From contig NZ_QUMK01000002.1 in assembly GCF_010907035.1 (NCBI RefSeq), positions 62,001 through 126,000 on the forward strand: 64,000 nt of DNA. Direction: 5' to 3'. The first letter of the stretch is position 1. Each line of letters starts with the position of its first letter. The notes under the pieces were generated by a model. It did not search any database, was not told where the DNA came from, and saw nothing but the letters and a program-made list of their open reading frames with translations. This document shows, piece after piece, positions 1-64,000 of the stretch. Position numbers and translations under genes: made by a program. The stretch comes from Rhodopseudomonas sp. BR0M22 (GTDB lineage: Bacteria > Pseudomonadota > Alphaproteobacteria > Rhizobiales > Xanthobacteraceae).

Positions 1-780
1 CCGTGACCAGCGTGGCGTGAGCCTCGCGCGCCCCGGCGATGATCGCGCTGGCGGTCGAGCTGCCGGCTTCGGTCAGCGTGCGTTCCACCTCGGCGCTGAG
101 CGCCTTGACCTTTTCGGACGACTCTTGCGAGGCCGAGACCAGAGTCGACTGCGCCGCGCGGGCACCGCCGAGAACGGCTTCGGCAGTCGCATTGCCGGCT
201 GCGTACAGCGTGCGCTCGATGTCGGTGGACAGGGAGCGGATCTGGCCGGTGACTTCGGACGAAGCGGACACCAGAGTCGCGTGCGCCTCGCGCGCGCTCG
301 CCAGCACCGAGGCCGAAGTGGTGTCGCCGGCTCCAGTCAGGGTGCGTTCGATGTCGGACGCCAGCGACCGCACATGATTGGCGACGTCGGTCGACGTCGT
401 CGTCAGCGCAGTCTGCGCCTCGCGTGCGCTGCCGAGCACCGAAGCTGCGGTCGTGTCGCCTGCGCTGGTCAGCGTGCGTTCGATTTCCGAGGCCAGCGAC
501 TTCACCTGGTTGGTGACGTCGGTGGAGGTCGTGGCCAGCGTGGTCTGCGCCTCGCGGGCGTGGGCCAGCACGGTCGCGGCAGTGGCGGTGCCGGCGGCCG
601 ACAGCGTGCGCTCGATGTCTTCCGAAACCGAACGGAACTGCATTGCGGCCTCGCTGGAGACCATCGTCAGCTTGGCCTGGGCTTCGGTCGCACTCGACAC
701 CACCGTGGCGGCGGCCGTGGTTCCGACCGAGGTCAGGGCGCGTTCGATCTCCGCAGAAGTCACCTGCAACTGAGCGGTGA
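1..780 (-). repeat. 132-bp (44-residue) tandem repeats inside the scaffold gene
   Basis: Successive blocks reading SLASEIERTLTSAGDTT, then SLASDIERTLTGAGDTT, recur every 44 residues. The DNA shows it too: the cgttcgat block near 347 recurs near 479. At least five copies are visible and the array continues past the window edge. Copies are diverged, so this is an old protein repeat and not a recent DNA duplication. Confidence 0.8.
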
Positions 781-3370
781 CGTCGCTCGACACCGACAGC
801 ATCGATTCCCGCGCCGTCTGCGTGCTGCTGCGGATCGTGTCGGTGGTGCCGACCACGAGGCTGGTCAGGGTGCGTTCGGCGTCGGCGACGTTGGTCTTGA
901 TGCCGACCGAGAGCTCTTCGGCACGCGCCATCAGCATCTCGCTGGCTTCGCGTCCGCTGGTCTCGAACCGGCCGGCCACCGCTTCGATGCGTGAGCCGAG
1001 CAGGTCTTCGAACTGCGTCACCCGGACGTCGACGTCGTTGATCACCGCGGTGACGCGGTTCTCCAGACCGTCGTGGATTTCCTGGAAGCGGGCGCTGACC
1101 GTGGCGCTGAGATTGGCGGTGCGGCCGTCGATGGTCTCGGTGACCGCGCCGATCCGGCGGTCGATCGCGTCGATCGCCTGCGCGGTGCCGTCGGTGAGCG
1201 AGTGGGTGAGGTGGGTCAGCCGCGAGTCGATCGCTTCGATCGCCTGCACCGCACCGGTCGACAGCGTCGTGGTGAGCGTGGTGATGCGGTCGTCGATCAC
1301 TTCGGCGGCGTTGGCCGCGCCGGTCGAGAGCGTGGTGGTCAGCGTCGCGATCCGGCCGTCGATGATGTCCGCTGCACTCGAGGTGCCGGTCGACAGCGTG
1401 GTGCTGAGCTGCACGATCCGCGAGTCGATCGCTTCCATTGCCGTGGCCGCGCCGGTCGACAGCGCCGAGGCGAGTTTCTCGATCCGGCCGTCGATGTTGC
1501 CGGTGACCGCCTCGGTGCGGGTGTCGAGGATGCGTTCGAGCGAGTTGAGGTGGTTGCCGACGGTGTCGTCGAGCGTCTTGAGGCGGGTGTCGATCGCGCC
1601 GTCGATGCTTCCGACGCGGGTGTCGAACAGGCTTTCGAACTGGTGCAGACGATCGTCCAGCCGTGCGGTGATTTCGCCGGAGGTGGTGGTGACCCGCTGA
1701 TCGAAGCTGTCGACGTAGGTCTTCAGGGTCTCGTTGATGTCGAGGGTGCGCTGGCCCATCCGCTCGACGATCTCGCCGCCAAACGTCTTCACGGTGCGGT
1801 CGAACTCGGAGATGTGGCGGGTGATCAGTGCGCCGAGCGAGCCGCTGTCGCGCGCGAACTTCTCGGCGAGTTCGGTGCCCTGCTGCTTCACGAGATCGTC
1901 GAACGCGCTCATCTGGATGCTGAGCGTGTCGTGGGTGGACTCCGTCTGGCTGACAACCTTGGCGACCAAAGTGTTCACGGTGACGTCGAGCGCTTCGCTC
2001 GCCTTGTCGCCGCTGGTCAGGATCTGGTCGGCGAGGCGATGGCCGGCGTCGTCGATCTTGCTGACCAGATCGCCGCTGCGCAGCTCGAGCTCGAGCAGCA
2101 GCGAGTCGCCGGAGTTCTTCAGCGAATCCTGCACCTGCTCGGTGCGCTCCGAAATGCCGTCGATGATCGTCGAAGAGCGCTGCTCGAAATCGGTGGTGAT
2201 GCGGTCGAGCCGCTCGTTCATCATATCGTGGACGCGATCGGCGAGTTCGACGAACTCGGCGTGCACATGACCGGTCTTGAAATTGAGGCTGGTGGTCAGC
2301 CGTTCGCTGGCATCGAGCACCGCGCGCGTGGTCTCGGCGCTGGCCTCTTCAAGGCGGTCGAGCAGTTCGCCGCCGCGCTCGCCGAGCGCCAGAATCATAT
2401 TGTCGCCGGCGTGACCGAGTGCGCTGGTGATGTGGGCGCCGCGCTCTTCCAGCGCGCTGGTGATGCTCTTGGCGACTTCGTCGACACGGCTGGCGATCGC
2501 GTCCGAGATCAGCGCGATGTCGTGCCGCAGATCGATCTGTACGCCGGAAATCGCGGTACGGACCTGCTCGGCCTGTCCCACCAGATTGTCGCGCTGATGC
2601 GCGATGTCCTGCAACAGGGCGCGGATGCGGACTTCGTTGTCGGAGTAAGCGCGTTCCAACGCCGACACTTCGTTGGCGACCAGGGCTTCGAGTTCGCTGG
2701 CGCGCGCGATCGCGCGCTCGACGCCGTCGCCCATCGCCGCAACCTCGCGGCGGATCGCCTGTCCGACCGTCACGACCGAATCGCTGGCGGCGATTTCGGG
2801 CTCGGAGAAGCGGATTGCGACCTGCGCCATCGACTGCGCGATCATCCGCAGTTCCTGACCACGCCAGGCCAGACTGGCGAGGAAGTAGAACAGCATCACC
2901 GGCGCGAAGAACAAGGCGGCGAGGCCGGCCAGCGCCAGCGTGCCGCCGCTGCCCTGGCCGATCATCGCCTGCAGCGAGGGCAGGAAGGCGACGGTGAGGG
3001 CGATGCCACCAATCAGCCAGACCGCGGCGAAAACGGTGGCGAGGGTGTAGACGTTACGCGTGGTGCGTCCCTTCTGCAGCGACTGCAGCAGTTGGCCGAT
3101 GGTCTCGCGGTCGTCGTTGGCGGGGCGAGAGGCGAAGCTGCGATCGGCGACCGGCTCGAAGCTCGGCGCAGGCGGCGCGAGCCGAGGCTCGGCCGTCTGT
3201 TCCGGCAGATCGGGCAAGCTCGGCTCGGTGTCCGAAATTGACGCACTTTCCTTTGGCCCATCGGCCTGATCGTCACCGGCCGGCGGCGCATCGGGGATAT
3301 TCAGGGCTTCCTGAATCGCCGATAGCGCGACTTCGGTCGGATCTTTGATCTTCTTGGGATTGTTCGCCAT
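1..3370 (-). CDS. Giant membrane-anchored repeat protein, GPR/RgsE-like polar growth scaffold (C-terminus beyond window)
   Basis: Partial gene of at least 1123 codons, open from the ATG at 3370 to the window edge with no stop. The first 100 residues are Pro/Asp/Glu-rich. Two hydrophobic helices follow (about 109-130 and 144-165), then a very long, almost Pro-free, Ala/Thr/Ser/Glu-rich alpha-helical region. Residues about 620-750 form 22-residue repeats (IDGRIATLTTTLSTGAANAA type). From about residue 860 on they become 44-residue repeats centred on EIERTLTSAG and SAREAQT. Two N-terminal transmembrane helices plus apolipoprotein-A1/A4/E-like helical repeats match the Growth Pole Ring protein of Agrobacterium (RgsE in Sinorhizobium), which organises polar growth in Rhizobiales. 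The assignment rests on architecture only; another coiled-coil polarity factor is possible. The + strand reading frames here are codon-bias shadows. Confidence 0.62.
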   Translation of the reverse strand, partial: MANNPKKIKDPTEVALSAIQEALNIPDAPPAGDDQADGPKESASISDTEPSLPDLPEQTAEPRLAPPAPSFEPVADRSFASRPANDDRETIGQLLQSLQKGRTTRNVYTLATVFAAVWLIGGIALTVAFLPSLQAMIGQGSGGTLALAGLAALFFAPVMLFYFLASLAWRGQELRMIAQSMAQVAIRFSEPEIAASDSVVTVGQAIRREVAAMGDGVERAIARASELEALVANEVSALERAYSDNEVRIRALLQDIAHQRDNLVGQAEQVRTAISGVQIDLRHDIALISDAIASRVDEVAKSITSALEERGAHITSALGHAGDNMILALGERGGELLDRLEEASAETTRAVLDASERLTTSLNFKTGHVHAEFVELADRVHDMMNERLDRITTDFEQRSSTIIDGISERTEQVQDSLKNSGDSLLLELELRSGDLVSKIDDAGHRLADQILTSGDKASEALDVTVNTLVAKVVSQTESTHDTLSIQMSAFDDLVKQQGTELAEKFARDSGSLGALITRHISEFDRTVKTFGGEIVERMGQRTLDINETLKTYVDSFDQRVTTTSGEITARLDDRLHQFESLFDTRVGSIDGAIDTRLKTLDDTVGNHLNSLERILDTRTEAVTGNIDGRIEKLASALSTGAATAMEAIDSRIVQLSTTLSTGTSSAADIIDGRIATLTTTLSTGAANAAEVIDDRITTLTTTLSTGAVQAIEAIDSRLTHLTHSLTDGTAQAIDAIDRRIGAVTETIDGRTANLSATVSARFQEIHDGLENRVTAVINDVDVRVTQFEDLLGSRIEAVAGRFETSGREASEMLMARAEELSVGIKTNVADAERTLTSLVVGTTDTIRSSTQTARESMLSVSSDVTAQLQVTSAEIERALTSVGTTAAATVVSSATEAQAKLTMVSSEAAMQFRSVSEDIERTLSAAGTATAATVLAHAREAQTTLATTSTDVTNQVKSLASEIERTLTSAGDTTAASVLGSAREAQTALTTTSTDVANHVRSLASDIERTLTGAGDTTSASVLASAREAHATLVSASSEVTGQIRSLSTDIERTLYAAGNATAEAVLGGARAAQSTLVSASQESSEKVKALSAEVERTLTEAGSSTASAIIAGAREAHATLVT
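1120..1500 (-). repeat. 66-bp (22-residue) tandem repeats inside the scaffold gene
   Basis: The translated blocks IDSRIVQLSTTLSTGTSSAA, IDGRIATLTTTLSTGAANAA and IDDRITTLTTTLSTGAVQAI follow one another at exactly 22 residues. This is half the 44-residue unit further downstream and is the classic apolipoprotein-type helical period. Confidence 0.8.
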
Positions 3371-3780
3371 TTTGATTTACGCCCTTGTTACGCATCCGGG
3401 GACGTCGGTTCAGTGGAGACCGCAGAAAGGCCCCTCGGTGCTCCCCCAGCACGGCGAAGTTGAACCCCATTCCCACCGCGCTTTTGTCCGCCACTTCCTG
3501 AAACATCCTATTGGCTGGATCGAGCGAATGAAATGGTTCGGATTAAGACTTTCTTAATCATCGTTAACGGCATCCGCCGCTAAGCCCTTCGGCGAGCGGA
3601 AAAATCCTACGCGCCCGAGCGGTAACGGTGGCATTTTAGCGACATTGGCGCGGCAACTCCGCGACGCTGTCCCAAAACGGTGCATCGGCACCGGCAAGAA
3701 TGCGTTAACCAGACTCATGGTTCGCTTCTCGGCCTGGATTGCTCCGATGTGGAAAACCGCAATTCTGTGCCGAGGTGAAC
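3371..3780. other. Intergenic region between scaffold gene and Hpt gene
   Basis: About 410 bases between divergent genes. No convincing coding sequence was found. It holds a cluster of TTAA half-sites (annotated separately) and a single TTAACC near 3705. The short reading frames on either strand lack ribosome sites and protein-like composition. Confidence 0.6.
3543..3568. promoter_or_regulatory. Candidate CtrA-binding box (TTAA-N7-TTAA plus overlapping TTAAC)
   Basis: TTAA at 3543-3546, seven bases, TTAA at 3554-3557, then a third TTAAC at 3564-3568. TTAA-N7-TTAA(C) is the CtrA consensus in alphaproteobacteria. The site lies about 175 bp upstream of the scaffold gene ATG at 3370. By base composition, a full box should occur by chance well under once in this window. 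Confidence 0.5.
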
Positions 3781-4170
3781 GTGCCGCTACAGGTCGAACG
3801 GATCGAATGGATGCCATCGCCGCCGCTGGTTCCGGACTTCGAGCCGATCGATGATGCGCATCTCTATAAGATGACCCTCGGCGATCCCGCCCTCGAGCGC
3901 GAGGTCCTGCTGCTGTTCACCGCGCAGGCAGCGAGTCTGATGGCGCTGCTCGCCTCCTGGCCTCCGGATGCCGCAGCGCTCGCGCATACGTTGAAAGGGT
4001 CGGCGCGTGCGATCGGCGCGTTTGCGGTGGCGGATGCTGCCGCTGCCGTTGAAGACGCGCTGCGCCGCAATGACGACGCCGCCGAGCCGCTGATCGTACT
4101 CGAAGCTGCGGTCGAGCACGTCCGCGCCGTGATCGACGCGCGCGCCAAGCCGACCGGTTCCGGCTTTTGA
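3781..4170 (+). CDS. Stand-alone Hpt (histidine phosphotransfer) domain protein
   Basis: 129 residues from a GTG at 3781, preceded by GAGG five bases upstream; an in-frame TTG at 3739 is possible but lacks a ribosome site. The motif AHTLKGSARAIGA carries the phospho-accepting His of Hpt domains, followed by the helical FAVADAAAAVEDALR segment. The protein would shuttle phosphate between a hybrid histidine kinase and a response regulator. No kinase or regulator is adjacent, so partners are unknown; the hybrid kinase at 24645-28895 is one candidate by proximity only. Confidence 0.85.
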   Translation: MPLQVERIEWMPSPPLVPDFEPIDDAHLYKMTLGDPALEREVLLLFTAQAASLMALLASWPPDAAALAHTLKGSARAIGAFAVADAAAAVEDALRRNDDAAEPLIVLEAAVEHVRAVIDARAKPTGSGF

Positions 4171-4213
4171 CCGGTGCGACGGCTGGCGGAACGCCGGCCG
4201 AGACGCTATAGGA

Positions 4214-4225
4214 CTGACGCGTCAG
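4214..4225. promoter_or_regulatory. 12-bp perfect palindrome upstream of ferredoxin gene
   Basis: CTGACGCGTCAG is fully self-complementary and sits about 41 bp before the ferredoxin ATG. It could be an operator; the regulator is unknown. Confidence 0.3.
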
Positions 4226-4266
4226 CCCATAATTCATAAAACGAGCAAAGCGTCCGACGAGCAATC

Positions 4267-4587
4267 ATGGCCAAGATTCACTTCGTTGATCACACCGGTG
4301 AAACACGTACTGTCGACGTCGAGGAAGGCGCGACAGTGATGGAAGCGGCGATCCGCAACGCCATCCCCGGCGTCGAGGCAGAATGCGGCGGCGCCTGCGC
4401 CTGCGCGACCTGCCACGTCTATGTCGACGAAGCCTGGCGCGAGAAGGTCGGTGCCCCGTCGCCGATGGAAGAAGACATGCTCGACTTCGGCTACGACGTG
4501 CGTCCGAACTCTCGGCTGTCGTGCCAGATCAAGGTCTCGAGCGAGCTCGACGGGCTGGTCGTGACCACGCCCGAACGTCAGGCCTGA
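4267..4587 (+). CDS. [2Fe-2S] ferredoxin, putidaredoxin/adrenodoxin type
   Basis: 106 residues. Cluster ligands are Cys40-X5-Cys46-X2-Cys49 and Cys86, the vertebrate/putidaredoxin-type pattern, with an additional Cys44 inside the loop. It is a soluble one-electron carrier for P450s or other oxygenases or for Fe-S assembly. A ferredoxin-NADP reductase lies 760 bp downstream, a plausible physiological partner. From memory, R. palustris CGA009 has a ferredoxin called palustrisredoxin B a couple of genes from its characterised ferredoxin-NADP reductase, and this could be its orthologue. The acidic stretch PMEEDMLDF is the expected partner-docking surface. The ribosome site is weak. Confidence 0.93.
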
Positions 4588-4615
4588 GCAAGAGCCAGTC
4601 TCAATCACCGGCGGC

Positions 4616-4657
4616 CGTTGCACGGGCTGTTGTGCAACGCCGCGTGAACCGGCGTTG
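4616..4657 (+). terminator. Tandem hairpins after ferredoxin gene
   Basis: CGTTGCAC (4616-4623) pairs with GTGCAACG (4632-4639), and a second hairpin AACGCC/GGCGTT overlaps it. There is no T-run, so this is a weak or Rho-assisted terminator, or an mRNA-stabilising structure. Confidence 0.35.
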
Positions 4658-4731
4658 CCATCGCCGGCTGATCCTGCCGCCGCGCGTCACGGCCGGACGA
4701 TGCGAACTGTCATCCGGCCAAGAAGTCCCGA

Positions 4732-5187
4732 TCAATCGTGCTCGACGCCGCGGCGCCACCATGGCGCCAGATTGGCAATGATCTGTTCGGTCAGCGGTGC
4801 AGGCTTGCGGCTAGTCTCGTCGACCAGCACGGTGACGGCGCGTGCCGAAGCGACGCAGACCCCCTCCGAGAACACGACCTGATCGAAATGCGTCGAGGTA
4901 CGCCCCAGTTTGACCAGGCCGAGCCCAAGCTCGATCTTGCCCGGCCAGTGCAGTTCGCTGCGGAAGTGAATGTCGAGCCGTACCAGAACCCAGGACAGTC
5001 CGGGCGGGATTAGTCCGTTGTTCGGGTCCTTCATCAACGTGACCCGGCCGGTCTCGAAATAACTGGCGTAAACCGCGTTGTTGACGTGGTTATTTGGATC
5101 GAGATCAGCGAAGCGGACGTTGTCCGCCAGACGGAACGGGAAGTCGGCGAGCTGCGGCAGCGCGTGGTCACGGGATCGTGCGGTCAA
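4732..5187 (-). CDS. Acyl-CoA thioesterase, 4HBT hot-dog family
   Basis: 151 residues from a TTG at 5187, which has GGAG eight bases upstream; an alternative TTG at 5250 would add 21 unlikely residues. The motif RFADLDPNNHVNNAVYASYF is the 4-hydroxybenzoyl-CoA thioesterase-type signature with the catalytic Asp and the N-H-V-N segment. The family hydrolyses acyl- or aroyl-CoA thioesters; the substrate cannot be read from sequence. The gene is convergent with the ferredoxin and divergent from the reductase gene. Confidence 0.85.
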   Translation of the reverse strand: MTARSRDHALPQLADFPFRLADNVRFADLDPNNHVNNAVYASYFETGRVTLMKDPNNGLIPPGLSWVLVRLDIHFRSELHWPGKIELGLGLVKLGRTSTHFDQVVFSEGVCVASARAVTVLVDETSRKPAPLTEQIIANLAPWWRRGVEHD

Positions 5188-5290
5188 GGGCCATTCTCCG
5201 GGCTTTTTAGAACCATTGAACGCAAATCTTGCGCTAGAACAAGATACCAATGGCCTTTTATGGCTTTTCTCCCCTGCCTGCCTTGGTTAG

Positions 5291-6376
<1,086 letters not shown>

Positions 6377-6405
6377 TCGCACCGGTCAATTACGGCACGT
6401 ATTCG

Positions 6406-6432
6406 AAGGGCGCGCCTGCAGGTGCGCCCTTT
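6406..6432 (+). terminator. Rho-independent terminator after FNR gene
   Basis: AAGGGCGC (6406-6413) pairs with GCGCCCTT (6424-6431), and the self-complementary CCTGCAGG lies between. A short T-run follows. It lies 30 bp after the stop codon. Confidence 0.75.
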
Positions 6433-6492
6433 GTCGTTGGGATTGCTCCGCTTGCGATCGCAAGGTGGATAGTTCAACTCCGCAGTGGAGTG

Positions 6493-7542
6493 CTATTTGT
6501 CGCCGAGCAGCAGCTTTGCCGCCTTCACCGGCCCGAGTCGAAGCAGAAGCCTCCACAGCGTCGTGTGCGGGACGGGAAGGCCGCCACGGCGCAGCAAGTT
6601 CAGCACCGCGGCCTGGGCGAATTTTCGTTCGCCGGCGGTGAGGGTTCGGAGCTGCGAGGTGATGGCGTCGAGGTCGACCGCCGAGGCGGGGATAGTGGCG
6701 GCAACGGTCGGGTCGGCCAGTTCGAGCATCCGGAACAGTCGCGAGCTGTCGCGTTCGAACGGTCCGGGCGCGGGATCGTGCCAGTCCGGCGGCGCCGACA
6801 GCGCGGTGGATGGGTCCGGCCTGCCGGCCTGCCGTGCGGCGGCGGCGAGTTTGGCGAGGCGGGCCGAGTAGATCTGGCGTAGCTGCCGGGTGCGGGTGAC
6901 ACTGCCGCCGTGCTCGCGATAGCAGATCAGTAATTCCGGCAGAATGGCGACCTCACCGATATCGGCGAGCCGCAGCCAGAAGTCGTAGTCTTCGCCAGCC
7001 TCGAATGCGGCGTGATAGCCGCCGACCCGGCGTGCGGCCTCGGCGCGGAACATCACGGTCGGATGAATGAACGGGCTCTTCTTCATCAGCGTGGAGCGCA
7101 GCGCTTGCGGGCTCGGGCGCATGTCGCGGCCCTTCTGCCGCCCGTTCTCGTCGATGATCGTGGCCCAGCCGCCGAGCAGCACCACGTCGGGGTGGCGCTG
7201 CATGTAATCGACTTGCTGCGCCAACCGGTCGGGCAGGGCGATGTCGTCGGCATCGAGCCGGGCGATCAGCGCGGCGCGGGCCGTCGCCAATCCTCGGTTG
7301 AGGCCGGCGACGAGGCCGTCTCGCGGCTGCCGCAATACGATGACGCGCGGATCGGTCGCCGCGACCTGCGCCAGGATCGCCGGCGTCGCGTCGGTGGAGC
7401 CGTCGTCGATGACCAGGAGTTCGAAGCCGGCAAATGTCTGATCCCGAACGCTGCGGATCGCCTCGGCGACCCAGCGTTCGCCGTCACGGACCGGCATGAT
7501 CACCGAGACTTTGGGCTGCTCCGCCGGCACGCCATTCCTCAT
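6493..7542 (-). CDS. Family 2 glycosyltransferase
   Basis: 349 residues from the ATG at 7542 (GGAG four bases upstream). N-terminal GT-A fold: VSVIMPVRDGERW, VIDDGSTDATP, the metal-binding DADD in ARLDADDIALP (near residue 100) and the catalytic-base region EAGEDYDFW (near 190). It is cytoplasmic with no transmembrane segment. It should transfer a sugar from an NDP-sugar to a growing surface glycan. Divergent from the GT4 and polymerase-like genes, with which it probably forms one polysaccharide locus. The sugar is unknown. Confidence 0.9.
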   Translation of the reverse strand: MRNGVPAEQPKVSVIMPVRDGERWVAEAIRSVRDQTFAGFELLVIDDGSTDATPAILAQVAATDPRVIVLRQPRDGLVAGLNRGLATARAALIARLDADDIALPDRLAQQVDYMQRHPDVVLLGGWATIIDENGRQKGRDMRPSPQALRSTLMKKSPFIHPTVMFRAEAARRVGGYHAAFEAGEDYDFWLRLADIGEVAILPELLICYREHGGSVTRTRQLRQIYSARLAKLAAAARQAGRPDPSTALSAPPDWHDPAPGPFERDSSRLFRMLELADPTVAATIPASAVDLDAITSQLRTLTAGERKFAQAAVLNLLRRGGLPVPHTTLWRLLLRLGPVKAAKLLLGDK

Positions 7543-7676
7543 TTTGCTCCGCCCAAGCAAGGGCGGCGGAGGAACTTAGACTGCGGGAGAGGAGGCAATG
7601 CAAGCGGCGGCATTGACGCTGTAAAGCCGAAACCGCTAGACCCGCCGGTCAGCGGCCGTCAGGCCGGACACCGAAG

Positions 7677-9014
7677 ATGGACAGCACCTTGGACCAGCCC
7701 GCCGACCGAAACGATCAGCCTTGGCTGTGGATGGACGTCTCGACCAGCGCGCGGGCGCGCTCCGGCCAGATGAACGGCACGCTCCGGGTCGAACAGAGTT
7801 ACATTCGGGCCCTGTCGGCCGAAATGGCGCCAGAATTGCGGTTTTGCCGCTACGACCCATTGCGGAGCGAATACGTCGCGGTCGCGTCTCCGCCCGACCT
7901 GAGCGGCAAGCCGGTCGCCGGCAAGCCGAAATCCAAACCGGCCGGCGGGATCGCCGCCGTGCTGAAACCGATTGGGAAATCGGTCGAGCGCACGGTCAAA
8001 ACCGCGGTTCGCGGTGCCACCGCATCGCTGTTGCGCAAGACCAGCCAAGCCGAGCCACTGCCAAAGCTTGGCGGGGAAGGTCTCGGCGAAGTGCTGTTTC
8101 TTGCCGGCGAAAACTGGTCGCGGGTCGATTTCGCAGCCGTTGCCCGGATGCGCCGCGAGCGCGGCACCAAGGTTGCGGCTTTGTGCCAGGACTTCATCCC
8201 GGCGGTTGCGCCGCAGTTCTTCGCCGGCGGCGATTTCGTTGCCAAGTTCGACGCCTATGCGCAGTTCCTGATCAAGGAAACTGACCTCGTCGTGTCGATT
8301 TCGGAGGCGACCAAGCGCGATATTCTCGGCTATGCCCAGCGCCACGGCGGGATGCGCGGCGACGTCGAGGTTGTTCATCTCGGCGCCGATATTCCGGCGC
8401 CGCAGACGGCACGGCGACCCGAGGCATTGACTGATGCGCAGGCCGCGCGCTTCGTGATCAGCGTATCGACCATTCAGTCGCGCAAGAATTTCGATCTGCT
8501 GTACCACCTTTGGCACCGGCTCACCGAGCAGAACACGCCGAACCTGCCGACGCTGGTGATCGTCGGTCAGCCCGGATTCGGGAGTGCCGACCTGCTGTGG
8601 CAGATCGGGAATGATCCGGTCACGGCGCATTCGATCGTTCATCTGCCGCGGGCAGGTGACGACGAGCTGGCATGGTTGTATCAGCACTGCTTGTTCACGT
8701 TGTACCCCTCGTTTTACGAGGGCTGGGGTCTGCCAGTGTCCGAAAGCCTCGCCTTCGGTAAGTATTGTCTCGCCTCGGACGCCTCGTCGCTCCCCGAAGC
8801 AGGGGCCGGACTCGCCCGGCACCTCGACCCCCTCGATTTCGCCGCCTGGCGTCAAGCCGTCCTTGACCTGATTGCGGCGCCCGAGCAACTTGCCCGCCAC
8901 GAAGCCGCGATCCGCGACGGCTATCGCTCCGTTACCTGGACGCAATCAGCGACGCGGCTCGCCAGCGTGCTGCGCGGTCTGGCCGCGACGGGGTCCTCTG
9001 CACACCCCAGATAG
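7677..9014 (+). CDS. Family 4 (group 1) glycosyltransferase
   Basis: 445 residues from the ATG at 7677. The C-terminal Rossmann domain has ISVSTIQSRKN and the GT4 donor-binding motif SFYEGWGLPVSESLAFG (about residues 345-362). The N-terminal half has the segment SGQMNGTLRVEQSY seen in GT4 enzymes of capsule/O-antigen loci, and an unusual Lys/Pro/Ala linker (about 85-125). It should add a sugar to a lipid-linked or protein-linked glycan at the inner membrane. The next gene starts 8 bp after the stop, so the two are co-transcribed. Confidence 0.88.
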   Translation: MDSTLDQPADRNDQPWLWMDVSTSARARSGQMNGTLRVEQSYIRALSAEMAPELRFCRYDPLRSEYVAVASPPDLSGKPVAGKPKSKPAGGIAAVLKPIGKSVERTVKTAVRGATASLLRKTSQAEPLPKLGGEGLGEVLFLAGENWSRVDFAAVARMRRERGTKVAALCQDFIPAVAPQFFAGGDFVAKFDAYAQFLIKETDLVVSISEATKRDILGYAQRHGGMRGDVEVVHLGADIPAPQTARRPEALTDAQAARFVISVSTIQSRKNFDLLYHLWHRLTEQNTPNLPTLVIVGQPGFGSADLLWQIGNDPVTAHSIVHLPRAGDDELAWLYQHCLFTLYPSFYEGWGLPVSESLAFGKYCLASDASSLPEAGAGLARHLDPLDFAAWRQAVLDLIAAPEQLARHEAAIRDGYRSVTWTQSATRLASVLRGLAATGSSAHPR

Positions 9015-9021
9015 AGGTTTC

Positions 9022-10293
9022 ATGGTGTCTGTTACCGCCCATTCGTCGCCGCCGACTTCGGTGTTCGACCGGAGTCGTGCGTGGCTGTTGGCCGTCAAAG
9101 CGCCGGAGCGGCTGTTCGTGCAGGTGCTGTGCCTGATGTATGTGATGCACAACATCTGGCTGTCGCGGACCATCCTTTGGTTCTTGGTGCTGCCGACGCT
9201 GCTGATCACCGCGCTGCCGCTGCGCAGCCTCGCGCCGATCGTCAAGTCAGGGGTCTTCCTCGCGACGGCCGCTTTCCTGACCGTTATCATCGCTACGTCG
9301 CTGCTCGGCGACGGCGTGCCGGCCGCGCTGCTCTGGAAAAACATCCGCTACGTCGCGGCGGTTCTGGCTTTCGTCGTCATCGTGGCTCATCTGGCCAGCC
9401 GCGACGGCGACTTTCTTCGCTTGTTGTTTCTTTGGCTCGCGCCGGTCGCCGCACTCGCGGCAATCCGCGATGTCGGCTCGTTCAGCCACTGGTCGGTCTC
9501 TGAGATGCTGACGGTGCGATTGCAGGGGACCAAGGGACTGAGCCTGTACTACAATTCCAACGTCGTCGGCCTGATCTACGCGATGCCGTGCGTCGGCGCG
9601 GTGGCGATCATGGCGACGCGCCGGCTGCGCTCCTGGCAATTCATGTTGCTGTTTGTGTCTGCGCTGGTGCTTCTGGCCGCCGTGCTGCTCTCGGGCAGCC
9701 GGGGATCCTTGATGGCGGCGCTTGCCGGAATTGGTGTTGCGGTGCTGCTCGCGGCGAATTGGCGGATCTCTGCGGCGATCGCGGGGCTCGTTGCGATCGC
9801 GGCTGTCGCGACGTTGCTGACGCCGCTTGCGGGTGAATTGGTTCAGCGGAAGGACAGTCTCCGGTTCGAGCTGTGGCCGGTGTATCTGCACATGGTGACG
9901 CTGAAGCCGTGGTTCGGCTATGGCCTTGCCTTCGATCCCCGGGTCACCCTGCCGAACGGCATCGAGGTGATGAACGGCCACAATATCTTTATGTGTGCGG
10001 CCATTCGCGGCGGCGTGTTTGCGGCACTGGCGCTCGCAGTCGTGGCGCTCACCGCGTTGGCGAGCGGCTGGCGCGCGTTCCGCCGAACCGGGGAAGTGAC
10101 GGCGCTGGCGCTGCTCGCGGCTGCTCTGGCAGCGAGCTCCGTCGATTATGAGATCATCCCGAGCGACCTCAGCTATCTCTATATTCTGCTCTGGTTGCCG
10201 GTGGCTGTCTGTCTCGGCACCGCGCTCGCTCCCGCGAAGCGAGTTCCCGCCGCACGCCCTGCTACCTCTTCGGCGGACATCGCCGCGTCATAA
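9022..10293 (+). CDS. O-antigen ligase/polymerase-like polytopic membrane protein
   Basis: 423 residues from the ATG at 9022 (GAGG just upstream); reading further upstream would overlap the GT4 gene. About ten hydrophobic helices. The Wzy_C/WaaL-type features are the segment SGSRGSLMAAL, then a large periplasmic loop with GYGLAFDP and a His-containing NGHNIFMCAAIRGG. WaaL joins glycans to lipid A core and Wzy polymerises repeat units; the sequence alone does not separate the two. The partner glycosyltransferase is immediately upstream. Confidence 0.82.
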   Translation: MVSVTAHSSPPTSVFDRSRAWLLAVKAPERLFVQVLCLMYVMHNIWLSRTILWFLVLPTLLITALPLRSLAPIVKSGVFLATAAFLTVIIATSLLGDGVPAALLWKNIRYVAAVLAFVVIVAHLASRDGDFLRLLFLWLAPVAALAAIRDVGSFSHWSVSEMLTVRLQGTKGLSLYYNSNVVGLIYAMPCVGAVAIMATRRLRSWQFMLLFVSALVLLAAVLLSGSRGSLMAALAGIGVAVLLAANWRISAAIAGLVAIAAVATLLTPLAGELVQRKDSLRFELWPVYLHMVTLKPWFGYGLAFDPRVTLPNGIEVMNGHNIFMCAAIRGGVFAALALAVVALTALASGWRAFRRTGEVTALALLAAALAASSVDYEIIPSDLSYLYILLWLPVAVCLGTALAPAKRVPAARPATSSADIAAS

Positions 10294-10382
10294 AATAGAT
10301 CCCGATCCGCCGCGCTCTGCTCACTGGATTGCCGGATCGATCCGCCATATTGTCGTCTCATCGCGGTGTTTCAGGTGTTGCC

Positions 10383-11048
10383 ATGATCACACATCGACCG
10401 ACTACACATCGACCGATCCGATTAGTCGCGCGGGCCGCTTTTGCGGCTTTCGCGCTGTTGCTATCCGCGGCCGCCCCGTCGGTTGCCGCGGAACCCACCG
10501 CCGCAGGCCTTTGGCAGCGCACCGACAACGGCAAGCCCGGCGGCAAGCCGGTCGTCTGGGTGCTGATGCTCGATCGCGGCAACAACGTGTACGAGGGGGT
10601 CGTCGCCAAGAGCTTTCCGCAAGCCGGGCAACCCAACCTGACGACTTGCGACGAGTGTGAGGACGACCGCAAGAACCAGCCGATCCTGGGCATTTCGCTG
10701 ATCCGCGACATGAAGCGGAAGGGCCGTGTCTACGAGAACGGCAACATCCTCGATCCGCGCAACGGCGACGTGTGGAAGGCGATGCTCACGGTCAGCCCCG
10801 ATGGACAGACCCTGACGTTGCGCGGCTATCTGATGACGCCCGCGCTCGGCCAGGATGAGGACTGGTTCCGGCTGCCCGACAGCGCTGTCTCTCAACTCGA
10901 TCCGGAGATCGTTGCTAAGTTCATGCCCGAACAAGCTGCGACCCAGGCGGCGCAGGCCGGCAAGCCGGTCGCTGCTCCCGGGACGGCCGGAAAGGCGAAG
11001 GCGCCGCCGCCGGCCCACAAGGGCGGCGCAATGGCCCCGGCAAGGTAA
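10383..11048 (+). CDS. DUF2147 secreted protein
   Basis: 221 residues from the ATG at 10383. A Sec signal peptide ends near residue 36 (ALLLSAAAPSVAAEP). The DUF2147 core contains GLWQRTDNGKP, ILGISLIRDMKR and GNILDPRNGDVWKA. A Pro/Ala/Lys-rich tail follows. The family is predicted to be periplasmic or secreted, with no established biochemical role. The CDECEDD segment carries two Cys at the position where the family usually has a Cys pair. A terminator follows. Confidence 0.85.
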   Translation: MITHRPTTHRPIRLVARAAFAAFALLLSAAAPSVAAEPTAAGLWQRTDNGKPGGKPVVWVLMLDRGNNVYEGVVAKSFPQAGQPNLTTCDECEDDRKNQPILGISLIRDMKRKGRVYENGNILDPRNGDVWKAMLTVSPDGQTLTLRGYLMTPALGQDEDWFRLPDSAVSQLDPEIVAKFMPEQAATQAAQAGKPVAAPGTAGKAKAPPPAHKGGAMAPAR

Positions 11049-11085
11049 ACGCCATCGTCTCCCAAATGGATTGAACGGTTACTGG

Positions 11086-11122
11086 AGCCCTGCTTCCCCA
11101 TCAGTCGGAAGCGGGGCTTTTC
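11086..11122 (+). terminator. Rho-independent terminator after DUF2147 gene
   Basis: AGCCCTGCTTCC pairs with GGAAGCGGGGCT around a 9-base loop, followed by TTTTC. Confidence 0.8.
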
Positions 11123-11196
11123 ATTGTCGGGTCGGTGCGGCTTCGGCACGCGAGATGCCGCCTCGGTACGACGTGGTCCGACGATTGCCACCACGG

Positions 11197-13524
11197 TCAG
11201 AAGTCCACCGTCATTGACAACCACAGCGTGCGCGGCATGCCGAGGATGAGATAACCGGATGGGTTTGCGGTCCAGTAGTGCTTGTCGGCGATGTTGGTCA
11301 CGCTGGCCCGGAACGTCGTTGGTCGGCCGCCCAGCTTGGTGAAATAGCGGGCTCCGATGTCGAACGTCGTCCAACTCGGCACATCCTGCAGATTGTCGCC
11401 GCTGACATAGGCCTTGCTGGTGTACACCGCGCGGGCCGTGGCGGTGAGGCCGGGCACGAACGGCGTGTCCCACTCGACGCCGAGATTGCTCTGCAGATCG
11501 GGCGCCGCAATGGCGTGGTTGCCGTCGTTGAGATGGCCCGCGGTCTGGGTGAGCCGTGCATCGAGCCATGTCACGCCTCCGAGAATACGCACGCCGGTCG
11601 CGACCTCGCCGAAGGTCGTCAGCTCGATGCCACGGTTGCGCTGCTCGCCGTCGAGGCCGAAGTTTTTGCTGACCGGATCGAGCACGCCGTTCGGCTGACT
11701 GATCTGGAACGCCGCCAGGGTGGCGCCGAACCGGCCGAAATCGAGCTTGGTGCCGACCTCGTACTGCTTGCTTTTGAACGGCGCGAATACCTGATTGGGG
11801 TTGGCGGCGCCGGACGGCGGGGTCGGGCCGGGCGACAGCCCCTCAATGTAGCTGGCATACAGCGACAGATACTGCAGCGGCCGCACCACCAGCGCGACTG
11901 ACGGCGACGTCGCGCTCTGATCGTAGGCCGCCGTGGAGACGCCGGTGATCGCGGCGTAGCTGTCCGATATCACCTGCTGCTGGCGGACGCCGACGGTGAG
12001 CTGAACGGCGCCGTTCAGAACCGACAGCGTGTCAGCCACCCCGGCGCTGCGCAGTTCGAGCTTGCTGGCTTTGCCTTCAGGAAAATACCCCACTGGCACA
12101 CCGGGGCCGGTCAGCATGGTCGGGGCGTAGATGTTGGTGAGGTAGTTGCCGTAGCGGGTTTGTCCAAGCCAGTTGGTCTGGGTCAGCGCGGAGCCGCTGA
12201 CGACGACTTCATGGTCGATCGGTCCGGTGGTGAAGCGCGACCTTACGCCGGCTTCGCCGGAGACCGAGTCGGTCTTGCCTGTTTGAAACGTCGAGGTCGA
12301 CTGCGCGGCCCCGGCCGAATTGAGAATCGTCGGGCCCGGCGACTCGCGCTTGTCGAAGCCGAACAGATTGCCGCCGATCGCGCCAAACACTGTGACGTCG
12401 GGCGTCAGATCGTATTCGGCGCGGGTCAGGCCGGTGATGCTCCGCGAGCGCGAGTAGTCGAACGGCTGGGACAGGTTGATCCGCGGATTGGGCGCCGCCG
12501 GCACGACGATGCCCGGCACCGGACCGTAGCCGCGCGTGCCGGATTTCAGCCAATCGTCCTGATAGAGCAGGTCGGCCGACCACCTGAACCGTTCGCTGCG
12601 ATAGTCGACGCCGAGGGAGCCGGCTCCGTCGCGGATCGACTGCCCGTCGATCGCCGGCCAGCCGCCTTCAAACGCGCCGTTGACGCGCACGCCCCACTGT
12701 TTCTGATCGCCGTAACGGCGCGAGACGTCGAGGTTGTTGGTGAATCGGGCGTCTGACATGTAGCCGGCCGTGTAGCGGGTCAGCGGATCGTCGCCGGCGC
12801 GCTTGGTCACGACGTTGACGTTGCCGCCGATGGAGCCGCGCGGCGACATCCCGTACAGGAAAGAGGCGGGACCCTTCAGCAGCTCGATGCCCGCGATCGG
12901 CGCCGGGTTGATGCGATAATTTGGCACGAGGCCATACAGCCCATTCAGCGCGAAATCGCTGTTATCGACGCGAAAGCCGCGGATCGTCAGCGCGTCGTAG
13001 CGGTTGCCGGCGCCGATCGCGGCGCGCACCGACGGGGCGCTGTTGGTCAGCACTTCGGCGACGCTGGTGGCCTGCTGATCGCGGATCGTCTGGTCGGTGT
13101 AGCTGGTCAGGCTGAACGGCGTCGCCATGTAGTCTTTGTTACCGAGCAGGCCGAGATGGCCGCCGCGCGCGACTTGGCCGCCGGCGTAGCTTGGCGGCGA
13201 AGCCGCCCGCTGCGCGCCGAGCGATAGCACCGGAGCTGCGGCGAGATCGTTGCGTGTGGTCCGTCGGCTGTGCGCGGCCGGTTGTGCCGGCGCGGCCGGC
13301 TTCCTTTGTGTTCGGGCGACCGTCCTGCGCCGAGGTGCATCGACGACGACCGACGGCAGCGCCTGAGCATCGGACGATGCACGGTCGGCGGAGACGGCGG
13401 GGCGCGGCGCTGCGGGATTGCTTGGACCTGGTTGTTGAGCCTGCGCGACATGCGCGGTGAGCAGGATCGATACGCAAGCCAGCGGTAGCGCTGCCGTGCG
13501 TTGCGAATTCAGGTCGTTCAGCAT
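11197..13524 (-). CDS. TonB-dependent siderophore receptor
   Basis: 775 residues from the ATG at 13524. Signal peptide ends near LLTAHVAQAQ. A low-complexity Pro/Ala/Arg linker (about 30-110) precedes the plug domain (SYTDQTIRDQQATSVAEVL; LTIRGFRV; GIELLKGPASFLYGMSPRG; VNVVTKRA). A 22-strand type barrel follows and ends in the aromatic terminus LSMTVDF. It resembles FhuA/FpvA-type ferrisiderophore receptors; the ligand is unknown. No TonB/ExbBD or ABC genes are adjacent. A Fur-like box lies upstream. Possible TonB box residues lie in ALPSVVVDAP. Confidence 0.92.
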   Translation of the reverse strand: MLNDLNSQRTAALPLACVSILLTAHVAQAQQPGPSNPAAPRPAVSADRASSDAQALPSVVVDAPRRRTVARTQRKPAAPAQPAAHSRRTTRNDLAAAPVLSLGAQRAASPPSYAGGQVARGGHLGLLGNKDYMATPFSLTSYTDQTIRDQQATSVAEVLTNSAPSVRAAIGAGNRYDALTIRGFRVDNSDFALNGLYGLVPNYRINPAPIAGIELLKGPASFLYGMSPRGSIGGNVNVVTKRAGDDPLTRYTAGYMSDARFTNNLDVSRRYGDQKQWGVRVNGAFEGGWPAIDGQSIRDGAGSLGVDYRSERFRWSADLLYQDDWLKSGTRGYGPVPGIVVPAAPNPRINLSQPFDYSRSRSITGLTRAEYDLTPDVTVFGAIGGNLFGFDKRESPGPTILNSAGAAQSTSTFQTGKTDSVSGEAGVRSRFTTGPIDHEVVVSGSALTQTNWLGQTRYGNYLTNIYAPTMLTGPGVPVGYFPEGKASKLELRSAGVADTLSVLNGAVQLTVGVRQQQVISDSYAAITGVSTAAYDQSATSPSVALVVRPLQYLSLYASYIEGLSPGPTPPSGAANPNQVFAPFKSKQYEVGTKLDFGRFGATLAAFQISQPNGVLDPVSKNFGLDGEQRNRGIELTTFGEVATGVRILGGVTWLDARLTQTAGHLNDGNHAIAAPDLQSNLGVEWDTPFVPGLTATARAVYTSKAYVSGDNLQDVPSWTTFDIGARYFTKLGGRPTTFRASVTNIADKHYWTANPSGYLILGMPRTLWLSMTVDF

Positions 13525-13641
13525 GCCGTCCCCAAGGTTTCTTCGTGCTTGACTGCGTCGGGATCGATCAGAAGCAATCGATCCCGACGGCCGCGCACGT
13601 TAGGGATGACGGTATTCAGTTCCTAATAGAGCCGTTCCAGT

Positions 13642-13655
13642 TGAGACTGGTTCTC
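13642..13655. promoter_or_regulatory. Candidate Fur-type operator
   Basis: TGAGACTGGTTCTC resembles the TGAGAATCATTCTC core of Fur boxes: 5+5 arm bases are identical and the centre differs. It is 118 bp upstream of the receptor ATG. Rhizobiales often use other iron regulators (Irr, RirA), so the regulator identity is open. Confidence 0.35.
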
Positions 13656-13763
13656 GCGTTAAACGCTGTGGTTGTGTTTGGTGATCAGCGTGCGGCGAAC
13701 TGGAGCAACGGCATTCTGCGCGTATTGCGAAGTGATGCCGTCGCACCGGGAGCGTGCGGTGAC

Positions 13764-15863
13764 TCAGTTCTCGGTGGGCGCTGGCGCTTGCGGCGGCGGC
13801 AGCGGCAGGCTCTCGACGTCGGGGCCGCCGGGCTGCAGTGACAAGACCGATTCCACTGCCGGCAACGCGGCGTCCGCCATGGCGGCGTGGCCTTCGGCGG
13901 TGGGATGGATCGCTCCGCCGTACACCGCCGACACCACGCCCCAGGTGGCGTCGTGGATATCGGCCGGCTGAATCGCAGCGGCCAAACCTTGCGGATAGGT
14001 CATCGCCGCAAAGTAACTGTCGTTGGCGTCACGGATCCAGCGCGCGCGCGGCAGATAGGCACGGTAGTTGCTCGCCCCGGCGCCGCAGGTCATCGGCGAG
14101 CTTCCGGCGGTGACGATGTCGGGATTGAAGCTCTTGCCGCTCTGCGAGAAGCAGACGCGATCGAATTCGGGGTCGGTCGCGGCGCGGGCGCAGAATCCGT
14201 GCTCGGCGAACGCCCGCTGATGAGAATCGACGAAGGTCATGCGGTCGGACGACGGATCGCGGCACAGCACCCCGTTGGCGCATTGCGCCAGATCTTTCAG
14301 CCGCGGCAGGAATTCGTTGTCGACGAACGAACTCACCGCGCCGAGCCGGGTCGGATCGGCATTGAACGAGGGATGGATGTCGAACCCGGCCGGACCGCCA
14401 GGGCAGGGCGTGCCGCGGTTCGCCAGCGCCGGATTGGCATAGGCGACATAGACCACCCGCGACAGATCCTCGACCATCGGCTTCAGCGCCTCGCGCAGCC
14501 GGGCGAAATCCCGCGGCAGGGTGCGGGCCAGCGCGCTGCGGGATTCGTCGACTGAGCCGATCACGCCGGATCGCCGGAACAGCGCGCGCTCGGTCGGGGA
14601 GTCGACGATGACGTCGGCGACCAGACCGGAGAAATTGATGTCGTTGGCGCCGATCGACAGCAGCACCAGATCGAGATTGCGGTTCGGCTGGCGGCGATGC
14701 GCGGCCGTGAGCGCGGCGCGCAATTCGCCGAGCTGACCGTCGACACTGCCGGGGCAGGTTGTTCCGGATTTGGTGCGGAAACACTCCCGTGCCCGCTGCG
14801 AGCCGAACAGGCCGTCGCTGATGGTCGCGCCGGTGCAGGCCAGCGGCAGGTAAGTGACGGCGATGTGCGGATGTCGGACCGCGAGCGCCAGCGCGGTGCG
14901 GGTCTGGTAGCTGTAGAGCGAGCGGTGGCAGGCGGCATTGAACCAGGTCGCCGAATAGCGCTGCCAGTTCGCCAGCGTGTCGGGCGCCTCGCAGGCGCGG
15001 CCTCCCTTGAAGCCGGCGCGGCTCGGTCGGTAGAACTGGCCGGTGCCGCTGCCGAGGTAGGATTTGAAGCAGAAGCCTTCATCCGACAGCGCGATGGCGC
15101 GGTCCGGGTTGCCTTCGCCCGAGCCGATCGAATCGCCGAGGCCGGCGATGAAGAAATCGCGGACCTGGATTGGGGCGGTGACCCGCAGCGGCGCGTCGGC
15201 GCCGCTGGTGACGTCGACGGTGGCGATCGTCGGCTTGCCGTAGCGGGCGCGGAAATTGATCGGCTCGGCGCAATCCTGAGTGGCGTTGCGCGGACCGTCG
15301 CCGTCGTCGAACGTCCACGCGCAGATCGCGCCGACCGGGATCGCGCCCGTCAGCCGTACCGTCACCGGATGCTCGGTCGGCGTCAGATAGCTCTCCTTGA
15401 TGCCGTCGCGGGTGCAGGGTTCGTTGACCCGGCCGGCGAGGTCGATGCACAGCCGATTGACGACGTTGCGAGCCCAGCCGCGGCCCTCGCTTTGCCGTCC
15501 GAGAGTCTCCTCCGAGGCCAGCACGGTCAGCCCGTTGAGCGCGTCGACCTGCTCGCGGAAATCGCGTTCTTCCCGGAACAGCCTGAAGCGGTTGCGCACC
15601 TCCCAACTGATCTGCATCGAGCCGTCGGTGACCGGCACCGCCGCAACCGGTGGGGCCGCTGCCGGCGTCGCCGCGGGAGCCGGCGCTGCCACCGGTGGCG
15701 CAGCGGCAGGTGCCGCTGCTGCGGGCGGCGCAGCGGCGGGGGCGGTCTGGTCGGGAGTGCTCGAGCCGCCGAACAGCGAGAATTGAGCAAAAGCGGAGGG
15801 CGACCAAGCGCCTGCCGCGCCGGTCAGCAGCAACAACAACGCCAAAGAGCGGAAACGGGACAT
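13764..15863 (-). CDS. Secreted SGNH/GDSL hydrolase with PKD-like domain
   Basis: 699 residues. Signal peptide (SLALLLLLTGAAGAWSPSAFA), then a Pro/Ala-rich low-complexity linker (about 40-75). A PKD-like beta domain (CAWTFDDGDGPRNATQDC) lies near 185-240. The SGNH hydrolase blocks follow: GLGDSIGSGEGNP (block I nucleophile Ser), SIGANDINFSG (block III Asn) and GGAIHPTAEGH (block V His). It acts in the periplasm or outside the cell on ester bonds of lipids or acylated glycans; the substrate is unknown. Several Cys pairs suggest disulfides. The lipase-type fold is clear, the specificity is not. Confidence 0.85.
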   Translation of the reverse strand: MSRFRSLALLLLLTGAAGAWSPSAFAQFSLFGGSSTPDQTAPAAAPPAAAAPAAAPPVAAPAPAATPAAAPPVAAVPVTDGSMQISWEVRNRFRLFREERDFREQVDALNGLTVLASEETLGRQSEGRGWARNVVNRLCIDLAGRVNEPCTRDGIKESYLTPTEHPVTVRLTGAIPVGAICAWTFDDGDGPRNATQDCAEPINFRARYGKPTIATVDVTSGADAPLRVTAPIQVRDFFIAGLGDSIGSGEGNPDRAIALSDEGFCFKSYLGSGTGQFYRPSRAGFKGGRACEAPDTLANWQRYSATWFNAACHRSLYSYQTRTALALAVRHPHIAVTYLPLACTGATISDGLFGSQRARECFRTKSGTTCPGSVDGQLGELRAALTAAHRRQPNRNLDLVLLSIGANDINFSGLVADVIVDSPTERALFRRSGVIGSVDESRSALARTLPRDFARLREALKPMVEDLSRVVYVAYANPALANRGTPCPGGPAGFDIHPSFNADPTRLGAVSSFVDNEFLPRLKDLAQCANGVLCRDPSSDRMTFVDSHQRAFAEHGFCARAATDPEFDRVCFSQSGKSFNPDIVTAGSSPMTCGAGASNYRAYLPRARWIRDANDSYFAAMTYPQGLAAAIQPADIHDATWGVVSAVYGGAIHPTAEGHAAMADAALPAVESVLSLQPGGPDVESLPLPPPQAPAPTEN

Positions 15864-15954
15864 GTCACCACGCGGCCAACAAGGATCGCGGCCATTGACG
15901 CTGCGGTTGAGGCTAAAATATGGGGCCGGCCGCAGCGACGGAGGAATCTCTCGA

Positions 15955-17049
15955 TCAGAGCTTGGGGGTACGGTGCAGCGGCTGTGCGACCGGTGCCCGG
16001 ACCGGCGCGGCGGCGGGCGTGGGCCCGGCCGCAGTGGCCGGATGGCCGTCGCAGCCGCTGCGGCGTTCCCGCCACGGTTTGATCACGCTCAGCCAGATCT
16101 CGCGAATGCCCATGATCGAAATTGCCACTCCGAACGGCAGCAGGAAGTACAGCACGCGGTAGATCAGCAGCGTCGCGATCACGTCCTCGCGGGCGAACAT
16201 CGGCAGCGCCACCAGCATCGCGGCGTCGAACACGCCGAGGCTGCCCGGCGCATGGCTGGCGAAGCCGAGCAGGGTGGCGAGAATGAACACCACCGCCAGC
16301 GAGACATAGTCGATATACGGCTCCGACGGCATCAGCAGGTACATCGCCAGCGCGCAGAAGCCGAGATCGACCACGCCGATCAGCACCTGGACCAGTGTCA
16401 GCTTGGCCGACGGCAGCACCACCTTCCAGCCGTTCTGGCCAAGCTCGCGGCGCTTCTTGCCGGTCGCCAGCCAGACGAAATAGGCGGCGATGCCGACCAG
16501 ACAGGCGACCCCGATCAGCCGGTTGATCTGGTCGGGCAGCAGGTCCATCGCGCTCGCGGCCGCCGGATGCCAGATCATGCCGATCCCGAGCACGAACAGG
16601 TTACCGAGCCAGAAGGTCAGACCGGAGATGAAGCAGATCTTGGCGACATCGATCGCCGACAGGCCGTAGTCCGAATAGATCCGGAACCGGATCGCACCGC
16701 CGGTAAACACCGTGGCACCGAGATTGTGGCCTATCACGTAGGAGGTAAACGCCGACATCGCGGCGATGCGATAAGGGACGTGCAGCTTGCCGATCGTGCG
16801 CAGCGCGAAGAAATCGTAGAACGTCAGGGTGCAGAACGCACCGACCACGCACAGCGCCGCGAGCCCGATCTGGGCCGGGCTCTTGTCGGTCAGCGCGGTC
16901 AAAATGACGTTGTGATCGACCCCTTTGAGGGTGCGGACCAGCGACGAAATCGCGAAGCCGATAATCAGGATGCTGGCGACGATACCGACGCGTTTCCAGC
17001 CGATATACGTCTTGAAGCCACGCCCCAGCGCGCTCAGCAGTCGATGCAT
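15955..17049 (-). CDS. MprF-like flippase-domain membrane protein (UPF0104/LPG_synthase_TM)
   Basis: 364 residues with about eight transmembrane helices. Conserved segments TFYDFFALR, YVIGHNLGATVFTGGAIRFR and FASHAPGSLGVFDAAML are typical of the N-terminal flippase part of MprF. The C-terminal lysyl-transferase domain of MprF is missing; instead there is a short basic, Pro/Ala-rich cytoplasmic tail. The role is probably lipid translocation or hopanoid/cardiolipin-related membrane homeostasis, but the substrate is not determinable. The stop lies 91 bp upstream of the SGNH hydrolase start on the same strand. Confidence 0.82.
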   Translation of the reverse strand: MHRLLSALGRGFKTYIGWKRVGIVASILIIGFAISSLVRTLKGVDHNVILTALTDKSPAQIGLAALCVVGAFCTLTFYDFFALRTIGKLHVPYRIAAMSAFTSYVIGHNLGATVFTGGAIRFRIYSDYGLSAIDVAKICFISGLTFWLGNLFVLGIGMIWHPAAASAMDLLPDQINRLIGVACLVGIAAYFVWLATGKKRRELGQNGWKVVLPSAKLTLVQVLIGVVDLGFCALAMYLLMPSEPYIDYVSLAVVFILATLLGFASHAPGSLGVFDAAMLVALPMFAREDVIATLLIYRVLYFLLPFGVAISIMGIREIWLSVIKPWRERRSGCDGHPATAAGPTPAAAPVRAPVAQPLHRTPKL

Positions 17050-17459
17050 TCGTCCTCCCGGCGGGGCGGCAACGCGACGGACGCCGCCTGCAGCACGACC
17101 CTGCTACCAGCGTCCGACTTACTCATCCACGCAATTCCTTAGGGCATAAAGGGCCCGTCGTGCAATCCGCCGTACTGTCGCGTGCGGATCGCGCATCCAT
17201 GGGACGGGCGGCGGTCGGCGCCTTTGACGTGGCACAAACGAGCCGTCCGGCGGCTGCATGGCCGTTCCCTGTCTGGGGCACCCATGCTCGCCGAGCCTGC
17301 TGCATATAGGGCCCGCGCGCGCCCGGCGCCATCGCGACATGATCGCCCAAGGAACCGCGGAACGGCGATCGCTGCCGCTGGTTAACGACCCGAACGCCGT
17401 GGAAGGGCGTCGGGCGGATCGCCTTCCAGCTCTCTCCGGCCAACCAGAGAGGAACCGAA
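17050..17459. other. Intergenic region before DUF892 gene
   Basis: About 410 bases between divergent genes. No plausible gene seen. It contains a candidate general-stress promoter (17359-17383), annotated separately; nothing else was recognised. Confidence 0.55.
17359..17383 (+). promoter_or_regulatory. Candidate EcfG-type general stress promoter
   Basis: GGAAC (17359-17363), 16 bases, then GGTT (17380-17383), close to the GGAAC-N16-CGTT consensus of EcfG/PhyR-controlled genes in alphaproteobacteria, with one mismatch in the -10. It is 77 bp upstream of a stress-type ferritin-like gene. Confidence 0.35.
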
Positions 17460-17966
17460 ATGGGACTTTTCACCAAGGACATCAAGACGATGGACGACCT
17501 GTTCGTGCATCAATTGCAGGACATCTACTACGCCGAGAAGCAGCTGTTGAAGGCAATCCCGAAGATGGCCGACAAGGCCACCGATCCGATGTTGAAGCAG
17601 GGGTTCCTGAGCCATCTGGACGAAACCAAGGGCCATATCAGGCGGCTGGAGCAGGTGTTCGAGATGCACGGCGTTCGGCCCAAGGCGGTCGAATGTCCGG
17701 CGATCGACGGCATCATCGAGGAGGCGGACGAGACCGCCGGTGAGGTCGATGACAAGAAGGTTCTCGACGCCGCATTGATCAATGCAGCTCAGGCGGTGGA
17801 GCACTACGAAATCGTGCGCTACGGCAGCCTGGTATCATGGGCGAAGCTGCTCGGCCGTAACGATTGCGCTGCGGTGCTGCAGAAGACGCTCGACGAAGAA
17901 AAAGCGACGGACAGAAAGCTCAATACGCTCGCCGAAAGCCAGATCAACCTGCGCGCGGCCGTCTGA
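17460..17966 (+). CDS. DUF892 (YciE/YciF) ferritin-like protein
   Basis: 168 residues from the ATG at 17460 with a GAGGA ribosome site. All-helical, beginning DLFVHQLQDIYYAEKQLLK, with the Glu/His-bearing helices DETKGHIRRLEQVF and AVEHYEIVRYG typical of the di-iron ferritin-like DUF892 family. YciF-type proteins are induced by stress, and alphaproteobacterial relatives often belong to the EcfG general stress regulon. Cytoplasmic. A strong terminator follows. Confidence 0.9.
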   Translation: MGLFTKDIKTMDDLFVHQLQDIYYAEKQLLKAIPKMADKATDPMLKQGFLSHLDETKGHIRRLEQVFEMHGVRPKAVECPAIDGIIEEADETAGEVDDKKVLDAALINAAQAVEHYEIVRYGSLVSWAKLLGRNDCAAVLQKTLDEEKATDRKLNTLAESQINLRAAV

Positions 17967-18001
17967 GTTGGTTGCGACAATCTTGTGACGTCATGATGAG
18001 G

Positions 18002-18041
18002 CCAAAGGCCGCGCGATGATCGGCGCGGCCTTTGGTGTTTT
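18002..18041 (+). terminator. Strong terminator between convergent genes
   Basis: CCAAAGGCCGCGC (18002-18014) pairs perfectly with GCGCGGCCTTTGG (18023-18035); a TGTTTT run follows. The 13-bp stem could serve both strands. Confidence 0.85.
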
Positions 18042-18067
18042 CAACAGCTTGCGTACCCGGGGCGCGA

Positions 18068-18508
18068 TCACACTTTGCGCAAAGCGAAATAAGCGCCGCA
18101 GAACGCCATCGCGGCGCCCAATAACAGCGTAGCCAAACCCGCGATGACGCCCGCGGCGGTCGGCACAGCGGAGGGCGCAGAGGCGGCTTGGCCGGCAGCG
18201 GCCAGCACCAGGACCAGCACGGCGATCAGAAACTGCCGCAGCCGGGGTGGAATCTGTCCGGCCACCGCATGGTTCATCAGCCTCGCGGTGAAGTAACCGC
18301 CGGCGAATCCGGCGGTCGCGACCAGCCACCACGCCAGCGCTGCACTCGCCGGCATGAAGCTGCCGGCATCGTTCCGCCACAGCCCGCCGAGATCGAGCCC
18401 GATGCGCTGGCCGAGCATATGCAGCGCCAGCGCCAGCAACAGGCCGGACATCAGGGCGCCGCCCAGGATCAGGTGGCGAGGATAGGGAACGGCTTTGGTG
18501 TCGGGCAT
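18068..18508 (-). CDS. Small polytopic membrane protein, unknown function
   Basis: 146 residues from the ATG at 18508 (MPDTKAVPYPRHLI). Four hydrophobic helices: about 13-30, 55-75, 88-106 and 118-140. The reading frame extends upstream to 18667, but that part would overlap the divergent gene and looks non-coding. I do not recognise a family. It faces another uncharacterised membrane protein gene (18652-19254). Confidence 0.65.
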   Translation of the reverse strand: MPDTKAVPYPRHLILGGALMSGLLLALALHMLGQRIGLDLGGLWRNDAGSFMPASAALAWWLVATAGFAGGYFTARLMNHAVAGQIPPRLRQFLIAVLVLVLAAAGQAASAPSAVPTAAGVIAGLATLLLGAAMAFCGAYFALRKV

Positions 18509-18651
18509 GGCGGGGTCCGTGCGAGGCTTGGATTGTAGAAAACCGCGTTGCCGCCCACAAGCTGCACGGGCGAGCCGGTCGTGCGCGGGCTGAACGCCGC
18601 ATTGCGCCGCCGCTCCGGCTCCGGCAATGACGTCGGAGGGCAGGAGGTGCT

Positions 18652-19254
18652 TTGGCTGTGAGGTCACGATCCGATTCAGACCAGCAAGGCGATGCAGGCG
18701 CGGCTTACGCCTACAAGGCCTCGCTGATCGGTGCAGCGCAGCAATTCGAACTCGGCGACGACGGCTTGATCTGGCGGATCGGGCCGAAGGCCGGGGTGTG
18801 GCCTTATGCGACCGTCGCCAAAGTGCGGTTGAGCTACCGGCCGGTGTCGATGCAGTCGCGCCGCTACCGTGCCGATATCGAAGATGTCACCGGCGGACGG
18901 CTGCGAATCCTGTCGACCACCTGGCAAACCGTTGCCCTGATGGCGCCGCAAGACCAGGCATACCGGGAGTTCGTGCTCGACCTGCACCGCCGGATGCGCG
19001 ATGCAGGCAGCCGTGCCGAGCTGATCGGCGGTCTGCCGCCGGCAGTTCACACCGCTGCGTTGGGGCTGATCGCGTTGGTTGCTGTGGCGCTGACCGGGCT
19101 GCTGGCCCGCGCGGTAGCCGTCGGATCGTGGTCGGGCGCGTTGTTCCTTGCCGGCTTCGCGCTGCTGTTCGGCTGGCAGGTCGGCGGCTTCATCCGCCGC
19201 AATCGCCCGCGTCGTTACACCTTCGACGACGTGCCGCGGGATCTGCTGCCGTAA
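18652..19254 (+). CDS. Membrane protein of unknown function with two C-terminal helices
   Basis: 200 residues from a TTG at 18652, with AGGAGG four bases upstream; a GTG at 18658 is an alternative start. The N-terminal 120 residues look like a soluble PH-like beta domain (QFELGDDGLIWRIG; TVAKVRLSYRPVSMQSRRY). Two hydrophobic helices follow (about 130-150 and 160-180), then a basic end (RRNRPRRYTFDD). No family recognised with confidence. Confidence 0.7.
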   Translation: MAVRSRSDSDQQGDAGAAYAYKASLIGAAQQFELGDDGLIWRIGPKAGVWPYATVAKVRLSYRPVSMQSRRYRADIEDVTGGRLRILSTTWQTVALMAPQDQAYREFVLDLHRRMRDAGSRAELIGGLPPAVHTAALGLIALVAVALTGLLARAVAVGSWSGALFLAGFALLFGWQVGGFIRRNRPRRYTFDDVPRDLLP

Positions 19255-19281
19255 AGCGGTTCTGTATCGCTCGGCGTCGGG

Positions 19282-19713
19282 CTATGTGCCCTCCCGCACC
19301 ACCAGCACCGAGCAGGGTGCGTAGCGGACGACGTGGCCGGCATTGGAGCCGAGGAAGTAGCTGCGCATCGCCGGCCGGTGCGAGCTCATCACGATCAGGT
19401 CGGCGCTGATCGCCGCGACCTCTTCGAGAATTTCGTGATAGATGCCGCCCTGGCGAACGCTGGTCGACAGCCGCTGCGAGGGGACGCCTGAATTGCGCGC
19501 GATCTCGGCCAGCGCTGCCTCGGCCGACTGCCGTTGCTGATCGTCGAAATCCGCCGGAACGTATTCGGCCAACATCACCGGGGTGATCGCCGAGACGTGC
19601 AGGAGACGTACTCTGCCGTTGTAGCTGTCCGCCAACTTCGCCGCCGTTGCGATCGCCGGCTGCGCCAATGCGGTTTCGACCAGATCGATTGGCACGAGGA
19701 TGGACTTGAACAT
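19282..19713 (-). CDS. Universal stress protein (UspA family)
   Basis: 143 residues from the ATG at 19713, with AGGAGG eight bases upstream. Begins FKSILVPIDL and ends with the nucleotide-binding segment GSNAGHVVRYAPCSVLVV, the usual single-domain Usp fold. Cytoplasmic, binds ATP-type nucleotides, and is linked to stress or anaerobic survival. Its stop region is convergent with the preceding + strand gene, and the SixA-like gene lies 43 bp upstream on the same strand. Confidence 0.92.
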   Translation of the reverse strand: MFKSILVPIDLVETALAQPAIATAAKLADSYNGRVRLLHVSAITPVMLAEYVPADFDDQQRQSAEAALAEIARNSGVPSQRLSTSVRQGGIYHEILEEVAAISADLIVMSSHRPAMRSYFLGSNAGHVVRYAPCSVLVVREGT

Positions 19714-19756
19714 CGCCGTTACCTCCTGATCGCCGGAACGGAGCGATCGTCTTCGG

Positions 19757-20293
19757 TCAGCTCGCCTCGCGCAACACTTTCGGATTGACGAAGTGTTGCA
19801 GTTTACCGGTGCCGAACGATGCATCGGCCCAGTCGGCGATCGGAAAATCGATCACAGCCACGGCGGCGGTCGGCATGCTGCCGGAAATCTGTCGGCGTTG
19901 CGCCTCGTTGCAGGTGCAGGTGCAGGTGAGCGCCAGCGCCAGCTCGTGCAGCCCGGGATTGTGCCCGATCAGCATCAAGCGGTTGATGCCGGCCGAGACC
20001 TCGTGGATGGCCTGCAGCAATTGAGAGGAACTCGCGCTGTACAATTCCGGCAGATACTCGACCTGCGGCGTACTGCTCGCCGGGAACAGTTCGGACAGCA
20101 CGTCCCAGGTCTGGCGGGTCCGGGTGGCGGTCGAGATCAGCACCTGGTCGGGGACCAGATGTTCGGCCGCGAGCCAAGCGGCGATCTCGGCGGCGTCGCT
20201 GCGTCCGCGGTCTTCCAGACGGCGATCGTGATCCTTGCCGCTCGGCGCATCCCTCTCGGTTTTGGCGTGTCGCAGCAAAATCAGACGGCGCAT
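19757..20293 (-). CDS. SixA-like phosphohistidine phosphatase
   Basis: 178 residues. The RHG/RHA signature LLRHAKTERD at residues 6-15 supplies the catalytic His, STATRTRQTW the conserved Arg, and LIGHNPGLHEL the second catalytic His. SixA removes phosphate from Hpt-domain His residues and so dampens phosphorelays; a stand-alone Hpt protein is encoded at 3781-4170, but a link between them is only a guess. The gene precedes the usp gene in the same direction. Confidence 0.85.
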   Translation of the reverse strand: MRRLILLRHAKTERDAPSGKDHDRRLEDRGRSDAAEIAAWLAAEHLVPDQVLISTATRTRQTWDVLSELFPASSTPQVEYLPELYSASSSQLLQAIHEVSAGINRLMLIGHNPGLHELALALTCTCTCNEAQRRQISGSMPTAAVAVIDFPIADWADASFGTGKLQHFVNPKVLREAS

Positions 20294-20436
20294 GAGTTGT
20301 TTCCAGCGGGTGGAGCTTGCGGATTAATCGAGACCGGCGGCGAGGACAAGGTGACAACCGCCTGCGCTGTCCGTATTGAACGCGTATCTCGCAAAAACGT
20401 AACCCCTGCTTGCGGATGCGCTCTTTAGGAAACGGC

Positions 20437-21876
20437 ATGGATTCGCTCCCGACAAGTGCGACCAATGGACTGGGCTTCGCCGCCGACACCGCCACGGAAC
20501 CGCACGCGCGCCTGAACTTCGACCTCGACGTCGATCTGTGCGTGATCGGCGCCGGGCTGGCCGGGCTGTCGGTGGCGTTGGAAGCCGCGCGGGCCGGCCT
20601 CAGCGTCGCCGTGCTGGAAAGCGGGCGGATCGGCTGGGGGGCTTCGGGGCACAATCTCGGCACGGTGATGCCTGGCTACGGTGTGCCGATCGCCGATCTG
20701 ATCGATCGCGTCGGGCTCGACCACGCCAGCGCGTTGTGGGCGCTGACGCGCGAGGGCATGGAGATCGTCCGCGCCCGCGCCGCCGACGAGGCGATGCCGG
20801 ACCTTGCGCTGTCTGACGGCGCGCTGGAAGTCTCCAATGTCGATATCGGCGACCGATTGGTTGAGCGTCTGCAGACGCTCGGCGTCGATTTCGGCTCCGA
20901 AGTCGAAGGTTGGGCCACCGACAAGGTTCGCGATGTGCTCCGGACCAACCGCTATTTCCACGGCATCTACTATCCGACGGCGTTCCAGATCGACGGTCGC
21001 GGTTACTTGCACGGGGTGGAGCGGCTGGCGCGGCGGGCAGGGGCTCGGATTTTCGAAGAGACCCCCGTCGTCGAGATCGACTTTTCCGGCATCCGCAAGC
21101 GGATCTTCACGCCGAGCGCTCGTCTGCGAGCCTCCGACATCGTGCTGGCCGGCAGCGTACATTTGGGGGCGCCGTCGCGACGCATTGCGGAGACCTTGCT
21201 GCCGGTGTGGCGCGCCGCAGTGCTGACGGCGCCACTCGGAGGCCGGCTGGCCGATGCGGTCGGCTTTGCCGGCTCGATCACCGACACGGGCGGGGTCGAT
21301 CACTACCGCATCGTTGGCGGCGACCGGCTGTTGTGGGCGAGCGGCGAAACCACCTTTGAAGTTGCCCCGCAGCGGCTGGAGAGGATTGTGCGGCGCCGGA
21401 TCCGGACCGTGTTTCCTCAGCTCGATGAGGTTGCGATCGATCGCAGCTTCAGCGCTGCGGTCGGCGTCACGGTCCATGGCATGCCGCAGATCGGCGAATT
21501 ACGGCCAGGCCTGTGGGTTGCCAGCGGATTCGGCCGGAATGGGCTCGCCACCACGGCGATCGCCGCCCGGCTGATCGTCCGCGGCCTGACCCATGCCGAT
21601 GAGCGCGTCAGGCTGTTTGCGCCGTTCGACCTGGTGTGGGCTGGAGGCAGAATCGGCCGCATCGTCGGACAAGGCGTGTATCTGGCTGCGCGGGAGGGTG
21701 CGCTGGCCGCCGGTACGTTGGCGCGATATCGGGAACGAACGATTGCCCGCTCGCGGATCAAAAGCGAACAGGCCGAAATCAAGCGCGAGGAGCGCCGGAC
21801 CCGTCTCGAACAGCTGCGTGCCGCGGAGCGCTCGAGCGCTGCGGCGCGTCGCCCCGTTCCGCCACCCTCCGAATAG
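20437..21876 (+). CDS. FAD-dependent oxidoreductase (DAO family)
   Basis: 479 residues from the ATG at 20437 (AGGAA upstream). The N-terminal FAD fold is VDLCVIGAGLAGLSVALEAA (about 28-47), with SGHNLGTVMPGYG and a C-terminal VASGFGRNGLATTAIAA segment typical of DAO/glycine-oxidase-like flavoproteins. These enzymes oxidise amines or amino acids; the substrate is unknown. It carries an unusual C-terminal charged helix of about 45 residues (SRIKSEQAEIKREERRTR) that is not part of the fold. Confidence 0.85.
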   Translation: MDSLPTSATNGLGFAADTATEPHARLNFDLDVDLCVIGAGLAGLSVALEAARAGLSVAVLESGRIGWGASGHNLGTVMPGYGVPIADLIDRVGLDHASALWALTREGMEIVRARAADEAMPDLALSDGALEVSNVDIGDRLVERLQTLGVDFGSEVEGWATDKVRDVLRTNRYFHGIYYPTAFQIDGRGYLHGVERLARRAGARIFEETPVVEIDFSGIRKRIFTPSARLRASDIVLAGSVHLGAPSRRIAETLLPVWRAAVLTAPLGGRLADAVGFAGSITDTGGVDHYRIVGGDRLLWASGETTFEVAPQRLERIVRRRIRTVFPQLDEVAIDRSFSAAVGVTVHGMPQIGELRPGLWVASGFGRNGLATTAIAARLIVRGLTHADERVRLFAPFDLVWAGGRIGRIVGQGVYLAAREGALAAGTLARYRERTIARSRIKSEQAEIKREERRTRLEQLRAAERSSAAARRPVPPPSE

Positions 21877-22004
21877 CCGGACATCCTCGCTCGCAACAAT
21901 GTGAGCGGGCCGCACTGCCGCCGGTGTAACCTGAGGTGCTGCGGCTGCGTAACTGACGGAAGTGCCGCCGGGGCGCCCGCGCCCGTCACGCAGGGAACAC
22001 CATC

Positions 22005-22502
22005 ATGATCGACCGCCGCATGCTGCTCGCTTCCGCCACCCTCGCTGCCGTGTTCGGCTTCCGCTGGCTGCGGCCGGATGCCGCCAGAGCGGCCGAAAAG
22101 TTCGAGATCGAGAAGACGCCGGAGGAGTGGCGCAAGCAGCTGACGCCGATGCAGTACCATATCCTGCGCGAGGAGGGCACCGAGCGGCCGTTCTCCAGCC
22201 CGCTGCTCAAGGAGCATCGCAAGGGCACTTTCGCCTGCGCCGGTTGCGACCTGCCGCTGTTCTCGTCCGATACCAAGTTCGATAGTGGCACCGGCTGGCC
22301 GAGCTTCTGGCAGCCGCTGCCGAACGCGGTCGGCGAACGTACCGATAGCACCCTCGGCATGACACGCACTGAAGTGCATTGTCGCCGCTGCGGCGGCCAT
22401 CTCGGCCATGTGTTCGACGACGGCCCCAAGCCGACGGGGTTACGCTACTGCATGGACGGCTACGCGCTGACCTTCCATCCGGCGACACCGAACGCGAGCT
22501 GA
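22005..22502 (+). CDS. msrB: Exported peptide-methionine (R)-S-oxide reductase
   Basis: 165 residues. The N-terminus [17 protein letters not shown] has a twin-Arg-like pair and a hydrophobic stretch, so a periplasmic location is likely. Zinc Cys pairs are FACAGC and HCRRCGGH, and GTGWPSFW is the substrate-binding signature. The catalytic Cys is in RYCMDG (usually RYCINS). It reduces methionine-R-sulfoxide in oxidised proteins. The residue after the catalytic Cys differs from the common RYCINSASL form, but the Cys itself is kept. Confidence 0.92.
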
Positions 22503-22585
22503 CGCGCTGGTTGTGACAATTGCGTGAAAGACTTGTTTCCGCGTCTCAAACACTGCGGCTGACGTGGGGAAGTCGGCCGCCTCAG

Positions 22586-22614
22586 TTGACAAGCTGAGCG
22601 CCGCCCCCGCATAT
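22586..22614 (+). promoter_or_regulatory. Possible housekeeping promoter for GT39 gene
   Basis: A perfect TTGACA at 22586-22591 with a weak -10 (GCATAT at 22609-22614) at 17-bp spacing, ending 24 bp before the start codon. Confidence 0.25.
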
Positions 22615-22637
22615 CCCGAGCACATTAACTTTCAGAA

Positions 22638-24149
22638 ATGTGGCGGCCGGCCCTGATGCAACCTGTGGTGTCGCAGCCGGGGGGCTCCCGTAGCCTGCTG
22701 GCCATTCTCGCGGTGGCGATCGTTCTGCCGGTGGTTCTCGCGGCGATTGTATTTCCGACGCCGCTCTACGACACCCGCGAACTGGTCGCCTGGGGGCGCC
22801 ACTTCCCGCTGATCACACCGGTCCATCCGCCGATGATGGTGTGGGCCGGCGGTTTGGTCGACCGCCTGTTCGGGCCATCCGGCACCGCCATCGTCGCCGC
22901 CAATCAGGTGCTGATGGTGATCGGATTCGCGTATCTCTACGCGATCCTGCGGCTCCTGGTCGAACGGGCGATGGCGACCTATCTGGTCGTGCTCGCCGGC
23001 ACCTCGTTCTATGCGGTGTTCGCGCCGCTATCCTGGGCGCTCAACGCCGACATCCTCCAGCTCACCTCGTGGCCGGCGGTGATCTATCACTTCCTGCGTG
23101 CGCGGCAGGACAACCGCTGGCTGGACTGGATCCTGCTCGGCGTGTGGGCGGCGATCGCCGCGCTCACCAAATACAACGCGGCGGTGCTGTTTCTGGCGAT
23201 GGCGATCGGTGTCGTCGCGTTGCCGTCGTTTCGTCGCTGTCTGGCGCGTCCTGGGCTGTACCTGGCGATGCTGATCGCCACGGTGCTGCTGCTGCCGCAC
23301 GTCGTTGCCGCGCTGAAATTCGGCAGCACTATCGCCTATGGCGAGCGCCACTTCACCGGCTTCGGTTCGATCGGCGATACCGCCCGCCGTATTGGGCTGC
23401 TTATTGCCGGCTATCTGCCGATGCTGCTGCCGGGCGCGGTGATCGTCGCGGTGTCTAGTCTGCGGCGGATGATCGTGGTGCGCGTGCCTCGGTTCGCCGA
23501 GGGCAGCGACGAGTTGAAGTTCCTGGTGATCGTCAACATCGCGATGATGCTGACTCTGCTCGGCATGATCGTGGTGCTCGGTCTGGAATACATCGCTCGC
23601 TACGGCGCGCCGTTCTCGCTGCTGGCGGTGCCGGCTCTGGCGCCGCTGCTGCGCTGGAACGAGGCGCGGCGCGAGACTTGCGAGCGGCAGACCGGCTGGA
23701 CGCTGGCGGGGCTGTACGGCGTGCTCTCGGCTGCTGTGATGATCGCTTATCTCGGCCCCGCTTCGCACAGCGGGTTGCAGGAGCCGACCGCGGATGCGGC
23801 ACGTCTGATCATGAACGATTGGCGCAGCCAGTATGCGTGCGGTCCGGGCTATTTCCTCGGCGACCGTCAGACCGTGTACGGCATCGGCATCGCCGCGGGG
23901 CCGGAGGGCGACTCGATCACCGTCCACTTCATTCCGGCGACCCGCTGGTTCGATCCGCGCAAGCTGGAAGACAAGGGCGCGGTGCTGGTCTACACGCTGC
24001 CGCAGGTGCCGGCGCATTTCCATGCTGCCTATCCCGCCATGGCAATGTCGGACGAAAAGCGCATCGACGTGCCGGTGCTGCGTACTCACAACGGCAAGAC
24101 CAAAGAGTATTTCTACCGCTTCGTCGCGCCCAAAGCCTGCGGCAAGTAG
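22638..24149 (+). CDS. GT39/ArnT-like membrane glycosyltransferase
   Basis: 503 residues with about ten transmembrane helices from the ATG at 22638 (an ATG at 22656 is also possible). After helix 1 the periplasmic loop YDTRELVAWGRHFPL carries the acidic residue pair typical of the dolichyl-phosphate-mannose/ArnT superfamily catalytic site, followed by HPPMMVW. A soluble C-terminal domain lies in the periplasm (from about 385). It uses polyprenyl-phosphate sugars to modify lipid A, proteins or lipids; the acceptor is unknown. It stands alone, away from the polysaccharide genes. Confidence 0.82.
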   Translation: MWRPALMQPVVSQPGGSRSLLAILAVAIVLPVVLAAIVFPTPLYDTRELVAWGRHFPLITPVHPPMMVWAGGLVDRLFGPSGTAIVAANQVLMVIGFAYLYAILRLLVERAMATYLVVLAGTSFYAVFAPLSWALNADILQLTSWPAVIYHFLRARQDNRWLDWILLGVWAAIAALTKYNAAVLFLAMAIGVVALPSFRRCLARPGLYLAMLIATVLLLPHVVAALKFGSTIAYGERHFTGFGSIGDTARRIGLLIAGYLPMLLPGAVIVAVSSLRRMIVVRVPRFAEGSDELKFLVIVNIAMMLTLLGMIVVLGLEYIARYGAPFSLLAVPALAPLLRWNEARRETCERQTGWTLAGLYGVLSAAVMIAYLGPASHSGLQEPTADAARLIMNDWRSQYACGPGYFLGDRQTVYGIGIAAGPEGDSITVHFIPATRWFDPRKLEDKGAVLVYTLPQVPAHFHAAYPAMAMSDEKRIDVPVLRTHNGKTKEYFYRFVAPKACGK

Positions 24150-24185
24150 CGGTCGGGATTCAGCTCGGAAGAATCGGCCGCTGGC

Positions 24186-24458
24186 TCAACCTGCCAGCGC
24201 ACGCCATTTTTCTGCGGCGTCGATCGCGGCGGGACGGAGGCTGTCAGCGGGCAGGCCGCGATGCAGGGCCTTGGCGTATTCGCAGATTGCCATGAAGGTC
24301 GACGAACGGGCCTCGTCGATAGCGCAGGAATGCACGTTTCCGGCGCCGTGGATGTAGCTGATCAGTCGCTTCAGCGACGACACAGCCGAATCCGGTTCGG
24401 CCGTTTCGGTCTGGTGCAGGCAGGACAATACCTGCTGGGCGATCTCGATCTCGGTCAT
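24186..24458 (-). CDS. Small hypothetical protein
   Basis: 90 residues from the ATG at 24458. Helical and soluble, with no recognised domain (SLKRLISYIHGAGNVHSCA). Coding is supported by codon composition and by a clean gap on both sides. Not identified. Confidence 0.55.
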   Translation of the reverse strand: MTEIEIAQQVLSCLHQTETAEPDSAVSSLKRLISYIHGAGNVHSCAIDEARSSTFMAICEYAKALHRGLPADSLRPAAIDAAEKWRALAG

Positions 24459-24644
24459 GGTACGCTCTTGGCAACGTTCGCGGACAAACATGCTCGGGCC
24501 GGAATGAGGCCTCGATGCCACGCTTGAATGTCCGGAGAAATGATCTGGCTCAATGCGATAGCGCAGGCCCGGCGGGCTGGCGATCACATTGGCGCGAACG
24601 ATGCTTCTCCCAGTCTGTAGCGGTTCCGGGAGACGGAACAGACG

Positions 24645-27600
24645 TCAGGCCCGTTCCGCCATCGCCTTGCGCAGGACTTTCGACAGATCTTCGACCGAAT
24701 AGGGCTTGTGCAGCAGGTCGAACCCATGGTCCTCGTCGGCGAGCATATGGGCGTAGCCGGAATTCAGCACCACCGGCAGTTCCGGCAGACGCTTCTTGAT
24801 TTCGCGCCCCAACGTCACGCCATCCATCCCCGGCATCGCCACGTCGCTGAGTACCAGGTCGAAGCGTTCGGCGTCCTCGCCGAGTAACGCCAGCGCCTGC
24901 TCGCCGGAGGAGGCCAGTACGGTCTGGTAGCCGAGGTCGTGCAGCAACTGGGTGGAGAATTCGCCGACCTCGGCGTTGTCCTCGACCACCAGGATGCAGC
25001 CGCGCTCCCGGGCGTCGACCGCATTGATGCCGTTTCCCTGACGGAGCGGGATCGGCTTGTCGCTCCGCGGCAGCCGCAGCGTGATCGTGGTGCCGCGGCC
25101 GATCGCGCTGTCGACATTGATGCTGCCGCCGGACTGCTGAACGAAGCCGTAGACCTGCGACAATCCGAGGCCGGTGCCGCGACCGATATCTTTGGTGGTG
25201 AAGAACGGCTCGAAAATCCGCTCGATCTGCTCGCGTGGAATACCGCAGCCGGTATCGGCGATCGAGACCTCGACGAAGCCATGGTGGCCTGCGGCGGCTT
25301 CGTGCTGTGTCGCGGCGGAGTGCGCCACCGAAATTGTGAGGGTGCCGTGGCCATCCATCGCGTCGCGGGCATTGGCGACGAGATTGACCAGCGCCGCATC
25401 GAACTGATTGGTATCGGCTTCGACCGGGAGCGGTCGTTCGGCGATGTCGAGACGAAACACCGCGCGCGAGCCCAGCGCAGTCTTCAGCATGTCGGAGACG
25501 TGCTCGAGATGAGCGGCGGCGTCGAACACTTCGCGGTTCTGGGCGTGACGGCGCGCAAAGGTGAGAAGTTGGCCGGTGAGCTTGGCAGCGCGATCGGCGG
25601 TGTCGGAGATCGCATCGACGTAGCGGCGGATCCGCTCGGGAGGAAGCTCGCGTCTGCGGAGCAGATCCGCGGAGGAGCGGATTACTGTGAGCATGTTGTT
25701 GAAGTCGTGAGCGACGCCGCCGGTGAGCTGCCCGATCGCCTCCATCTTCTGCGCCTGCCGGAATGCCTCCTCGGCTTTGCGCCGCTCGGTGATGTCGACC
25801 GCTTCGGGGACGATCGCGATCACGTTGCCTTTTGCGTCCTGAACCGGGCGCAATTGGAGGTCGAACCAACGCCAGCCGCTCGCCGACAGGTTGACCTGGA
25901 GCTCGCGGCGCACGGTTTCGCCCGCCGCAACCGCGGCGATGTCGCTGCGGATCATGTCCGGCAGTCCCGGCGTTCTGCCGATCCACGGTGTGTCCCAGAG
26001 CGGCTTGCCGACCACGTCCTCGAGCTCGGCGCCGATGCCGGCCAGTGCGGTGCGATTGGCGTCCAGCACCTTGCCATCGACATCGAGGAGCGCCTGATAG
26101 GTGTAGCTCGCGGCGAATATGGTCCGCAGCCGCGCTTCCTTCTTCTGCAGCTCTGCGGTTCGCTCGGCGACCTGCTCTTCAAGCTGCTCGTTGATGTCAC
26201 GAAGCGTCGCCTCGGCTTTCTTCTTCTCGGTGATATCGCGGAAGTATACCGAGATGCTGTTGCCGTTGGTCGGGGAGACCTGCAACTCGAACCAGCGCTG
26301 GCTCGGCGGATGATAGCTCTCGAATTCGCACGCGACCCGCTCGATCATGGCGCGCTGATAGGCCCGCTCGATGTCGGTGCCGAGCATCGTCGGGTAGACG
26401 TCCCAATACACCTTGCCGATCAGGTCGCTTGCCGTTCTCCGAATCAGCCGTTCGGCGGCGGCGTTGACGTAAGTGAAGCGGTACTCCCCATCGAGCGCGA
26501 TGAAGCCGTCGCTGATCGAGGCCAGAATGCTTTCGGCCTGTTTCCTGGCCGCCTGCGCCTCCTGCCTCAGCGTGTATTCGGTGCGCAGTGCCGTTCGCCG
26601 GATCGCCGCGGTGTCGAGATTGGCGCGGACGCGAGTCAGCAGTTCGCGGGCGCTGAACGGTTTGCTGAGATAATCGTCGGCACCTGCCTCCAGTCCCTCG
26701 AGCCGAGCTTCTTCGCCGGCGCGGGCGGACAGGAAGATCACCGGGAGGTCGGCGAGCGCAGGGTCGCCGCGTAGCGCTTTGAGCAAACCGAGACCGTCGA
26801 GCTGCGGCATCATCACGTCGCTGAGCACCAGATCCGGCCGGCGTTTCTTCGCTGCTTCGAGGGCCGCAGCGCCGTCTCCGACCGCTTCGACCTCGTAGGC
26901 ATCGCCGAGCAGCCGGGCGACGTAGTGGCGCATGTCTTGATTGTCGTCGGCCAGCAAGATGTGTGGCCGACCGGTCGGAGGCGCGGTGACGAGCCCGAGA
27001 TCCTGCGCACCCGACGCCGTTGGCCGGCCGCCGTCGCCGTTGTCGTCGAGCCAGCCGATCGCCTCGTCGAGATAGGCCTGGGCCCGGACATTGGTCGAGA
27101 CCTGCAGCGCGCCATGCCGCGGTCGCTCGGCGGGGAGGTGGGTCGAGCCGAACGGCAGCGTCACGCGGAAGCTCGACCCGCGGCCCACTTCGCTCTCGAC
27201 GCTGATCGAACCGCCGTGCAGCTTGATCAGCTCCTGGACCAGCGCGAGCCCGATGCCGCTGCCTTCGATCGAACGGCCGCGCGCGCCTTCAACACGTCTG
27301 AACCGTTCGAACAGATGTGGGATTTCGGTCGCCGGAATGCCGGTGCCGGTGTCGCTGACTTCGATCACCGCATGAGTGCGGTCCGGATCGGTATCGACGC
27401 GGACCGCGATCTCGCCCTCGAAGGTGAACTTGAACGCGTTGGACAGCAGGTTGAGGACGATCTTCTCCCACATGTCGCGGTCGACATAGACCGGTTGCGG
27501 CAGCGGCGGCGCATCGATCACGAAGCGCAATCCGGCGCGGTCGAGCGCGGAACGGAAGTTCGACGCCAGTTCGGCTGTGAACGACGACAGCTCGACCGGG

Positions 27601-28895
27601 GTGAAATGCGCGGTGACGCGGCCGGCTTCGATGCGGGCGAAATCGAGCAGCGTGTTGACCAGTTTCAGGAGCCGCAGGCCGTTGCGATGGGCGATTGCCA
27701 GCAAGGACTGCTGTTCCTCCGGGAGGCCGTCGCGGCCCAGCGCTTCTTCGAGCGGGCTCAGCATCAGCGTCAGCGGCGTGCGGAATTCATGGCTGACATT
27801 GGAGAAGAACGCGGTTTTGGCGCGGTCGATCTCGGCGAGCGCTTCGGCGCGGCGGCGTTCCTCCTGATAGGCGTTGGCGTGGGTGATCGCCGCCGCGATC
27901 TGGCCGGCGACCAGCGCGAGGAAATCCTGATAGGCGGTGTCGTACAGTCGGAACGGGTTGAGCCCGGTGATTAAGAAGCCTGAGCGGCCGGTATCGCCGC
28001 TCGCCGGGATCGGCAGCACCACCGCCCTGGTCGGCGGCTGGCGCCAGCCGCCGCTCGGAAACGCGGCGCCGAACCGCGCTTCGAGATCCTCGACCAGGAC
28101 CGCCGCATCTTGTCGGGAGGCTTCGGCGACGGGCCAAGGCTCGGCGGTGTCTGAGAGCGACAATGTCGGCCTCACGGCCGGGTGAGCCCCATCGAACCCC
28201 GCCGAAGCGGCGAGCTCGGCGATGTCGCCGTTCGCGCCGGTCAGATAGATCAGCGCGAATGGCAGGTCGCGGGAGTCGGTAGCGAGTGCCGCCGCACTGC
28301 GTTCGCAAACCTGACCTATGCTCCGCGACTCCGCGGCGCTCGAGGCGAGATCGCGCAGCAGCGACAATTGCCGTTCGGTGATGACGCGCTGGGTGTCGTC
28401 GGTGTTGGCGCAGAAGATGCCGCCCGGCGAGCCGTCGTCGGTCGGAATCGGGCTGTAGGAGAAGGTGTAGTAGGTCTCTTCCGGAAATCCGTTGCGCTCC
28501 ATGATCAGGAGCTGGGCCTCGACGTAAGTGCCCTCGTTGCCGCGGGTGGCCTTGGCGAGCAGCGGTCCGATGTCGTCCCAGATCTCCGACCAGACCTCTG
28601 AGATCGGGCGGCCGAGTGCCCACGGGTGCTTGCCGCCGACGATCGATTTGTACGGGTCGTTGTACAGATAAGTCAGCTCTTCGCCCCACCCGATCCAGAT
28701 CGGCTGTTGCGACGTCAGCATGATGCGGACTGCCGTCTTGAGCGCCTGCGGCCAGCTCGCGGGCGGTCCGATCGGGGTCGACGCCCAATCGTGCTCTCTC
28801 ATCAGCGAGGCGAGTTCGCCGCGCCCGAGGAAAAGACTGTCTGTTCCGGCTTCGCCGAGACGCGGTCGCCCACCCGGCAGGTCTTCAGCAGCCAA
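24645..28895 (-). CDS. Double hybrid sensor histidine kinase (PAS-GAF-HK-REC-PAS-PAS-HK-REC)
   Basis: 1416 residues from a TTG at 28895 (GGGGGA upstream). The next Met would delete the conserved start of the first sensor module ([13 protein letters not shown]). Order: PAS (about 30-170); GAF (about 185-345); first HisKA with His in [11 protein letters not shown] (about 370) plus HATPase; REC (phospho-Asp in [11 protein letters not shown], about 692); two PAS domains (about 770-1030); a second HisKA with His in [10 protein letters not shown] (about 1061) plus HATPase; and a C-terminal REC ([11 protein letters not shown], about 1348). No transmembrane segment, so a cytoplasmic signal is expected. 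It needs an Hpt and a DNA-binding regulator encoded elsewhere. Confidence 0.9.
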
Positions 28896-29085
28896 GCGAT
28901 CCCCCGATCAACCCCCGTGCTGTCCGATCGCAAACGCGCCTGCCTGAATTTGGTTCCGCCGCACCCAGGACAGGGGCGCGTTTCGGGCGCTCGCCCCGGC
29001 AATTGTTGCCCGACTCGGCAAATCCGCCCCGGCAACACGGCCTTCAGTTCCTAATCAAGTATCTGAAATATCGACAATTTATCCG

Positions 29086-29101
29086 TTGGCACGAGGCTTG
29101 C
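29086..29101 (+). promoter_or_regulatory. Sigma-54 promoter of flgE
   Basis: TTGGCACG-N4-TTGC, with GG (29088-29089) and GC (29100-29101) separated by ten bases, is a near-perfect -24/-12 element. It is 67 bp upstream of the flgE ATG. Hook genes are sigma-54/FlbD dependent in related alphaproteobacteria. Confidence 0.85.
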
Positions 29102-29167
29102 GGAGAGACTGTCCGGTATCTCGCAGTCAACAGCCGACGCAGACGGTCGCAACGGGAGAAGTCAGTA

Positions 29168-31018
29168 ATGGGTATTTTCGGCGCTCTCACCACTTCGGTT
29201 GCGGGCCTCCGCGCCAACTCCTATGCGCTGGAGAACATCTCGGGAAACATCGCCAACTCTCAGACGACCGCCTTCAAGCGGATCGACACCTCGTTTCTGG
29301 ACCTCATCCCGCAGACCGGCAACAACGCCCAGCTCGCCGGTTCGGTGAACGCTGAATCTCGGTCGACCAACACGCTGACCGGCTCGGTGCAGTCGGCAGC
29401 GGTTGGAACCTACATGGCGATCAACGGCGACGGTTACTTCGTCGTCCAGAAGCCGGCCTCGTTCACCGACAACAATCCGATCTTCGCCGGCGTCAACAAC
29501 TTTACCCGCCGTGGCGACTTTTCGCTCGACAAGAACGGCTACCTCGTCAACGGCGCCGGCTATTATCTCCAGGGCGTGCCGATCGATCCGACCACCGGCA
29601 ACCCGGCCGGCAGCGTGCCGCAGATCCTGAAATTTCAGAACGACTTTCTGCCTTCGCAGCAGACCACCAAAATCGACTATCGTGCCAACCTCGCCAACTA
29701 TCCGTTGACCTCCAAGGCCAACAAGTCGGTGCTCGGCTCGGAATTGTTGCGTCCTGCCGATTTCGTGTCGAATCCGCTTCCGCTGGGTACGCCGGCGGCG
29801 CCTTACACCAACACCAGCATCCTCGGCTCGGCCAGAACCAATTTTCAAACCCCTGCGGTCGCGATCACTGGCGCAACGCTGCTGAAATCCGCCAGCGGCA
29901 CCGACTCGCTGCAGGCGGGATTCAGCGCCGGTGACACCCTCACGGTGAAGACGACCACCGGCGGCGTCACGACCACCAAGACGGTCGCGTTCTACGACTC
30001 CAGCGCCGGCGGTAGCGCCGGTTCGGCCCCCAACACCGCCTATGTCGATCTCAACGGCGGCAGCGTCTCGAGCCTGCTGACCGCGATCGACGGTCTGACT
30101 GGCAATGCCGCGCCGAACCTCTCGAGCGTTTCAGGCGGTGTCGTCACCATCAACAGCGGTCTCGCCAACGACATCCAGCTGTCGTCGTCGAGTTCGGCGG
30201 CGTGGAACGCATTGGGCTTCACCGGGACCATCACCGGGTTGCGAGGTGGCGGTGGCACCGCGGGCACCGGCGTGGTCATCGGTTCGGACAATCAGGCCTT
30301 TCTGGACGAGTCGGTGGCGGGCGGTGCGCTCACCGCCTATGACGGCAGCGGCGCTCCGGTCAGTCTGCAGTTCCGTTGGGCCAAGGTCGCGTCGTCGACG
30401 GTCGGCGGCACCGACACCTGGAACCTGTTCTATCAGACCAATCCCAACGCGACGGGATCGGCGACCAGCTGGGTCAACGTCGGCACCAACTTCACCTTCA
30501 GTTCCAACGGTCAGATGCAGCCGGTGGTCGGACAGGTCACCCTGCCGGGCGTCACGGTGAGCGGCGTCAGCCTCGGCAACCTGACGATGTCGTTCGGCAC
30601 CGGCGGCCTGACGCAGTTTTCCGACAGCAACGGCAACGTTCAGGTCAACCAGTTGCAGCAGGACGGTTACGCCGCCGGCCAGCTCGTCAGCGTTTCGGTC
30701 AGCAACGAGGGCCGGGTCGTCGGTGCCTATTCGAACGGTCGCAACATCGACCTGGCACAGGTCTCCGTCGCCACCTTCAACGGCGCCAACTTCCTCAAGC
30801 GGATCGACGGCGGTGCGTTTGAGATCACGAACGAATCCGGTCAGCCGCTGTACGGCAAAGGCGGCAGCATTTCGGGAGCGTCGCTGGAATCGTCGAACAC
30901 CGACATCGCCGACGAATTCACCAAGTTGATCGTCACCCAGCAGGCCTATTCGGCCAACACCAAGGTGATCACCACCGCCAATACGATGGTGCAGGATCTG
31001 CTCAACGTGATGCGTTGA
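29168..31018 (+). CDS. flgE: Flagellar hook protein FlgE
   Basis: 616 residues from the ATG at 29168. The N-terminal axial-protein domain is MGIFGALTTSVAGLRANSYA, then LENISGNIANSQTTAFKR. C-terminal hook motifs are LESSNTDIADEFTKLIVTQQ and ITTANTMVQDLLNVMR. It polymerises into the hook outside the cell. It is longer than the roughly 400-residue enterobacterial FlgE because of a large Thr/Ser/Gly-rich insertion (about residues 250-360) that resembles modules in the flagellins here. It is followed 40 bp later by flgK and driven by the sigma-54 promoter at 29086. Confidence 0.95.
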   Translation: MGIFGALTTSVAGLRANSYALENISGNIANSQTTAFKRIDTSFLDLIPQTGNNAQLAGSVNAESRSTNTLTGSVQSAAVGTYMAINGDGYFVVQKPASFTDNNPIFAGVNNFTRRGDFSLDKNGYLVNGAGYYLQGVPIDPTTGNPAGSVPQILKFQNDFLPSQQTTKIDYRANLANYPLTSKANKSVLGSELLRPADFVSNPLPLGTPAAPYTNTSILGSARTNFQTPAVAITGATLLKSASGTDSLQAGFSAGDTLTVKTTTGGVTTTKTVAFYDSSAGGSAGSAPNTAYVDLNGGSVSSLLTAIDGLTGNAAPNLSSVSGGVVTINSGLANDIQLSSSSSAAWNALGFTGTITGLRGGGGTAGTGVVIGSDNQAFLDESVAGGALTAYDGSGAPVSLQFRWAKVASSTVGGTDTWNLFYQTNPNATGSATSWVNVGTNFTFSSNGQMQPVVGQVTLPGVTVSGVSLGNLTMSFGTGGLTQFSDSNGNVQVNQLQQDGYAAGQLVSVSVSNEGRVVGAYSNGRNIDLAQVSVATFNGANFLKRIDGGAFEITNESGQPLYGKGGSISGASLESSNTDIADEFTKLIVTQQAYSANTKVITTANTMVQDLLNVMR

Positions 31019-31058
31019 GCGGTCGCGCGGCGTCGTCCTCGAACCCGGGTAGCCAGTC

Positions 31059-32933
31059 ATGAGTCTCGGAGACGCACTATCGATCGCAATGGCCGGCCTG
31101 CGGGTGAACCAGTCCGCGATCTCGCTGGTATCGTCCAACGTCGCCAACGCCGAGACGCCCGGCTACGTCCGCAAGACTCTCAACCAGGGCGTCACGGTGT
31201 CCGGCCAGACCGGAACCGGCGTTCAGGTCAACGGCATCAATCGCCAGCTCGACGACTACATCCTGGCGCAGCTCCGCACCGAGACGTCGGGGGCTGCCTA
31301 TGCGTCATTGCGCTCCAGCTATCTCAACCAGCTTCAGGGGTTGTTCGGAGATCCGAACTCGACCGGCACGCTGGAGGACGCATTCAACGGTCTGACCACC
31401 GCGATGCAGGCGCTGTCGACCAGTCCCGACAGTACCTCGGCGCGGATCGGGGTGCTGAATGCCGCGCAGGCCATGGCCAGCAGCCTGAACTCGATGTCGA
31501 ATGGCATCCAGACGTTGCGGGCAGGTTGTGAAACCGGTCTCACCGACTCGGTGAGCACCGCCAACAATCTTCTCAAGCAGATCGCCTCGATCAACAGCCA
31601 GATTCGCACCAATCCGCAGGGTGGTACATCGACCGACGCCGCGACTGCGGCGCTGCTGGACCAGCGCGACCAGGCGATCAATCAGCTTTCGCAATTGATG
31701 GACATCCGCGTCGTCACCAACGGCGCCAACCAGGTTACGGTGTTCACCGGCTCCGGCGTGCAGCTCGCCGGCATGGAAGCCGCGACGCTGTCGTTCAACG
31801 CGCAGGGCACCGTCAATCCGTCGACCACTTGGTCGTCGAACAGCCTGACAAGTAAACTCGGCTCGATCACGGTAAGCTACGACAGCGGCTCGTCGATCGA
31901 TATCACGTCGTCGCTTAAGTCGGGCCAAATGGCGGCCTATGTCGAGCTTCGCGACAATACGCTGGTGACGGCGCAGACCCAGCTCGATCAGTTTGCCGCG
32001 ACGTTGTCTAGCTCGCTGTCGGACAAGACGACGGCCGGCACCGCGGTGACCTCGGGGCCTTCGTCCGGCTTCGCGGTCGATCTGTCGGGCATGCAGAACG
32101 GCAATACGATCAACATCGCCTACACCGACACGGCCACCGGGCAGCAGCACACGGTCACCGTCGTCCGGGTCGACGATCCCACTTTGTTGCCGCTGCCTCA
32201 AAACGCGACCAACGACCCCAACGATTACGTCGTCGGCATCGATTTTTCCGGTGTCTCCGGTTCGGCGATCTCGCAGCTCAATTCTGCTCTCTACACCAAG
32301 AACCTGCAATTCTCCGGAACCTTTCCGGGGGCCGTCAATGTGCTCAACAATCCCGGCTTCTCGACGGTGAATTCGGCGTCGGTGACATCGACGGTGACGG
32401 CGCTGGCCGGCGGCAGCGTCGAGGTGCCGCTGTTCAACGACAACGGCGCGGCCTATTCGGGGGCCCGCAGTGCCTCCGGCAATCAGATGACCGGCTATGC
32501 GCAGCGAATTTCGGTCAACTCGGACCTGCTGAAGGACAGTTCCAAGCTGGTGGTCTATTCGACCTCACCGGCGACCGCCGCCGGCGATACGGCTCGGCCC
32601 GACTTCATGATCAAGCAGATGATGAAGAGCCAGTACTACTACTCTGCGTCCACCGGTATCGGGTCCGACAGCGCTCCGTTCAAGGGTTCGTTGCAGAGCT
32701 TCCTGCAGCAGTTCGTCGGCCAGCAGGGTTCCAACGCGGCTGCTGCCAAGCAATTGTCGGATGGCCAGAGCGTCGTGCTGAACACCTTGCAGCAGAAGCT
32801 GTCGACATCGTCCGGCGTCAACATGGACGAGGAAATGGCGCACCTGCTGTCGTTGCAGAATGCCTACGCGGCGAACGCGCGGGTGATGTCGACCATCAAC
32901 CAGATGTATCAGACCCTGATGCAGGCGATTTGA
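31059..32933 (+). CDS. flgK: Hook-filament junction protein FlgK (HAP1)
   Basis: 624 residues. N-terminal ALSIAMAGLRVNQSAISLVS and VANAETPGYVRK; C-terminal SGVNMDEEMAHLLSLQNAYA and NTLQQKLSTS, both FlgK signatures. It caps the hook and starts the junction to the filament. An extra module at about residues 334-447 (NGNTINIAYTDTATGQQ and following) resembles the insertions in FlgE, FlgL and flagellin. It lies between flgE and flgL in one transcription unit; the flgL start codon is 8 bp after the stop. Confidence 0.95.
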   Translation: MSLGDALSIAMAGLRVNQSAISLVSSNVANAETPGYVRKTLNQGVTVSGQTGTGVQVNGINRQLDDYILAQLRTETSGAAYASLRSSYLNQLQGLFGDPNSTGTLEDAFNGLTTAMQALSTSPDSTSARIGVLNAAQAMASSLNSMSNGIQTLRAGCETGLTDSVSTANNLLKQIASINSQIRTNPQGGTSTDAATAALLDQRDQAINQLSQLMDIRVVTNGANQVTVFTGSGVQLAGMEAATLSFNAQGTVNPSTTWSSNSLTSKLGSITVSYDSGSSIDITSSLKSGQMAAYVELRDNTLVTAQTQLDQFAATLSSSLSDKTTAGTAVTSGPSSGFAVDLSGMQNGNTINIAYTDTATGQQHTVTVVRVDDPTLLPLPQNATNDPNDYVVGIDFSGVSGSAISQLNSALYTKNLQFSGTFPGAVNVLNNPGFSTVNSASVTSTVTALAGGSVEVPLFNDNGAAYSGARSASGNQMTGYAQRISVNSDLLKDSSKLVVYSTSPATAAGDTARPDFMIKQMMKSQYYYSASTGIGSDSAPFKGSLQSFLQQFVGQQGSNAAAAKQLSDGQSVVLNTLQQKLSTSSGVNMDEEMAHLLSLQNAYAANARVMSTINQMYQTLMQAI

Positions 32934-32941
32934 GGCGAGCC

Positions 32942-34546
32942 ATGGCGATCGACGGCGTAAGCGGGCGTACTTCCTACATCGGTTCCACCATCCTCAATCT
33001 CCGCAGCCAGATGGAGACGCTGAGCCAACAGCTCGCGACCGGACGGGTGTCGCAGACCTATGCGGGCGACGGTACAGGCCGCAGTCTCGCGATCGGCCTG
33101 CGCGCGCAGGTGGCGAACATCGCCAGCTACAGCGACACGATGACCAACATCACCACCCGCATCAGCACGGCGAACCTGTCGCTGCAGCGGCTAGCCGACA
33201 TCAGCAGCGAGGTGAAGGGCGCCGCGGTCAGTGCTGGTTCGACGCTCGACAACACCGGGCAGACGCCGGGACAGCGGACCGCGGGGCTCGACTTCTTCGA
33301 TTCCGTCGACGTGCTGAACGCCAAGGTCGGAGATCGCTATCTGTTCGCGGGCCGTGCCACGGACACCGCGCCGGTGGTGGCGGCCGACGTGATCATGAAC
33401 GGCGACGGTGCTGCGGTCGCCGGCCTCAAGCAGGTGATCAGCGAACGCCACGATGCCGACGTGGGTACCAGCGGGATGGGACGGACCATCGTCTCGACCG
33501 GAGCGACCGCGACCACGGTTCAGATCGGCGAGGACTATGCCGCCAATCCTTACGCAGTGCCGCCGACCACCGCATCGCCGTTCGGGATGAAGTTGAGTGC
33601 GGTCTCGACGACGATCAGCGGAGCGGTGGTGACACAGCCGACCGAGACGCCGCCGACGACCCCGCCGGCCACCCCCAATCCGGTGGCAATGTCGGTCGAC
33701 CTCAACGGTGCGATTCCGAACGATGGCGATGTCGTGAAGTTCACCTTCAACATGCCGGATGGAACCCAGGAAACCATCGCGCTGACGGCATCCTCGAAGA
33801 CGCCGCTGCCGGACGGCAGCTTCGCAATCGATCAGGGAAACCCGACCGCGGTTCCTCCTGTGGCGCCGTCGTCGGCCCTGACTGCGGCCAACCTGCAGAC
33901 CGCGTTGACGTCGGCCGTGAAAAAACTGGCCAACGGGCCGCTGGCTGCAGCCTCGGCCATCAAGGCGGGCGATGACTTCTTCAACAACACGCCCCCGCTG
34001 CGGGTGGGCGGCAGCGCGCCGTTCGGCGCCGCCACGACGCAGGTTGCAGGAACCAAGGCCAATACGGTCTTCTGGTACAACGGTGAACCGGACTCCGCGA
34101 GCGACCCGGCGCGCGGCACAGCGGTCGCCAAGATCGACGACACCATCACGGTGCAGTATGGCGCGCGCGCCGATGAGCAGGCCCTCCGCAAGCAGCTGCA
34201 GACCGTGGCGGTGTTCGCTGCGGTGACCACGTCGGCAACCGACCCCTACGCTTCGGGCAAGATCGCGGGACTGAATCAACGGGTTGCCGCCAACCTTGCG
34301 GTCGTGCCGGGGGAGCAATCGATCCAGACCATCCAGGCCGACCTTGCCGGTGCTCAGGCGTCGATCAAAGCGACCACTAATCGTCAGGTGCAGGGCAAGG
34401 CATTGGCTCAGACTATGCTGAGTTCGATCGAAGGCATCAACAACGACGAGGTGGCGACCAAGCTCCTGGCGCTGCAGACGTCACTGCAGGCGTCGTATCA
34501 GACGACGGCTCAGCTCTATCAACTCAGCCTCGTCAAGTTTCTGTAG
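32942..34546 (+). CDS. flgL: Hook-filament junction protein FlgL (HAP3), enlarged
   Basis: 534 residues from the ATG at 32942 (GAGG six bases before). The flagellin-like N-terminus (STILNLRSQMETLSQQLATG) and C-terminus (IEGINNDEVATKLLALQTSL; YQLSLVKFL) frame it as FlgL. The family is usually about 300-350 residues. Here the middle (about 185-390) contains a long Thr/Pro/Ala-rich insert including VVKFTFNMPDGTQETIALTA. It lies upstream of flagellin 1, separated by two inverted repeats. Confidence 0.9.
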   Translation: MAIDGVSGRTSYIGSTILNLRSQMETLSQQLATGRVSQTYAGDGTGRSLAIGLRAQVANIASYSDTMTNITTRISTANLSLQRLADISSEVKGAAVSAGSTLDNTGQTPGQRTAGLDFFDSVDVLNAKVGDRYLFAGRATDTAPVVAADVIMNGDGAAVAGLKQVISERHDADVGTSGMGRTIVSTGATATTVQIGEDYAANPYAVPPTTASPFGMKLSAVSTTISGAVVTQPTETPPTTPPATPNPVAMSVDLNGAIPNDGDVVKFTFNMPDGTQETIALTASSKTPLPDGSFAIDQGNPTAVPPVAPSSALTAANLQTALTSAVKKLANGPLAAASAIKAGDDFFNNTPPLRVGGSAPFGAATTQVAGTKANTVFWYNGEPDSASDPARGTAVAKIDDTITVQYGARADEQALRKQLQTVAVFAAVTTSATDPYASGKIAGLNQRVAANLAVVPGEQSIQTIQADLAGAQASIKATTNRQVQGKALAQTMLSSIEGINNDEVATKLLALQTSLQASYQTTAQLYQLSLVKFL

Positions 34547-34854
34547 TTAATTATCTCTGAACGGTGAGCCGCCGCCCCGGCGGCTCCTAGGCCTCGAATT
34601 CGAGGCGCAACAGCTGCCGTAGCCAAGGCGCAACCCCCACTAAATACTCGCTGATCTGGACTAATCACGTAGCCTTACGAGGCTGCGCGGATCGTCCCGG
34701 CGCGTGTCTCGTATTGCGCAGGCCCGTGATAATACGGGCGATTCCTTCCGTTAAAGCCGCTGATCTCGTTTTACGCATTCTTAGAGTCTGGCGGTCAAGG
34801 TTCCGCGGCCGATCAAGAAGATCGCGTTTTGCACACCAGGAAGGTAGCAACACA
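34547..34854. other. Intergenic region between flgL and flagellin 1
   Basis: 308 bases with no gene. It contains two inverted repeats near the flgL stop (annotated) and presumably the flagellin promoter and a long leader. I could not find a sigma-54 element with correct GG-N10-GC spacing or a clear sigma-28 element. Confidence 0.5.
34566..34606 (+). terminator. Two inverted repeats after flgL
   Basis: GAGCCGCC (34566-34573) pairs with GGCGGCTC (34579-34586). It is followed by a perfect 16-base palindrome GCCTCGAATTCGAGGC (34591-34606). No T-run, so terminator function is uncertain; one could be an operator. Confidence 0.45.
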
Positions 34855-37521
34855 ATGTCCGGTATCGTTCTATCCAACGCCGTTCGTCAGAACCTCTCGT
34901 CGCTCCAGGCCACGGCTGATCTGCTCGCCACCACCCAAAGCCGCCTGTCGTCCGGCAAGAAGGTGAACTCGGCGCTCGACAATCCGACCAACTTCTTCAC
35001 CGCCACTGCGCTCGACAGCCGCGCCAGCGACATCAACAACTTGCTCGATGGCATCGGCAACGGCGTGCAGATTCTGCAGGCCGCCAATACCGGTATCACC
35101 TCGCTGAGCAAGCTGGTCGATAGCGCCAAGTCGATCGCCAACCAGGCTCTGCAGACCACGTCGGGTTACGCCACCAAGTCGAACGTGTCGGCGACCATCG
35201 CCGGTGCAACCGCCGACGACCTGCGCGGCACCCAGAGCTACTCGAACGGCGTTGCCACCGGCAGCGTGATCTTCGACGGCACCGCCGGCGGCACCACTGC
35301 TGCGTCGGGCACCGATACGCTCGGGGGCGCGATCGTCAGCATCGCGGCTTCGGCCGCCGTCACCGTCGTCGGCGCTGCCGACAACACGGCGCTCGGCAGC
35401 GTTCTCAGCGTCGGCACTGCCGCCGCGACCGCGGCTGGTACCAATCTGATCAGCGAGCTGACCAACGGTTCGACCACCACGGCGACCGGTCCGGCTGCGG
35501 GCGACTCGATCACCGTCAACGGCAAGACCATCACCTTCACGACCGCCGGCACCGCCAGCAAGGACAGCTCCGGCAACTACACGATTGGTCTCGACCAGAC
35601 CATCAATTCGCTGCTCGACACCATCGACACCATCAACGGCAATACCAGCCTGTCGTCGACGGTGACGGCCGGCAAGCTCGAGCTGCATTCGGGCACCAAC
35701 AGCCCGTTGACGATCGGGGACAATTCGGGCGGCGCCGTTCTGGCCAAGCTCGGCCTGACCGCGCAGACTGTCGATACCGTCGCTGCGACGTCCTCGGCGA
35801 ACATCTCGGCCAGCACTCAGTTGTTCAACACCAACGGCGGCCTGACCACCACGGCGATCGCCGACGGCACCACGCTTTCGGTCAACGGCAAGACGATCAC
35901 CTTCAAGACCTCCGACGCTCCGCAGGGCAACAACATCCCGTCGGGCACCGGCGTTCTGGGTCGTATCGGCACCGATGGTAACGGCAACTCGACGATCTAT
36001 CTCGGCGACCAGAGCAAGTTCACCAACGCGACTGTCGGTGACCTGCTGACCGCGATCGATCTCGCCAACGGCGTCAAGGCTGCGTCGATCTCGAACGGCG
36101 TTGCCACGATCAGCACCAATTCCGGCCAGACTGCGTCGGACGTCTCCGGTGGTATCACCACCATCCGCAGCTCGACGGGTGCCGATCTCAATGTCACGGC
36201 GTTCACCGATCTGTTTAAGAACCTCGGCCTGACCACCTCGTCCGGCACCGGTCCGCTGACGCTGACCAAGCAGCGCACCACCAGCGGCACCACCATGGGC
36301 ACGCTGATCGCCGACGGCTCGACGCTGAACGTGAACGGCAAGACCATCACCTTCAAGAACGCCGCGGTGCCGACCGCGTCGGCGAGCCATCAGGGCATCT
36401 CCGGCAACGTCGAAACCGACGGTCAGGGCAACTCGACCGTGTACTTGCAGAAGGGCACGATCGACGACGTCCTGAAGGCGGTCGACCTCGCCACCGGTGT
36501 CCGCACCGCTGCGCTCGGCGTCTCGGGAGCGACGATCTCGACCGCCAACGGCACGGCCAACTCGTCGATCACGAGCGGCTCGCTGAAGCTGTCGACCGGC
36601 CTTGCGGCGGACCTCAGCATCACCGGCACCGGCAATGCGCTGGCTGCCCTCGGCCTCACCGGCCCGAGCGGCAACTCCAGCTCGTTCACCGCGGCTCGCG
36701 GTGTTGCGGCCGGCAGCCTGAACGGCAAGACGTTGACCTTCTCGTCGTTCAACGGCGGCGCGGCGACCAACGTCACCTTCGGCGACGGCACCAACGGCAC
36801 GGTCAAGTCGCTGGCCCAGCTCAATGTCGCGCTGGCTGCCAACAACCTGACAGCCTCGATCGACAACGCTTCGGGCAAGCTGACGATCTCGGCATCGAAC
36901 GACTACGCTTCCCACACTCTGGGCGGCGCGGACGGCGGCGCGATCGGCGGCACTCTGGCTTCGACCCTCACCTTCTCGGTGCCGAACGCACCGGTGGCTG
37001 ACGTCAACGCCCAGAACACCCGTGCGGGCCTGGTCAAGCAGTTCAACGACGTGCTGAACCAGATCGCGACGACGGCTCAGGACTCCTCGTTCAACGGTGT
37101 CAACCTGCTGAACGGCGATAACCTGAAGCTGGTGTTCAACGAAACCGGCAAGTCGACGATCTCGATCCAGGGCGTCACCTTCAATCCGACCGGCCTCGGT
37201 CTGTCGAACCTGTCGTCGGGCGTCGACTTCATCGACAACAAGGCCACCAACGCGGTCCTCGACAAGCTGAGCGCCGCCTCGACGACGCTGCGCTCGCAGG
37301 CCTCCTCGTTTGGTTCGAACCTGTCGATCGTGCAGGCCCGTCAAGACTTCTCGAAGAGCCTGATCAACGTGCTGCAGACCGGCTCGTCGAACCTGACGCT
37401 GGCCGACACCAACGAGGAAGCGGCGAACAGCCAGGCGCTGACCACCCGCCAGTCGATCGCGGTGTCAGCGCTGTCGCTGGCCAACCAGTCGCAGCAGAGC
37501 GTGCTGCAGCTCCTCCGCTAA
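34855..37521 (+). CDS. fliC: Giant flagellin 1 with internal repeats
   Basis: 888 residues from the ATG at 34855 (CAGGAAGGT ribosome site). Conserved ends: NLSSLQATADLLATTQSRLS and LDNPTNFFTATALD at the N-terminus; TNEEAANSQALTTRQSIAVS, SLANQSQQSVLQLLR at the C-terminus. Flagellins are usually 270-500 residues. The extra length is a Ser/Thr/Gly/Asn-rich surface region with four related modules, each opening with a motif like VNGKTITF (near residues 218, 340, 490, 620). It is exported through the type III apparatus, forms the filament and has no Cys. A strong terminator follows. It is a diverged paralogue of the gene at 53152. Confidence 0.96.
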   Translation: MSGIVLSNAVRQNLSSLQATADLLATTQSRLSSGKKVNSALDNPTNFFTATALDSRASDINNLLDGIGNGVQILQAANTGITSLSKLVDSAKSIANQALQTTSGYATKSNVSATIAGATADDLRGTQSYSNGVATGSVIFDGTAGGTTAASGTDTLGGAIVSIAASAAVTVVGAADNTALGSVLSVGTAAATAAGTNLISELTNGSTTTATGPAAGDSITVNGKTITFTTAGTASKDSSGNYTIGLDQTINSLLDTIDTINGNTSLSSTVTAGKLELHSGTNSPLTIGDNSGGAVLAKLGLTAQTVDTVAATSSANISASTQLFNTNGGLTTTAIADGTTLSVNGKTITFKTSDAPQGNNIPSGTGVLGRIGTDGNGNSTIYLGDQSKFTNATVGDLLTAIDLANGVKAASISNGVATISTNSGQTASDVSGGITTIRSSTGADLNVTAFTDLFKNLGLTTSSGTGPLTLTKQRTTSGTTMGTLIADGSTLNVNGKTITFKNAAVPTASASHQGISGNVETDGQGNSTVYLQKGTIDDVLKAVDLATGVRTAALGVSGATISTANGTANSSITSGSLKLSTGLAADLSITGTGNALAALGLTGPSGNSSSFTAARGVAAGSLNGKTLTFSSFNGGAATNVTFGDGTNGTVKSLAQLNVALAANNLTASIDNASGKLTISASNDYASHTLGGADGGAIGGTLASTLTFSVPNAPVADVNAQNTRAGLVKQFNDVLNQIATTAQDSSFNGVNLLNGDNLKLVFNETGKSTISIQGVTFNPTGLGLSNLSSGVDFIDNKATNAVLDKLSAASTTLRSQASSFGSNLSIVQARQDFSKSLINVLQTGSSNLTLADTNEEAANSQALTTRQSIAVSALSLANQSQQSVLQLLR
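35500..36760 (+). repeat. Internal repeat modules of flagellin 1
   Basis: Four diverged modules of roughly 100-150 residues with shared order: GDSITVNGKTITF or DGTTLSVNGKTITF, a GNSTIYL-like strand, then LLTAIDLANGV and LSITGTG/LGLT segments. They resemble flagellin hook-IN motif repeats. Confidence 0.7.
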
Positions 37522-37549
37522 TCGCGGCGTAGCTGATCGAACAATCGAG

Positions 37550-37582
37550 GGCGGCGGGGGTGACTCCGCCGCCTTCTCTTTT
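37550..37582 (+). terminator. Terminator of flagellin 1
   Basis: GGCGGCGG (37550-37557) pairs with CCGCCGCC (37566-37573), followed by TTCTCTTTT. Confidence 0.85.
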
Positions 37583-37674
37583 GCACCCGCTGCTCCCGTC
37601 CCGAGGTTCGTGTTGCGGGCGGGGATGCAGTAAGGTGCAGGTGATTCGGGTTACCCTAGAAACGGCGCCGTTGC

Positions 37675-38607
37675 ATGACCGACATCGCCCCGACGGCAGA
37701 TTCCAGCCCTGCATTCTCTGGCGCGCCGATGCCGCATGCGCCGGGGCCCGACCGGATCCTTGCTGACCTCATCGCTGCGCTGCCCGAGCTGGCGCGGCAT
37801 CACGCGCCGGGCGGGGCCGCCTACACGGCGCTGGCATCGGCCGCGCGCAGCGCCGTGGTGGCGTTGTTTGCTCGCGGCGGCAGCGACGTGCCGTTCGGCC
37901 CGTTCGGGTCGATCAGCTTTCCCTATCATCGGATGGGGGCTGTGGACTCGCTCGACCTGTTCGGTCTCGACGAGCTGATCCTGTTTTCGTTCTATTGGCA
38001 GAACCGAGGTCGCTACCGGCGTGTCGCCGATATCGGCGGCAATATCGGCTTGCACAGCCTGGTGATGGCGCGCTGCGGCTTTACGGTCGAGACCTATGAG
38101 CCGGACCCCGAGCATATCGCGCTATTTCAGGCCAATATGCGCGCCAACGGCGTCACCACGGTTCATGTCAATGAAGCGGCCGTCTCGGGGCAGGCGGGTG
38201 AGGCGGAGTTCCTGCGGTTGCGCGGTAACACGACCGGCAGCCACATCGCCGGCGCCAAACTCGATCCCTATGGCGAGATCGATCGCTTCAAGGTGCGGCT
38301 CGCTGCCTTCGACGACATCGCCGCAAACGCCGACTTCGCCAAGATCGACGCCGAAGGCCACGAGGCGGTGATCATCACCTCGCTGCCCAAGGAGCGCTGG
38401 CAGACCCTCGACGTCATGCTGGAGATCGGCAGCGAAGCCAACGCTGCGGTGATCTTCGACTATGCGCGCGGTGCCGGCGTGCAGCTGTTCACGCAGAAGA
38501 GCGGCTGGCGCCGAGCCGAGACGCTGGCCGACCTGCCGACCTCTTACAAGCAGGGCAGTGCCTTCCTCACCGCCAAGGACGCGATTCCGGGGCTGCCGCC
38601 GTCATGA
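37675..38607 (+). CDS. FkbM-family methyltransferase
   Basis: 310 residues from the ATG at 37675. SAM-binding motif VADIGGNIGLHSLVMA (about 117-132), EPDPEHIALF, and the FkbM family signature FAKIDAEGHE (about 221). FkbM enzymes O-methylate sugar hydroxyls and are common in surface-glycan loci. It is first in the island after the flagellin terminator, so a role in capping or methylating the flagellin glycan is plausible. The acceptor is unknown. Confidence 0.88.
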   Translation: MTDIAPTADSSPAFSGAPMPHAPGPDRILADLIAALPELARHHAPGGAAYTALASAARSAVVALFARGGSDVPFGPFGSISFPYHRMGAVDSLDLFGLDELILFSFYWQNRGRYRRVADIGGNIGLHSLVMARCGFTVETYEPDPEHIALFQANMRANGVTTVHVNEAAVSGQAGEAEFLRLRGNTTGSHIAGAKLDPYGEIDRFKVRLAAFDDIAANADFAKIDAEGHEAVIITSLPKERWQTLDVMLEIGSEANAAVIFDYARGAGVQLFTQKSGWRRAETLADLPTSYKQGSAFLTAKDAIPGLPPS

Positions 38608-38730
38608 TCCTCCGCGGTTGCCAAGTAAGATCCCGAGGCGTCGGACATGGTGCGGCTGCGACCGGTCATGATTTACACATTGCTAACGAATCACGCGCAA
38701 CCGTGATGGCTCGGAATGCCGAGGACGCCG

Positions 38731-39399
38731 ATGACGCAATCGCGTAACAGCACCGCCCCCGTGCCCGACGACGTTTCGGATGAAGTCGTCGCGACGCCGT
38801 TGCTGTCGAAACGGCAGATGTTCGGCTATTACGATCATCTGCGCGCCACCCTCACCAATGCCGAGGTGTCGGATTGCGACGGCCGGCCGTTCGCGCAGGA
38901 GGTCGCCGCCTCGCTGGTGATCGCCTGGGCCCGCGAGGTCCATGCCGATGGCCGCAAGCTGATGTTCATCGGCAATGGCGGCAGCGCAGCGATCGCCAGC
39001 CACATGGCCACCGACTACTCCAAGAACGGTGGCATGCGGGCGCTGTGCCTCAACGACGGCGCGATGCTGACCTGCCTCGGCAACGATTACGGCTACGAGC
39101 AGGTGTTCGCTAAACAGATCGAGCTGTTCGCGCAGGAAGGCGACCTGTTGATCGCGATTTCCTCGTCCGGTCGCTCCGCGAACATTCTCAACGCAGTCGC
39201 GGTGGCGCGCGAGCGCGGCTGTCGCGTGATCACCTTGAGCGGATTTTCCGCGGACAATCCGCTGCGGCGGGAAGGTGACATCAATTTCTATCTGGCCTCC
39301 GACCAGTATGGTTTCGTTGAACTCGGCCATCTGACGATTTGTCATGCGATCCTCGACTTCGCCTGCGGTCAGAGCGTGCCGCTGTCGGCGGCGGGCTGA
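38731..39399 (+). CDS. SIS-domain sugar-phosphate isomerase, GmhA-like
   Basis: 222 residues from the ATG at 38731 (GAGG six bases upstream); an ATG at 38716 lacks a ribosome site. The SIS motifs are LMFIGNGGSAAIASHMATDY and AISSSGRSANILNAV. The closest family is phosphoheptose isomerase GmhA, which converts sedoheptulose 7-phosphate to heptose 7-phosphate, and it is slightly longer than GmhA (about 190). With the HldE-like gene at 45430 it suggests an NDP-heptose-type precursor. Whether the substrate is sedoheptulose 7-phosphate is inferred. Confidence 0.85.
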   Translation: MTQSRNSTAPVPDDVSDEVVATPLLSKRQMFGYYDHLRATLTNAEVSDCDGRPFAQEVAASLVIAWAREVHADGRKLMFIGNGGSAAIASHMATDYSKNGGMRALCLNDGAMLTCLGNDYGYEQVFAKQIELFAQEGDLLIAISSSGRSANILNAVAVARERGCRVITLSGFSADNPLRREGDINFYLASDQYGFVELGHLTICHAILDFACGQSVPLSAAG

Positions 39400-39540
39400 C
39401 GGCTGGCCGCGACCGGCGGCCCGCGCAGTGCTATTCGGGGATGCAGGAATGCGTGTATCTCTTGCATTCAGGGTTGCAATTGATTCGCCGGGGCCGCGAT
39501 GCGTCGTGCCGGGGGCGGGCTAATCTGTGGGAATCGCACG

Positions 39541-40479
39541 ATGAAGATCCTGGTGACCGGCGCCTGCGGCTACGTCGGAACCACGCTGGTGCCCAAGCTG
39601 CTGGCACGCGGCGACGAGGTGGTGGCGTTCGACATCATGTGGTTCGGCAACGATCTGCCGCCGCACCCCCGGTTGACAGTGGTCCGCGGCGACGTCCGCG
39701 ATACCAAGTCGATTGATCTTTCCGGCATCGACGCGATCGTACATCTGGCTTCGGTCGCCAACGATCCGTGCGGCGATCTCGATCCAAAACTGACCTGGGA
39801 GATCAGCGCGCTCGCCACCATGCAGCTCGCCGACCGTGCCGCGCGCGCCGGCATCCAGCGCTTCATCTATGCGTCGTCCGGCAGCGTCTACGGCATCAAG
39901 GACGAAGAGCAGGTCACCGAGGACCTGACGCTGGAGCCGATCTCTGAATACAATAAGACCAAGATGGTGGCCGAGCGGGTGATGCTCAGCTACGCCGGCG
40001 ACATGGCGGTGCAGATCGTGCGGCCGGCGACGGTATGCGGGCCGTCGCCGCGGATGCGGCTCGACGTCTCGGTCAACATGCTGACGATGCAGGCGCTGAC
40101 CAACGGCGAGATCACCGTGTTCGGCGGCAATCAGGTCCGCCCCAACATCCACATCGACGACATCACCGATCTGTATCTGATGCTGCTCGACCGGCCCGAG
40201 CTGCGCGGTATCTACAATGCCGGCTTCGAGAACATCTCGATCCTGGACATCGCCCAGATGGTCGACGCCCAGGTGCCGACCAAGATCACCGTCACCGCCT
40301 CGAACGATCCGCGCTCGTACAGGATCAATTCCGACAAGCTGCTGGCGACCGGCTTCAAGCCGAAGAAGACGGTGAACGACGCGATCCGCGAGATCATCGT
40401 CAAGTTCCAGCGCGGCGAATTGAAGAACGAGGATCGCCACTACAATCTGCGCTGGATGCAGCGGAGCCTGCAGGCGTGA
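39541..40479 (+). CDS. NAD-dependent sugar epimerase/dehydratase 1
   Basis: 312 residues from the ATG at 39541. Extended-SDR features: NAD fold VTGACGYVGTTL (residues 5-16), catalytic Ser in YASSGSVYG and YxxxK as YNKTK (about 141-145). RPATVCGPSPRMRLD and PNIHIDDITDLY are typical of UDP-glucose epimerase-like enzymes. It acts on an NDP-sugar in the cytoplasm (epimerisation or C4 oxidation). Its stop overlaps the start of the next gene (GTGA), so translation is coupled. Confidence 0.9.
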   Translation: MKILVTGACGYVGTTLVPKLLARGDEVVAFDIMWFGNDLPPHPRLTVVRGDVRDTKSIDLSGIDAIVHLASVANDPCGDLDPKLTWEISALATMQLADRAARAGIQRFIYASSGSVYGIKDEEQVTEDLTLEPISEYNKTKMVAERVMLSYAGDMAVQIVRPATVCGPSPRMRLDVSVNMLTMQALTNGEITVFGGNQVRPNIHIDDITDLYLMLLDRPELRGIYNAGFENISILDIAQMVDAQVPTKITVTASNDPRSYRINSDKLLATGFKPKKTVNDAIREIIVKFQRGELKNEDRHYNLRWMQRSLQA

Positions 40480-41513
40480 CCGGAATCGTTCCCGCGTCCG
40501 CGCCGTGTGCGATGGCCCGCGCGGGCTTCGACAAATATCTAGTGATCGGTTCGAACTCGTTCACCGGCGCCTCGATGGTCAGCTATTTGCTCGACCAGGG
40601 CGCCGACGTCGTCGGCATCAGCCGCTCCGACGAGCCGCATCCTGCGTTCCTGCCGTATCGCTGGAAGAAGGCCGATCGCTTCCGATTTCACAAGCTCGAT
40701 CTCAACCACGATCTCGACGCGATCATGCAGCTGGTGACCGCCGAGCGTTTTCCCTGCATCATCAATTTTGCAGCCCAAAGCATGGTCGGTGAGAGCTGGG
40801 CCAACCCGGACCATTGGTTCATGACCAATGTGGTGTCGACGGTGCGCCTGCACGAGCGCCTGCGGACCTGCGACTTTCTCGAGCGCTACGTCCACGTCAC
40901 CACGCCGGAGGTCTATGGCAACGCCACCGGCACGCTGACCGAGGACGCGGTGTTCGATCCGTCGACGCCCTATGCGGTGTCGCGCGCGGCCGGCGACATG
41001 AGCCTGCGCTCGTATTTCCGCACCTACGGCTTTCCGGTGCTGTTCACCCGCGCCGCCAATGTCTACGGCCCGGGGCAGCGGCTGTACCGGATCGTGCCGC
41101 GCACCATCCTGTTCATCAAGCTCGGCCGCAAGCTGCAGCTGCATGGCGGCGGCACTTCGGAGCGCTCGTTCATCCATGCCGCTGATGTGGCCGATGCGAC
41201 CCGGCGGATCGCCTGCAACGGCAAGATCGGCGACAGCTATCACATCTCCACCGATCGCATCGTGACCATCCGCGCCCTGGTCGAGATGATCTGCGCGACG
41301 ATGGGCGTGCGGTTCGAGGACCAGGTCGAGATCGTCGGTGAGCGGCTCGGCAAGGACGCCGCCTACAAGCTCGACAGTAGCAAATTGCGTAGCGAACTCG
41401 GCTGGAGCGACCAGATCACGCTGGAGCAGGGCATCGAACAGACGATCGCCTGGATCGATCGCTGGTTTGAAGAACTGAAGAGCCAGCCGTTCGACTACGC
41501 GCACAAGCCTTGA
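40476..41513 (+). CDS. NAD-dependent NDP-sugar dehydratase/epimerase 2 with YxxxR active site
   Basis: 345 residues from the GTG at 40476 that overlaps the previous stop (GGAG upstream); an ATG at 40512 is an alternative. NAD fold VIGSNSFTGASMV; dehydratase-type HVTTPEVYGNA with the Thr-Pro-Glu triad, as in GDP-mannose and dTDP-glucose 4,6-dehydratases; RAANVYGPGQRLYR. The catalytic YxxxK is YAVSR here, with Arg for Lys. It probably makes or uses a 4-keto-6-deoxy NDP-sugar, the type of intermediate that carboligases can branch. The next gene starts 8 bp downstream. Confidence 0.88.
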   Translation: MTGIVPASAPCAMARAGFDKYLVIGSNSFTGASMVSYLLDQGADVVGISRSDEPHPAFLPYRWKKADRFRFHKLDLNHDLDAIMQLVTAERFPCIINFAAQSMVGESWANPDHWFMTNVVSTVRLHERLRTCDFLERYVHVTTPEVYGNATGTLTEDAVFDPSTPYAVSRAAGDMSLRSYFRTYGFPVLFTRAANVYGPGQRLYRIVPRTILFIKLGRKLQLHGGGTSERSFIHAADVADATRRIACNGKIGDSYHISTDRIVTIRALVEMICATMGVRFEDQVEIVGERLGKDAAYKLDSSKLRSELGWSDQITLEQGIEQTIAWIDRWFEELKSQPFDYAHKP

Positions 41514-41521
41514 GGACCGCA

Positions 41522-42181
41522 ATGGGTCAGGAAATCGATCTCCTCGTCAATTACCCGCGCACCAAGCGCAATGTCGACGAGCGCGGCCAGACCAAGTCGG
41601 AAGAGGATCGCGCGATTGCGCGGCGCTTCGGCAAAGAATTCTTCGACGGCGACCGCCGTCACGGCTATGGCGGATTCAACTACATGCCCCGTTTCTGGCA
41701 GCCGGTGATCCCGACCTTCCAGCAGCATTTCGGCCTCTCGGCGTCGTCTTCGGTGCTCGATGTCGGCTGTGCCAAGGGCTTCATGCTGCACGACATGGCC
41801 GAGCTGATCCCCGGCATCACCGTGAAGGGCGTCGATGTTTCGGACTACGCCATCGCGCATGCGATCGACGACATGAAGCCGCATGTCAGCGTCGCCAGCG
41901 CGACGAAGCTGCCGTTCGCCGACAAGTCGTTCGACGTGGTGATCTCGATCAACACCGTCCACAACCTCGTCCGAGACGACTGCGCAGAAGCGCTGCGCGA
42001 GATCGAGCGGGTGGCGCGCAAGGGGGCGTTCATTACCGTCGACGCCTATCGCGACGAAGAAGAGAAGCGCCGGATGATGGCGTGGAATCTGACCGCGCAG
42101 ACCATCATGCATGTCGACGAGTGGAAGGCCTTCTTCGCGCAAGTCGGCTACACCGGCGACTATTACTGGTTCATCCCATGA
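41522..42181 (+). CDS. SAM-dependent class I methyltransferase
   Basis: 219 residues from the ATG at 41522 (GAGG six bases upstream). SAM-binding motif SSVLDVGCAKGFMLHDMAEL (about 77-96), VKGVDVSDYAI and the post-I segment FDVVISINTVHNL. Family Methyltransf_11/25. It may methylate a sugar nucleotide or a keto-sugar. The ATGA overlap with the next gene shows tight coupling to the E1 alpha gene. Confidence 0.86.
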   Translation: MGQEIDLLVNYPRTKRNVDERGQTKSEEDRAIARRFGKEFFDGDRRHGYGGFNYMPRFWQPVIPTFQQHFGLSASSSVLDVGCAKGFMLHDMAELIPGITVKGVDVSDYAIAHAIDDMKPHVSVASATKLPFADKSFDVVISINTVHNLVRDDCAEALREIERVARKGAFITVDAYRDEEEKRRMMAWNLTAQTIMHVDEWKAFFAQVGYTGDYYWFIP

Positions 42182-43155
42182 ACCCCGAGACGTCGCGCCG
42201 GTTGCTGTTCGACATGCTGCGGATCCGCAGCGTGGAGGAGACCATCGCGGCGCGCTACGGCGAACAGAAGATGCGCTGCCCGACGCATCTGTCGGTCGGG
42301 CAGGAGGCGGTCGCCGCGGCGGCCGGTGCGGTGCTGAGGCCGACCGATCTTGCGGTCAGCGGGCATCGCGCCCATGCGCACTATCTCGCCAAAGGCGGAT
42401 CGCTGAAGGCGATGATCGCGGAGATCTACGGCAAGGTCACCGGCTGCGCCCGCGGCAAGGGCGGCTCGATGCATCTGGTCGACGAGAGCGTCGGCTTCAT
42501 GGGCTCGACCGCGATCGTCGGCGGCACGGTGCCGGTCGGCGTCGGGCTGTCCTATCCGATGAAGCTCAACAAGACCGGCCAAATTTCCTGTGTGTTCCTT
42601 GGCGACGCGGTGCCGGAGACCGGCGTGTTCTTCGAGTCGGTGAACTTCGCGGTGGTGAAGCGGCTCCCGGTGTTGTTCCTGTGCGAGAACAACGGCTACT
42701 CGGTGTATTCGCCGCTGTCGGTGCGGCAGCCGCCCGGCCGTAAGCTGTCCGAGCTGGTCGCCGGCTTCGGCCTCGAGACGCATCATGGCGACGGCAATGA
42801 TGCGCGCGCGGTGGTTGCGGCGCTCAGCGAAGGCGTGGCGGCGATCCGGGCCGGCGAGGGGCCGCGGTTCTACGAGTTCGAGACCTATCGTTGGCGCGAA
42901 CATTGTGGCCCGAACTACGACAACGACATTGGCTATCGGGCCGTCGCGGAGTTCGAGGCGTGGAAGCAGCGCGATCCGGTGCCGGCGCTGCAGCGCGCGT
43001 TGATCACCGAAGGGATCATGACCGAGGCCGACGTCGCCGACATGCAGGCCGAGATCGATGCGGAGATCGGGGAGGCGTTCGCGTTCGCAGAAAGCTCGCC
43101 GTTCCCGCCGCCCGAAGACGCCTTCACCGACGTCTACGCGTCGGCAGCAGGCTAG
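42178..43155 (+). CDS. Thiamine-diphosphate E1 alpha subunit (2-oxoacid dehydrogenase-like)
   Basis: 325 residues from the ATG at 42178 overlapping the previous stop. E1 alpha motifs: HLSVGQEAVAAAAGAVL, SGHRAHAHYLAKGGS, GKGGSMHL, and the ThDP/Mg motif from FLGDAVPETGVFFESVNFA to LFLCENNGYS. It pairs with the E1 beta gene 10 bp downstream. No E2 acyltransferase or E3 gene is present, so it is probably not a catabolic dehydrogenase. Related stand-alone E1 pairs occur in sugar-branching pathways (AviB1/B2 of avilamycin, from memory). Proposed role: transfer of a two-carbon unit to a keto-sugar. Confidence 0.88.
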   Translation: MNPETSRRLLFDMLRIRSVEETIAARYGEQKMRCPTHLSVGQEAVAAAAGAVLRPTDLAVSGHRAHAHYLAKGGSLKAMIAEIYGKVTGCARGKGGSMHLVDESVGFMGSTAIVGGTVPVGVGLSYPMKLNKTGQISCVFLGDAVPETGVFFESVNFAVVKRLPVLFLCENNGYSVYSPLSVRQPPGRKLSELVAGFGLETHHGDGNDARAVVAALSEGVAAIRAGEGPRFYEFETYRWREHCGPNYDNDIGYRAVAEFEAWKQRDPVPALQRALITEGIMTEADVADMQAEIDAEIGEAFAFAESSPFPPPEDAFTDVYASAAG

Positions 43156-43165
43156 GGAGGGCGGA

Positions 43166-44218
43166 ATGGCAACCACCTTCGCTGCCGCGATCCGGGATGG
43201 ACTCGCCACCGCGCTGGCCGCCGATCCGAACGTGATCTGCTTCGGCCTCGGCACCGACGATCCGAAGGGCGTGTTCGGCACCACACTCGATCTGCACAAG
43301 CAGTTCGGACCTGAGCGCGTTTTCGACATGCCGACTTCGGAAGCGGCGATGACCGGTTTTGCGATCGGCGCGGCGCTGAACGGGATGCGGCCGGTGATGA
43401 CGCATCAGCGGCTCGATTTCGCGCTGCTGTCGCTCGACCAGCTTGTCAACAACGCCGCCAAATGGCGCTTCATGTTCGGCGGCAAACGCGGCGTGCCGAT
43501 CACTATCCGGATGATCATTGGCCGCGGCTGGGGCCAGGGGCCGACGCATTCGCAGAGCCTGCAATCCTGGTTCGCGCATATTCCCGGCCTGAAGGTGGTG
43601 ATGCCGACCACGGCGGAAGATGCCAAGGGCTTGCTGCTCGGCGCTATCTTCGACGACGATCCGGTGATCTTCCTGGAGCATCGCTGGCTGCACAACATGC
43701 AGGGCGAAGTGCCCGCTGGCGATGTCCGTACCCCGCTCGGCAAGGCCCGTGTCGTACGCCAGGGCGATGCGGTGACGATCGTGGCGATGAGCTACATGAC
43801 GGTGGAGGCGCTGCACGCCGTCGATCATCTCGTCGCCCAAGGCATCGCCTGCGAGTTGATCGACCTGCGCATCATTCGTCCGCTGGACTGGCCGACGGTG
43901 ATCACCTCAGTGCAGAAGACCGGGCGCCTGCTGGCGCTCGACAGCGGACATCTGACCGGCGGTGTGGCCGGCGAGATTGTGGCGCGGATCGCCACCGATC
44001 ACTTCGCCAGCCTCAAGAGCGCGCCGCAGCGCCTCGCAGCGCCGGACGTGCCGGAGGCGACCAGCCCGGCGCTGACCAAGAATTATCACGTCCGCGCCGA
44101 ACACATCGCGCAAGCGGTCGGCCGCATACTCGGCCGCGACGTCGAAACTGCCTCGCTGGTCGCCCAGCGCACCTTCCCGCACGACGTGCCGGGCACCTGG
44201 TTCTCAGGACCGTTTTGA
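43166..44218 (+). CDS. Thiamine-diphosphate E1 beta subunit (transketolase C-terminal type)
   Basis: 350 residues from the ATG at 43166 (GGGAGG upstream). E1 beta features: FAAAIRDGLATALAADPNV, FDMPTSEAAMTGFAIGAAL (with the ThDP-activating Glu), RGWGQGPTHSQSLQSWFAHI, then a transketolase C-terminal domain with IIRPLDWPTVITSVQKTGRL. It forms an alpha2beta2 enzyme with the preceding gene. A palindromic repeat follows before the next gene. Confidence 0.88.
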   Translation: MATTFAAAIRDGLATALAADPNVICFGLGTDDPKGVFGTTLDLHKQFGPERVFDMPTSEAAMTGFAIGAALNGMRPVMTHQRLDFALLSLDQLVNNAAKWRFMFGGKRGVPITIRMIIGRGWGQGPTHSQSLQSWFAHIPGLKVVMPTTAEDAKGLLLGAIFDDDPVIFLEHRWLHNMQGEVPAGDVRTPLGKARVVRQGDAVTIVAMSYMTVEALHAVDHLVAQGIACELIDLRIIRPLDWPTVITSVQKTGRLLALDSGHLTGGVAGEIVARIATDHFASLKSAPQRLAAPDVPEATSPALTKNYHVRAEHIAQAVGRILGRDVETASLVAQRTFPHDVPGTWFSGPF

Positions 44219-44246
44219 GGGCGCGATGATGGCACAACCTGACACT

Positions 44247-44334
44247 GTCATTGCGAGGAGGCGAAGCCGACGAAGCAATCCAAGGGCCCAGTGCACGGGG
44301 CTCCTGGATTGCTTCGCTTCGCTCGCAATGACGG
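44247..44334. repeat. REP-like palindromic repeat, copy 1 (intergenic)
   Basis: GTCATTGCGAGGAGGCGAAG at one end and a CTCGCAATGACGG end form a long imperfect inverted repeat, with internal CGAAGCAATCC and GGATTGCTTCG arms. A similar 89-bp copy lies at 47645-47733. It separates the E1 beta gene from the dehydrogenase gene. Confidence 0.85.
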
Positions 44335-44368
44335 GGACAGTGCGGGCGTCTGCACAGCGGAGGCCGCC

Positions 44369-45424
44369 ATGCCCGTGACCTTCCGCGCCGCGGTGCTTCA
44401 CGAACTCAATCAGCCGCTCTCGATCGAGATGGTCGAGGCGCCGCCGCTCGCGGCCGGGCAAGTGCTGGTCAAGCTGGCTTACTCCGGCGTCTGCCACAGC
44501 CAGGTGATGGAAGCCCGCGGTGGGCGCGGACCGGATCGCTATCTGCCGCATATGCTCGGCCATGAAGGCTCGGGCGTCGTCGTCGAGATCGGCTCCGGCG
44601 TCAGCAAGGTCCGCAAGGGCGACCGAGTCATTCTCGGCTGGATCAAGGGCCAGGGCAGCGACACCCAAGGTGTGCGCTACGCCGGCGGCGAGCGCGTCAT
44701 CAATGCCGGCGCCGTCACCACCTTCAACGAATATGCCGTGGTCGCGGAGAACCGCGTCACGCTGCTGCCGGCTGGACTTCCGATGGACGTTGCAGTGCTG
44801 TTCGGCTGCGCGCTGCCGGTCGGCGCCGGCATCGTGCTCAACATCGCCAAGCCGCAGGCCGGCAGCACGCTGGCGATCTTCGGTCTTGGCGGCATCGGGC
44901 TCGCCGCACTGATGGCCTGCAAACTGTTCGCCTGCAAGCAGGTGATCGCTGTCGATGTCGAAGCCGCCAAGCTGAAGATGGCGACCGAGCTCGGTGCGAC
45001 AACCGTGATCGATGCGTCGGTTGCCGATCCGGTCGAGGAGATCCGTAAGCTGACCGGCGGGCTCGGCGTCGACTACGCGATCGAGTCCGCCGGCCTCACC
45101 CGCGTGATCGAGCAGGCGTTCGACGCCACGCGTCGGTTCGGCGGGCTGTGCGTGTTCGCCTCGCACCCGCGGAGCGGCGAGAAGATCGCGCTCGACCCGT
45201 TCGAGCTGATCTGCGGCAAACGGATCCTCGGCACCTGGGGCGGCGATGCCAAGCCGGAGCGCGACATCGAACTGCTGGCGGGCCTGTACCGCGACGGCAA
45301 GCTGCCTCTCGATGCGATGTTCACCCGCCGCTACAAACTCGACGAGATCAACGAGGCGCTGGACGATCTTGCGCAACGCCGCAGCGTGCGCCCGCTGATC
45401 GAAATCGATCCGTCGCTGAGGTGA
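44369..45424 (+). CDS. Zinc-type medium-chain alcohol dehydrogenase without structural zinc site
   Basis: 351 residues from the ATG at 44369 (GGAGG five bases upstream). Catalytic-zinc residues in YSGVCHSQVME, LGHEGSGVV and FGCALPVGAG; NAD fold TLAIFGLGGIGLAAL (about residues 172-186). The four-Cys structural-zinc loop of class III-type alcohol dehydrogenases is absent, replaced by GWIKGQGSDTQGVRYAGG. In this island it most likely oxidises or reduces a sugar or a polyol side chain. Its stop overlaps a possible GTG of the next gene. Confidence 0.87.
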   Translation: MPVTFRAAVLHELNQPLSIEMVEAPPLAAGQVLVKLAYSGVCHSQVMEARGGRGPDRYLPHMLGHEGSGVVVEIGSGVSKVRKGDRVILGWIKGQGSDTQGVRYAGGERVINAGAVTTFNEYAVVAENRVTLLPAGLPMDVAVLFGCALPVGAGIVLNIAKPQAGSTLAIFGLGGIGLAALMACKLFACKQVIAVDVEAAKLKMATELGATTVIDASVADPVEEIRKLTGGLGVDYAIESAGLTRVIEQAFDATRRFGGLCVFASHPRSGEKIALDPFELICGKRILGTWGGDAKPERDIELLAGLYRDGKLPLDAMFTRRYKLDEINEALDDLAQRRSVRPLIEIDPSLR

Positions 45425-45429
45425 CGCTG

Positions 45430-46914
45430 ATGCTGCATCCCGAGACCGATACGGCGCTTGCCGACATCCGCAAACAGGCCGGACGCCGACGCAGCATCGT
45501 GTTCGTCTCGGGCAATTTCAACATCGTCCATCCAGGCCATCTGCGGCTTCTGAAATTCGCCGCGGATTGCGGCGACTATCTGGTGGTCGGCGTCACCGCC
45601 GAACCCGGTTACGACTGGATGCTGCCGGCCGAACTGCGGCTCGAAGGCGTGCGTGCCATCGGCGTTGTCGACCACGCCTTCCTGCTGCACGATGCGCCGG
45701 AGGATTTTGTCGCTGCGTTGCGGCCTGCCGTCGTGGTCAAGGGCAAGGAACACGAGGGCGCCGACAATCCGGAGAAGGCGGTACTCGACGGCTATGGCGG
45801 CCGCCTGGTGTTCTCCTCCGGCGAGGTCGCGTTCTCGTCGCTCGATCTGATCAAGCGCGAGTTCCGCGAATTCAATCCGTCGTCGATCGTCAAGCCGCTC
45901 GACTATCCGCGTCGGCATCGCTTCGAACCGCTCGACCTGAAGAACGTGCTGGCGGGATTTCCCAAGCTGCGGGTTCTGGTGATCGGTGATCTGATCGTCG
46001 ACGAATACATCGCCTGCGATCCGCTCGGCCTGTCGCAGGAAGATCCGACGATCGTGGTGACGCCGGTGCTGCGCGAATTGTTCGTCGGCGGCGCCGGCAT
46101 CGTCGCCGGTCATGCGGCCGGCATGGGCGCGCAAGTCGGCCTGCTCACGGTCGGCGGCGGCGACGCGATGGCGGACTTCGCCCGCGAGCGGCTGGCGTCG
46201 TACAACGTCGACGCCACGATCCTCACCGATGAGAGCCGGCCGACCACCACCAAGCAGCGCTTCCGCGCCGGCAACAAGACGCTGCTGCGGGTCAGTCATC
46301 TCAAACAGCACGACGTCGATGCCGATCTACAGACGCGGATGCTGGAGACGATCGAGCATCGGCTGCCGACGACTGATTTGGTGGTGTTCTCCGACTTCAA
46401 TTACGGCTGCTTGCCGACCCGGTTGGTCGAGACGGTCGGTCAGGCGTGCCGAGCGCGCGGTGTGCCGATGGTGGCCGACAGCCAATCGTCGTCGCAGGTC
46501 GGCGATATCTCGCGCTTCACCGAGATGCTGCTGATCAAGCCGACCGAGCGTGAGGCGCGGCTGGCCATGCGCGATTTCGATTCCGGTCTCGTCGTGCTGG
46601 TCGAAGCGTTGCGCGAAAAAGCGCGGGCCAAGAACGTGATCCTGACGCTGGCGGCCGAGGGCCTGTTGGTGCACGCCGAAACCGGCAGTGCCGGCACCGT
46701 GGTGACCGACCGGCTGCCGGCGTTCAACACCGCACCGAAGGATGCGGCGGGCGCCGGCGACTCGTTCTTCGTCTGCGCCGCGCTGGCGCTGGCGATCGGC
46801 ACCGACATCTGGCGCAGCGCCTATCTCGCTTCGATCGCCGCCGCCTGCCAGGTCGGCCGGATCGGCAACATCCCGGTCACCGCGCGCGACATCATCCGGG
46901 AGCTCGACGCGTGA
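45430..46914 (+). CDS. Bifunctional cytidylyltransferase-PfkB kinase, HldE-like with reversed domain order
   Basis: 494 residues from the ATG at 45430 (GAGG eight bases upstream); a GTG at 45421 is possible. The N-terminal nucleotidyltransferase has the HxGH motif in NIVHPGHLRLLKFA (about 30-43). The C-terminal carbohydrate kinase (from about residue 175) has VLVIGDLIVDEYI and the catalytic Asp in APKDAAGAGDSFFV. HldE of enterobacteria has the kinase first and the nucleotidyltransferase second, so the order here is swapped. It would phosphorylate a sugar 7-phosphate at C1 and nucleotidylate it. No GmhB phosphatase is seen nearby. The stop overlaps the next start. Confidence 0.88.
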   Translation: MLHPETDTALADIRKQAGRRRSIVFVSGNFNIVHPGHLRLLKFAADCGDYLVVGVTAEPGYDWMLPAELRLEGVRAIGVVDHAFLLHDAPEDFVAALRPAVVVKGKEHEGADNPEKAVLDGYGGRLVFSSGEVAFSSLDLIKREFREFNPSSIVKPLDYPRRHRFEPLDLKNVLAGFPKLRVLVIGDLIVDEYIACDPLGLSQEDPTIVVTPVLRELFVGGAGIVAGHAAGMGAQVGLLTVGGGDAMADFARERLASYNVDATILTDESRPTTTKQRFRAGNKTLLRVSHLKQHDVDADLQTRMLETIEHRLPTTDLVVFSDFNYGCLPTRLVETVGQACRARGVPMVADSQSSSQVGDISRFTEMLLIKPTEREARLAMRDFDSGLVVLVEALREKARAKNVILTLAAEGLLVHAETGSAGTVVTDRLPAFNTAPKDAAGAGDSFFVCAALALAIGTDIWRSAYLASIAAACQVGRIGNIPVTARDIIRELDA

Positions 46915-47840
46915 GCGGCAGCCCCAAGGCGCTGCTGGTCGCGGCCGGCCTCGGCACGCGGCTGGCGCCGCTCACCGATGTGCTGCCGAAATGCCTGATG
47001 CCGGTCGCCGGCCGCCCGCTGCTCGGGCTGTGGCTGCAGATGCTGAGCGAGGCAGGCTTCTCGGAGATCGTCGTCAATCTGCATCACCATGCGGATCTCG
47101 TGAGCGAGTATATCCGCCGCAGTCCGTGGGCACAGCGCGTGATCCTCGCGCCTGAGACCTCGCTGCTCGGCACCGCCGGCACGCTGCTACGGCATCGCGA
47201 GCGCTTCGTAGGTGGGCCGACGCTGTTCGCCCATGCCGACAATCTCAGCCTGTTCGATCCGCGCGCCTTCCTCGCCACCCATGCGGGGCGCGCCCCAGAT
47301 ACGGCAATGACGATGATGAGCTTCGTCACCGATCATCCGCAAAGCTGCGGCATCCTCACCCTCGATCCCGCCGGCCGTGTGCTGGAGATGGACGAGAAGC
47401 CGCAGCATCCCAAGGGCAACCTTGCCAATGCGGCGGTGTATATCGTCGAGCCAGAGGTGATCGACTTCATCGCCTCGCTCGGCAAGCCGGTGGTCGATTT
47501 CTCGACCGAAGTGCTGCCGGTGTTCATGGGACGCATCTTCGCGTTCCACAACGGCAGCTATCACCGCGACATCGGCAATCCGGCGAGCCTGGCGCTGGCG
47601 CAGATCGATTTTCCGTTGGCGGCCATTCAGTTTGAAGCCTCTCCCCGTCATTGCGAGGAGGCGCCGCCGACAACGCAATCCAGCCCCGCGCATGGCGCCT
47701 CTGGATTGCTTCGCCTTCGGCCCGCAATGACGGAGACCAATAACGACGATCCCTGGTATGGCCTGATGACCGAGAACAACGGCGCCTTGGCGCAGGCGTT
47801 CGCGCAGGCTGCGGCAAAGACCTATGGGGGCCAGCGATGA
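46911..47840 (+). CDS. Sugar-phosphate nucleotidyltransferase with in-frame REP insertion
   Basis: 309 residues from the GTG at 46911 that overlaps the previous stop. NTP-transferase signature LVAAGLGTRLAPLTDVLPKC (residues 8-27), then LLGTAGTLL and ADNLSLFDP. Closest to HddC/mannose-1-phosphate guanylyltransferase-type enzymes that activate heptose 1-phosphates. From about residue 246 to 275 the protein is encoded by a genomic palindromic repeat (SPRHCEEAPPTTQSSPAHGA), then it resumes with DDPWYGLMTENNGAL. The insertion kept the frame and is near the C-terminus, so activity may survive. Confidence 0.87.
   Translation: MSGSPKALLVAAGLGTRLAPLTDVLPKCLMPVAGRPLLGLWLQMLSEAGFSEIVVNLHHHADLVSEYIRRSPWAQRVILAPETSLLGTAGTLLRHRERFVGGPTLFAHADNLSLFDPRAFLATHAGRAPDTAMTMMSFVTDHPQSCGILTLDPAGRVLEMDEKPQHPKGNLANAAVYIVEPEVIDFIASLGKPVVDFSTEVLPVFMGRIFAFHNGSYHRDIGNPASLALAQIDFPLAAIQFEASPRHCEEAPPTTQSSPAHGASGLLRLRPAMTETNNDDPWYGLMTENNGALAQAFAQAAAKTYGGQR
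47645..47733. repeat. REP-like palindromic repeat, copy 2 (inside coding sequence)
   Basis: Starts CCGTCATTGCGAGGAGGCG and ends CCCGCAATGACGG, with internal CGCAATCCAG and CTGGATTGC arms. Same family as 44247-44334. It lies within the 3' part of the nucleotidyltransferase gene and is read through in frame. Confidence 0.85.
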
Positions 47841-48646
47841 GCGGCAGCGTCGTTATCGCGGCGATCTCCAGTGACATCGGCGTCAGGCTGGCGCAGCTCT
47901 ATCGGGCGCAGGGCTATGACGTCATCGGCACCTATCGGTCCAGCGAGAATTTGAGCGAGCTGAAGTCTGATGCCGGCATTCATCTGGTGCATTGCGATCT
48001 GACGGATGCCAGCAGCGTGCGCAGCGCGGCGGCGGAGATCGCGGCGCTCGGCAAGCCCTGGGAGCGGCTGATCAGCGCCGCGGGGCAGTTGTCCCCGATC
48101 GGGGATTTCTTCGGGCGCGACTTCGAGGAGTGGGCGGCGTCGCTGTCGCTGAATTCGGTCGCGCAGATGCGGCTGCTGCACGCGCTGTATCCGCATCGCG
48201 CGCAGGGGGCGATCACCAAGGTCGCGTTCCTGGTCGGCGGCGGAATCAACGGCCCGTTCCGCAACTACTCGGCCTATTGCCTCGGCAAGGTCATGCTGGT
48301 GAAGCTGTGCGAATTGCTCGACGACGAATATGCCGATGTGCACGCGATCGCGGTCGGCACCGGCTGGGTCAACACCAAGATTCATCGCCAGACTGTGGAG
48401 GCCGGCGACGACGCCGGCATCAGTCTGCGCCGCACGCTCGAGTTCCTAGACTCGGGCGCGCAGGGCACGTCTTACGAAGACATTCTCGGCTGCATCGAAT
48501 GGGCGTTCGATGCAGGCCGAGCGGCGACCGGCGGACGCAATTTCTCGGTGGTGCACGATGCCTGGCGCGGCGCCGGCGGCGCGGCCCTGACCGAGCGGCT
48601 CGTCACTGATCCGAACATTTACAAGCTGCGCCGCCACGGCAATTGA
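47837..48646 (+). CDS. Short-chain dehydrogenase/reductase
   Basis: 269 residues; the ATG at 47837 overlaps the previous stop. The nucleotide-binding region is the atypical VVIAAISSDIGVRLA. ISAAGQ stands for the NAAG motif and YxxxK is YCLGK (in NYSAYCLGKVML). VGTGWVNTK is the usual post-active-site segment. It probably reduces a ketone on the modified sugar, such as the product of a carboligase step. The ThDP enzyme gene follows closely. Confidence 0.85.
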   Translation: MSGSVVIAAISSDIGVRLAQLYRAQGYDVIGTYRSSENLSELKSDAGIHLVHCDLTDASSVRSAAAEIAALGKPWERLISAAGQLSPIGDFFGRDFEEWAASLSLNSVAQMRLLHALYPHRAQGAITKVAFLVGGGINGPFRNYSAYCLGKVMLVKLCELLDDEYADVHAIAVGTGWVNTKIHRQTVEAGDDAGISLRRTLEFLDSGAQGTSYEDILGCIEWAFDAGRAATGGRNFSVVHDAWRGAGGAALTERLVTDPNIYKLRRHGN

Positions 48647-48669
48647 TCGGCCGCGCAAGGAGGACAAGC

Positions 48670-50472
48670 GTGAAGCTCTCCGACTATGTCATCGATTTTC
48701 TGGCGCGGCGCGGCGTCACCCATGTGTTCGGCATTTCCGGCGGCGCGGCGGTGCACATGTTCGATTCCGCCCACCGTCACCCGGACGTCACGCCGATCTT
48801 TCCGCAGCACGAGCAGGCGGCTGCGATCGCCGCGGACGGCTATGCCCGCGCCACCGGCAAGCTCGGCGTCGCCATCACCACCTCGGGGCCCGGCGCTACC
48901 AATCTGCTGACCGGGGTGTGCTGCGCCTATTACGACTCGGTGCCGACGCTGATGATCACCGGGCAGGTCGCCACCCATCGGCTGAAGGGAAAGAACCAGA
49001 TCCGTCAGCTGGGTTTTCAGGAAACCGACGTCACTTCGATCTTCGCCACCGTGACCAAATACGCGGTGCAGATCTCCGACCCGACCACCATCCGCTATCA
49101 TCTGGAGAAGGCGTATCATCTCGCATTCGAGGGGCGGCCCGGTTCGGTGCTGATCGATCTGCCGGACGATCTGCAGCGCGCCGAGATCGATCCCGAAGCG
49201 CTCGCTGGCTTCACGCCGGAAACGGCAACCGCACCCGGTGATCTCGACACCGAGATCGCGGCGCTGCTGCCGCTGATCGCGCGCGCGAAACGTCCGGTGC
49301 TGATCCTCGGTGGTGGGCTATCGACGCCACGGATCGGGTCGATGCTGGATCAGCTCGTCGACCGCCTCGGCATGCCGGTGCTGACCACCTGGGCGGCCAC
49401 CGATCTGATCGCAGCCGATCACCCGCTGCGGGTCGGGCCGTTCGGCGTCTATGGGCCGCGGCTCGGCAACTTCACGGTGCAGAACGCCGATCTGATCCTG
49501 TGCCTCGGCAGCCGGCTGTCGCAGAACGTCACCGGCGGCATCCTGCCGTCGTTTGCGCGCGAGGCGACGATCGTGATGGTCGACGCCAGCCGCGGCGAGA
49601 TGGACAAGTTCGATGATCGCGGTATCCGCATCGCGACCCGGATCGCGGCGCGGCTCGATGCCTTTGTGCCGAAGCTGCTCGCCGCAGTCGAGGCGGCGCC
49701 GCCGCGTGAGGCTTGGCTGAATACGATCGCGCGTTGGCGGGTCGCCTTGCCGGACGATCGGCCGGGCCCCGCGCCCGGCAATGCCGGCTTTGTCGACGCT
49801 TATGATTTTATCGACAAGCTCAGCGACGCTGCGCCCGCCGATGAACTGATCTATGTCGACACCGGCGGCAATCTCACTTGGACTTGCAACGGCTTCCGCA
49901 TCAAGCGCGGACAGCGGTTGATTTCGGACTGGAACAACACAGCGATGGGTTACGCGTTGGCGGCATCGATCGGTGCCGCGGTGCAGGCGAAGGGCGGCGT
50001 CACCTGCATCATCGGCGATGGCGGCTTGATGCTGTCGCTCGGCGAGCTGGCGCTGCTCAAGCGGCACGAGCTGCCGGTGCGCTTGATGCTGTTCAACAAT
50101 CACGGCCACGGCATCCAGAAGCAGACGCTGGAGACCTGGCTCGATGGCCACTATGTCGGCGTCGATGCGCCGAGCGGATTGTCGTTCGTGGACTTCCGCA
50201 AAGTTGCCGAGGCGATGGACCTGCCGGTGGTCACGATCAGCCGCAGCGCCGATATCGCCGGCCAGCTTCGCGACGTCTATGCGCGTAAAGGTCCCGTGTT
50301 CTGCAATGTCGAAATCAACCCGGCGCAGAAATTGTACCCGGTGCTGAAGTTCGGCGCGCCGCTGGAGAGCCAGCTACCGTCGATCGACGATGACCTGATC
50401 AAGCGCGAGATGCTGATCGCGCCGTTCGTCCCCGGCTCCGCGCCAAAACACAGCGGCGGCGCGGGCGTGTAA
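48670..50472 (+). CDS. Acetolactate-synthase-like thiamine-diphosphate enzyme
   Basis: 600 residues from the GTG at 48670 (AAGGAGG upstream). The N-terminal ThDP-PYR domain has VFGISGGAAVHMFDSA and the activating Glu in PQHEQAAAIAADGYARATGK; the central domain has ILGGGLSTPRIGSML; the C-terminal ThDP-PP domain has IIGDGGLMLSLGELALLKR and FNNHGHGIQ. Relatives include acetolactate synthase and YerE, which adds a two-carbon branch to a CDP-keto-sugar for yersiniose. In this island a sugar carboligase is more likely than branched-chain amino acid synthesis: there is no small subunit gene. Convergent with the OGT gene, 12 bp apart. Confidence 0.87.
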   Translation: MKLSDYVIDFLARRGVTHVFGISGGAAVHMFDSAHRHPDVTPIFPQHEQAAAIAADGYARATGKLGVAITTSGPGATNLLTGVCCAYYDSVPTLMITGQVATHRLKGKNQIRQLGFQETDVTSIFATVTKYAVQISDPTTIRYHLEKAYHLAFEGRPGSVLIDLPDDLQRAEIDPEALAGFTPETATAPGDLDTEIAALLPLIARAKRPVLILGGGLSTPRIGSMLDQLVDRLGMPVLTTWAATDLIAADHPLRVGPFGVYGPRLGNFTVQNADLILCLGSRLSQNVTGGILPSFAREATIVMVDASRGEMDKFDDRGIRIATRIAARLDAFVPKLLAAVEAAPPREAWLNTIARWRVALPDDRPGPAPGNAGFVDAYDFIDKLSDAAPADELIYVDTGGNLTWTCNGFRIKRGQRLISDWNNTAMGYALAASIGAAVQAKGGVTCIIGDGGLMLSLGELALLKRHELPVRLMLFNNHGHGIQKQTLETWLDGHYVGVDAPSGLSFVDFRKVAEAMDLPVVTISRSADIAGQLRDVYARKGPVFCNVEINPAQKLYPVLKFGAPLESQLPSIDDDLIKREMLIAPFVPGSAPKHSGGAGV

Positions 50473-50484
50473 CGGAAATGGGGC

Positions 50485-52746
50485 TCAGCGCCCGCGGCGC
50501 AGCGCCCGATCCTTGGCTTCGTCGAATGGCGTGGCGCACCAACGTTCCCACATCGTCCGGTACGCGTCTTCGACCGCGCGTGTGTAGGCGACCGGACCAC
50601 AGCGCTGCAGGATGAAGTCGCGCAAGCCGCGGCGGATCGAGCGCAGCCGCTCGAGATCCGGCTTGCTGGCAATCTCGATGTAGCGCGTGTCGTCGGTCGC
50701 GATGAAGTCCGGCAGCCCGGCGGCGGCGAGCACCGCACAGCCGACCCGGCTGGGCACGGTGGTGCCGAGCCGGCTGACCACCGGCACCCCCATATGCAAC
50801 GCTTCCCAGGTCGAGACGCCACCGGCCTGCGGGAACGGGTCGAGGCAGAGATCGACCTGCCTGAGCGTTTCGAGGTGATCCTGCCGTGAGCTGGAGCCCA
50901 GCAGGGTGATCCGATCCACCGCGATGCCGCGTGTTCGGAACTTGTCGAGCAGGGTCTGGCGCACCGACGGATCGTCGATCTGGTGATCCTTCAGGATCAG
51001 CCGCGCCGTCGGCACCGTGGCCAGCAGTTGCGCCCACACCGCGATGGCTTCGTCCGACATCTTGGAGATGCGGTTGAGCGAACCGTAGGTCAGATAACCG
51101 TTGCGATCGAACGGTAGTTCCTGCGAGCGCCACTGGTCTGGGGTTGGCTCGATGATCACGATCGATGGCAGATCGTAGATCGTCTCGGCGTAGAAGTGCC
51201 GGTCCTCGACCGGGATCGCCACCGGGTCGCCGAGCAGATAGTCGATCACCGGCAGACCGGTGCCGGTGGCATGGCCCCAGGCGCTGATCTGCACCGGCGC
51301 CAGCTTGCGGGCGAATACCCGCAGCCGGTTGCCGCCCGAGTGGCCCGACAGGTCGACCAGAATGTCGACCTTGTCTTGCCGGATCGCGTCGGCGAGACGA
51401 TCGTCGGGCCATTGCGAGGAGTCGCGCCATTTGTCGGCGACAGCCATGAAACTGCTGGTGGTGTCGTCGGGAATGATGACGCCGGAATAACAGACGACCT
51501 CGAAATTCTGCTTGTCGTGATGCGTCAGTACCGGGCGGAACGAGAACGCGGCCGAATGCGCGCGGAAATCCGCCGACACGTAGCCGACGACGAGTCGCCG
51601 GTCCGGATCGCGATCATTGACCGGGGGCACCGCGCAGGCGCGGTAGATCGGCGCGCCGACTTTGGTCCACCAGTTCTTTCGGGCCGCCTGCTGCATCTCG
51701 ATGGTCGAGCCGGCGCTGAAGTCCATCGCGAAGATCTGGCTCGAGATCGCCGCTTCGTAGTGAGGCGCCAGCTCCAGTGCGCGGCTGTGCAGCTTGATGG
51801 CGGTCTCGGCATCGCCGAGCGCGGCCATGCAGTTGCCGAGCAACGTCAGGGACGGCACCGAATTCGGCTCGACCTTCAGCACCGCGGTGCAGGTCGCCAT
51901 CGCGTCCTTGACGTTCCTCATCGCCAGCAGCGTCTCGGCGCGGAAGATCCCGGCCTCGACCGGGCGCTTGCCGATCGACAGCGCACGGTCGTAGCTGGCG
52001 AGCGCCAGATCGAACTCTTTCAGCTCCTTGAAGGTGCTGGCGCGGTTCATGAAGGCGGCGTCGTTGAGCGGATCGATTTCGATCGCCTTGTCGTAGCTCG
52101 CCAGCGCATCCTGATAGCGGCCGAGCTTGTGCAGTGCATTGCCGCGGTCGTTCCAGCTGTCGGTGCGGTCAGGCACCAGCTCGATCGCCTTGTCGTAGCT
52201 GGCCACGGCTTCATCGTAGCGGCCGAGGGCGGCCAGCGCGAGGCCGCGGTTGGCATGCGCGAGCGCAAGGTTCGGGTCGAGCGCGATCGCCTTGTCGGAC
52301 GATGCGATCGCCTCCGCAAACCGGCCGGCAGTGAGCATCAGAATGCTCATGTCGGAGTGTGCCTGCGCCGAATTCGGCTCGATCAGCAGTGCGCGCTTCA
52401 GCGACCGGATCGCAGGCTCGATATTGCCGCTCTGGTACTCGGCTAGCGCGTAGAAGTGCAGCGCGCCGAAATTGTCCGGCGCCTTCTTCAGCACCTTCTT
52501 GTAGGCCGAGCGCGCCTCGTCGAGCTGCCCGTTCTGATGCAGCAGCCGCGCGCGCATCAACAGCATCACCGGCTCGTAAGCCTTGTCGGTCTGGCTGCGG
52601 GGAGGAACGGCCTTGCTGCGTCCGGGCTGCATCTGATGATCCGAATCTGGCTGAGGGATCGTATCTCCTCGGGTCCTGTCGCGCACCTGAGAGACGCTCG
52701 TAGGCGCGGCATCCTCCGACAGGCGTGTAAATAATTCATAAACCAT
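50485..52746 (-). CDS. TPR-GT41 (OGT/SPINDLY-type) protein O-glycosyltransferase, candidate flagellin transferase
   Basis: About 753 residues from the ATG at 52746; an upstream TTG (52800) and an ATG at 52632 are alternatives, and none has a strong ribosome site. The N-terminal half is eight or more TPR repeats (for example DAVASYDKAIELVPD-like units such as YDEAVASYDKAIELVPDRTD). The C-terminal half is the GT41 catalytic region: VGYVSADFRAHSAAF, LVDLSGHSGGNRL, QISAWGHATGTGLPVIDYLL and DPFPQAGGVSTWEALHMGVP. Such enzymes O-glycosylate Ser/Thr of proteins. FlmG of Caulobacter, a TPR protein, glycosylates flagellins. Its place between the sugar genes and flagellin 2 suggests the same role. Confidence 0.88.
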   Translation of the reverse strand: MVYELFTRLSEDAAPTSVSQVRDRTRGDTIPQPDSDHQMQPGRSKAVPPRSQTDKAYEPVMLLMRARLLHQNGQLDEARSAYKKVLKKAPDNFGALHFYALAEYQSGNIEPAIRSLKRALLIEPNSAQAHSDMSILMLTAGRFAEAIASSDKAIALDPNLALAHANRGLALAALGRYDEAVASYDKAIELVPDRTDSWNDRGNALHKLGRYQDALASYDKAIEIDPLNDAAFMNRASTFKELKEFDLALASYDRALSIGKRPVEAGIFRAETLLAMRNVKDAMATCTAVLKVEPNSVPSLTLLGNCMAALGDAETAIKLHSRALELAPHYEAAISSQIFAMDFSAGSTIEMQQAARKNWWTKVGAPIYRACAVPPVNDRDPDRRLVVGYVSADFRAHSAAFSFRPVLTHHDKQNFEVVCYSGVIIPDDTTSSFMAVADKWRDSSQWPDDRLADAIRQDKVDILVDLSGHSGGNRLRVFARKLAPVQISAWGHATGTGLPVIDYLLGDPVAIPVEDRHFYAETIYDLPSIVIIEPTPDQWRSQELPFDRNGYLTYGSLNRISKMSDEAIAVWAQLLATVPTARLILKDHQIDDPSVRQTLLDKFRTRGIAVDRITLLGSSSRQDHLETLRQVDLCLDPFPQAGGVSTWEALHMGVPVVSRLGTTVPSRVGCAVLAAAGLPDFIATDDTRYIEIASKPDLERLRSIRRGLRDFILQRCGPVAYTRAVEDAYRTMWERWCATPFDEAKDRALRRGR

Positions 52747-53151
52747 GATGGCCGCCGCGCCAGCAGCCGCACAGGGCGCGAGAGAATCGGCCGGCGGCAA
52801 TTCCCGCCGGCCGAAAAGTTAAGCGAATCACCTCTGGCGAAACCTCATGGCGGCGGTCCGAACCGGGCGCTCTCCGGTTTCGCCTTTGATTCAACTCGAT
52901 TTTTTCTCCTTAAGATGCTGTTAACCATATTTTAAATGGCCGCGGCCATAGTCCCCGGTGCTCAGGAAGAAGGTAGGTCGAGAATCGGCCGCGTTGATCC
53001 GGTGCGCACTTGTGTCGTGCAGCCGAGGTCCCTCTCCAGAACAGGCGTCTAAACACAACCGGCAAGTGTCGCAGCGGCAACGACCGTTCGACGCGAGCAG
53101 CGACGTGCGACTGAAGGTCGACGTCCAGCGCGGATCAGGAAGGTTTGCACC
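52747..53151. other. Intergenic control region between OGT gene and flagellin 2
   Basis: 405 bases between divergent genes. It contains a triple-phased TTAA array (annotated), a 14-bp palindrome ATGGCCGCGGCCAT starting near 52936, and a long GC-rich leader before the flagellin ribosome site CAGGAAGGT. No gene seen, and no sigma-54 element with correct spacing found. Confidence 0.6.
52910..52935. promoter_or_regulatory. Candidate tandem CtrA boxes (TTAA-N7-TTAA-N7-TTAA)
   Basis: TTAA at 52910-52913, 52921-52924 (as TTAACC) and 52932-52935, each separated by exactly seven bases, so half-sites are phased at 11 bp on one face of the helix. It lies about 165 bp upstream of the OGT start and about 220 bp upstream of flagellin 2. 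Confidence 0.55.
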
Positions 53152-55809
53152 ATGTCCGATGTGGTTCTCTCAGCAGCGGTTCGCCAGAATCTGCTATCGC
53201 TGCAGTCGACTGCAGATTTGTTGGCGACGACGCAGAACCGTCTTGCTTCCGGCAGGAAGGTCAACACCGCGCTCGACAACCCGACCAACTTCTTCACCGC
53301 GGCGGGGTTGGACAGCCGTGCAGGCGACATCAACAACCTGCTCGATGGCATCGGCAACGGCGTCCAGATCCTGCAGGCCGCCAACACCGGCATCACCTCG
53401 CTGAACAAGCTGATCGACACCGCCAAGTCGATCGCCAACCAGGCGTTGCAGTCGAACGTCGGTTACAGCACCAAATCCAACGTTTCGACCACGATCGCCG
53501 GCGCTACGCCGAACGATCTGCGCGGCACCCAGACGTTCGCCAGCGCGATCGCGACCAGCAACGTGGTCTATGACGGCACCGCCGGGGGCACCAATGGCGT
53601 GTCGCCGACCGATACGCTCGGCGGCGGCGTCGGCAGTCTGTCGGGCGGCTCGATCTTCAGGAACGTCGCGGCCGACGCGACCGCGACCGGCAGCGTGCTC
53701 CATACCGGCACCGCGACCGCGACCGCGACCAGCGCCGACCTGATCAGTTCGCTGACCAACGGCTCGACCGTGACGCCCACCGGCCCGCAGGCTGGCGACG
53801 TCATCGTCGTCAACGGCAAGAACATCACCTTCACGACGACGGGCACGGCGACGGCCGACAGCAACGGCAACTACACGATCGGCATCAATCAGCCGATCAG
53901 CGCGCTGTTGGCGAGCATCGACACCATCAACGGCAACACCAGCAATCCGTCCATCGTCGATGCCACCGGTCATATCCAGCTCCACAGCGGCACCAACCGT
54001 TCGCTGTCGATCAGCGACACCACCAACGGCACGGTGCTGGCGAAGCTCGGCTTCGGCTCGACAGTTTCGGTGCCGCTCGGCACCGGCGCTTCCACCGCAA
54101 TCACGGCGACCACCAAGCTGTTCAATTCGGTCGGCGGTCTCGGGCCGGCGATCGCCGATGGCACTACGCTGACGGTGAACGGCAAGACCGTCACCTTCAA
54201 GGCAAGCGATCCGCCGAGCCCCGCGGGGCTGCTGGCCGGCTCCGGCGTGCTCGGCAACATCGTCACCGACCAGTCGGGTAACTCGACGATCTATATGGGG
54301 ACGAGCAACACCTACACCTCGGCCACCGTCGGCGATGTGCTGACCGCGATCGACCTTGCCAGCGGGGTCAAATCCGCGACGATCGCCAATGGCGTCGCCA
54401 CCTTCTCCGCCAACGGCACGCCGTCGCAGATCACTGCGGGTGGGGTGACGCTGGAGACGTCGACCGGTGCGGATCTCAGCATTACCGGTCCGGCCGACTT
54501 CCTGAATTCGCTGCAGCTGACCAACTCGACCGGTCCGGGCCCCGCGACGCTCACCGCGACCCGCTCGACCGGCGCCGGCACCATCGGCACGCTGATTCAG
54601 GACGGCTCGACGCTGAACATCAACGGCAAGACCGTTACCTTCAAGAACGCGCCGGTGCCGACCGCATCGGCCGACCACACCGGCGTCACCGGTCACGTCG
54701 AGACCGACGGCGTTGGCAACTCGACGGTGTATCTACAGGGCGGCACCATGGCCGACGTGCTGACCGCGATCGACCTTGCCACCGGGGTGCAGACCGCGAA
54801 GCTGTCGGCGGCGGGGGCCACGCTGACAACTCAGAGCGGCTCGGCGAACTCGTCGCTCTCCAGCGGCTCGCTCAAGATCTCGACCGGCAGCGCGTCCGAC
54901 CTCACCATCAGCGGCACCGGCAATGCGATGCTGGCGCTTGGCCTCGCCGGCAACACCGGCACCTCGACCGAGTTCAAGGCGTCGCGCGCTTCCGGTGCCG
55001 GCGGGGTGTCCGGCAAGAACCTGACCTTCACCTCGTTCAAGGGCGGCACCCCGGTCGACGTCACCTTCGGCGACGGCACTGGCGGCACGGTGAAGACACT
55101 GGCCCAGCTCAATGCCAAGCTGGCGCCCAACAACATGATCGCGCAGATCGACGCCAATGGCGTGCTGACGATCTCATCGAACAACGACTATGCCTCGTCG
55201 ACGCTCGGTTCGATCGCCGACGGCGGCGAGCTCGGCGGCAGCATTGCTGCGACGCTGACCTTCACAACGCCGAATCCGCCGGTCGCAGATCTCAACTCGC
55301 AGACCGCGCGCGCCAAGCTGGTGGAGCAGTACAACAACGTGATCGCGCAGATCACCACCACCTCGCAGGATGCCTCGTTCAACGGCGTCAACCTGTTGAA
55401 CGGCGACACGCTGAAGCTGGTGTTCAACGAAACCGGCAAGTCGACGTTGACGATCGTCGGCACTGCGCTGTCGCCGGCGGCGCTCGGCCTGCCGACGCTG
55501 GTGGCCGGGACGGACTTCATCGACAACGCCGCGACCAACAAGACGCTGGCGGCGCTGAACACCGCCTCGACCACGCTGCGGTCGCAGGCGTCGTCCTACG
55601 GCTCCAACCTGTCGATCGTGCAGATCCGCCAGGAGTTCGCCAAGAACCTGATCAACGTGCTGCAGACCGGCTCGTCCAACCTGACGCTCGCCGACACCAA
55701 CGAAGAAGCGGCCAACAGCCAGGCGCTGTCGACCCGGCAATCGATTGCGGTATCGGCGCTGTCGCTGGCCAATCAGTCGCAGCAGAGCGTGCTGCAGTTG
55801 CTGCGGTAA
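53152..55809 (+). CDS. fliC: Giant flagellin 2 with internal repeats
   Basis: 885 residues from the ATG at 53152, with the same CAGGAAGGT ribosome site as flagellin 1. N-terminus LLSLQSTADLLATTQNRLAS, LDNPTNFFTAAGLD; C-terminus TNEEAANSQALSTRQSIAVS, then SLANQSQQSVLQLLR, identical to flagellin 1. The middle carries four modules with VNGKNITF, VNGKTVTF, INGKTVTF and SGKNLTF (near residues 216, 339, 486, 618), co-linear with those of flagellin 1. Very rich in Ser/Thr and lacking Cys. A second filament subunit, probably the target of the glycosyltransferase encoded just upstream. FlbT and FlaF genes follow. Confidence 0.96.
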   Translation: MSDVVLSAAVRQNLLSLQSTADLLATTQNRLASGRKVNTALDNPTNFFTAAGLDSRAGDINNLLDGIGNGVQILQAANTGITSLNKLIDTAKSIANQALQSNVGYSTKSNVSTTIAGATPNDLRGTQTFASAIATSNVVYDGTAGGTNGVSPTDTLGGGVGSLSGGSIFRNVAADATATGSVLHTGTATATATSADLISSLTNGSTVTPTGPQAGDVIVVNGKNITFTTTGTATADSNGNYTIGINQPISALLASIDTINGNTSNPSIVDATGHIQLHSGTNRSLSISDTTNGTVLAKLGFGSTVSVPLGTGASTAITATTKLFNSVGGLGPAIADGTTLTVNGKTVTFKASDPPSPAGLLAGSGVLGNIVTDQSGNSTIYMGTSNTYTSATVGDVLTAIDLASGVKSATIANGVATFSANGTPSQITAGGVTLETSTGADLSITGPADFLNSLQLTNSTGPGPATLTATRSTGAGTIGTLIQDGSTLNINGKTVTFKNAPVPTASADHTGVTGHVETDGVGNSTVYLQGGTMADVLTAIDLATGVQTAKLSAAGATLTTQSGSANSSLSSGSLKISTGSASDLTISGTGNAMLALGLAGNTGTSTEFKASRASGAGGVSGKNLTFTSFKGGTPVDVTFGDGTGGTVKTLAQLNAKLAPNNMIAQIDANGVLTISSNNDYASSTLGSIADGGELGGSIAATLTFTTPNPPVADLNSQTARAKLVEQYNNVIAQITTTSQDASFNGVNLLNGDTLKLVFNETGKSTLTIVGTALSPAALGLPTLVAGTDFIDNAATNKTLAALNTASTTLRSQASSYGSNLSIVQIRQEFAKNLINVLQTGSSNLTLADTNEEAANSQALSTRQSIAVSALSLANQSQQSVLQLLR

Positions 55810-55817
55810 GCAAGGCG

Positions 55818-55838
55818 GTCCCGGCCTGGCGCCGGGAC
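55818..55838 (+). terminator. Hairpin after flagellin 2
   Basis: GTCCCGGC (55818-55825) pairs with GCCGGGAC (55831-55838) around five bases, 9 bp after the stop. No T-run; it may be a partial terminator or protect the mRNA 3' end while letting flbT be read. Confidence 0.45.
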
Positions 55839-56022
55839 GCCGGCCGCAGCGGCGCGCGGATGCCGGCGCGCTTCGGCGCCGCGCAATCGGCTGTAGCGGT
55901 TATCCCCCTCAAACGACGGCGCGTTTGTACTGGATCGATTCGCAAAGCCTGCGCATAAGGAAAACGGCTTGAGAATGAGTCGATTTTGGTCCGGTGACCG
56001 ACCGTAGGAGAAGGGAGACACG

Positions 56023-56403
56023 ATGCCTCTGCGAGTCGAATTGAAGCCGTTTGAGCGGATCGTGATCGGGCAGAGCGTGATCACCAACTCCGACACCCGC
56101 ACGACTTTCCTGATCGACGGTGATGCGCCGATCCTACGTGAGAAGGACATTCTCACTGCGGAGACCGCCAACACGCCGGTCAAGCGCATCTATCTGTGCG
56201 TCCAGATGATGTATCTGCAGAACGACATTCCCGCGTATCAGGAATTGTACCTGGGCTTCATCAAGGAACTGCTCGAAGCGGTTCCGAGTTTTCGCGAAAC
56301 GATCGAAGCGACCAGTAATCATATCTTAAGCGGCAATCTCTATAAGGCACTCAGAGAGCTGCGCCCCCTCATCAAGCGTGAAGAAGAACTGTTGTCGAGG
56401 TAG
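56023..56403 (+). CDS. flbT: Flagellin mRNA repressor FlbT
   Basis: 126 residues from the ATG at 56023. The FlbT family is recognised by MPLRVELKPFERIVIGQSVI, FLIDGDAPILREKDIL and VKRIYLCVQMMYLQ. In Caulobacter FlbT binds the flagellin mRNA 5' untranslated region and promotes its decay when the hook is unfinished. It sits 213 bp downstream of flagellin 2 and 3 bp upstream of flaF. Confidence 0.95.
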   Translation: MPLRVELKPFERIVIGQSVITNSDTRTTFLIDGDAPILREKDILTAETANTPVKRIYLCVQMMYLQNDIPAYQELYLGFIKELLEAVPSFRETIEATSNHILSGNLYKALRELRPLIKREEELLSR

Positions 56404-56406
56404 ACG

Positions 56407-56775
56407 ATGTCGAGTGCCGCGCAAGCCTACGCCCGAACCGCGCAGAGAACCGCGTCTCCTCGCGAAATCGAAGCGCAGGCGTTGTTGAAGGCGGCCAAAC
56501 AGCTTCAGGACATCGTCACGAACTGGGAAGAGAAGGGCGCGATCGGACTTCAGGAAGCGCTGATGTTCAATCGCAAGCTCTGGTCGATCTTCGTCACCGA
56601 AGCGATGCGCGACGACAATCCGCAATCGATCGAGATCCGGCAGAACATCGCCAATATCGGGGTGTTTGTTCTCAGCCAGTCCAGCGCGCTGCAGATCAAA
56701 CCGGAAGTCGAACGCCTGCAGGCGCTGATCGACATCAATCGCAACATCGCCGCCGGACTCAGCGGTCGCGCTTGA
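56407..56775 (+). CDS. flaF: Flagellin synthesis regulator FlaF
   Basis: 122 residues. FlaF signatures: AYARTAQRTASPREIEAQAL, MFNRKLWSIF and IANIGVFVLSQ. In alphaproteobacteria FlaF acts opposite to FlbT and is needed for flagellin translation or secretion. Co-transcribed with flbT (3-bp gap). Confidence 0.94.
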   Translation: MSSAAQAYARTAQRTASPREIEAQALLKAAKQLQDIVTNWEEKGAIGLQEALMFNRKLWSIFVTEAMRDDNPQSIEIRQNIANIGVFVLSQSSALQIKPEVERLQALIDINRNIAAGLSGRA

Positions 56776-56850
56776 GTCTTGCCTCTTGCTCGATCGTGCG
56801 CTGTTTCGCCGTCGGCTGTTTCGCTGTCGATTGTCGCAGGCAGCACGAAA

Positions 56851-56880
56851 TTCCCGCGCCTGCAACCGGCAGGCCGGGAA
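56851..56880. terminator. Hairpin between convergent flaF and FlaG-like genes
   Basis: TTCCCG-c-GCCTGC pairs with GCAGGC-CGGGAA around a short loop, with one bulged base. It lies between the two convergent stop codons and could act on both strands. Confidence 0.5.
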
Positions 56881-56907
56881 ATTCCCGTTAGACAATCCGA
56901 GTGCGCG

Positions 56908-57276
56908 TCAGACGACGCGGTCGGTTGCGAGCGATCCGATCCGGGCGGTCTTGGACTGATCCAGCTCGCGGAAGTACGCGCGTGCCTTGAGCTGCCAGGA
57001 CTCCGGGTATTGGCTGATGACCGCTTGCGTGTTCTGATCGACCGCGACGTAGACCATCTCGGCCGCCGCCCGATCGAAGATCACCTGACGGGCGATCGTC
57101 GAAGGGTCGGATTGAGACCTGACTGTCGTCGAGCCGGATCCGCTGTCTGCCGCAGTCACGCTTTGTGGCGCGGGCAGATCAGTCGGTATCGCAGTTCGCG
57201 CCGCTTCAGGCTCCGGCCTGACGATCGGCGTAATCACCGGCGCCCCCACCGGCTTGACGTTGAAATCGATACTCAT
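56908..57276 (-). CDS. Small FlaG-like flagellar protein
   Basis: 122 residues from the ATG at 57276, with GGAGG upstream. The first 60 residues are Pro/Thr/Ser-rich and probably disordered. The C-terminal half (QVIFDRAAAEMVYVAVDQNT, then QAVISQYP) resembles the FlaG pattern in which a strand pair ends in a gly/val-QxP motif. FlaG proteins influence filament length. It is last in the run of minus-strand flagellar genes. Family assignment is tentative. Confidence 0.6.
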   Translation of the reverse strand: MSIDFNVKPVGAPVITPIVRPEPEAARTAIPTDLPAPQSVTAADSGSGSTTVRSQSDPSTIARQVIFDRAAAEMVYVAVDQNTQAVISQYPESWQLKARAYFRELDQSKTARIGSLATDRVV

Positions 57277-57389
57277 GTCAGCCTCCTGGCTTCCATCAGG
57301 TCAATCCCACACCTCCTCCATCATCGTGGCAAACAGTTCTGAAATTCCTCCTGCAAAGACTCCGATGATTTGAATCGAAAGTGACCGAT

Positions 57390-57409
57390 CGCGCGAGCTT
57401 GCTCGCGCG
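57390..57409 (-). terminator. Strong hairpin between flgN-like and FlaG-like genes
   Basis: CGCGCGAGC (57390-57398) pairs with GCTCGCGCG (57401-57409). There is no clear T-run on the minus strand; it may partly separate the last gene from the flgI operon. Confidence 0.45.
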
Positions 57410-57461
57410 CGGGCCAGGACGCCAGCCGCAGCGGGAGAGCCGGTGTTCGGAAGGGGCGGCG

Positions 57462-57953
57462 TTACAGCGAGCGGCTGACGGCGATCGGCGTGAGTTGACG
57501 CGGGCTCGGGGCGGTGTGCCGGCCGTAGGCGGTGTAGGTCTGCGGTCCGTTGCGCTTCTGCACTTCGGCATTGACGCCGCGCACGATGCCCTCCGAAACC
57601 GCGTGCGCAGTCGCGAGGACCGTCAGATTGACCTGCAGCATGGCGCGGAAAACTTCGTGATGCCGATGCAGCGTGGCGAGCAGATCGGGCGTCGCTTTGG
57701 CCATGTAGGGCTGGCTGGCGCGCACCAGCGTGATGGCGCTGATGTAGCGCTTGGTGCGCTCTGTCTTGTCGCTTTCGAGCTGCATCGCTTCGGCGATGTG
57801 TCCGGCGCGGACCAGTTCGGTCTCGCGCTCGATCAGCTTCAATAGCCCGTCCATCACCGAGATCAGGGTTTCGGCGAGCTTGCGGGCGTCGGCCGGGGTG
57901 GACACCGGCTGTGCGGCGGCGGGCTGAACTTGCTGAGAATGCGTGGAGTTCAT
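57462..57953 (-). CDS. FlgN-like flagellar export chaperone
   Basis: 163 residues from the ATG at 57953. Helical throughout: LAETLISVMDGLLKLIERET and ELVRAGHIAEAMQLESDKTE match the FlgN fold, which in enterobacteria escorts FlgK and FlgL to the export gate. Both clients are encoded in this window. It lies 19 bp after flgJ in the flgI operon. Confidence 0.75.
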   Translation of the reverse strand: MNSTHSQQVQPAAAQPVSTPADARKLAETLISVMDGLLKLIERETELVRAGHIAEAMQLESDKTERTKRYISAITLVRASQPYMAKATPDLLATLHRHHEVFRAMLQVNLTVLATAHAVSEGIVRGVNAEVQKRNGPQTYTAYGRHTAPSPRQLTPIAVSRSL

Positions 57954-57972
57954 GGCGTCGTCCTTTGCGGGT

Positions 57973-58308
57973 TCAGGAGCGCGCGGCCTGTTGCAGGATC
58001 AGCGAGCGGTAGACGTCGCTGGCGATGCCGATGCCGCCGGCCTTGGCGATCATCTGCGAATGCTGTTCGGTCAACATCGAGCGCCAGACGCCGGTTCCGA
58101 CGGTGTCGCCGAACGGTCCGTCGCCTTTCAGGCCGACCGTCATCTGCGAGAACATGGTGTTGATGAACATCGCCTCGAAGTCGCGGGCGTTGGCCTGCGC
58201 CTTTTGCTGGACCTTGGCCGGCACTTTCGACAGCGCTTCGGCGAGCGCGAAGTCGGGACGACCGTTGTAGGTCGGAAGGGTGGGGCCGTAGGTGGTGGCG
58301 GTTGTCAT
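57973..58308 (-). CDS. flgJ: Rod-associated protein FlgJ/CheL (N-terminal domain only)
   Basis: 111 residues from the ATG at 58308, which overlaps the flgI stop (TGATG); a GTG at 58311 is equally in frame. The rod-binding domain motif ARDFEAMFINTMFSQMTVGL is followed by GDTVGTGVWRSMLTEQHSQM. The C-terminal muramidase domain of enterobacterial FlgJ is absent, as is normal in alphaproteobacteria, where this protein is often called CheL. It assists rod assembly in the periplasm. Confidence 0.9.
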   Translation of the reverse strand: MTTATTYGPTLPTYNGRPDFALAEALSKVPAKVQQKAQANARDFEAMFINTMFSQMTVGLKGDGPFGDTVGTGVWRSMLTEQHSQMIAKAGGIGIASDVYRSLILQQAARS

Positions 58309-59429
58309 CACATCACCTCGATGTCGGCTTCAATGGCGCCGGCAGCCTTGATCGCCTGCAGGATGCCGATCAGGTCGCGCGGGCCGATGCCCAGGCTGTT
58401 GAGGCCGTCGACGAGCTGCTGCAACGACACCCCATCCTTGACCACCGCGAGCTTCTTGCCGTCCTGTGTCACCGATACGCGGGTGTTGGGCGTGACGACG
58501 GTATTGCCGTTCGCCAGTGGTCCGGGCTGGCTGACCTGCGGGCTTTCGGAGATCGACACCGTCAGGTTGCCTTGGGCGACCGCCACGGTGGCCACACGGA
58601 CGTCGCGCCCCATCACGATAATGCCGCTGCGCTCGTCGATCACAATCTTGGCAGCCTGATCGGGCTCGACCTGCAACTGTTCGATTTCGGTCAGCAGCGC
58701 TACGGCGTTGCCTTTGAACTCGGCCGGGATCGAGAGCTGGACGGTGGAAGGGTCGAGCGGTTCGGCGCATTTGGTGCCGAGATAGTCGTTGACCGCGGCG
58801 GCGATCCGCTTGGCGGTTGTGAAGTCGGCGTTACGCAGTGCCAGCCGCACGTTCGGCAGCCGGTTCAGGGCGAATTCGATCTCACGCTCGATGATCGCGC
58901 CATTGGCGATCCGTCCCACGGTCGGAACACCCTGGGTGATGCTGGCCGCGGCGCCGGCAGCCTGGAAGCCGCCGATCGCCAGCGAGCCCTGCGCGACGGC
59001 GTAAACGTTGCCGTCGGCGCCGAGCAGGGGGGTGACCAGCAGGGTGCCGCCCTGCAGGTTTTTGGCGTCGCCGAGCGCCGAGACGGTGACGTCCATCCGG
59101 GTGCCCTGGGTGGCGAACGGGGGCAGATTACCGGTCACCATCACGGCGGCAACGTTGCCGGTACGGATGGTGGCGCCGCGGATATTGACGCCCATCCGCT
59201 CCAGCATCGCCTGCAGCGATTGCTTGGTGAAGGGGATGTTGTTGAGGGTGTCGCCGGTTCCGTTGAGGCCGACCACCAGGCCGTAGCCGATCAACTGGTT
59301 CTGGCGAATGCCTTCGATATTGGCGAGGTCTTTGATTCGCGAAGTCGCGTTCGCCGCCACGCCGGTCAGCAGCAGCGCGCACAGCACCACCGATGCCAGC
59401 TTCAGAATTCGGGTGGTGGGACGCGGCAT
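58308..59429 (-). CDS. flgI: Flagellar P-ring protein FlgI
   Basis: 373 residues, the usual length. A Sec signal peptide (KLASVVLCALLLTGVAANA) precedes SRIKDLANIEGIRQNQLIGY and GLVVGLNGTGDTLNN, the FlgI signature; C-terminus LVDGLNSLGIGPRDLIGILQ. It forms the P-ring around the rod in the peptidoglycan layer. First gene of the flgI-flgJ-flgN-like operon, downstream of a sigma-54 element at 59488-59503. Confidence 0.96.
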   Translation of the reverse strand: MPRPTTRILKLASVVLCALLLTGVAANATSRIKDLANIEGIRQNQLIGYGLVVGLNGTGDTLNNIPFTKQSLQAMLERMGVNIRGATIRTGNVAAVMVTGNLPPFATQGTRMDVTVSALGDAKNLQGGTLLVTPLLGADGNVYAVAQGSLAIGGFQAAGAAASITQGVPTVGRIANGAIIEREIEFALNRLPNVRLALRNADFTTAKRIAAAVNDYLGTKCAEPLDPSTVQLSIPAEFKGNAVALLTEIEQLQVEPDQAAKIVIDERSGIIVMGRDVRVATVAVAQGNLTVSISESPQVSQPGPLANGNTVVTPNTRVSVTQDGKKLAVVKDGVSLQQLVDGLNSLGIGPRDLIGILQAIKAAGAIEADIEVM

Positions 59430-59487
59430 TCACGGCTCCTGTCGATCCGCCGACGGCTGTCGCCGACGACGTGGGTCAGCCATTCCT

Positions 59488-59503
59488 TGCCAGTCCTGTG
59501 CCA
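59488..59503 (-). promoter_or_regulatory. Sigma-54 promoter of the flgI operon
   Basis: On the minus strand TGGCAC (59503-59498) and TGGCA form a -24/-12 element, with GG (59502-59501) and GC (5990-type position 59490-59489) ten bases apart, about 60 bp before the flgI ATG. Confidence 0.7.
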
Positions 59504-59617
59504 CTCCGCAAATCGGCGCAACTTGTTGATTGTACGGGGGTAAGTTCCACTGGCCAGAGCCGGCCCCGGGTTCCCGCCGCGCCGAAACTGCCGTCATCGG
59601 CAATTCTTGCCGGGTCG

Positions 59618-59633
59618 TTTACTCGCCGTTAAC
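59618..59633 (+). promoter_or_regulatory. Imperfect CtrA box upstream of fliX
   Basis: TTTA-N7-TTAAC, one mismatch from TTAA-N7-TTAAC, about 96 bp upstream of the fliX ATG. Early (class II) flagellar genes such as fliX are CtrA targets in Caulobacter. Confidence 0.35.
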
Positions 59634-59728
59634 CATAAACCGGTTTGCTGTGGGTCGGGGGCCTCAGCCCTGTTGCCGCCCTGGGTGTAAGCTGTTTCGC
59701 GGCGAGCCTGGACACGGCGAGAGAAACG

Positions 59729-60139
59729 ATGCGCATTTACGGTCCGAACGGCACCACCACATCGACCGGCTCCGGCACTGTCCGGCGCGCCGGGTCGAGC
59801 ACGTTCTCGCTACCCAGCGCCCCGACGCCGCAGGAGGCCAAACCGGTCAGCGCCCCGCGCCCGCCGGCCGCCCTCGATGCGTTGTTGGCGATGCAGGGCG
59901 TCGAGGATGCCACCGAGCGGCGCAAGCGGTCGGTGAAGCGCGGCCGGACCGCGCTGGACGCGCTCGACGATCTGAAGATCGGGCTGTTGTCCGGTTCGCT
60001 TGACGCCGCCACGGTGGCGCGGTTGCGGGCCGCCGCCGCTGAGCTGAAGGACTCCTCCGGCGATCCGGGCCTCGATGCGGTGCTGGCGGAGATCGAGTTA
60101 CGGGTCGAGGTCGAGCTGGCCAAGGCCGGCCAAGGCTGA
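59729..60139 (+). CDS. fliX: Flagellar regulatory/assembly protein FliX
   Basis: 136 residues from the ATG at 59729. FliX family: MRIYGPNGTTTSTG at the N-terminus, a Pro-rich linker, then MQGVEDATERRKRSVKRGRT and LDALDDLKIGLLSG. FliX couples early basal-body assembly to activity of the sigma-54 activator FlbD in Caulobacter. Divergent from the sigma-54-driven flgI operon, as expected for this pair. Confidence 0.92.
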   Translation: MRIYGPNGTTTSTGSGTVRRAGSSTFSLPSAPTPQEAKPVSAPRPPAALDALLAMQGVEDATERRKRSVKRGRTALDALDDLKIGLLSGSLDAATVARLRAAAAELKDSSGDPGLDAVLAEIELRVEVELAKAGQG

Positions 60140-60260
60140 GCCCTCCCTGTCCTGTTCCCCAGCTATTCCGCCGTTCCACTGTGAACGCTGCGGTCGATAT
60201 TGTCTGTCACAACTCAGCGCTATATAAGCTGCCGCGCAGGCGGGGTGTTTACCGCCTGAT

Positions 60261-60689
60261 GTGGATCATGGATTGCCCTTGGACAAGTTGAAAGACTATC
60301 GACCATCCGAGAAAGAGCCGTTCATGAACGAGCGGCAGCGCGAGTATTTTCGCGCCAAATTGTTAGCTTGGAAGGACGAGATCCTGCGTGAAGCCAAACT
60401 CACGCTCCAGGCACTACAGGAAGAGAACGTCAATCATCCCGACTTGGCCGATCGCGCCTCTTCCGAAACCGACCGCGCTATTGAGCTGCGCGCTCGCGAC
60501 CGTCAACGCAAGCTGATCGCCAAGATCGACGCAGCGCTGCAGCGGATCGAAGACAACACCTACGGCTATTGCGAAGAAACCGGCGAGCCGATTTCTTTGA
60601 AGCGGCTCGAAGCGCGCCCGATCGCGACGCTCTCGGTCGAAGCCCAGGAGCGCCACGAGAAGCGCGAAAAGGTGTATCGCGACGAATAG
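60261..60689 (+). CDS. dksA: DksA-like RNA polymerase regulator with single cysteine
   Basis: 142 residues from a GTG at 60261; alphaproteobacterial DksA proteins start shortly before DYRPSEKEPFMNERQREYF, so the later ATG at 60324 is less likely. A coiled-coil with the conserved DLADRASSETDRA tip precedes the C-terminal motif YGYCEETGEPISLKRLEARP. Three of the four zinc Cys of classic DksA are replaced (Thr, Ser, Ala positions), leaving one Cys. It works with ppGpp on RNA polymerase. A very good terminator follows. Confidence 0.92.
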   Translation: MDHGLPLDKLKDYRPSEKEPFMNERQREYFRAKLLAWKDEILREAKLTLQALQEENVNHPDLADRASSETDRAIELRARDRQRKLIAKIDAALQRIEDNTYGYCEETGEPISLKRLEARPIATLSVEAQERHEKREKVYRDE

Positions 60690-60712
60690 GCGGGTCGCCT
60701 GATCGAAGTTTT

Positions 60713-60750
60713 ACGGCGTCGTTTCCAACCGGAAGCGGCGCCGTCGTTTT
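60713..60750 (+). terminator. Rho-independent terminator of dksA
   Basis: ACGGCGTCGTTTCC (60713-60726) pairs with GGAAGCGGCGCCGT (60731-60744) with two G-U pairs and a four-base loop, followed by CGTTTTT. Confidence 0.85.
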
Positions 60751-60811
60751 TGGTAACTGCTGGGATGTCCTGTCCAGGCTCTGCAGCAGGATGGTCGCCT
60801 GGGGCGGTGCC

Positions 60812-61093
60812 TCAGTGCCGGCGATGCCGGAGCTTCCGCGTCGGAGGCGGAACGTCCTGCGGTTCGGAGAGCTGCTGACGCGCACTGAACGCGACGACGG
60901 GATTGATGTCGCAATACGCCCGGGTGCCGGAAGCCGTCACCATACACTGCTGGTAGGAGTCGAACTGGCAGTTGCCGGGATACCCCCATTCGCCGCCCTG
61001 CAGGCAGTAAGGGAAATCACGGGCCGAGGCCGGAGCCGCCGCCAGGGTGAGAATGGTCGCTGCCGCGAATACCGCGGCGCCGGTCTTGGTCAT
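60812..61093 (-). CDS. DUF3551 small secreted protein
   Basis: 93 residues from the ATG at 61093 (AGAG upstream). Signal peptide (AAATILTLAAAPASARD), then DFPYCLQGGEWGYPGNCQFD and SYQQCMVTASGTRAYCD, the four-Cys pattern of DUF3551, a family abundant in Bradyrhizobium and Rhodopseudomonas. A basic tail (RKLRHRRH) ends it. Function unknown; probably periplasmic with two disulfides. Confidence 0.85.
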   Translation of the reverse strand: MTKTGAAVFAAATILTLAAAPASARDFPYCLQGGEWGYPGNCQFDSYQQCMVTASGTRAYCDINPVVAFSARQQLSEPQDVPPPTRKLRHRRH

Positions 61094-61289
61094 CTGGTCT
61101 CTCCATTGGGCCCGACTGTCCGACGCAAGGAATCATCGAGCGCCGGCGAACGTAGCGTTCCCCGGTCGCGATACAACTACGATCGCGGGATGCCGTCGAT
61201 GCGCCGGATCATGTCTGCCGATGTCTATGCAAGCGAGTTGTGATCGGCCGTGATGTGCCGTGTTCACAACCTGCGTCACGACCTGCGGC

Positions 61290-61853
61290 TCAGTCCTTTC
61301 GCGTCATCGCAACGAGACGCGCCAGCAGCTTCTTGCGGTCCATCCGCAGGTCGGGGGCGAGGTGGGTGAGATCGGCGAGCCAGGCACCGTCGGCGGCGAG
61401 CCGGACGATCTCCAGTGCGGGCGCAGAGTCGGTCTTCTTGTGGTTGGTCAGCCGCGTCCGCATCCAGATCGACCAGCGCGGTCGCAGTACTGGATCGGTC
61501 ATCATCGATACCGCCAGCGCGCCGCCGCACTGGTTGTCGTCCTGGTCGCTGAGGTTGAAGGTCGCCCGGACATAGGCGCGGGTGAAGCAGCCGTAGCTGG
61601 AATGGTCGTCCTGCATCGCCTCGTCGATCGCGGAACCGAAGATGTCGAGCTGGGCGTCGAATACGGCCTCGATCAATCTCTCCTTGGTCGGGAAGTGATG
61701 GAACAGCCCTCCCTTGGTGACGCCGGCGGCCGCGGCGACGGCTTGGACCGTAACCGCCTGCAGGCCGCGCTCCAGCGCCAGATTGGCCGCACAGTCGATC
61801 AGAGCGCGGCGGACGACTTCCGGTTGTTTCTTTCGCTCATAGGCGCTGCTCAT
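61290..61853 (-). CDS. TetR-family repressor
   Basis: 187 residues. The N-terminal helix-turn-helix is GLQAVTVQAVAAAAGVTKGG, followed by LFHHFPTKERLIEAVF, the TetR signature. A ligand-binding helical C-terminus follows (TetR_C type). Divergent from the RND efflux operon with a palindromic operator between them, so it is probably the local repressor of efflux, released by a toxic ligand. Confidence 0.92.
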   Translation of the reverse strand: MSSAYERKKQPEVVRRALIDCAANLALERGLQAVTVQAVAAAAGVTKGGLFHHFPTKERLIEAVFDAQLDIFGSAIDEAMQDDHSSYGCFTRAYVRATFNLSDQDDNQCGGALAVSMMTDPVLRPRWSIWMRTRLTNHKKTDSAPALEIVRLAADGAWLADLTHLAPDLRMDRKKLLARLVAMTRKD

Positions 61854-61887
61854 CGCGGCGAGAGACTTTCGATGTGACGTTCGGATG

Positions 61888-61916
61888 AATCTACACGGGG
61901 GGAGGTTGTTATTGTC
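61888..61916 (-). promoter_or_regulatory. Candidate promoter of the tetR gene
   Basis: On the minus strand TTGACA (61916-61911), 17 bases, TGTAGA (61893-61888). The operator lies just upstream of the -35, consistent with autoregulation. Confidence 0.4.
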
Positions 61917-61927
61917 AATGATCTAAT

Positions 61928-61945
61928 ATACCAACCGGCCGGTAT
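61928..61945. promoter_or_regulatory. Candidate TetR/AcrR operator
   Basis: ATACCAACCGGCCGGTAT: outer arms ATACC/GGTAT with a self-complementary CCGGCCGG core, similar to AcrR-family operators, placed between the divergent tetR and efflux genes. Confidence 0.6.
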
Positions 61946-61993
61946 CTTTGAGCGGTTGCGATATGGCTGGGGGGCGCGCGACCGCGCCGAGCG

Positions 61994-63190
61994 ATGGTGA
62001 TCTGCGTGACAACGAAGACAAGGGCCGCCCTCCGGGCCGCATGCGCGTTTGGTGTGGTGGTGAGTCTGGCCGGCTGTGGTGACGGTAAACAGGCCGGGGC
62101 CGACCAGCAAACACCGCCGGTGGCGGTGAGTGTAGTTGCGGTTGCGCCGGAAACGTTGCGCATCGTCAGCGATCTGCCCGGCCGCATCGCGCCCACCCGG
62201 ATCGCCGAAGTGCGACCGCGCGTTTCCGGCATCATCGTCGAGCGGGTGTTCAAGCAGGGGACTGTCGTCCAGCAGGGCGACGTGCTTTACCGGCTCGATC
62301 CGGCTCCATTCCAGGTTCGTGTCGCCAGCGCCAAGGCAGCGCTGCAGCGGGCGGTGGCGACGCGCACGCTCGCGGCACAGCAGGCCGAGCGTCAGACCCG
62401 GCTGAAGGATCGCGACGTCACCACCGGCCAACTCTACGACAAGGCGGTCGCCGAACTGGCGCAGGCTGAGGCGGACGAGGCTTCGGCGCGCGCCGGTCTG
62501 CAGGCTGCCGAGCTTGATCTGCAATACACCGAGGTGCGTGCGCCGATTACCGGCCGGATCGGGCGCGCGCTGATCACCGAGGGCGCGCTGTTCACCGTCG
62601 GCGGCAGCGAGAGTCTGGCGACGATTCAGCAGCTCGATCCGGTCTATGCGGACTTCACCCAGTCGGCCAACGAATTGCTGGAGCTCAAACACGCCGCGCA
62701 GCGCTCGGCGAAGCCGGGCGATGCGATCGAAGCCGAGGTTCGCCTGCGCTTCGACAACGGGACGAACTACGCCTATCGCGGCCGGCTACTGTTCTCCGAA
62801 GCCTCGGTCGACGCCACCACCGGGCAGGTGACGCTGCGCGGCGAGTTTCCCAATCCCGACGGCGATCTATTGCCGGGCATGTACGTGCGGGTGCTGCTCG
62901 TGCAGGGCGAGCAGGCCAATGTGCTGGCCGTGCCCGACCGCGCGCTACGCCGCGATCCCGGCGGGCAGGCACAGCTCTATGTCGTTTCTGCCGACCGTAA
63001 GGCCGAATTGCGCCCGGTGACGCCGTCGCGACTACTCGACGGCCGCTGGATCATCGCCAGCGGATTGAAGGCCGGCGATGCGGTGATCGTGCAGGGCTTC
63101 CAGGCGCTGTCGCCAGGTGCTTCGGTCGATCCGAAGCCGTGGCCGCACGCGGCGGCTGGCACGACCAGCGCCGCCTCGCAGGCAAAGTGA
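61994..63190 (+). CDS. RND efflux periplasmic adaptor lipoprotein (AcrA/MexA family)
   Basis: 398 residues from the ATG at 61994 (in-frame GTGs at 61997 and 62006 are alternatives). Lipobox VVSLAGC marks the lipid-anchored Cys near residue 28. Biotinyl-lipoyl motifs (RPRVSGIIVERVF; GDVLYRLDPAPF), a helical hairpin (about 100-165) and the beta-barrel (YTEVRAPITGRIGRALITEG; PNPDGDLLPGMYVRV) are in the usual order. It links the inner-membrane pump encoded next to an outer-membrane channel; no TolC-type gene is in the window. Confidence 0.94.
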   Translation: MVICVTTKTRAALRAACAFGVVVSLAGCGDGKQAGADQQTPPVAVSVVAVAPETLRIVSDLPGRIAPTRIAEVRPRVSGIIVERVFKQGTVVQQGDVLYRLDPAPFQVRVASAKAALQRAVATRTLAAQQAERQTRLKDRDVTTGQLYDKAVAELAQAEADEASARAGLQAAELDLQYTEVRAPITGRIGRALITEGALFTVGGSESLATIQQLDPVYADFTQSANELLELKHAAQRSAKPGDAIEAEVRLRFDNGTNYAYRGRLLFSEASVDATTGQVTLRGEFPNPDGDLLPGMYVRVLLVQGEQANVLAVPDRALRRDPGGQAQLYVVSADRKAELRPVTPSRLLDGRWIIASGLKAGDAVIVQGFQALSPGASVDPKPWPHAAAGTTSAASQAK

Positions 63191-63201
63191 GGCTCTGCGG
63201 T

Positions 63202-64000
63202 CATGCCCGATTTCTTCATCGCGCGGCCGGTGTTCGCATGGGTCGTCGCCATCTTCATCATGATCGCCGGCGCGCTGGCGATTCCATTCCTGCCGGTCGC
63301 GCAATATCCCAACATCGCGCCAGCCAAGATCTCCGTCACTGCCAACTATCCGGGCGCTTCGTCGGAGGAGATCTATCAGGGCGTCGTCCGGCTGATCGAG
63401 GATCAACTCGCCGGCATCCCCGGCCTGATGTATTTCGAGTCGACTACCGACGCGACCGGCCAGATCTCGATCGAGGTATCGTTTCAGCCCGGAACGTCGC
63501 TGGCCCAAGCCACGGTAGACGTGCAGAACCGCATCCGGCGCGTCGAGTCACGGCTGCCGAGCGCGGTGACTCAGCGTGGTATCCTGGTGGACGAAGCCTC
63601 CAGCACCTTCCTGATGTTCATCTCGTTGCAGACCACCGACGGCTCGCTGGATAGCGTTGCGGTCGGCGACTACATCACCCGGCACATCATCAGCGACATC
63701 CGCCGGGTCGAGGGGGTCGGCAAGGCGCAGTTGTTCGGCACTCAGCGGTCGATGCGGGTGTGGATCGATCCGGACAAGCTGTTCGGTGTCGGCCTGACCG
63801 TCAGCGATGTGTCGGCGGCGATCGCCGCGCAAAACGCGCAGGTCGCGGCGGGACGGATTGGCGCGATGCCCAACCCGGTCTCGCAGGAGGTCACCGCGCC
63901 GGTGCTGGTCAAGGGCCAGCTCGGCACGCCGGAGGAATTCGGCGCCATTGTATTGCGCGCCAATCGCGATGGTTCGTCGGTGCGGCTGCGCGACGTCGCG
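63202..64000 (+). CDS. RND efflux pump inner-membrane transporter (AcrB/MexB family), partial
   Basis: Open from the ATG at 63202 to the window end (266 codons seen of about 1040). The N-terminus FFIARPVFAWVVAIFIMIAG is the first helix of HAE1-type pumps; YPNIAPAKISVTANYPGASS and the porter-domain segment IRRVEGVGKAQLFGTQRSMR follow. Proton-driven export of hydrophobic toxic compounds. It begins 11 bp after the adaptor gene in one operon under the TetR regulator. Confidence 0.95.

Follow-up and report, generated by a model that had tools for sequence, protein, structure and literature searches.

The stretch of DNA analysed here, referred to as the window, comprises 64,000 nucleotides of one Rhodopseudomonas genome, and ORF reading together with Pfam domains confirms what an earlier note had read from the letters, namely that 13 genes lie between two giant flagellin genes. 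Flagellin_N, DUF1522 and Flagellin_C are all above the Pfam cut-offs in both flagellins, and the FlbT and FlaF genes stand downstream of flagellin B.

34855-37521, + strand: flagellin A, 888 aa, DUF1522; left border
37576-52907, no strand: island, all-or-none segment of ~15.3 kb, from alignment with four non-carriers
37675-38607, + strand: FkbM-family methyltransferase (PF05050; TIGR01444 above cut-off)
38716-39399, + strand: SIS sugar-phosphate isomerase, GmhA-like (PF13580; TIGR00441 below cut-off)
39541-40479, + strand: epi1, NAD-dependent epimerase/dehydratase, GalE-like (PF01370; motifs SSGSVYG, YNKTK)
40476-41513, + strand: epi2, RmlB-like, atypical motifs GSNSFTG, TTPEVYG, YAVSR (PF16363; TIGR01181 below cut-off)
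41510-42181, + strand: class I SAM methyltransferase, MT (PF08241)
42178-43155, + strand: ThDP E1-alpha subunit, aKADH2-like (PF00676; TIGR03182 below cut-off)
43166-44218, + strand: ThDP E1-beta subunit (PF02779, PF02780)
44369-45424, + strand: zinc-dependent MDR alcohol dehydrogenase, ADH (PF00107, PF08240)
45430-46914, + strand: NTK, HldE-type nucleotidyltransferase (N-terminal) and PfkB kinase (C-terminal) (PF01467 then PF00294)
46911-47840, + strand: RmlA-like sugar-1-phosphate nucleotidyltransferase, NTase (PF00483)
47837-48646, + strand: SDR reductase (PF00106)
48670-50472, + strand: predicted YerE-like ThDP C-C ligase (PF02776, PF00205, PF02775; nearest structure 8rph)
50485-52746, - strand: TPR-GT41 O-glycosyltransferase, 753 aa from ATG, frame open to 52800 (PF13844 and TPRs)
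53152-55809, + strand: flagellin B, 885 aa, DUF1522; right border
56023-56403, + strand: FlbT (NF009432, 208.8 bits, cut-off 153)
56407-56775, + strand: FlaF (NF009435, 144.1 bits, cut-off 91)

Twelve of the bracketed genes are encoded on the + strand and TPR-GT41 alone on the - strand. The overlapping start and stop codons reported before are present as 4-base overlaps in five gene pairs (epi1/epi2, epi2/MT, MT/E1-alpha, NTK/NTase and NTase/SDR). A single coordinated sugar-nucleotide pathway is supported. Among the listed NCBIfam matches of the 13 genes, only fkbM_fam and the short generic cyt_tran_rel domain in NTK pass their cut-offs.

The flaA-flaB intergenic regions of four Rhodopseudomonas genomes without the cassette align to the window up to 37521-37575 and again from 52908/52909, with 113-171 unmatched bases between both alignments, so that the island joint is not scarless. 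As the GC content of the 12 cassette genes (61-67%) is close to that of the window (65%), composition shows no trace of recent import, and recent foreign DNA was rejected on this ground.

Orthologs of E1-alpha with 86-100% identity occur in 10 of the 16 genus genomes searched, in every case with a DUF1522 flagellin to either side on the same contig, an arrangement which, being found in 10/10 carriers, is not due to chance; the order of the 12 genes and GT41 was read in nine of them. Among the six non-carriers, five of which had their arrangement read, the flagellins are adjacent in four, while GT41 stands alone between the flagellins in the fifth, G178. GT41 is found in all carriers and G178, and G141, which branches beside the carriers, possesses neither cassette nor GT41. 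The block of approximately 37576-52907 comes and goes as one unit in the genus.

The heptose-type start put forward previously is not established, as the SIS isomerase (TIGR00441, 100.7 bits against a cut-off of 209.45) and the two HldE domains of NTK (183.3 against 345 and 56.9 against 181.5) score well below the genome's own GmhA-like and HldE proteins (191.3, and 380.8 and 203.7 bits), encoded ~36 kb before the window. In NTK, TIGR02199 matches residues 17-143 and TIGR02198 residues 177-491, both below cut-off; the description as an HldE-like fusion therefore holds for the presence of both domains but not for their order, which is reversed with the nucleotidyltransferase first and the kinase second. 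The genome's own HldE has the kinase first and both domains above cut-off, as is its HldD. Since its GmhA-like protein also remains below cut-off, as does the GmhB-like one (161.6 against 178), the SIS score alone is a weak test for heptose. The HddC score at the locus is 41.6 against a cut-off of 300, and membership in the NDP-heptose pathway (GmhA/HldE/HddC) was rejected on the cut-offs, with the genome's own heptose enzymes as control. Among solved structures, phosphoheptose isomerases are the best matches of the SIS isomerase, with at most 86 bits, and matches of the NTase are weak, with mannose-1-phosphate guanylyltransferase best (76 bits) and a protein of a 6-deoxy-heptose pathway reaching 55.5 bits. 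Isomerase, NTK, NTase and the RmlB-like protein epi2 (TIGR01181, 218.9 against 365.1) all being below equivalog cut-offs, their family names do not fix the substrates. For epi2, the YxxxK lysine is replaced by arginine in 11 of 13 aligned sequences, including the window; with both equivalog score and YxxxK motif speaking against an RmlB-type 4,6-dehydratase, and the usual lysine absent, the dehydratase step is uncertain.

The E1 pair scores below the pyruvate dehydrogenase equivalog cut-offs of NCBIfam (E1-alpha, TIGR03182, 278.9 against 393.85), no lipoyl or E3 domain is among the Pfam matches of the 13 genes, leaving the pair without E2/E3 at the locus, and the second E1-alpha match in the genome is only 34% identical. 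Judged by sequence, the pair is not an ordinary pyruvate dehydrogenase. In 13 aligned E1-alpha sequences the cofactor motif, expected as GDG, reads GDA in nine, including the window, GDG in three and GEA in one (L134, Chloroflexi), a deviation that weighs against the pathway favoured below. One E1-beta glutamate, presumably the catalytic residue, is conserved in 13/13. For the protein encoded at 48670-50472, the best solved structure is 8rph, the YerE-like enzyme JanthE (328 bits), followed by 5ahk (285 bits), deposited as acetolactate synthase II and taken by us to be PpYerE, and by acetolactate synthases with at most 264 bits. The motifs GDG...NN and HEQ, which we take to be the ThDP motif and the catalytic glutamate site, are kept in 9/9 aligned proteins. 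The protein thus appears to have its nearest known relative among the YerE-like enzymes and not among acetohydroxyacid synthases. Its former designation as acetolactate-synthase-like holds in so far as the acetolactate synthase model TIGR00118 is the top NCBIfam match, below cut-off (364 against 538), with no YerE-named model among the 25 of 51 matches listed, but not with regard to the nearest structure. Enzymes of the aKADH2, YerE-like and transketolase types are described in C-branched sugar formation (PMC12247030), in line with the earlier proposal that the ThDP enzymes would form carbon-carbon bonds.

Outside the genus, four genomes have the complete 12-gene cassette, three of them alphaproteobacterial and one a Chloroflexi MAG (L134, L148, L149 and L158, the last located by tblastn). 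All ten genus carriers are flagellin-bracketed, but none of the four complete cassettes elsewhere has a match to the flagellin queries used beside it. Two of them adjoin a GT2-type protein, and in the one GT2-flanked locus scanned with Pfam an LPG_synthase_TM protein also adjoins the cassette. Among 11 non-Rhodopseudomonas loci, chosen by epi1 of at least 60% and NTK of at least 50%, five carry the E1 pair, six a split transketolase and none both, which indicates that the two swap for one another in sister cassettes.

This exchange can also be read differently, in that the ThDP enzymes might extend a straight-chain phosphorylated sugar in a transketolase- or DXS-like manner before activation, giving a higher-carbon, unbranched product. 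Transketolase subunits in the E1 place would fit, as would the sugar-phosphate substrates known for the SIS and PfkB families, but enzymes of the YerE-like subclass are said to accept ketones, and branched-sugar pathways are where aKADH2 pairs have been described (PMC12247030); we regard an unbranched product as improbable. As this alternative concerns the product and not the acceptor, it is compatible with the other explanations.

The main rival reading concerns the acceptor. The O-antigen of R. palustris CGA009 has been reported to contain a C-4-branched sugar (Marchetti 2018), and review literature mentions a 3-O-methylated C4-branched sugar; the cassette may therefore serve LPS, alone or additionally. 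On this view, its product would be the C-4-branched sugar of the O-antigen (LPS) or of some other polysaccharide, whether or not flagellin receives it too, and its siting would be incidental or reflect shared use. The cassette includes methyltransferases, complete cassettes elsewhere adjoin other glycan genes, and the 16 genus genomes contain no second YerE-like gene, non-island matches staying at or below 232 bits where the island copies score 1200-1359. On the other hand, the flagellin-bracketed position is kept in every carrier, no flippase, polymerase, ABC exporter or non-GT41 glycosyltransferase is among the Pfam matches of the 13 genes, and the NeuB, NeuC and Gmd genes on contig C44 resemble a separate surface-polysaccharide cluster. 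We consider this explanation rather unlikely. The NeuB on C44, adjoined by NeuC and Gmd, is the single NeuB match of the genome; with none in the flagellin locus, the pseudaminic/legionaminic pathway was rejected for the island, which upholds the mismatch with these pathways claimed earlier.

Flagellin is still the likeliest acceptor, as had been proposed. TPR-GT41, the sole GT41 gene found in the genome, has the architecture of the FlmG class, with a TPR N-terminus and a GT-B type C-terminus, and FlmG glycosylates flagellin in Caulobacter (PMC7591256). The closest likeness of TPR-GT41 is to SPINDLY and OGT, which, along with the Gmd encoded in the genome, would suit the transfer of a common sugar, for example GlcNAc or fucose, to flagellin, the cassette product being used elsewhere. 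Indeed, the flagellin-bracketed GT41 of G178 without a cassette means that GT41 need not use the cassette sugar. No carrier (0/10) is without GT41, however, and G141 has neither, making a common sugar on flagellin a decidedly remote prospect.

The portable cassette, the YerE-like enzyme and the E1/transketolase exchange together suggest that the product is a C-branched NDP-sugar, which the FlmG-like TPR-GT41 would transfer to flagellin. With moderate confidence, we favour the reading that the island is a portable 12-gene cassette for one nucleotide-activated C-branched sugar, in a flagellin locus with a cytoplasmic flagellin glycosyltransferase. From the observed gene content, linkage, borders, recurrence and exchange we infer a pathway in which the SIS isomerase and NTK, with its constant partner NTase, would turn a sugar phosphate into an NDP-sugar, from which epi1, epi2 and ADH would yield a keto-sugar. 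E1-alpha/beta, with pyruvate as donor, would attach a two-carbon acyl group to a ketone of this sugar, and the YerE-like enzyme would introduce either a further acyl branch or, with a different 2-oxo acid as donor, a longer one. The SDR would then reduce the branch ketone, the methyltransferase and FkbM protein would add methyl groups, and TPR-GT41 would link the sugar to Ser/Thr residues of the giant flagellins prior to their export, like FlmG in Caulobacter. More tentatively, the flagella may bear a doubly C-branched methylated sugar, made by aKADH2-type and YerE-type ligases from a non-heptose start by the reversed NTK and NTase, with sharing with the O-antigen possible.

Among the known YerE-like enzymes (YerE, ErwE, JanthE and 'RhopE' of R. 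palustris), JanthE is the best solved match of the island protein; the GDG...NN and HEQ motifs are kept, and genes for a reductase and a protein similar to 4,6-dehydratases belong to the cluster. RhopE could be the ortholog of the 48670-50472 gene. These systems are reported in LPS contexts (PMC12247030), whereas here the enzyme occurs with an E1 pair between flagellins. The cassette is also a candidate source of the C-4-branched O-antigen sugar reported for CGA009. aKADH2 sugar-branching enzymes of the aldgamycin, kibdelomycin and avilamycin type, likened by description, likewise have E1-alpha and E1-beta encoded among sugar genes with no E2 or E3, but are mainly antibiotic-linked (PMC12247030), while the setting here is the cell surface; the cassette family presents aKADH2 and transketolase as alternative modules on one pathway scaffold.

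In Coxiella, among the virenose-linked O-antigen genes CBU0674/0676/0677/0678, CBU0678 shares the reversed kinase/nucleotidyltransferase order of NTK, with a phosphoheptose isomerase and epimerases close by, although that locus serves O-antigen and the island stands in a flagellin locus. CBU0678 is needed for full-length LPS and its function is called unknown in the Coxiella paper, the main text of which has 0 occurrences of transketolase, pyruvate dehydrogenase or acetolactate; the cassette is a testable model for such reversed HldE-like proteins. Photosynthetic Bradyrhizobium has a bradyrhizose cluster, the gdh operon, which was considered as a possible relative and is likewise LPS-linked, unlike the flagellin-sited island.

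FlmG of Caulobacter, compared by architecture, shares N-terminal TPRs, a C-terminal GT-B type domain and flagellin substrates (PMC7591256), and a Caulobacter control genome also matches the GT41 family search, a match identified to family level. FlmG needs pseudaminic acid, whereas the pathway linked to TPR-GT41 is ThDP-based. Descriptions of C-branched sugars concern LPS and antibiotics (PMC12247030), and searches of open-licence publications turned up none on flagellin; if true, a C-branched sugar on flagellin would broaden filament glycan chemistry and provide a new donor class for FlmG-like enzymes.

The segment is located on contig C82 of the 5.29 Mb genome of Rhodopseudomonas sp. BR0M22 (G000), preceded by an FlgE-like gene, by FlgK and by a gene that stands where FlgL would be expected; FlbT and FlaF follow 3' of flagellin B. 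Our gene reading of the window recovered all 13 genes that the earlier note had placed between the flagellins, a 12-gene cassette and the TPR-GT41 O-glycosyltransferase (GT41), and five 4-base gene overlaps point to co-translation. The last plus-strand gene of the run is the YerE-like gene, and the stop of the opposite-strand GT41 lies 12 bases further.

34855-37521, DUF1522 flagellin A
40476-41513, RmlB-like protein (epi2)
46911-47840, RmlA-like nucleotidyltransferase (NTase)
48670-50472, plus strand, YerE-like gene
50485-52746, minus strand, GT41
51196-52446, plus strand, 416-aa open frame antisense to GT41, no Pfam match, probably spurious
53152-55809, DUF1522 flagellin B
61994-63190, plus strand, RND efflux periplasmic adaptor, MexC/AcrA-like

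The segment is real, conserved and present or absent. DUF1522 flagellins occur in all 16 Rhodopseudomonas genomes examined and E1a, the alpha component of the ThDP E1 pair, in ten (86-100% identity), each time between two DUF1522 flagellins on the same contig (10/10). Gene order was read in nine carriers (the window, G028, G125, G108, G173, G177, G175, G176 and G179, the last three via loci L058, L059 and L060 with identical contig places), while G174 is a carrier by coordinates only. The flagellins are adjacent in four of the six non-carriers (G172, G141, G067, G089) and enclose only GT41 in G178, and the G171 assembly is split into contigs at the flagellins. When four non-carriers are compared with the window across the stretch between their flagellins, the island borders fall at about 37576-52907; as 113-171 non-carrier bases match neither side, the joint is not scarless. 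An unrooted tree built from FlaB, FlbT and FlaF for 14 genomes puts G141, whose site is empty, beside two carriers, G108 and G177 (support 0.99); this points to island loss in G141, although these flagellar genes may recombine. Island and GT41 occur together in ten of the 16 genomes, GT41 alone in one, the island alone in none and neither in five (Fisher p = 0.0014), an association between physically linked genes in related genomes and thus not independent evidence. In locus L125 (G178:C690), the TPR-GT41 (62%) stands alone between two DUF1522 flagellins, possibly an intermediate state. A third giant DUF1522 flagellin lies at G000:C90:11993, with no sugar cluster apparent in translations of the 14 kb read, and a 318-aa open frame on G000:C98 also encodes a flagellin.

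The cassette is portable: by tblastn, all 12 proteins are present in four other genomes, namely a Chloroflexi MAG (L066, lengthened to L134), two alphaproteobacteria of the same genus, G521 and G347 (L148, L149), and G502 from a different genus (L158); flagellin and FlgE/K/L queries had no match in these stretches at the cut-offs used. A GT2-type protein adjoins the cassette in L148 and L149; Pfam, run on L148, gave GT2 and LPG_synthase_TM as neighbours. Among 385 genomes of the class, own included, E1a (E <= 1e-75) was found in 38, the YerE-like protein (E <= 1e-90) in 14 and both in seven (G000, G301, G347, G485, G502, G521, G546), on one contig in five of these. Further sugar clusters of alphaproteobacteria (L048, L050, L153, L160-L163) also contain E1-alpha/beta pairs, accompanied by at least one of SIS, GmhB-like HAD and transaldolase-like proteins, the last two named from translations only.

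In 11 non-Rhodopseudomonas loci with the nucleotidyltransferase-PfkB kinase fusion (NTK) at >=50% and the epimerase epi1 at >=60%, fewer than 11 independent cases since L148/L149 and L076/L077 are close relatives, the E1 pair (L061, L134, L148, L149, L158) or a split transketolase (L043/044, L045/046, L069, L074, L076, L077) was present, never both, absences holding for the examined stretches with their limited flanks. The YerE-like gene accompanies four of the five E1 loci versus none of the six transketolase loci; the latter form carries a HAD-like and an APH-like gene, of which Pfam matched only APH in L074. Every one of the 25 loci outside Rhodopseudomonas whose NTK reaches >=50% has NTase in the same stretch, and in L062, L063, L065, L067, L068, L070, L072, L075, L078 and L079 the pair stands without close matches to other cassette genes; from the stretches examined, NTK-NTase may be a stand-alone activation unit. 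NTase bears a C-terminal tail in 9/9 aligned carrier sequences, presumably derived from a REP-like repeat; relatives outside Rhodopseudomonas have none.

Epi2 belongs, with the 12 relatives aligned to it, to an RmlB-like group that has its own motifs, GSNSF at the cofactor site and PE for DE ahead of VYG/AYG (both 13/13) and Arg for the YxxxK Lys (11/13; His in L061, Lys in L150), which weakens a simple 4,6-dehydratase reading.

GT41, the only such gene found in the genome, combines TPRs with a GT41 domain; among PDB structures it is similar to SPINDLY and OGT. By analogy with FlmG, the flagellin O-glycosyltransferase of Caulobacter (PMC7591256), it would attach the island sugar to flagellin. 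Use of the sugar on flagellin may not be exclusive, as argued by G178, where GT41 lies between flagellins without the cassette, and by the O-antigen reported for R. palustris CGA009 (PMC9912281). The most likely reading is a C-branched NDP-sugar cassette coupled to an FlmG-like flagellin glycosyltransferase, leaving heptose origin and exclusive flagellin use outside the claim. Confidence is slightly lowered by the GEA motif of the Chloroflexi E1a; over 13 aligned E1a sequences, the GDG motif reads GDA in nine, GDG in three and GEA in this one.

As to known systems, the 'HldE-like' description fits NTK in that both domains are present but not in their order, which is reversed relative to HldE; Coxiella CBU0678, described in PMC5843353 with function unknown, shares this order. 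The nearest named relatives of NTK are those of Rhodopseudomonas pentothenatexigens JA575 (98%) and R. palustris XCP (96%). A separate heptose locus of this genome lies about 36 kb ahead of the window, with an HldE in normal domain order whose two domains both pass the cut-off, an HldD that also passes, and GmhA-like and GmhB-like proteins that fall just short, so that core heptose does not require the island. No second YerE-like gene in the genus genomes exceeds 232 bits besides the island copies. Among solved structures, the YerE-like protein matches 8rph best, which is the YerE-like enzyme JanthE (PMC12188165). According to PMC12247030, YerE-like enzymes are found in LPS sugars and aKADH2 pairs mainly in antibiotics, transketolases are proposed as the source of hydroxyacetyl branches, and 'RhopE' of R. 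palustris is assumed to make a branched sugar.
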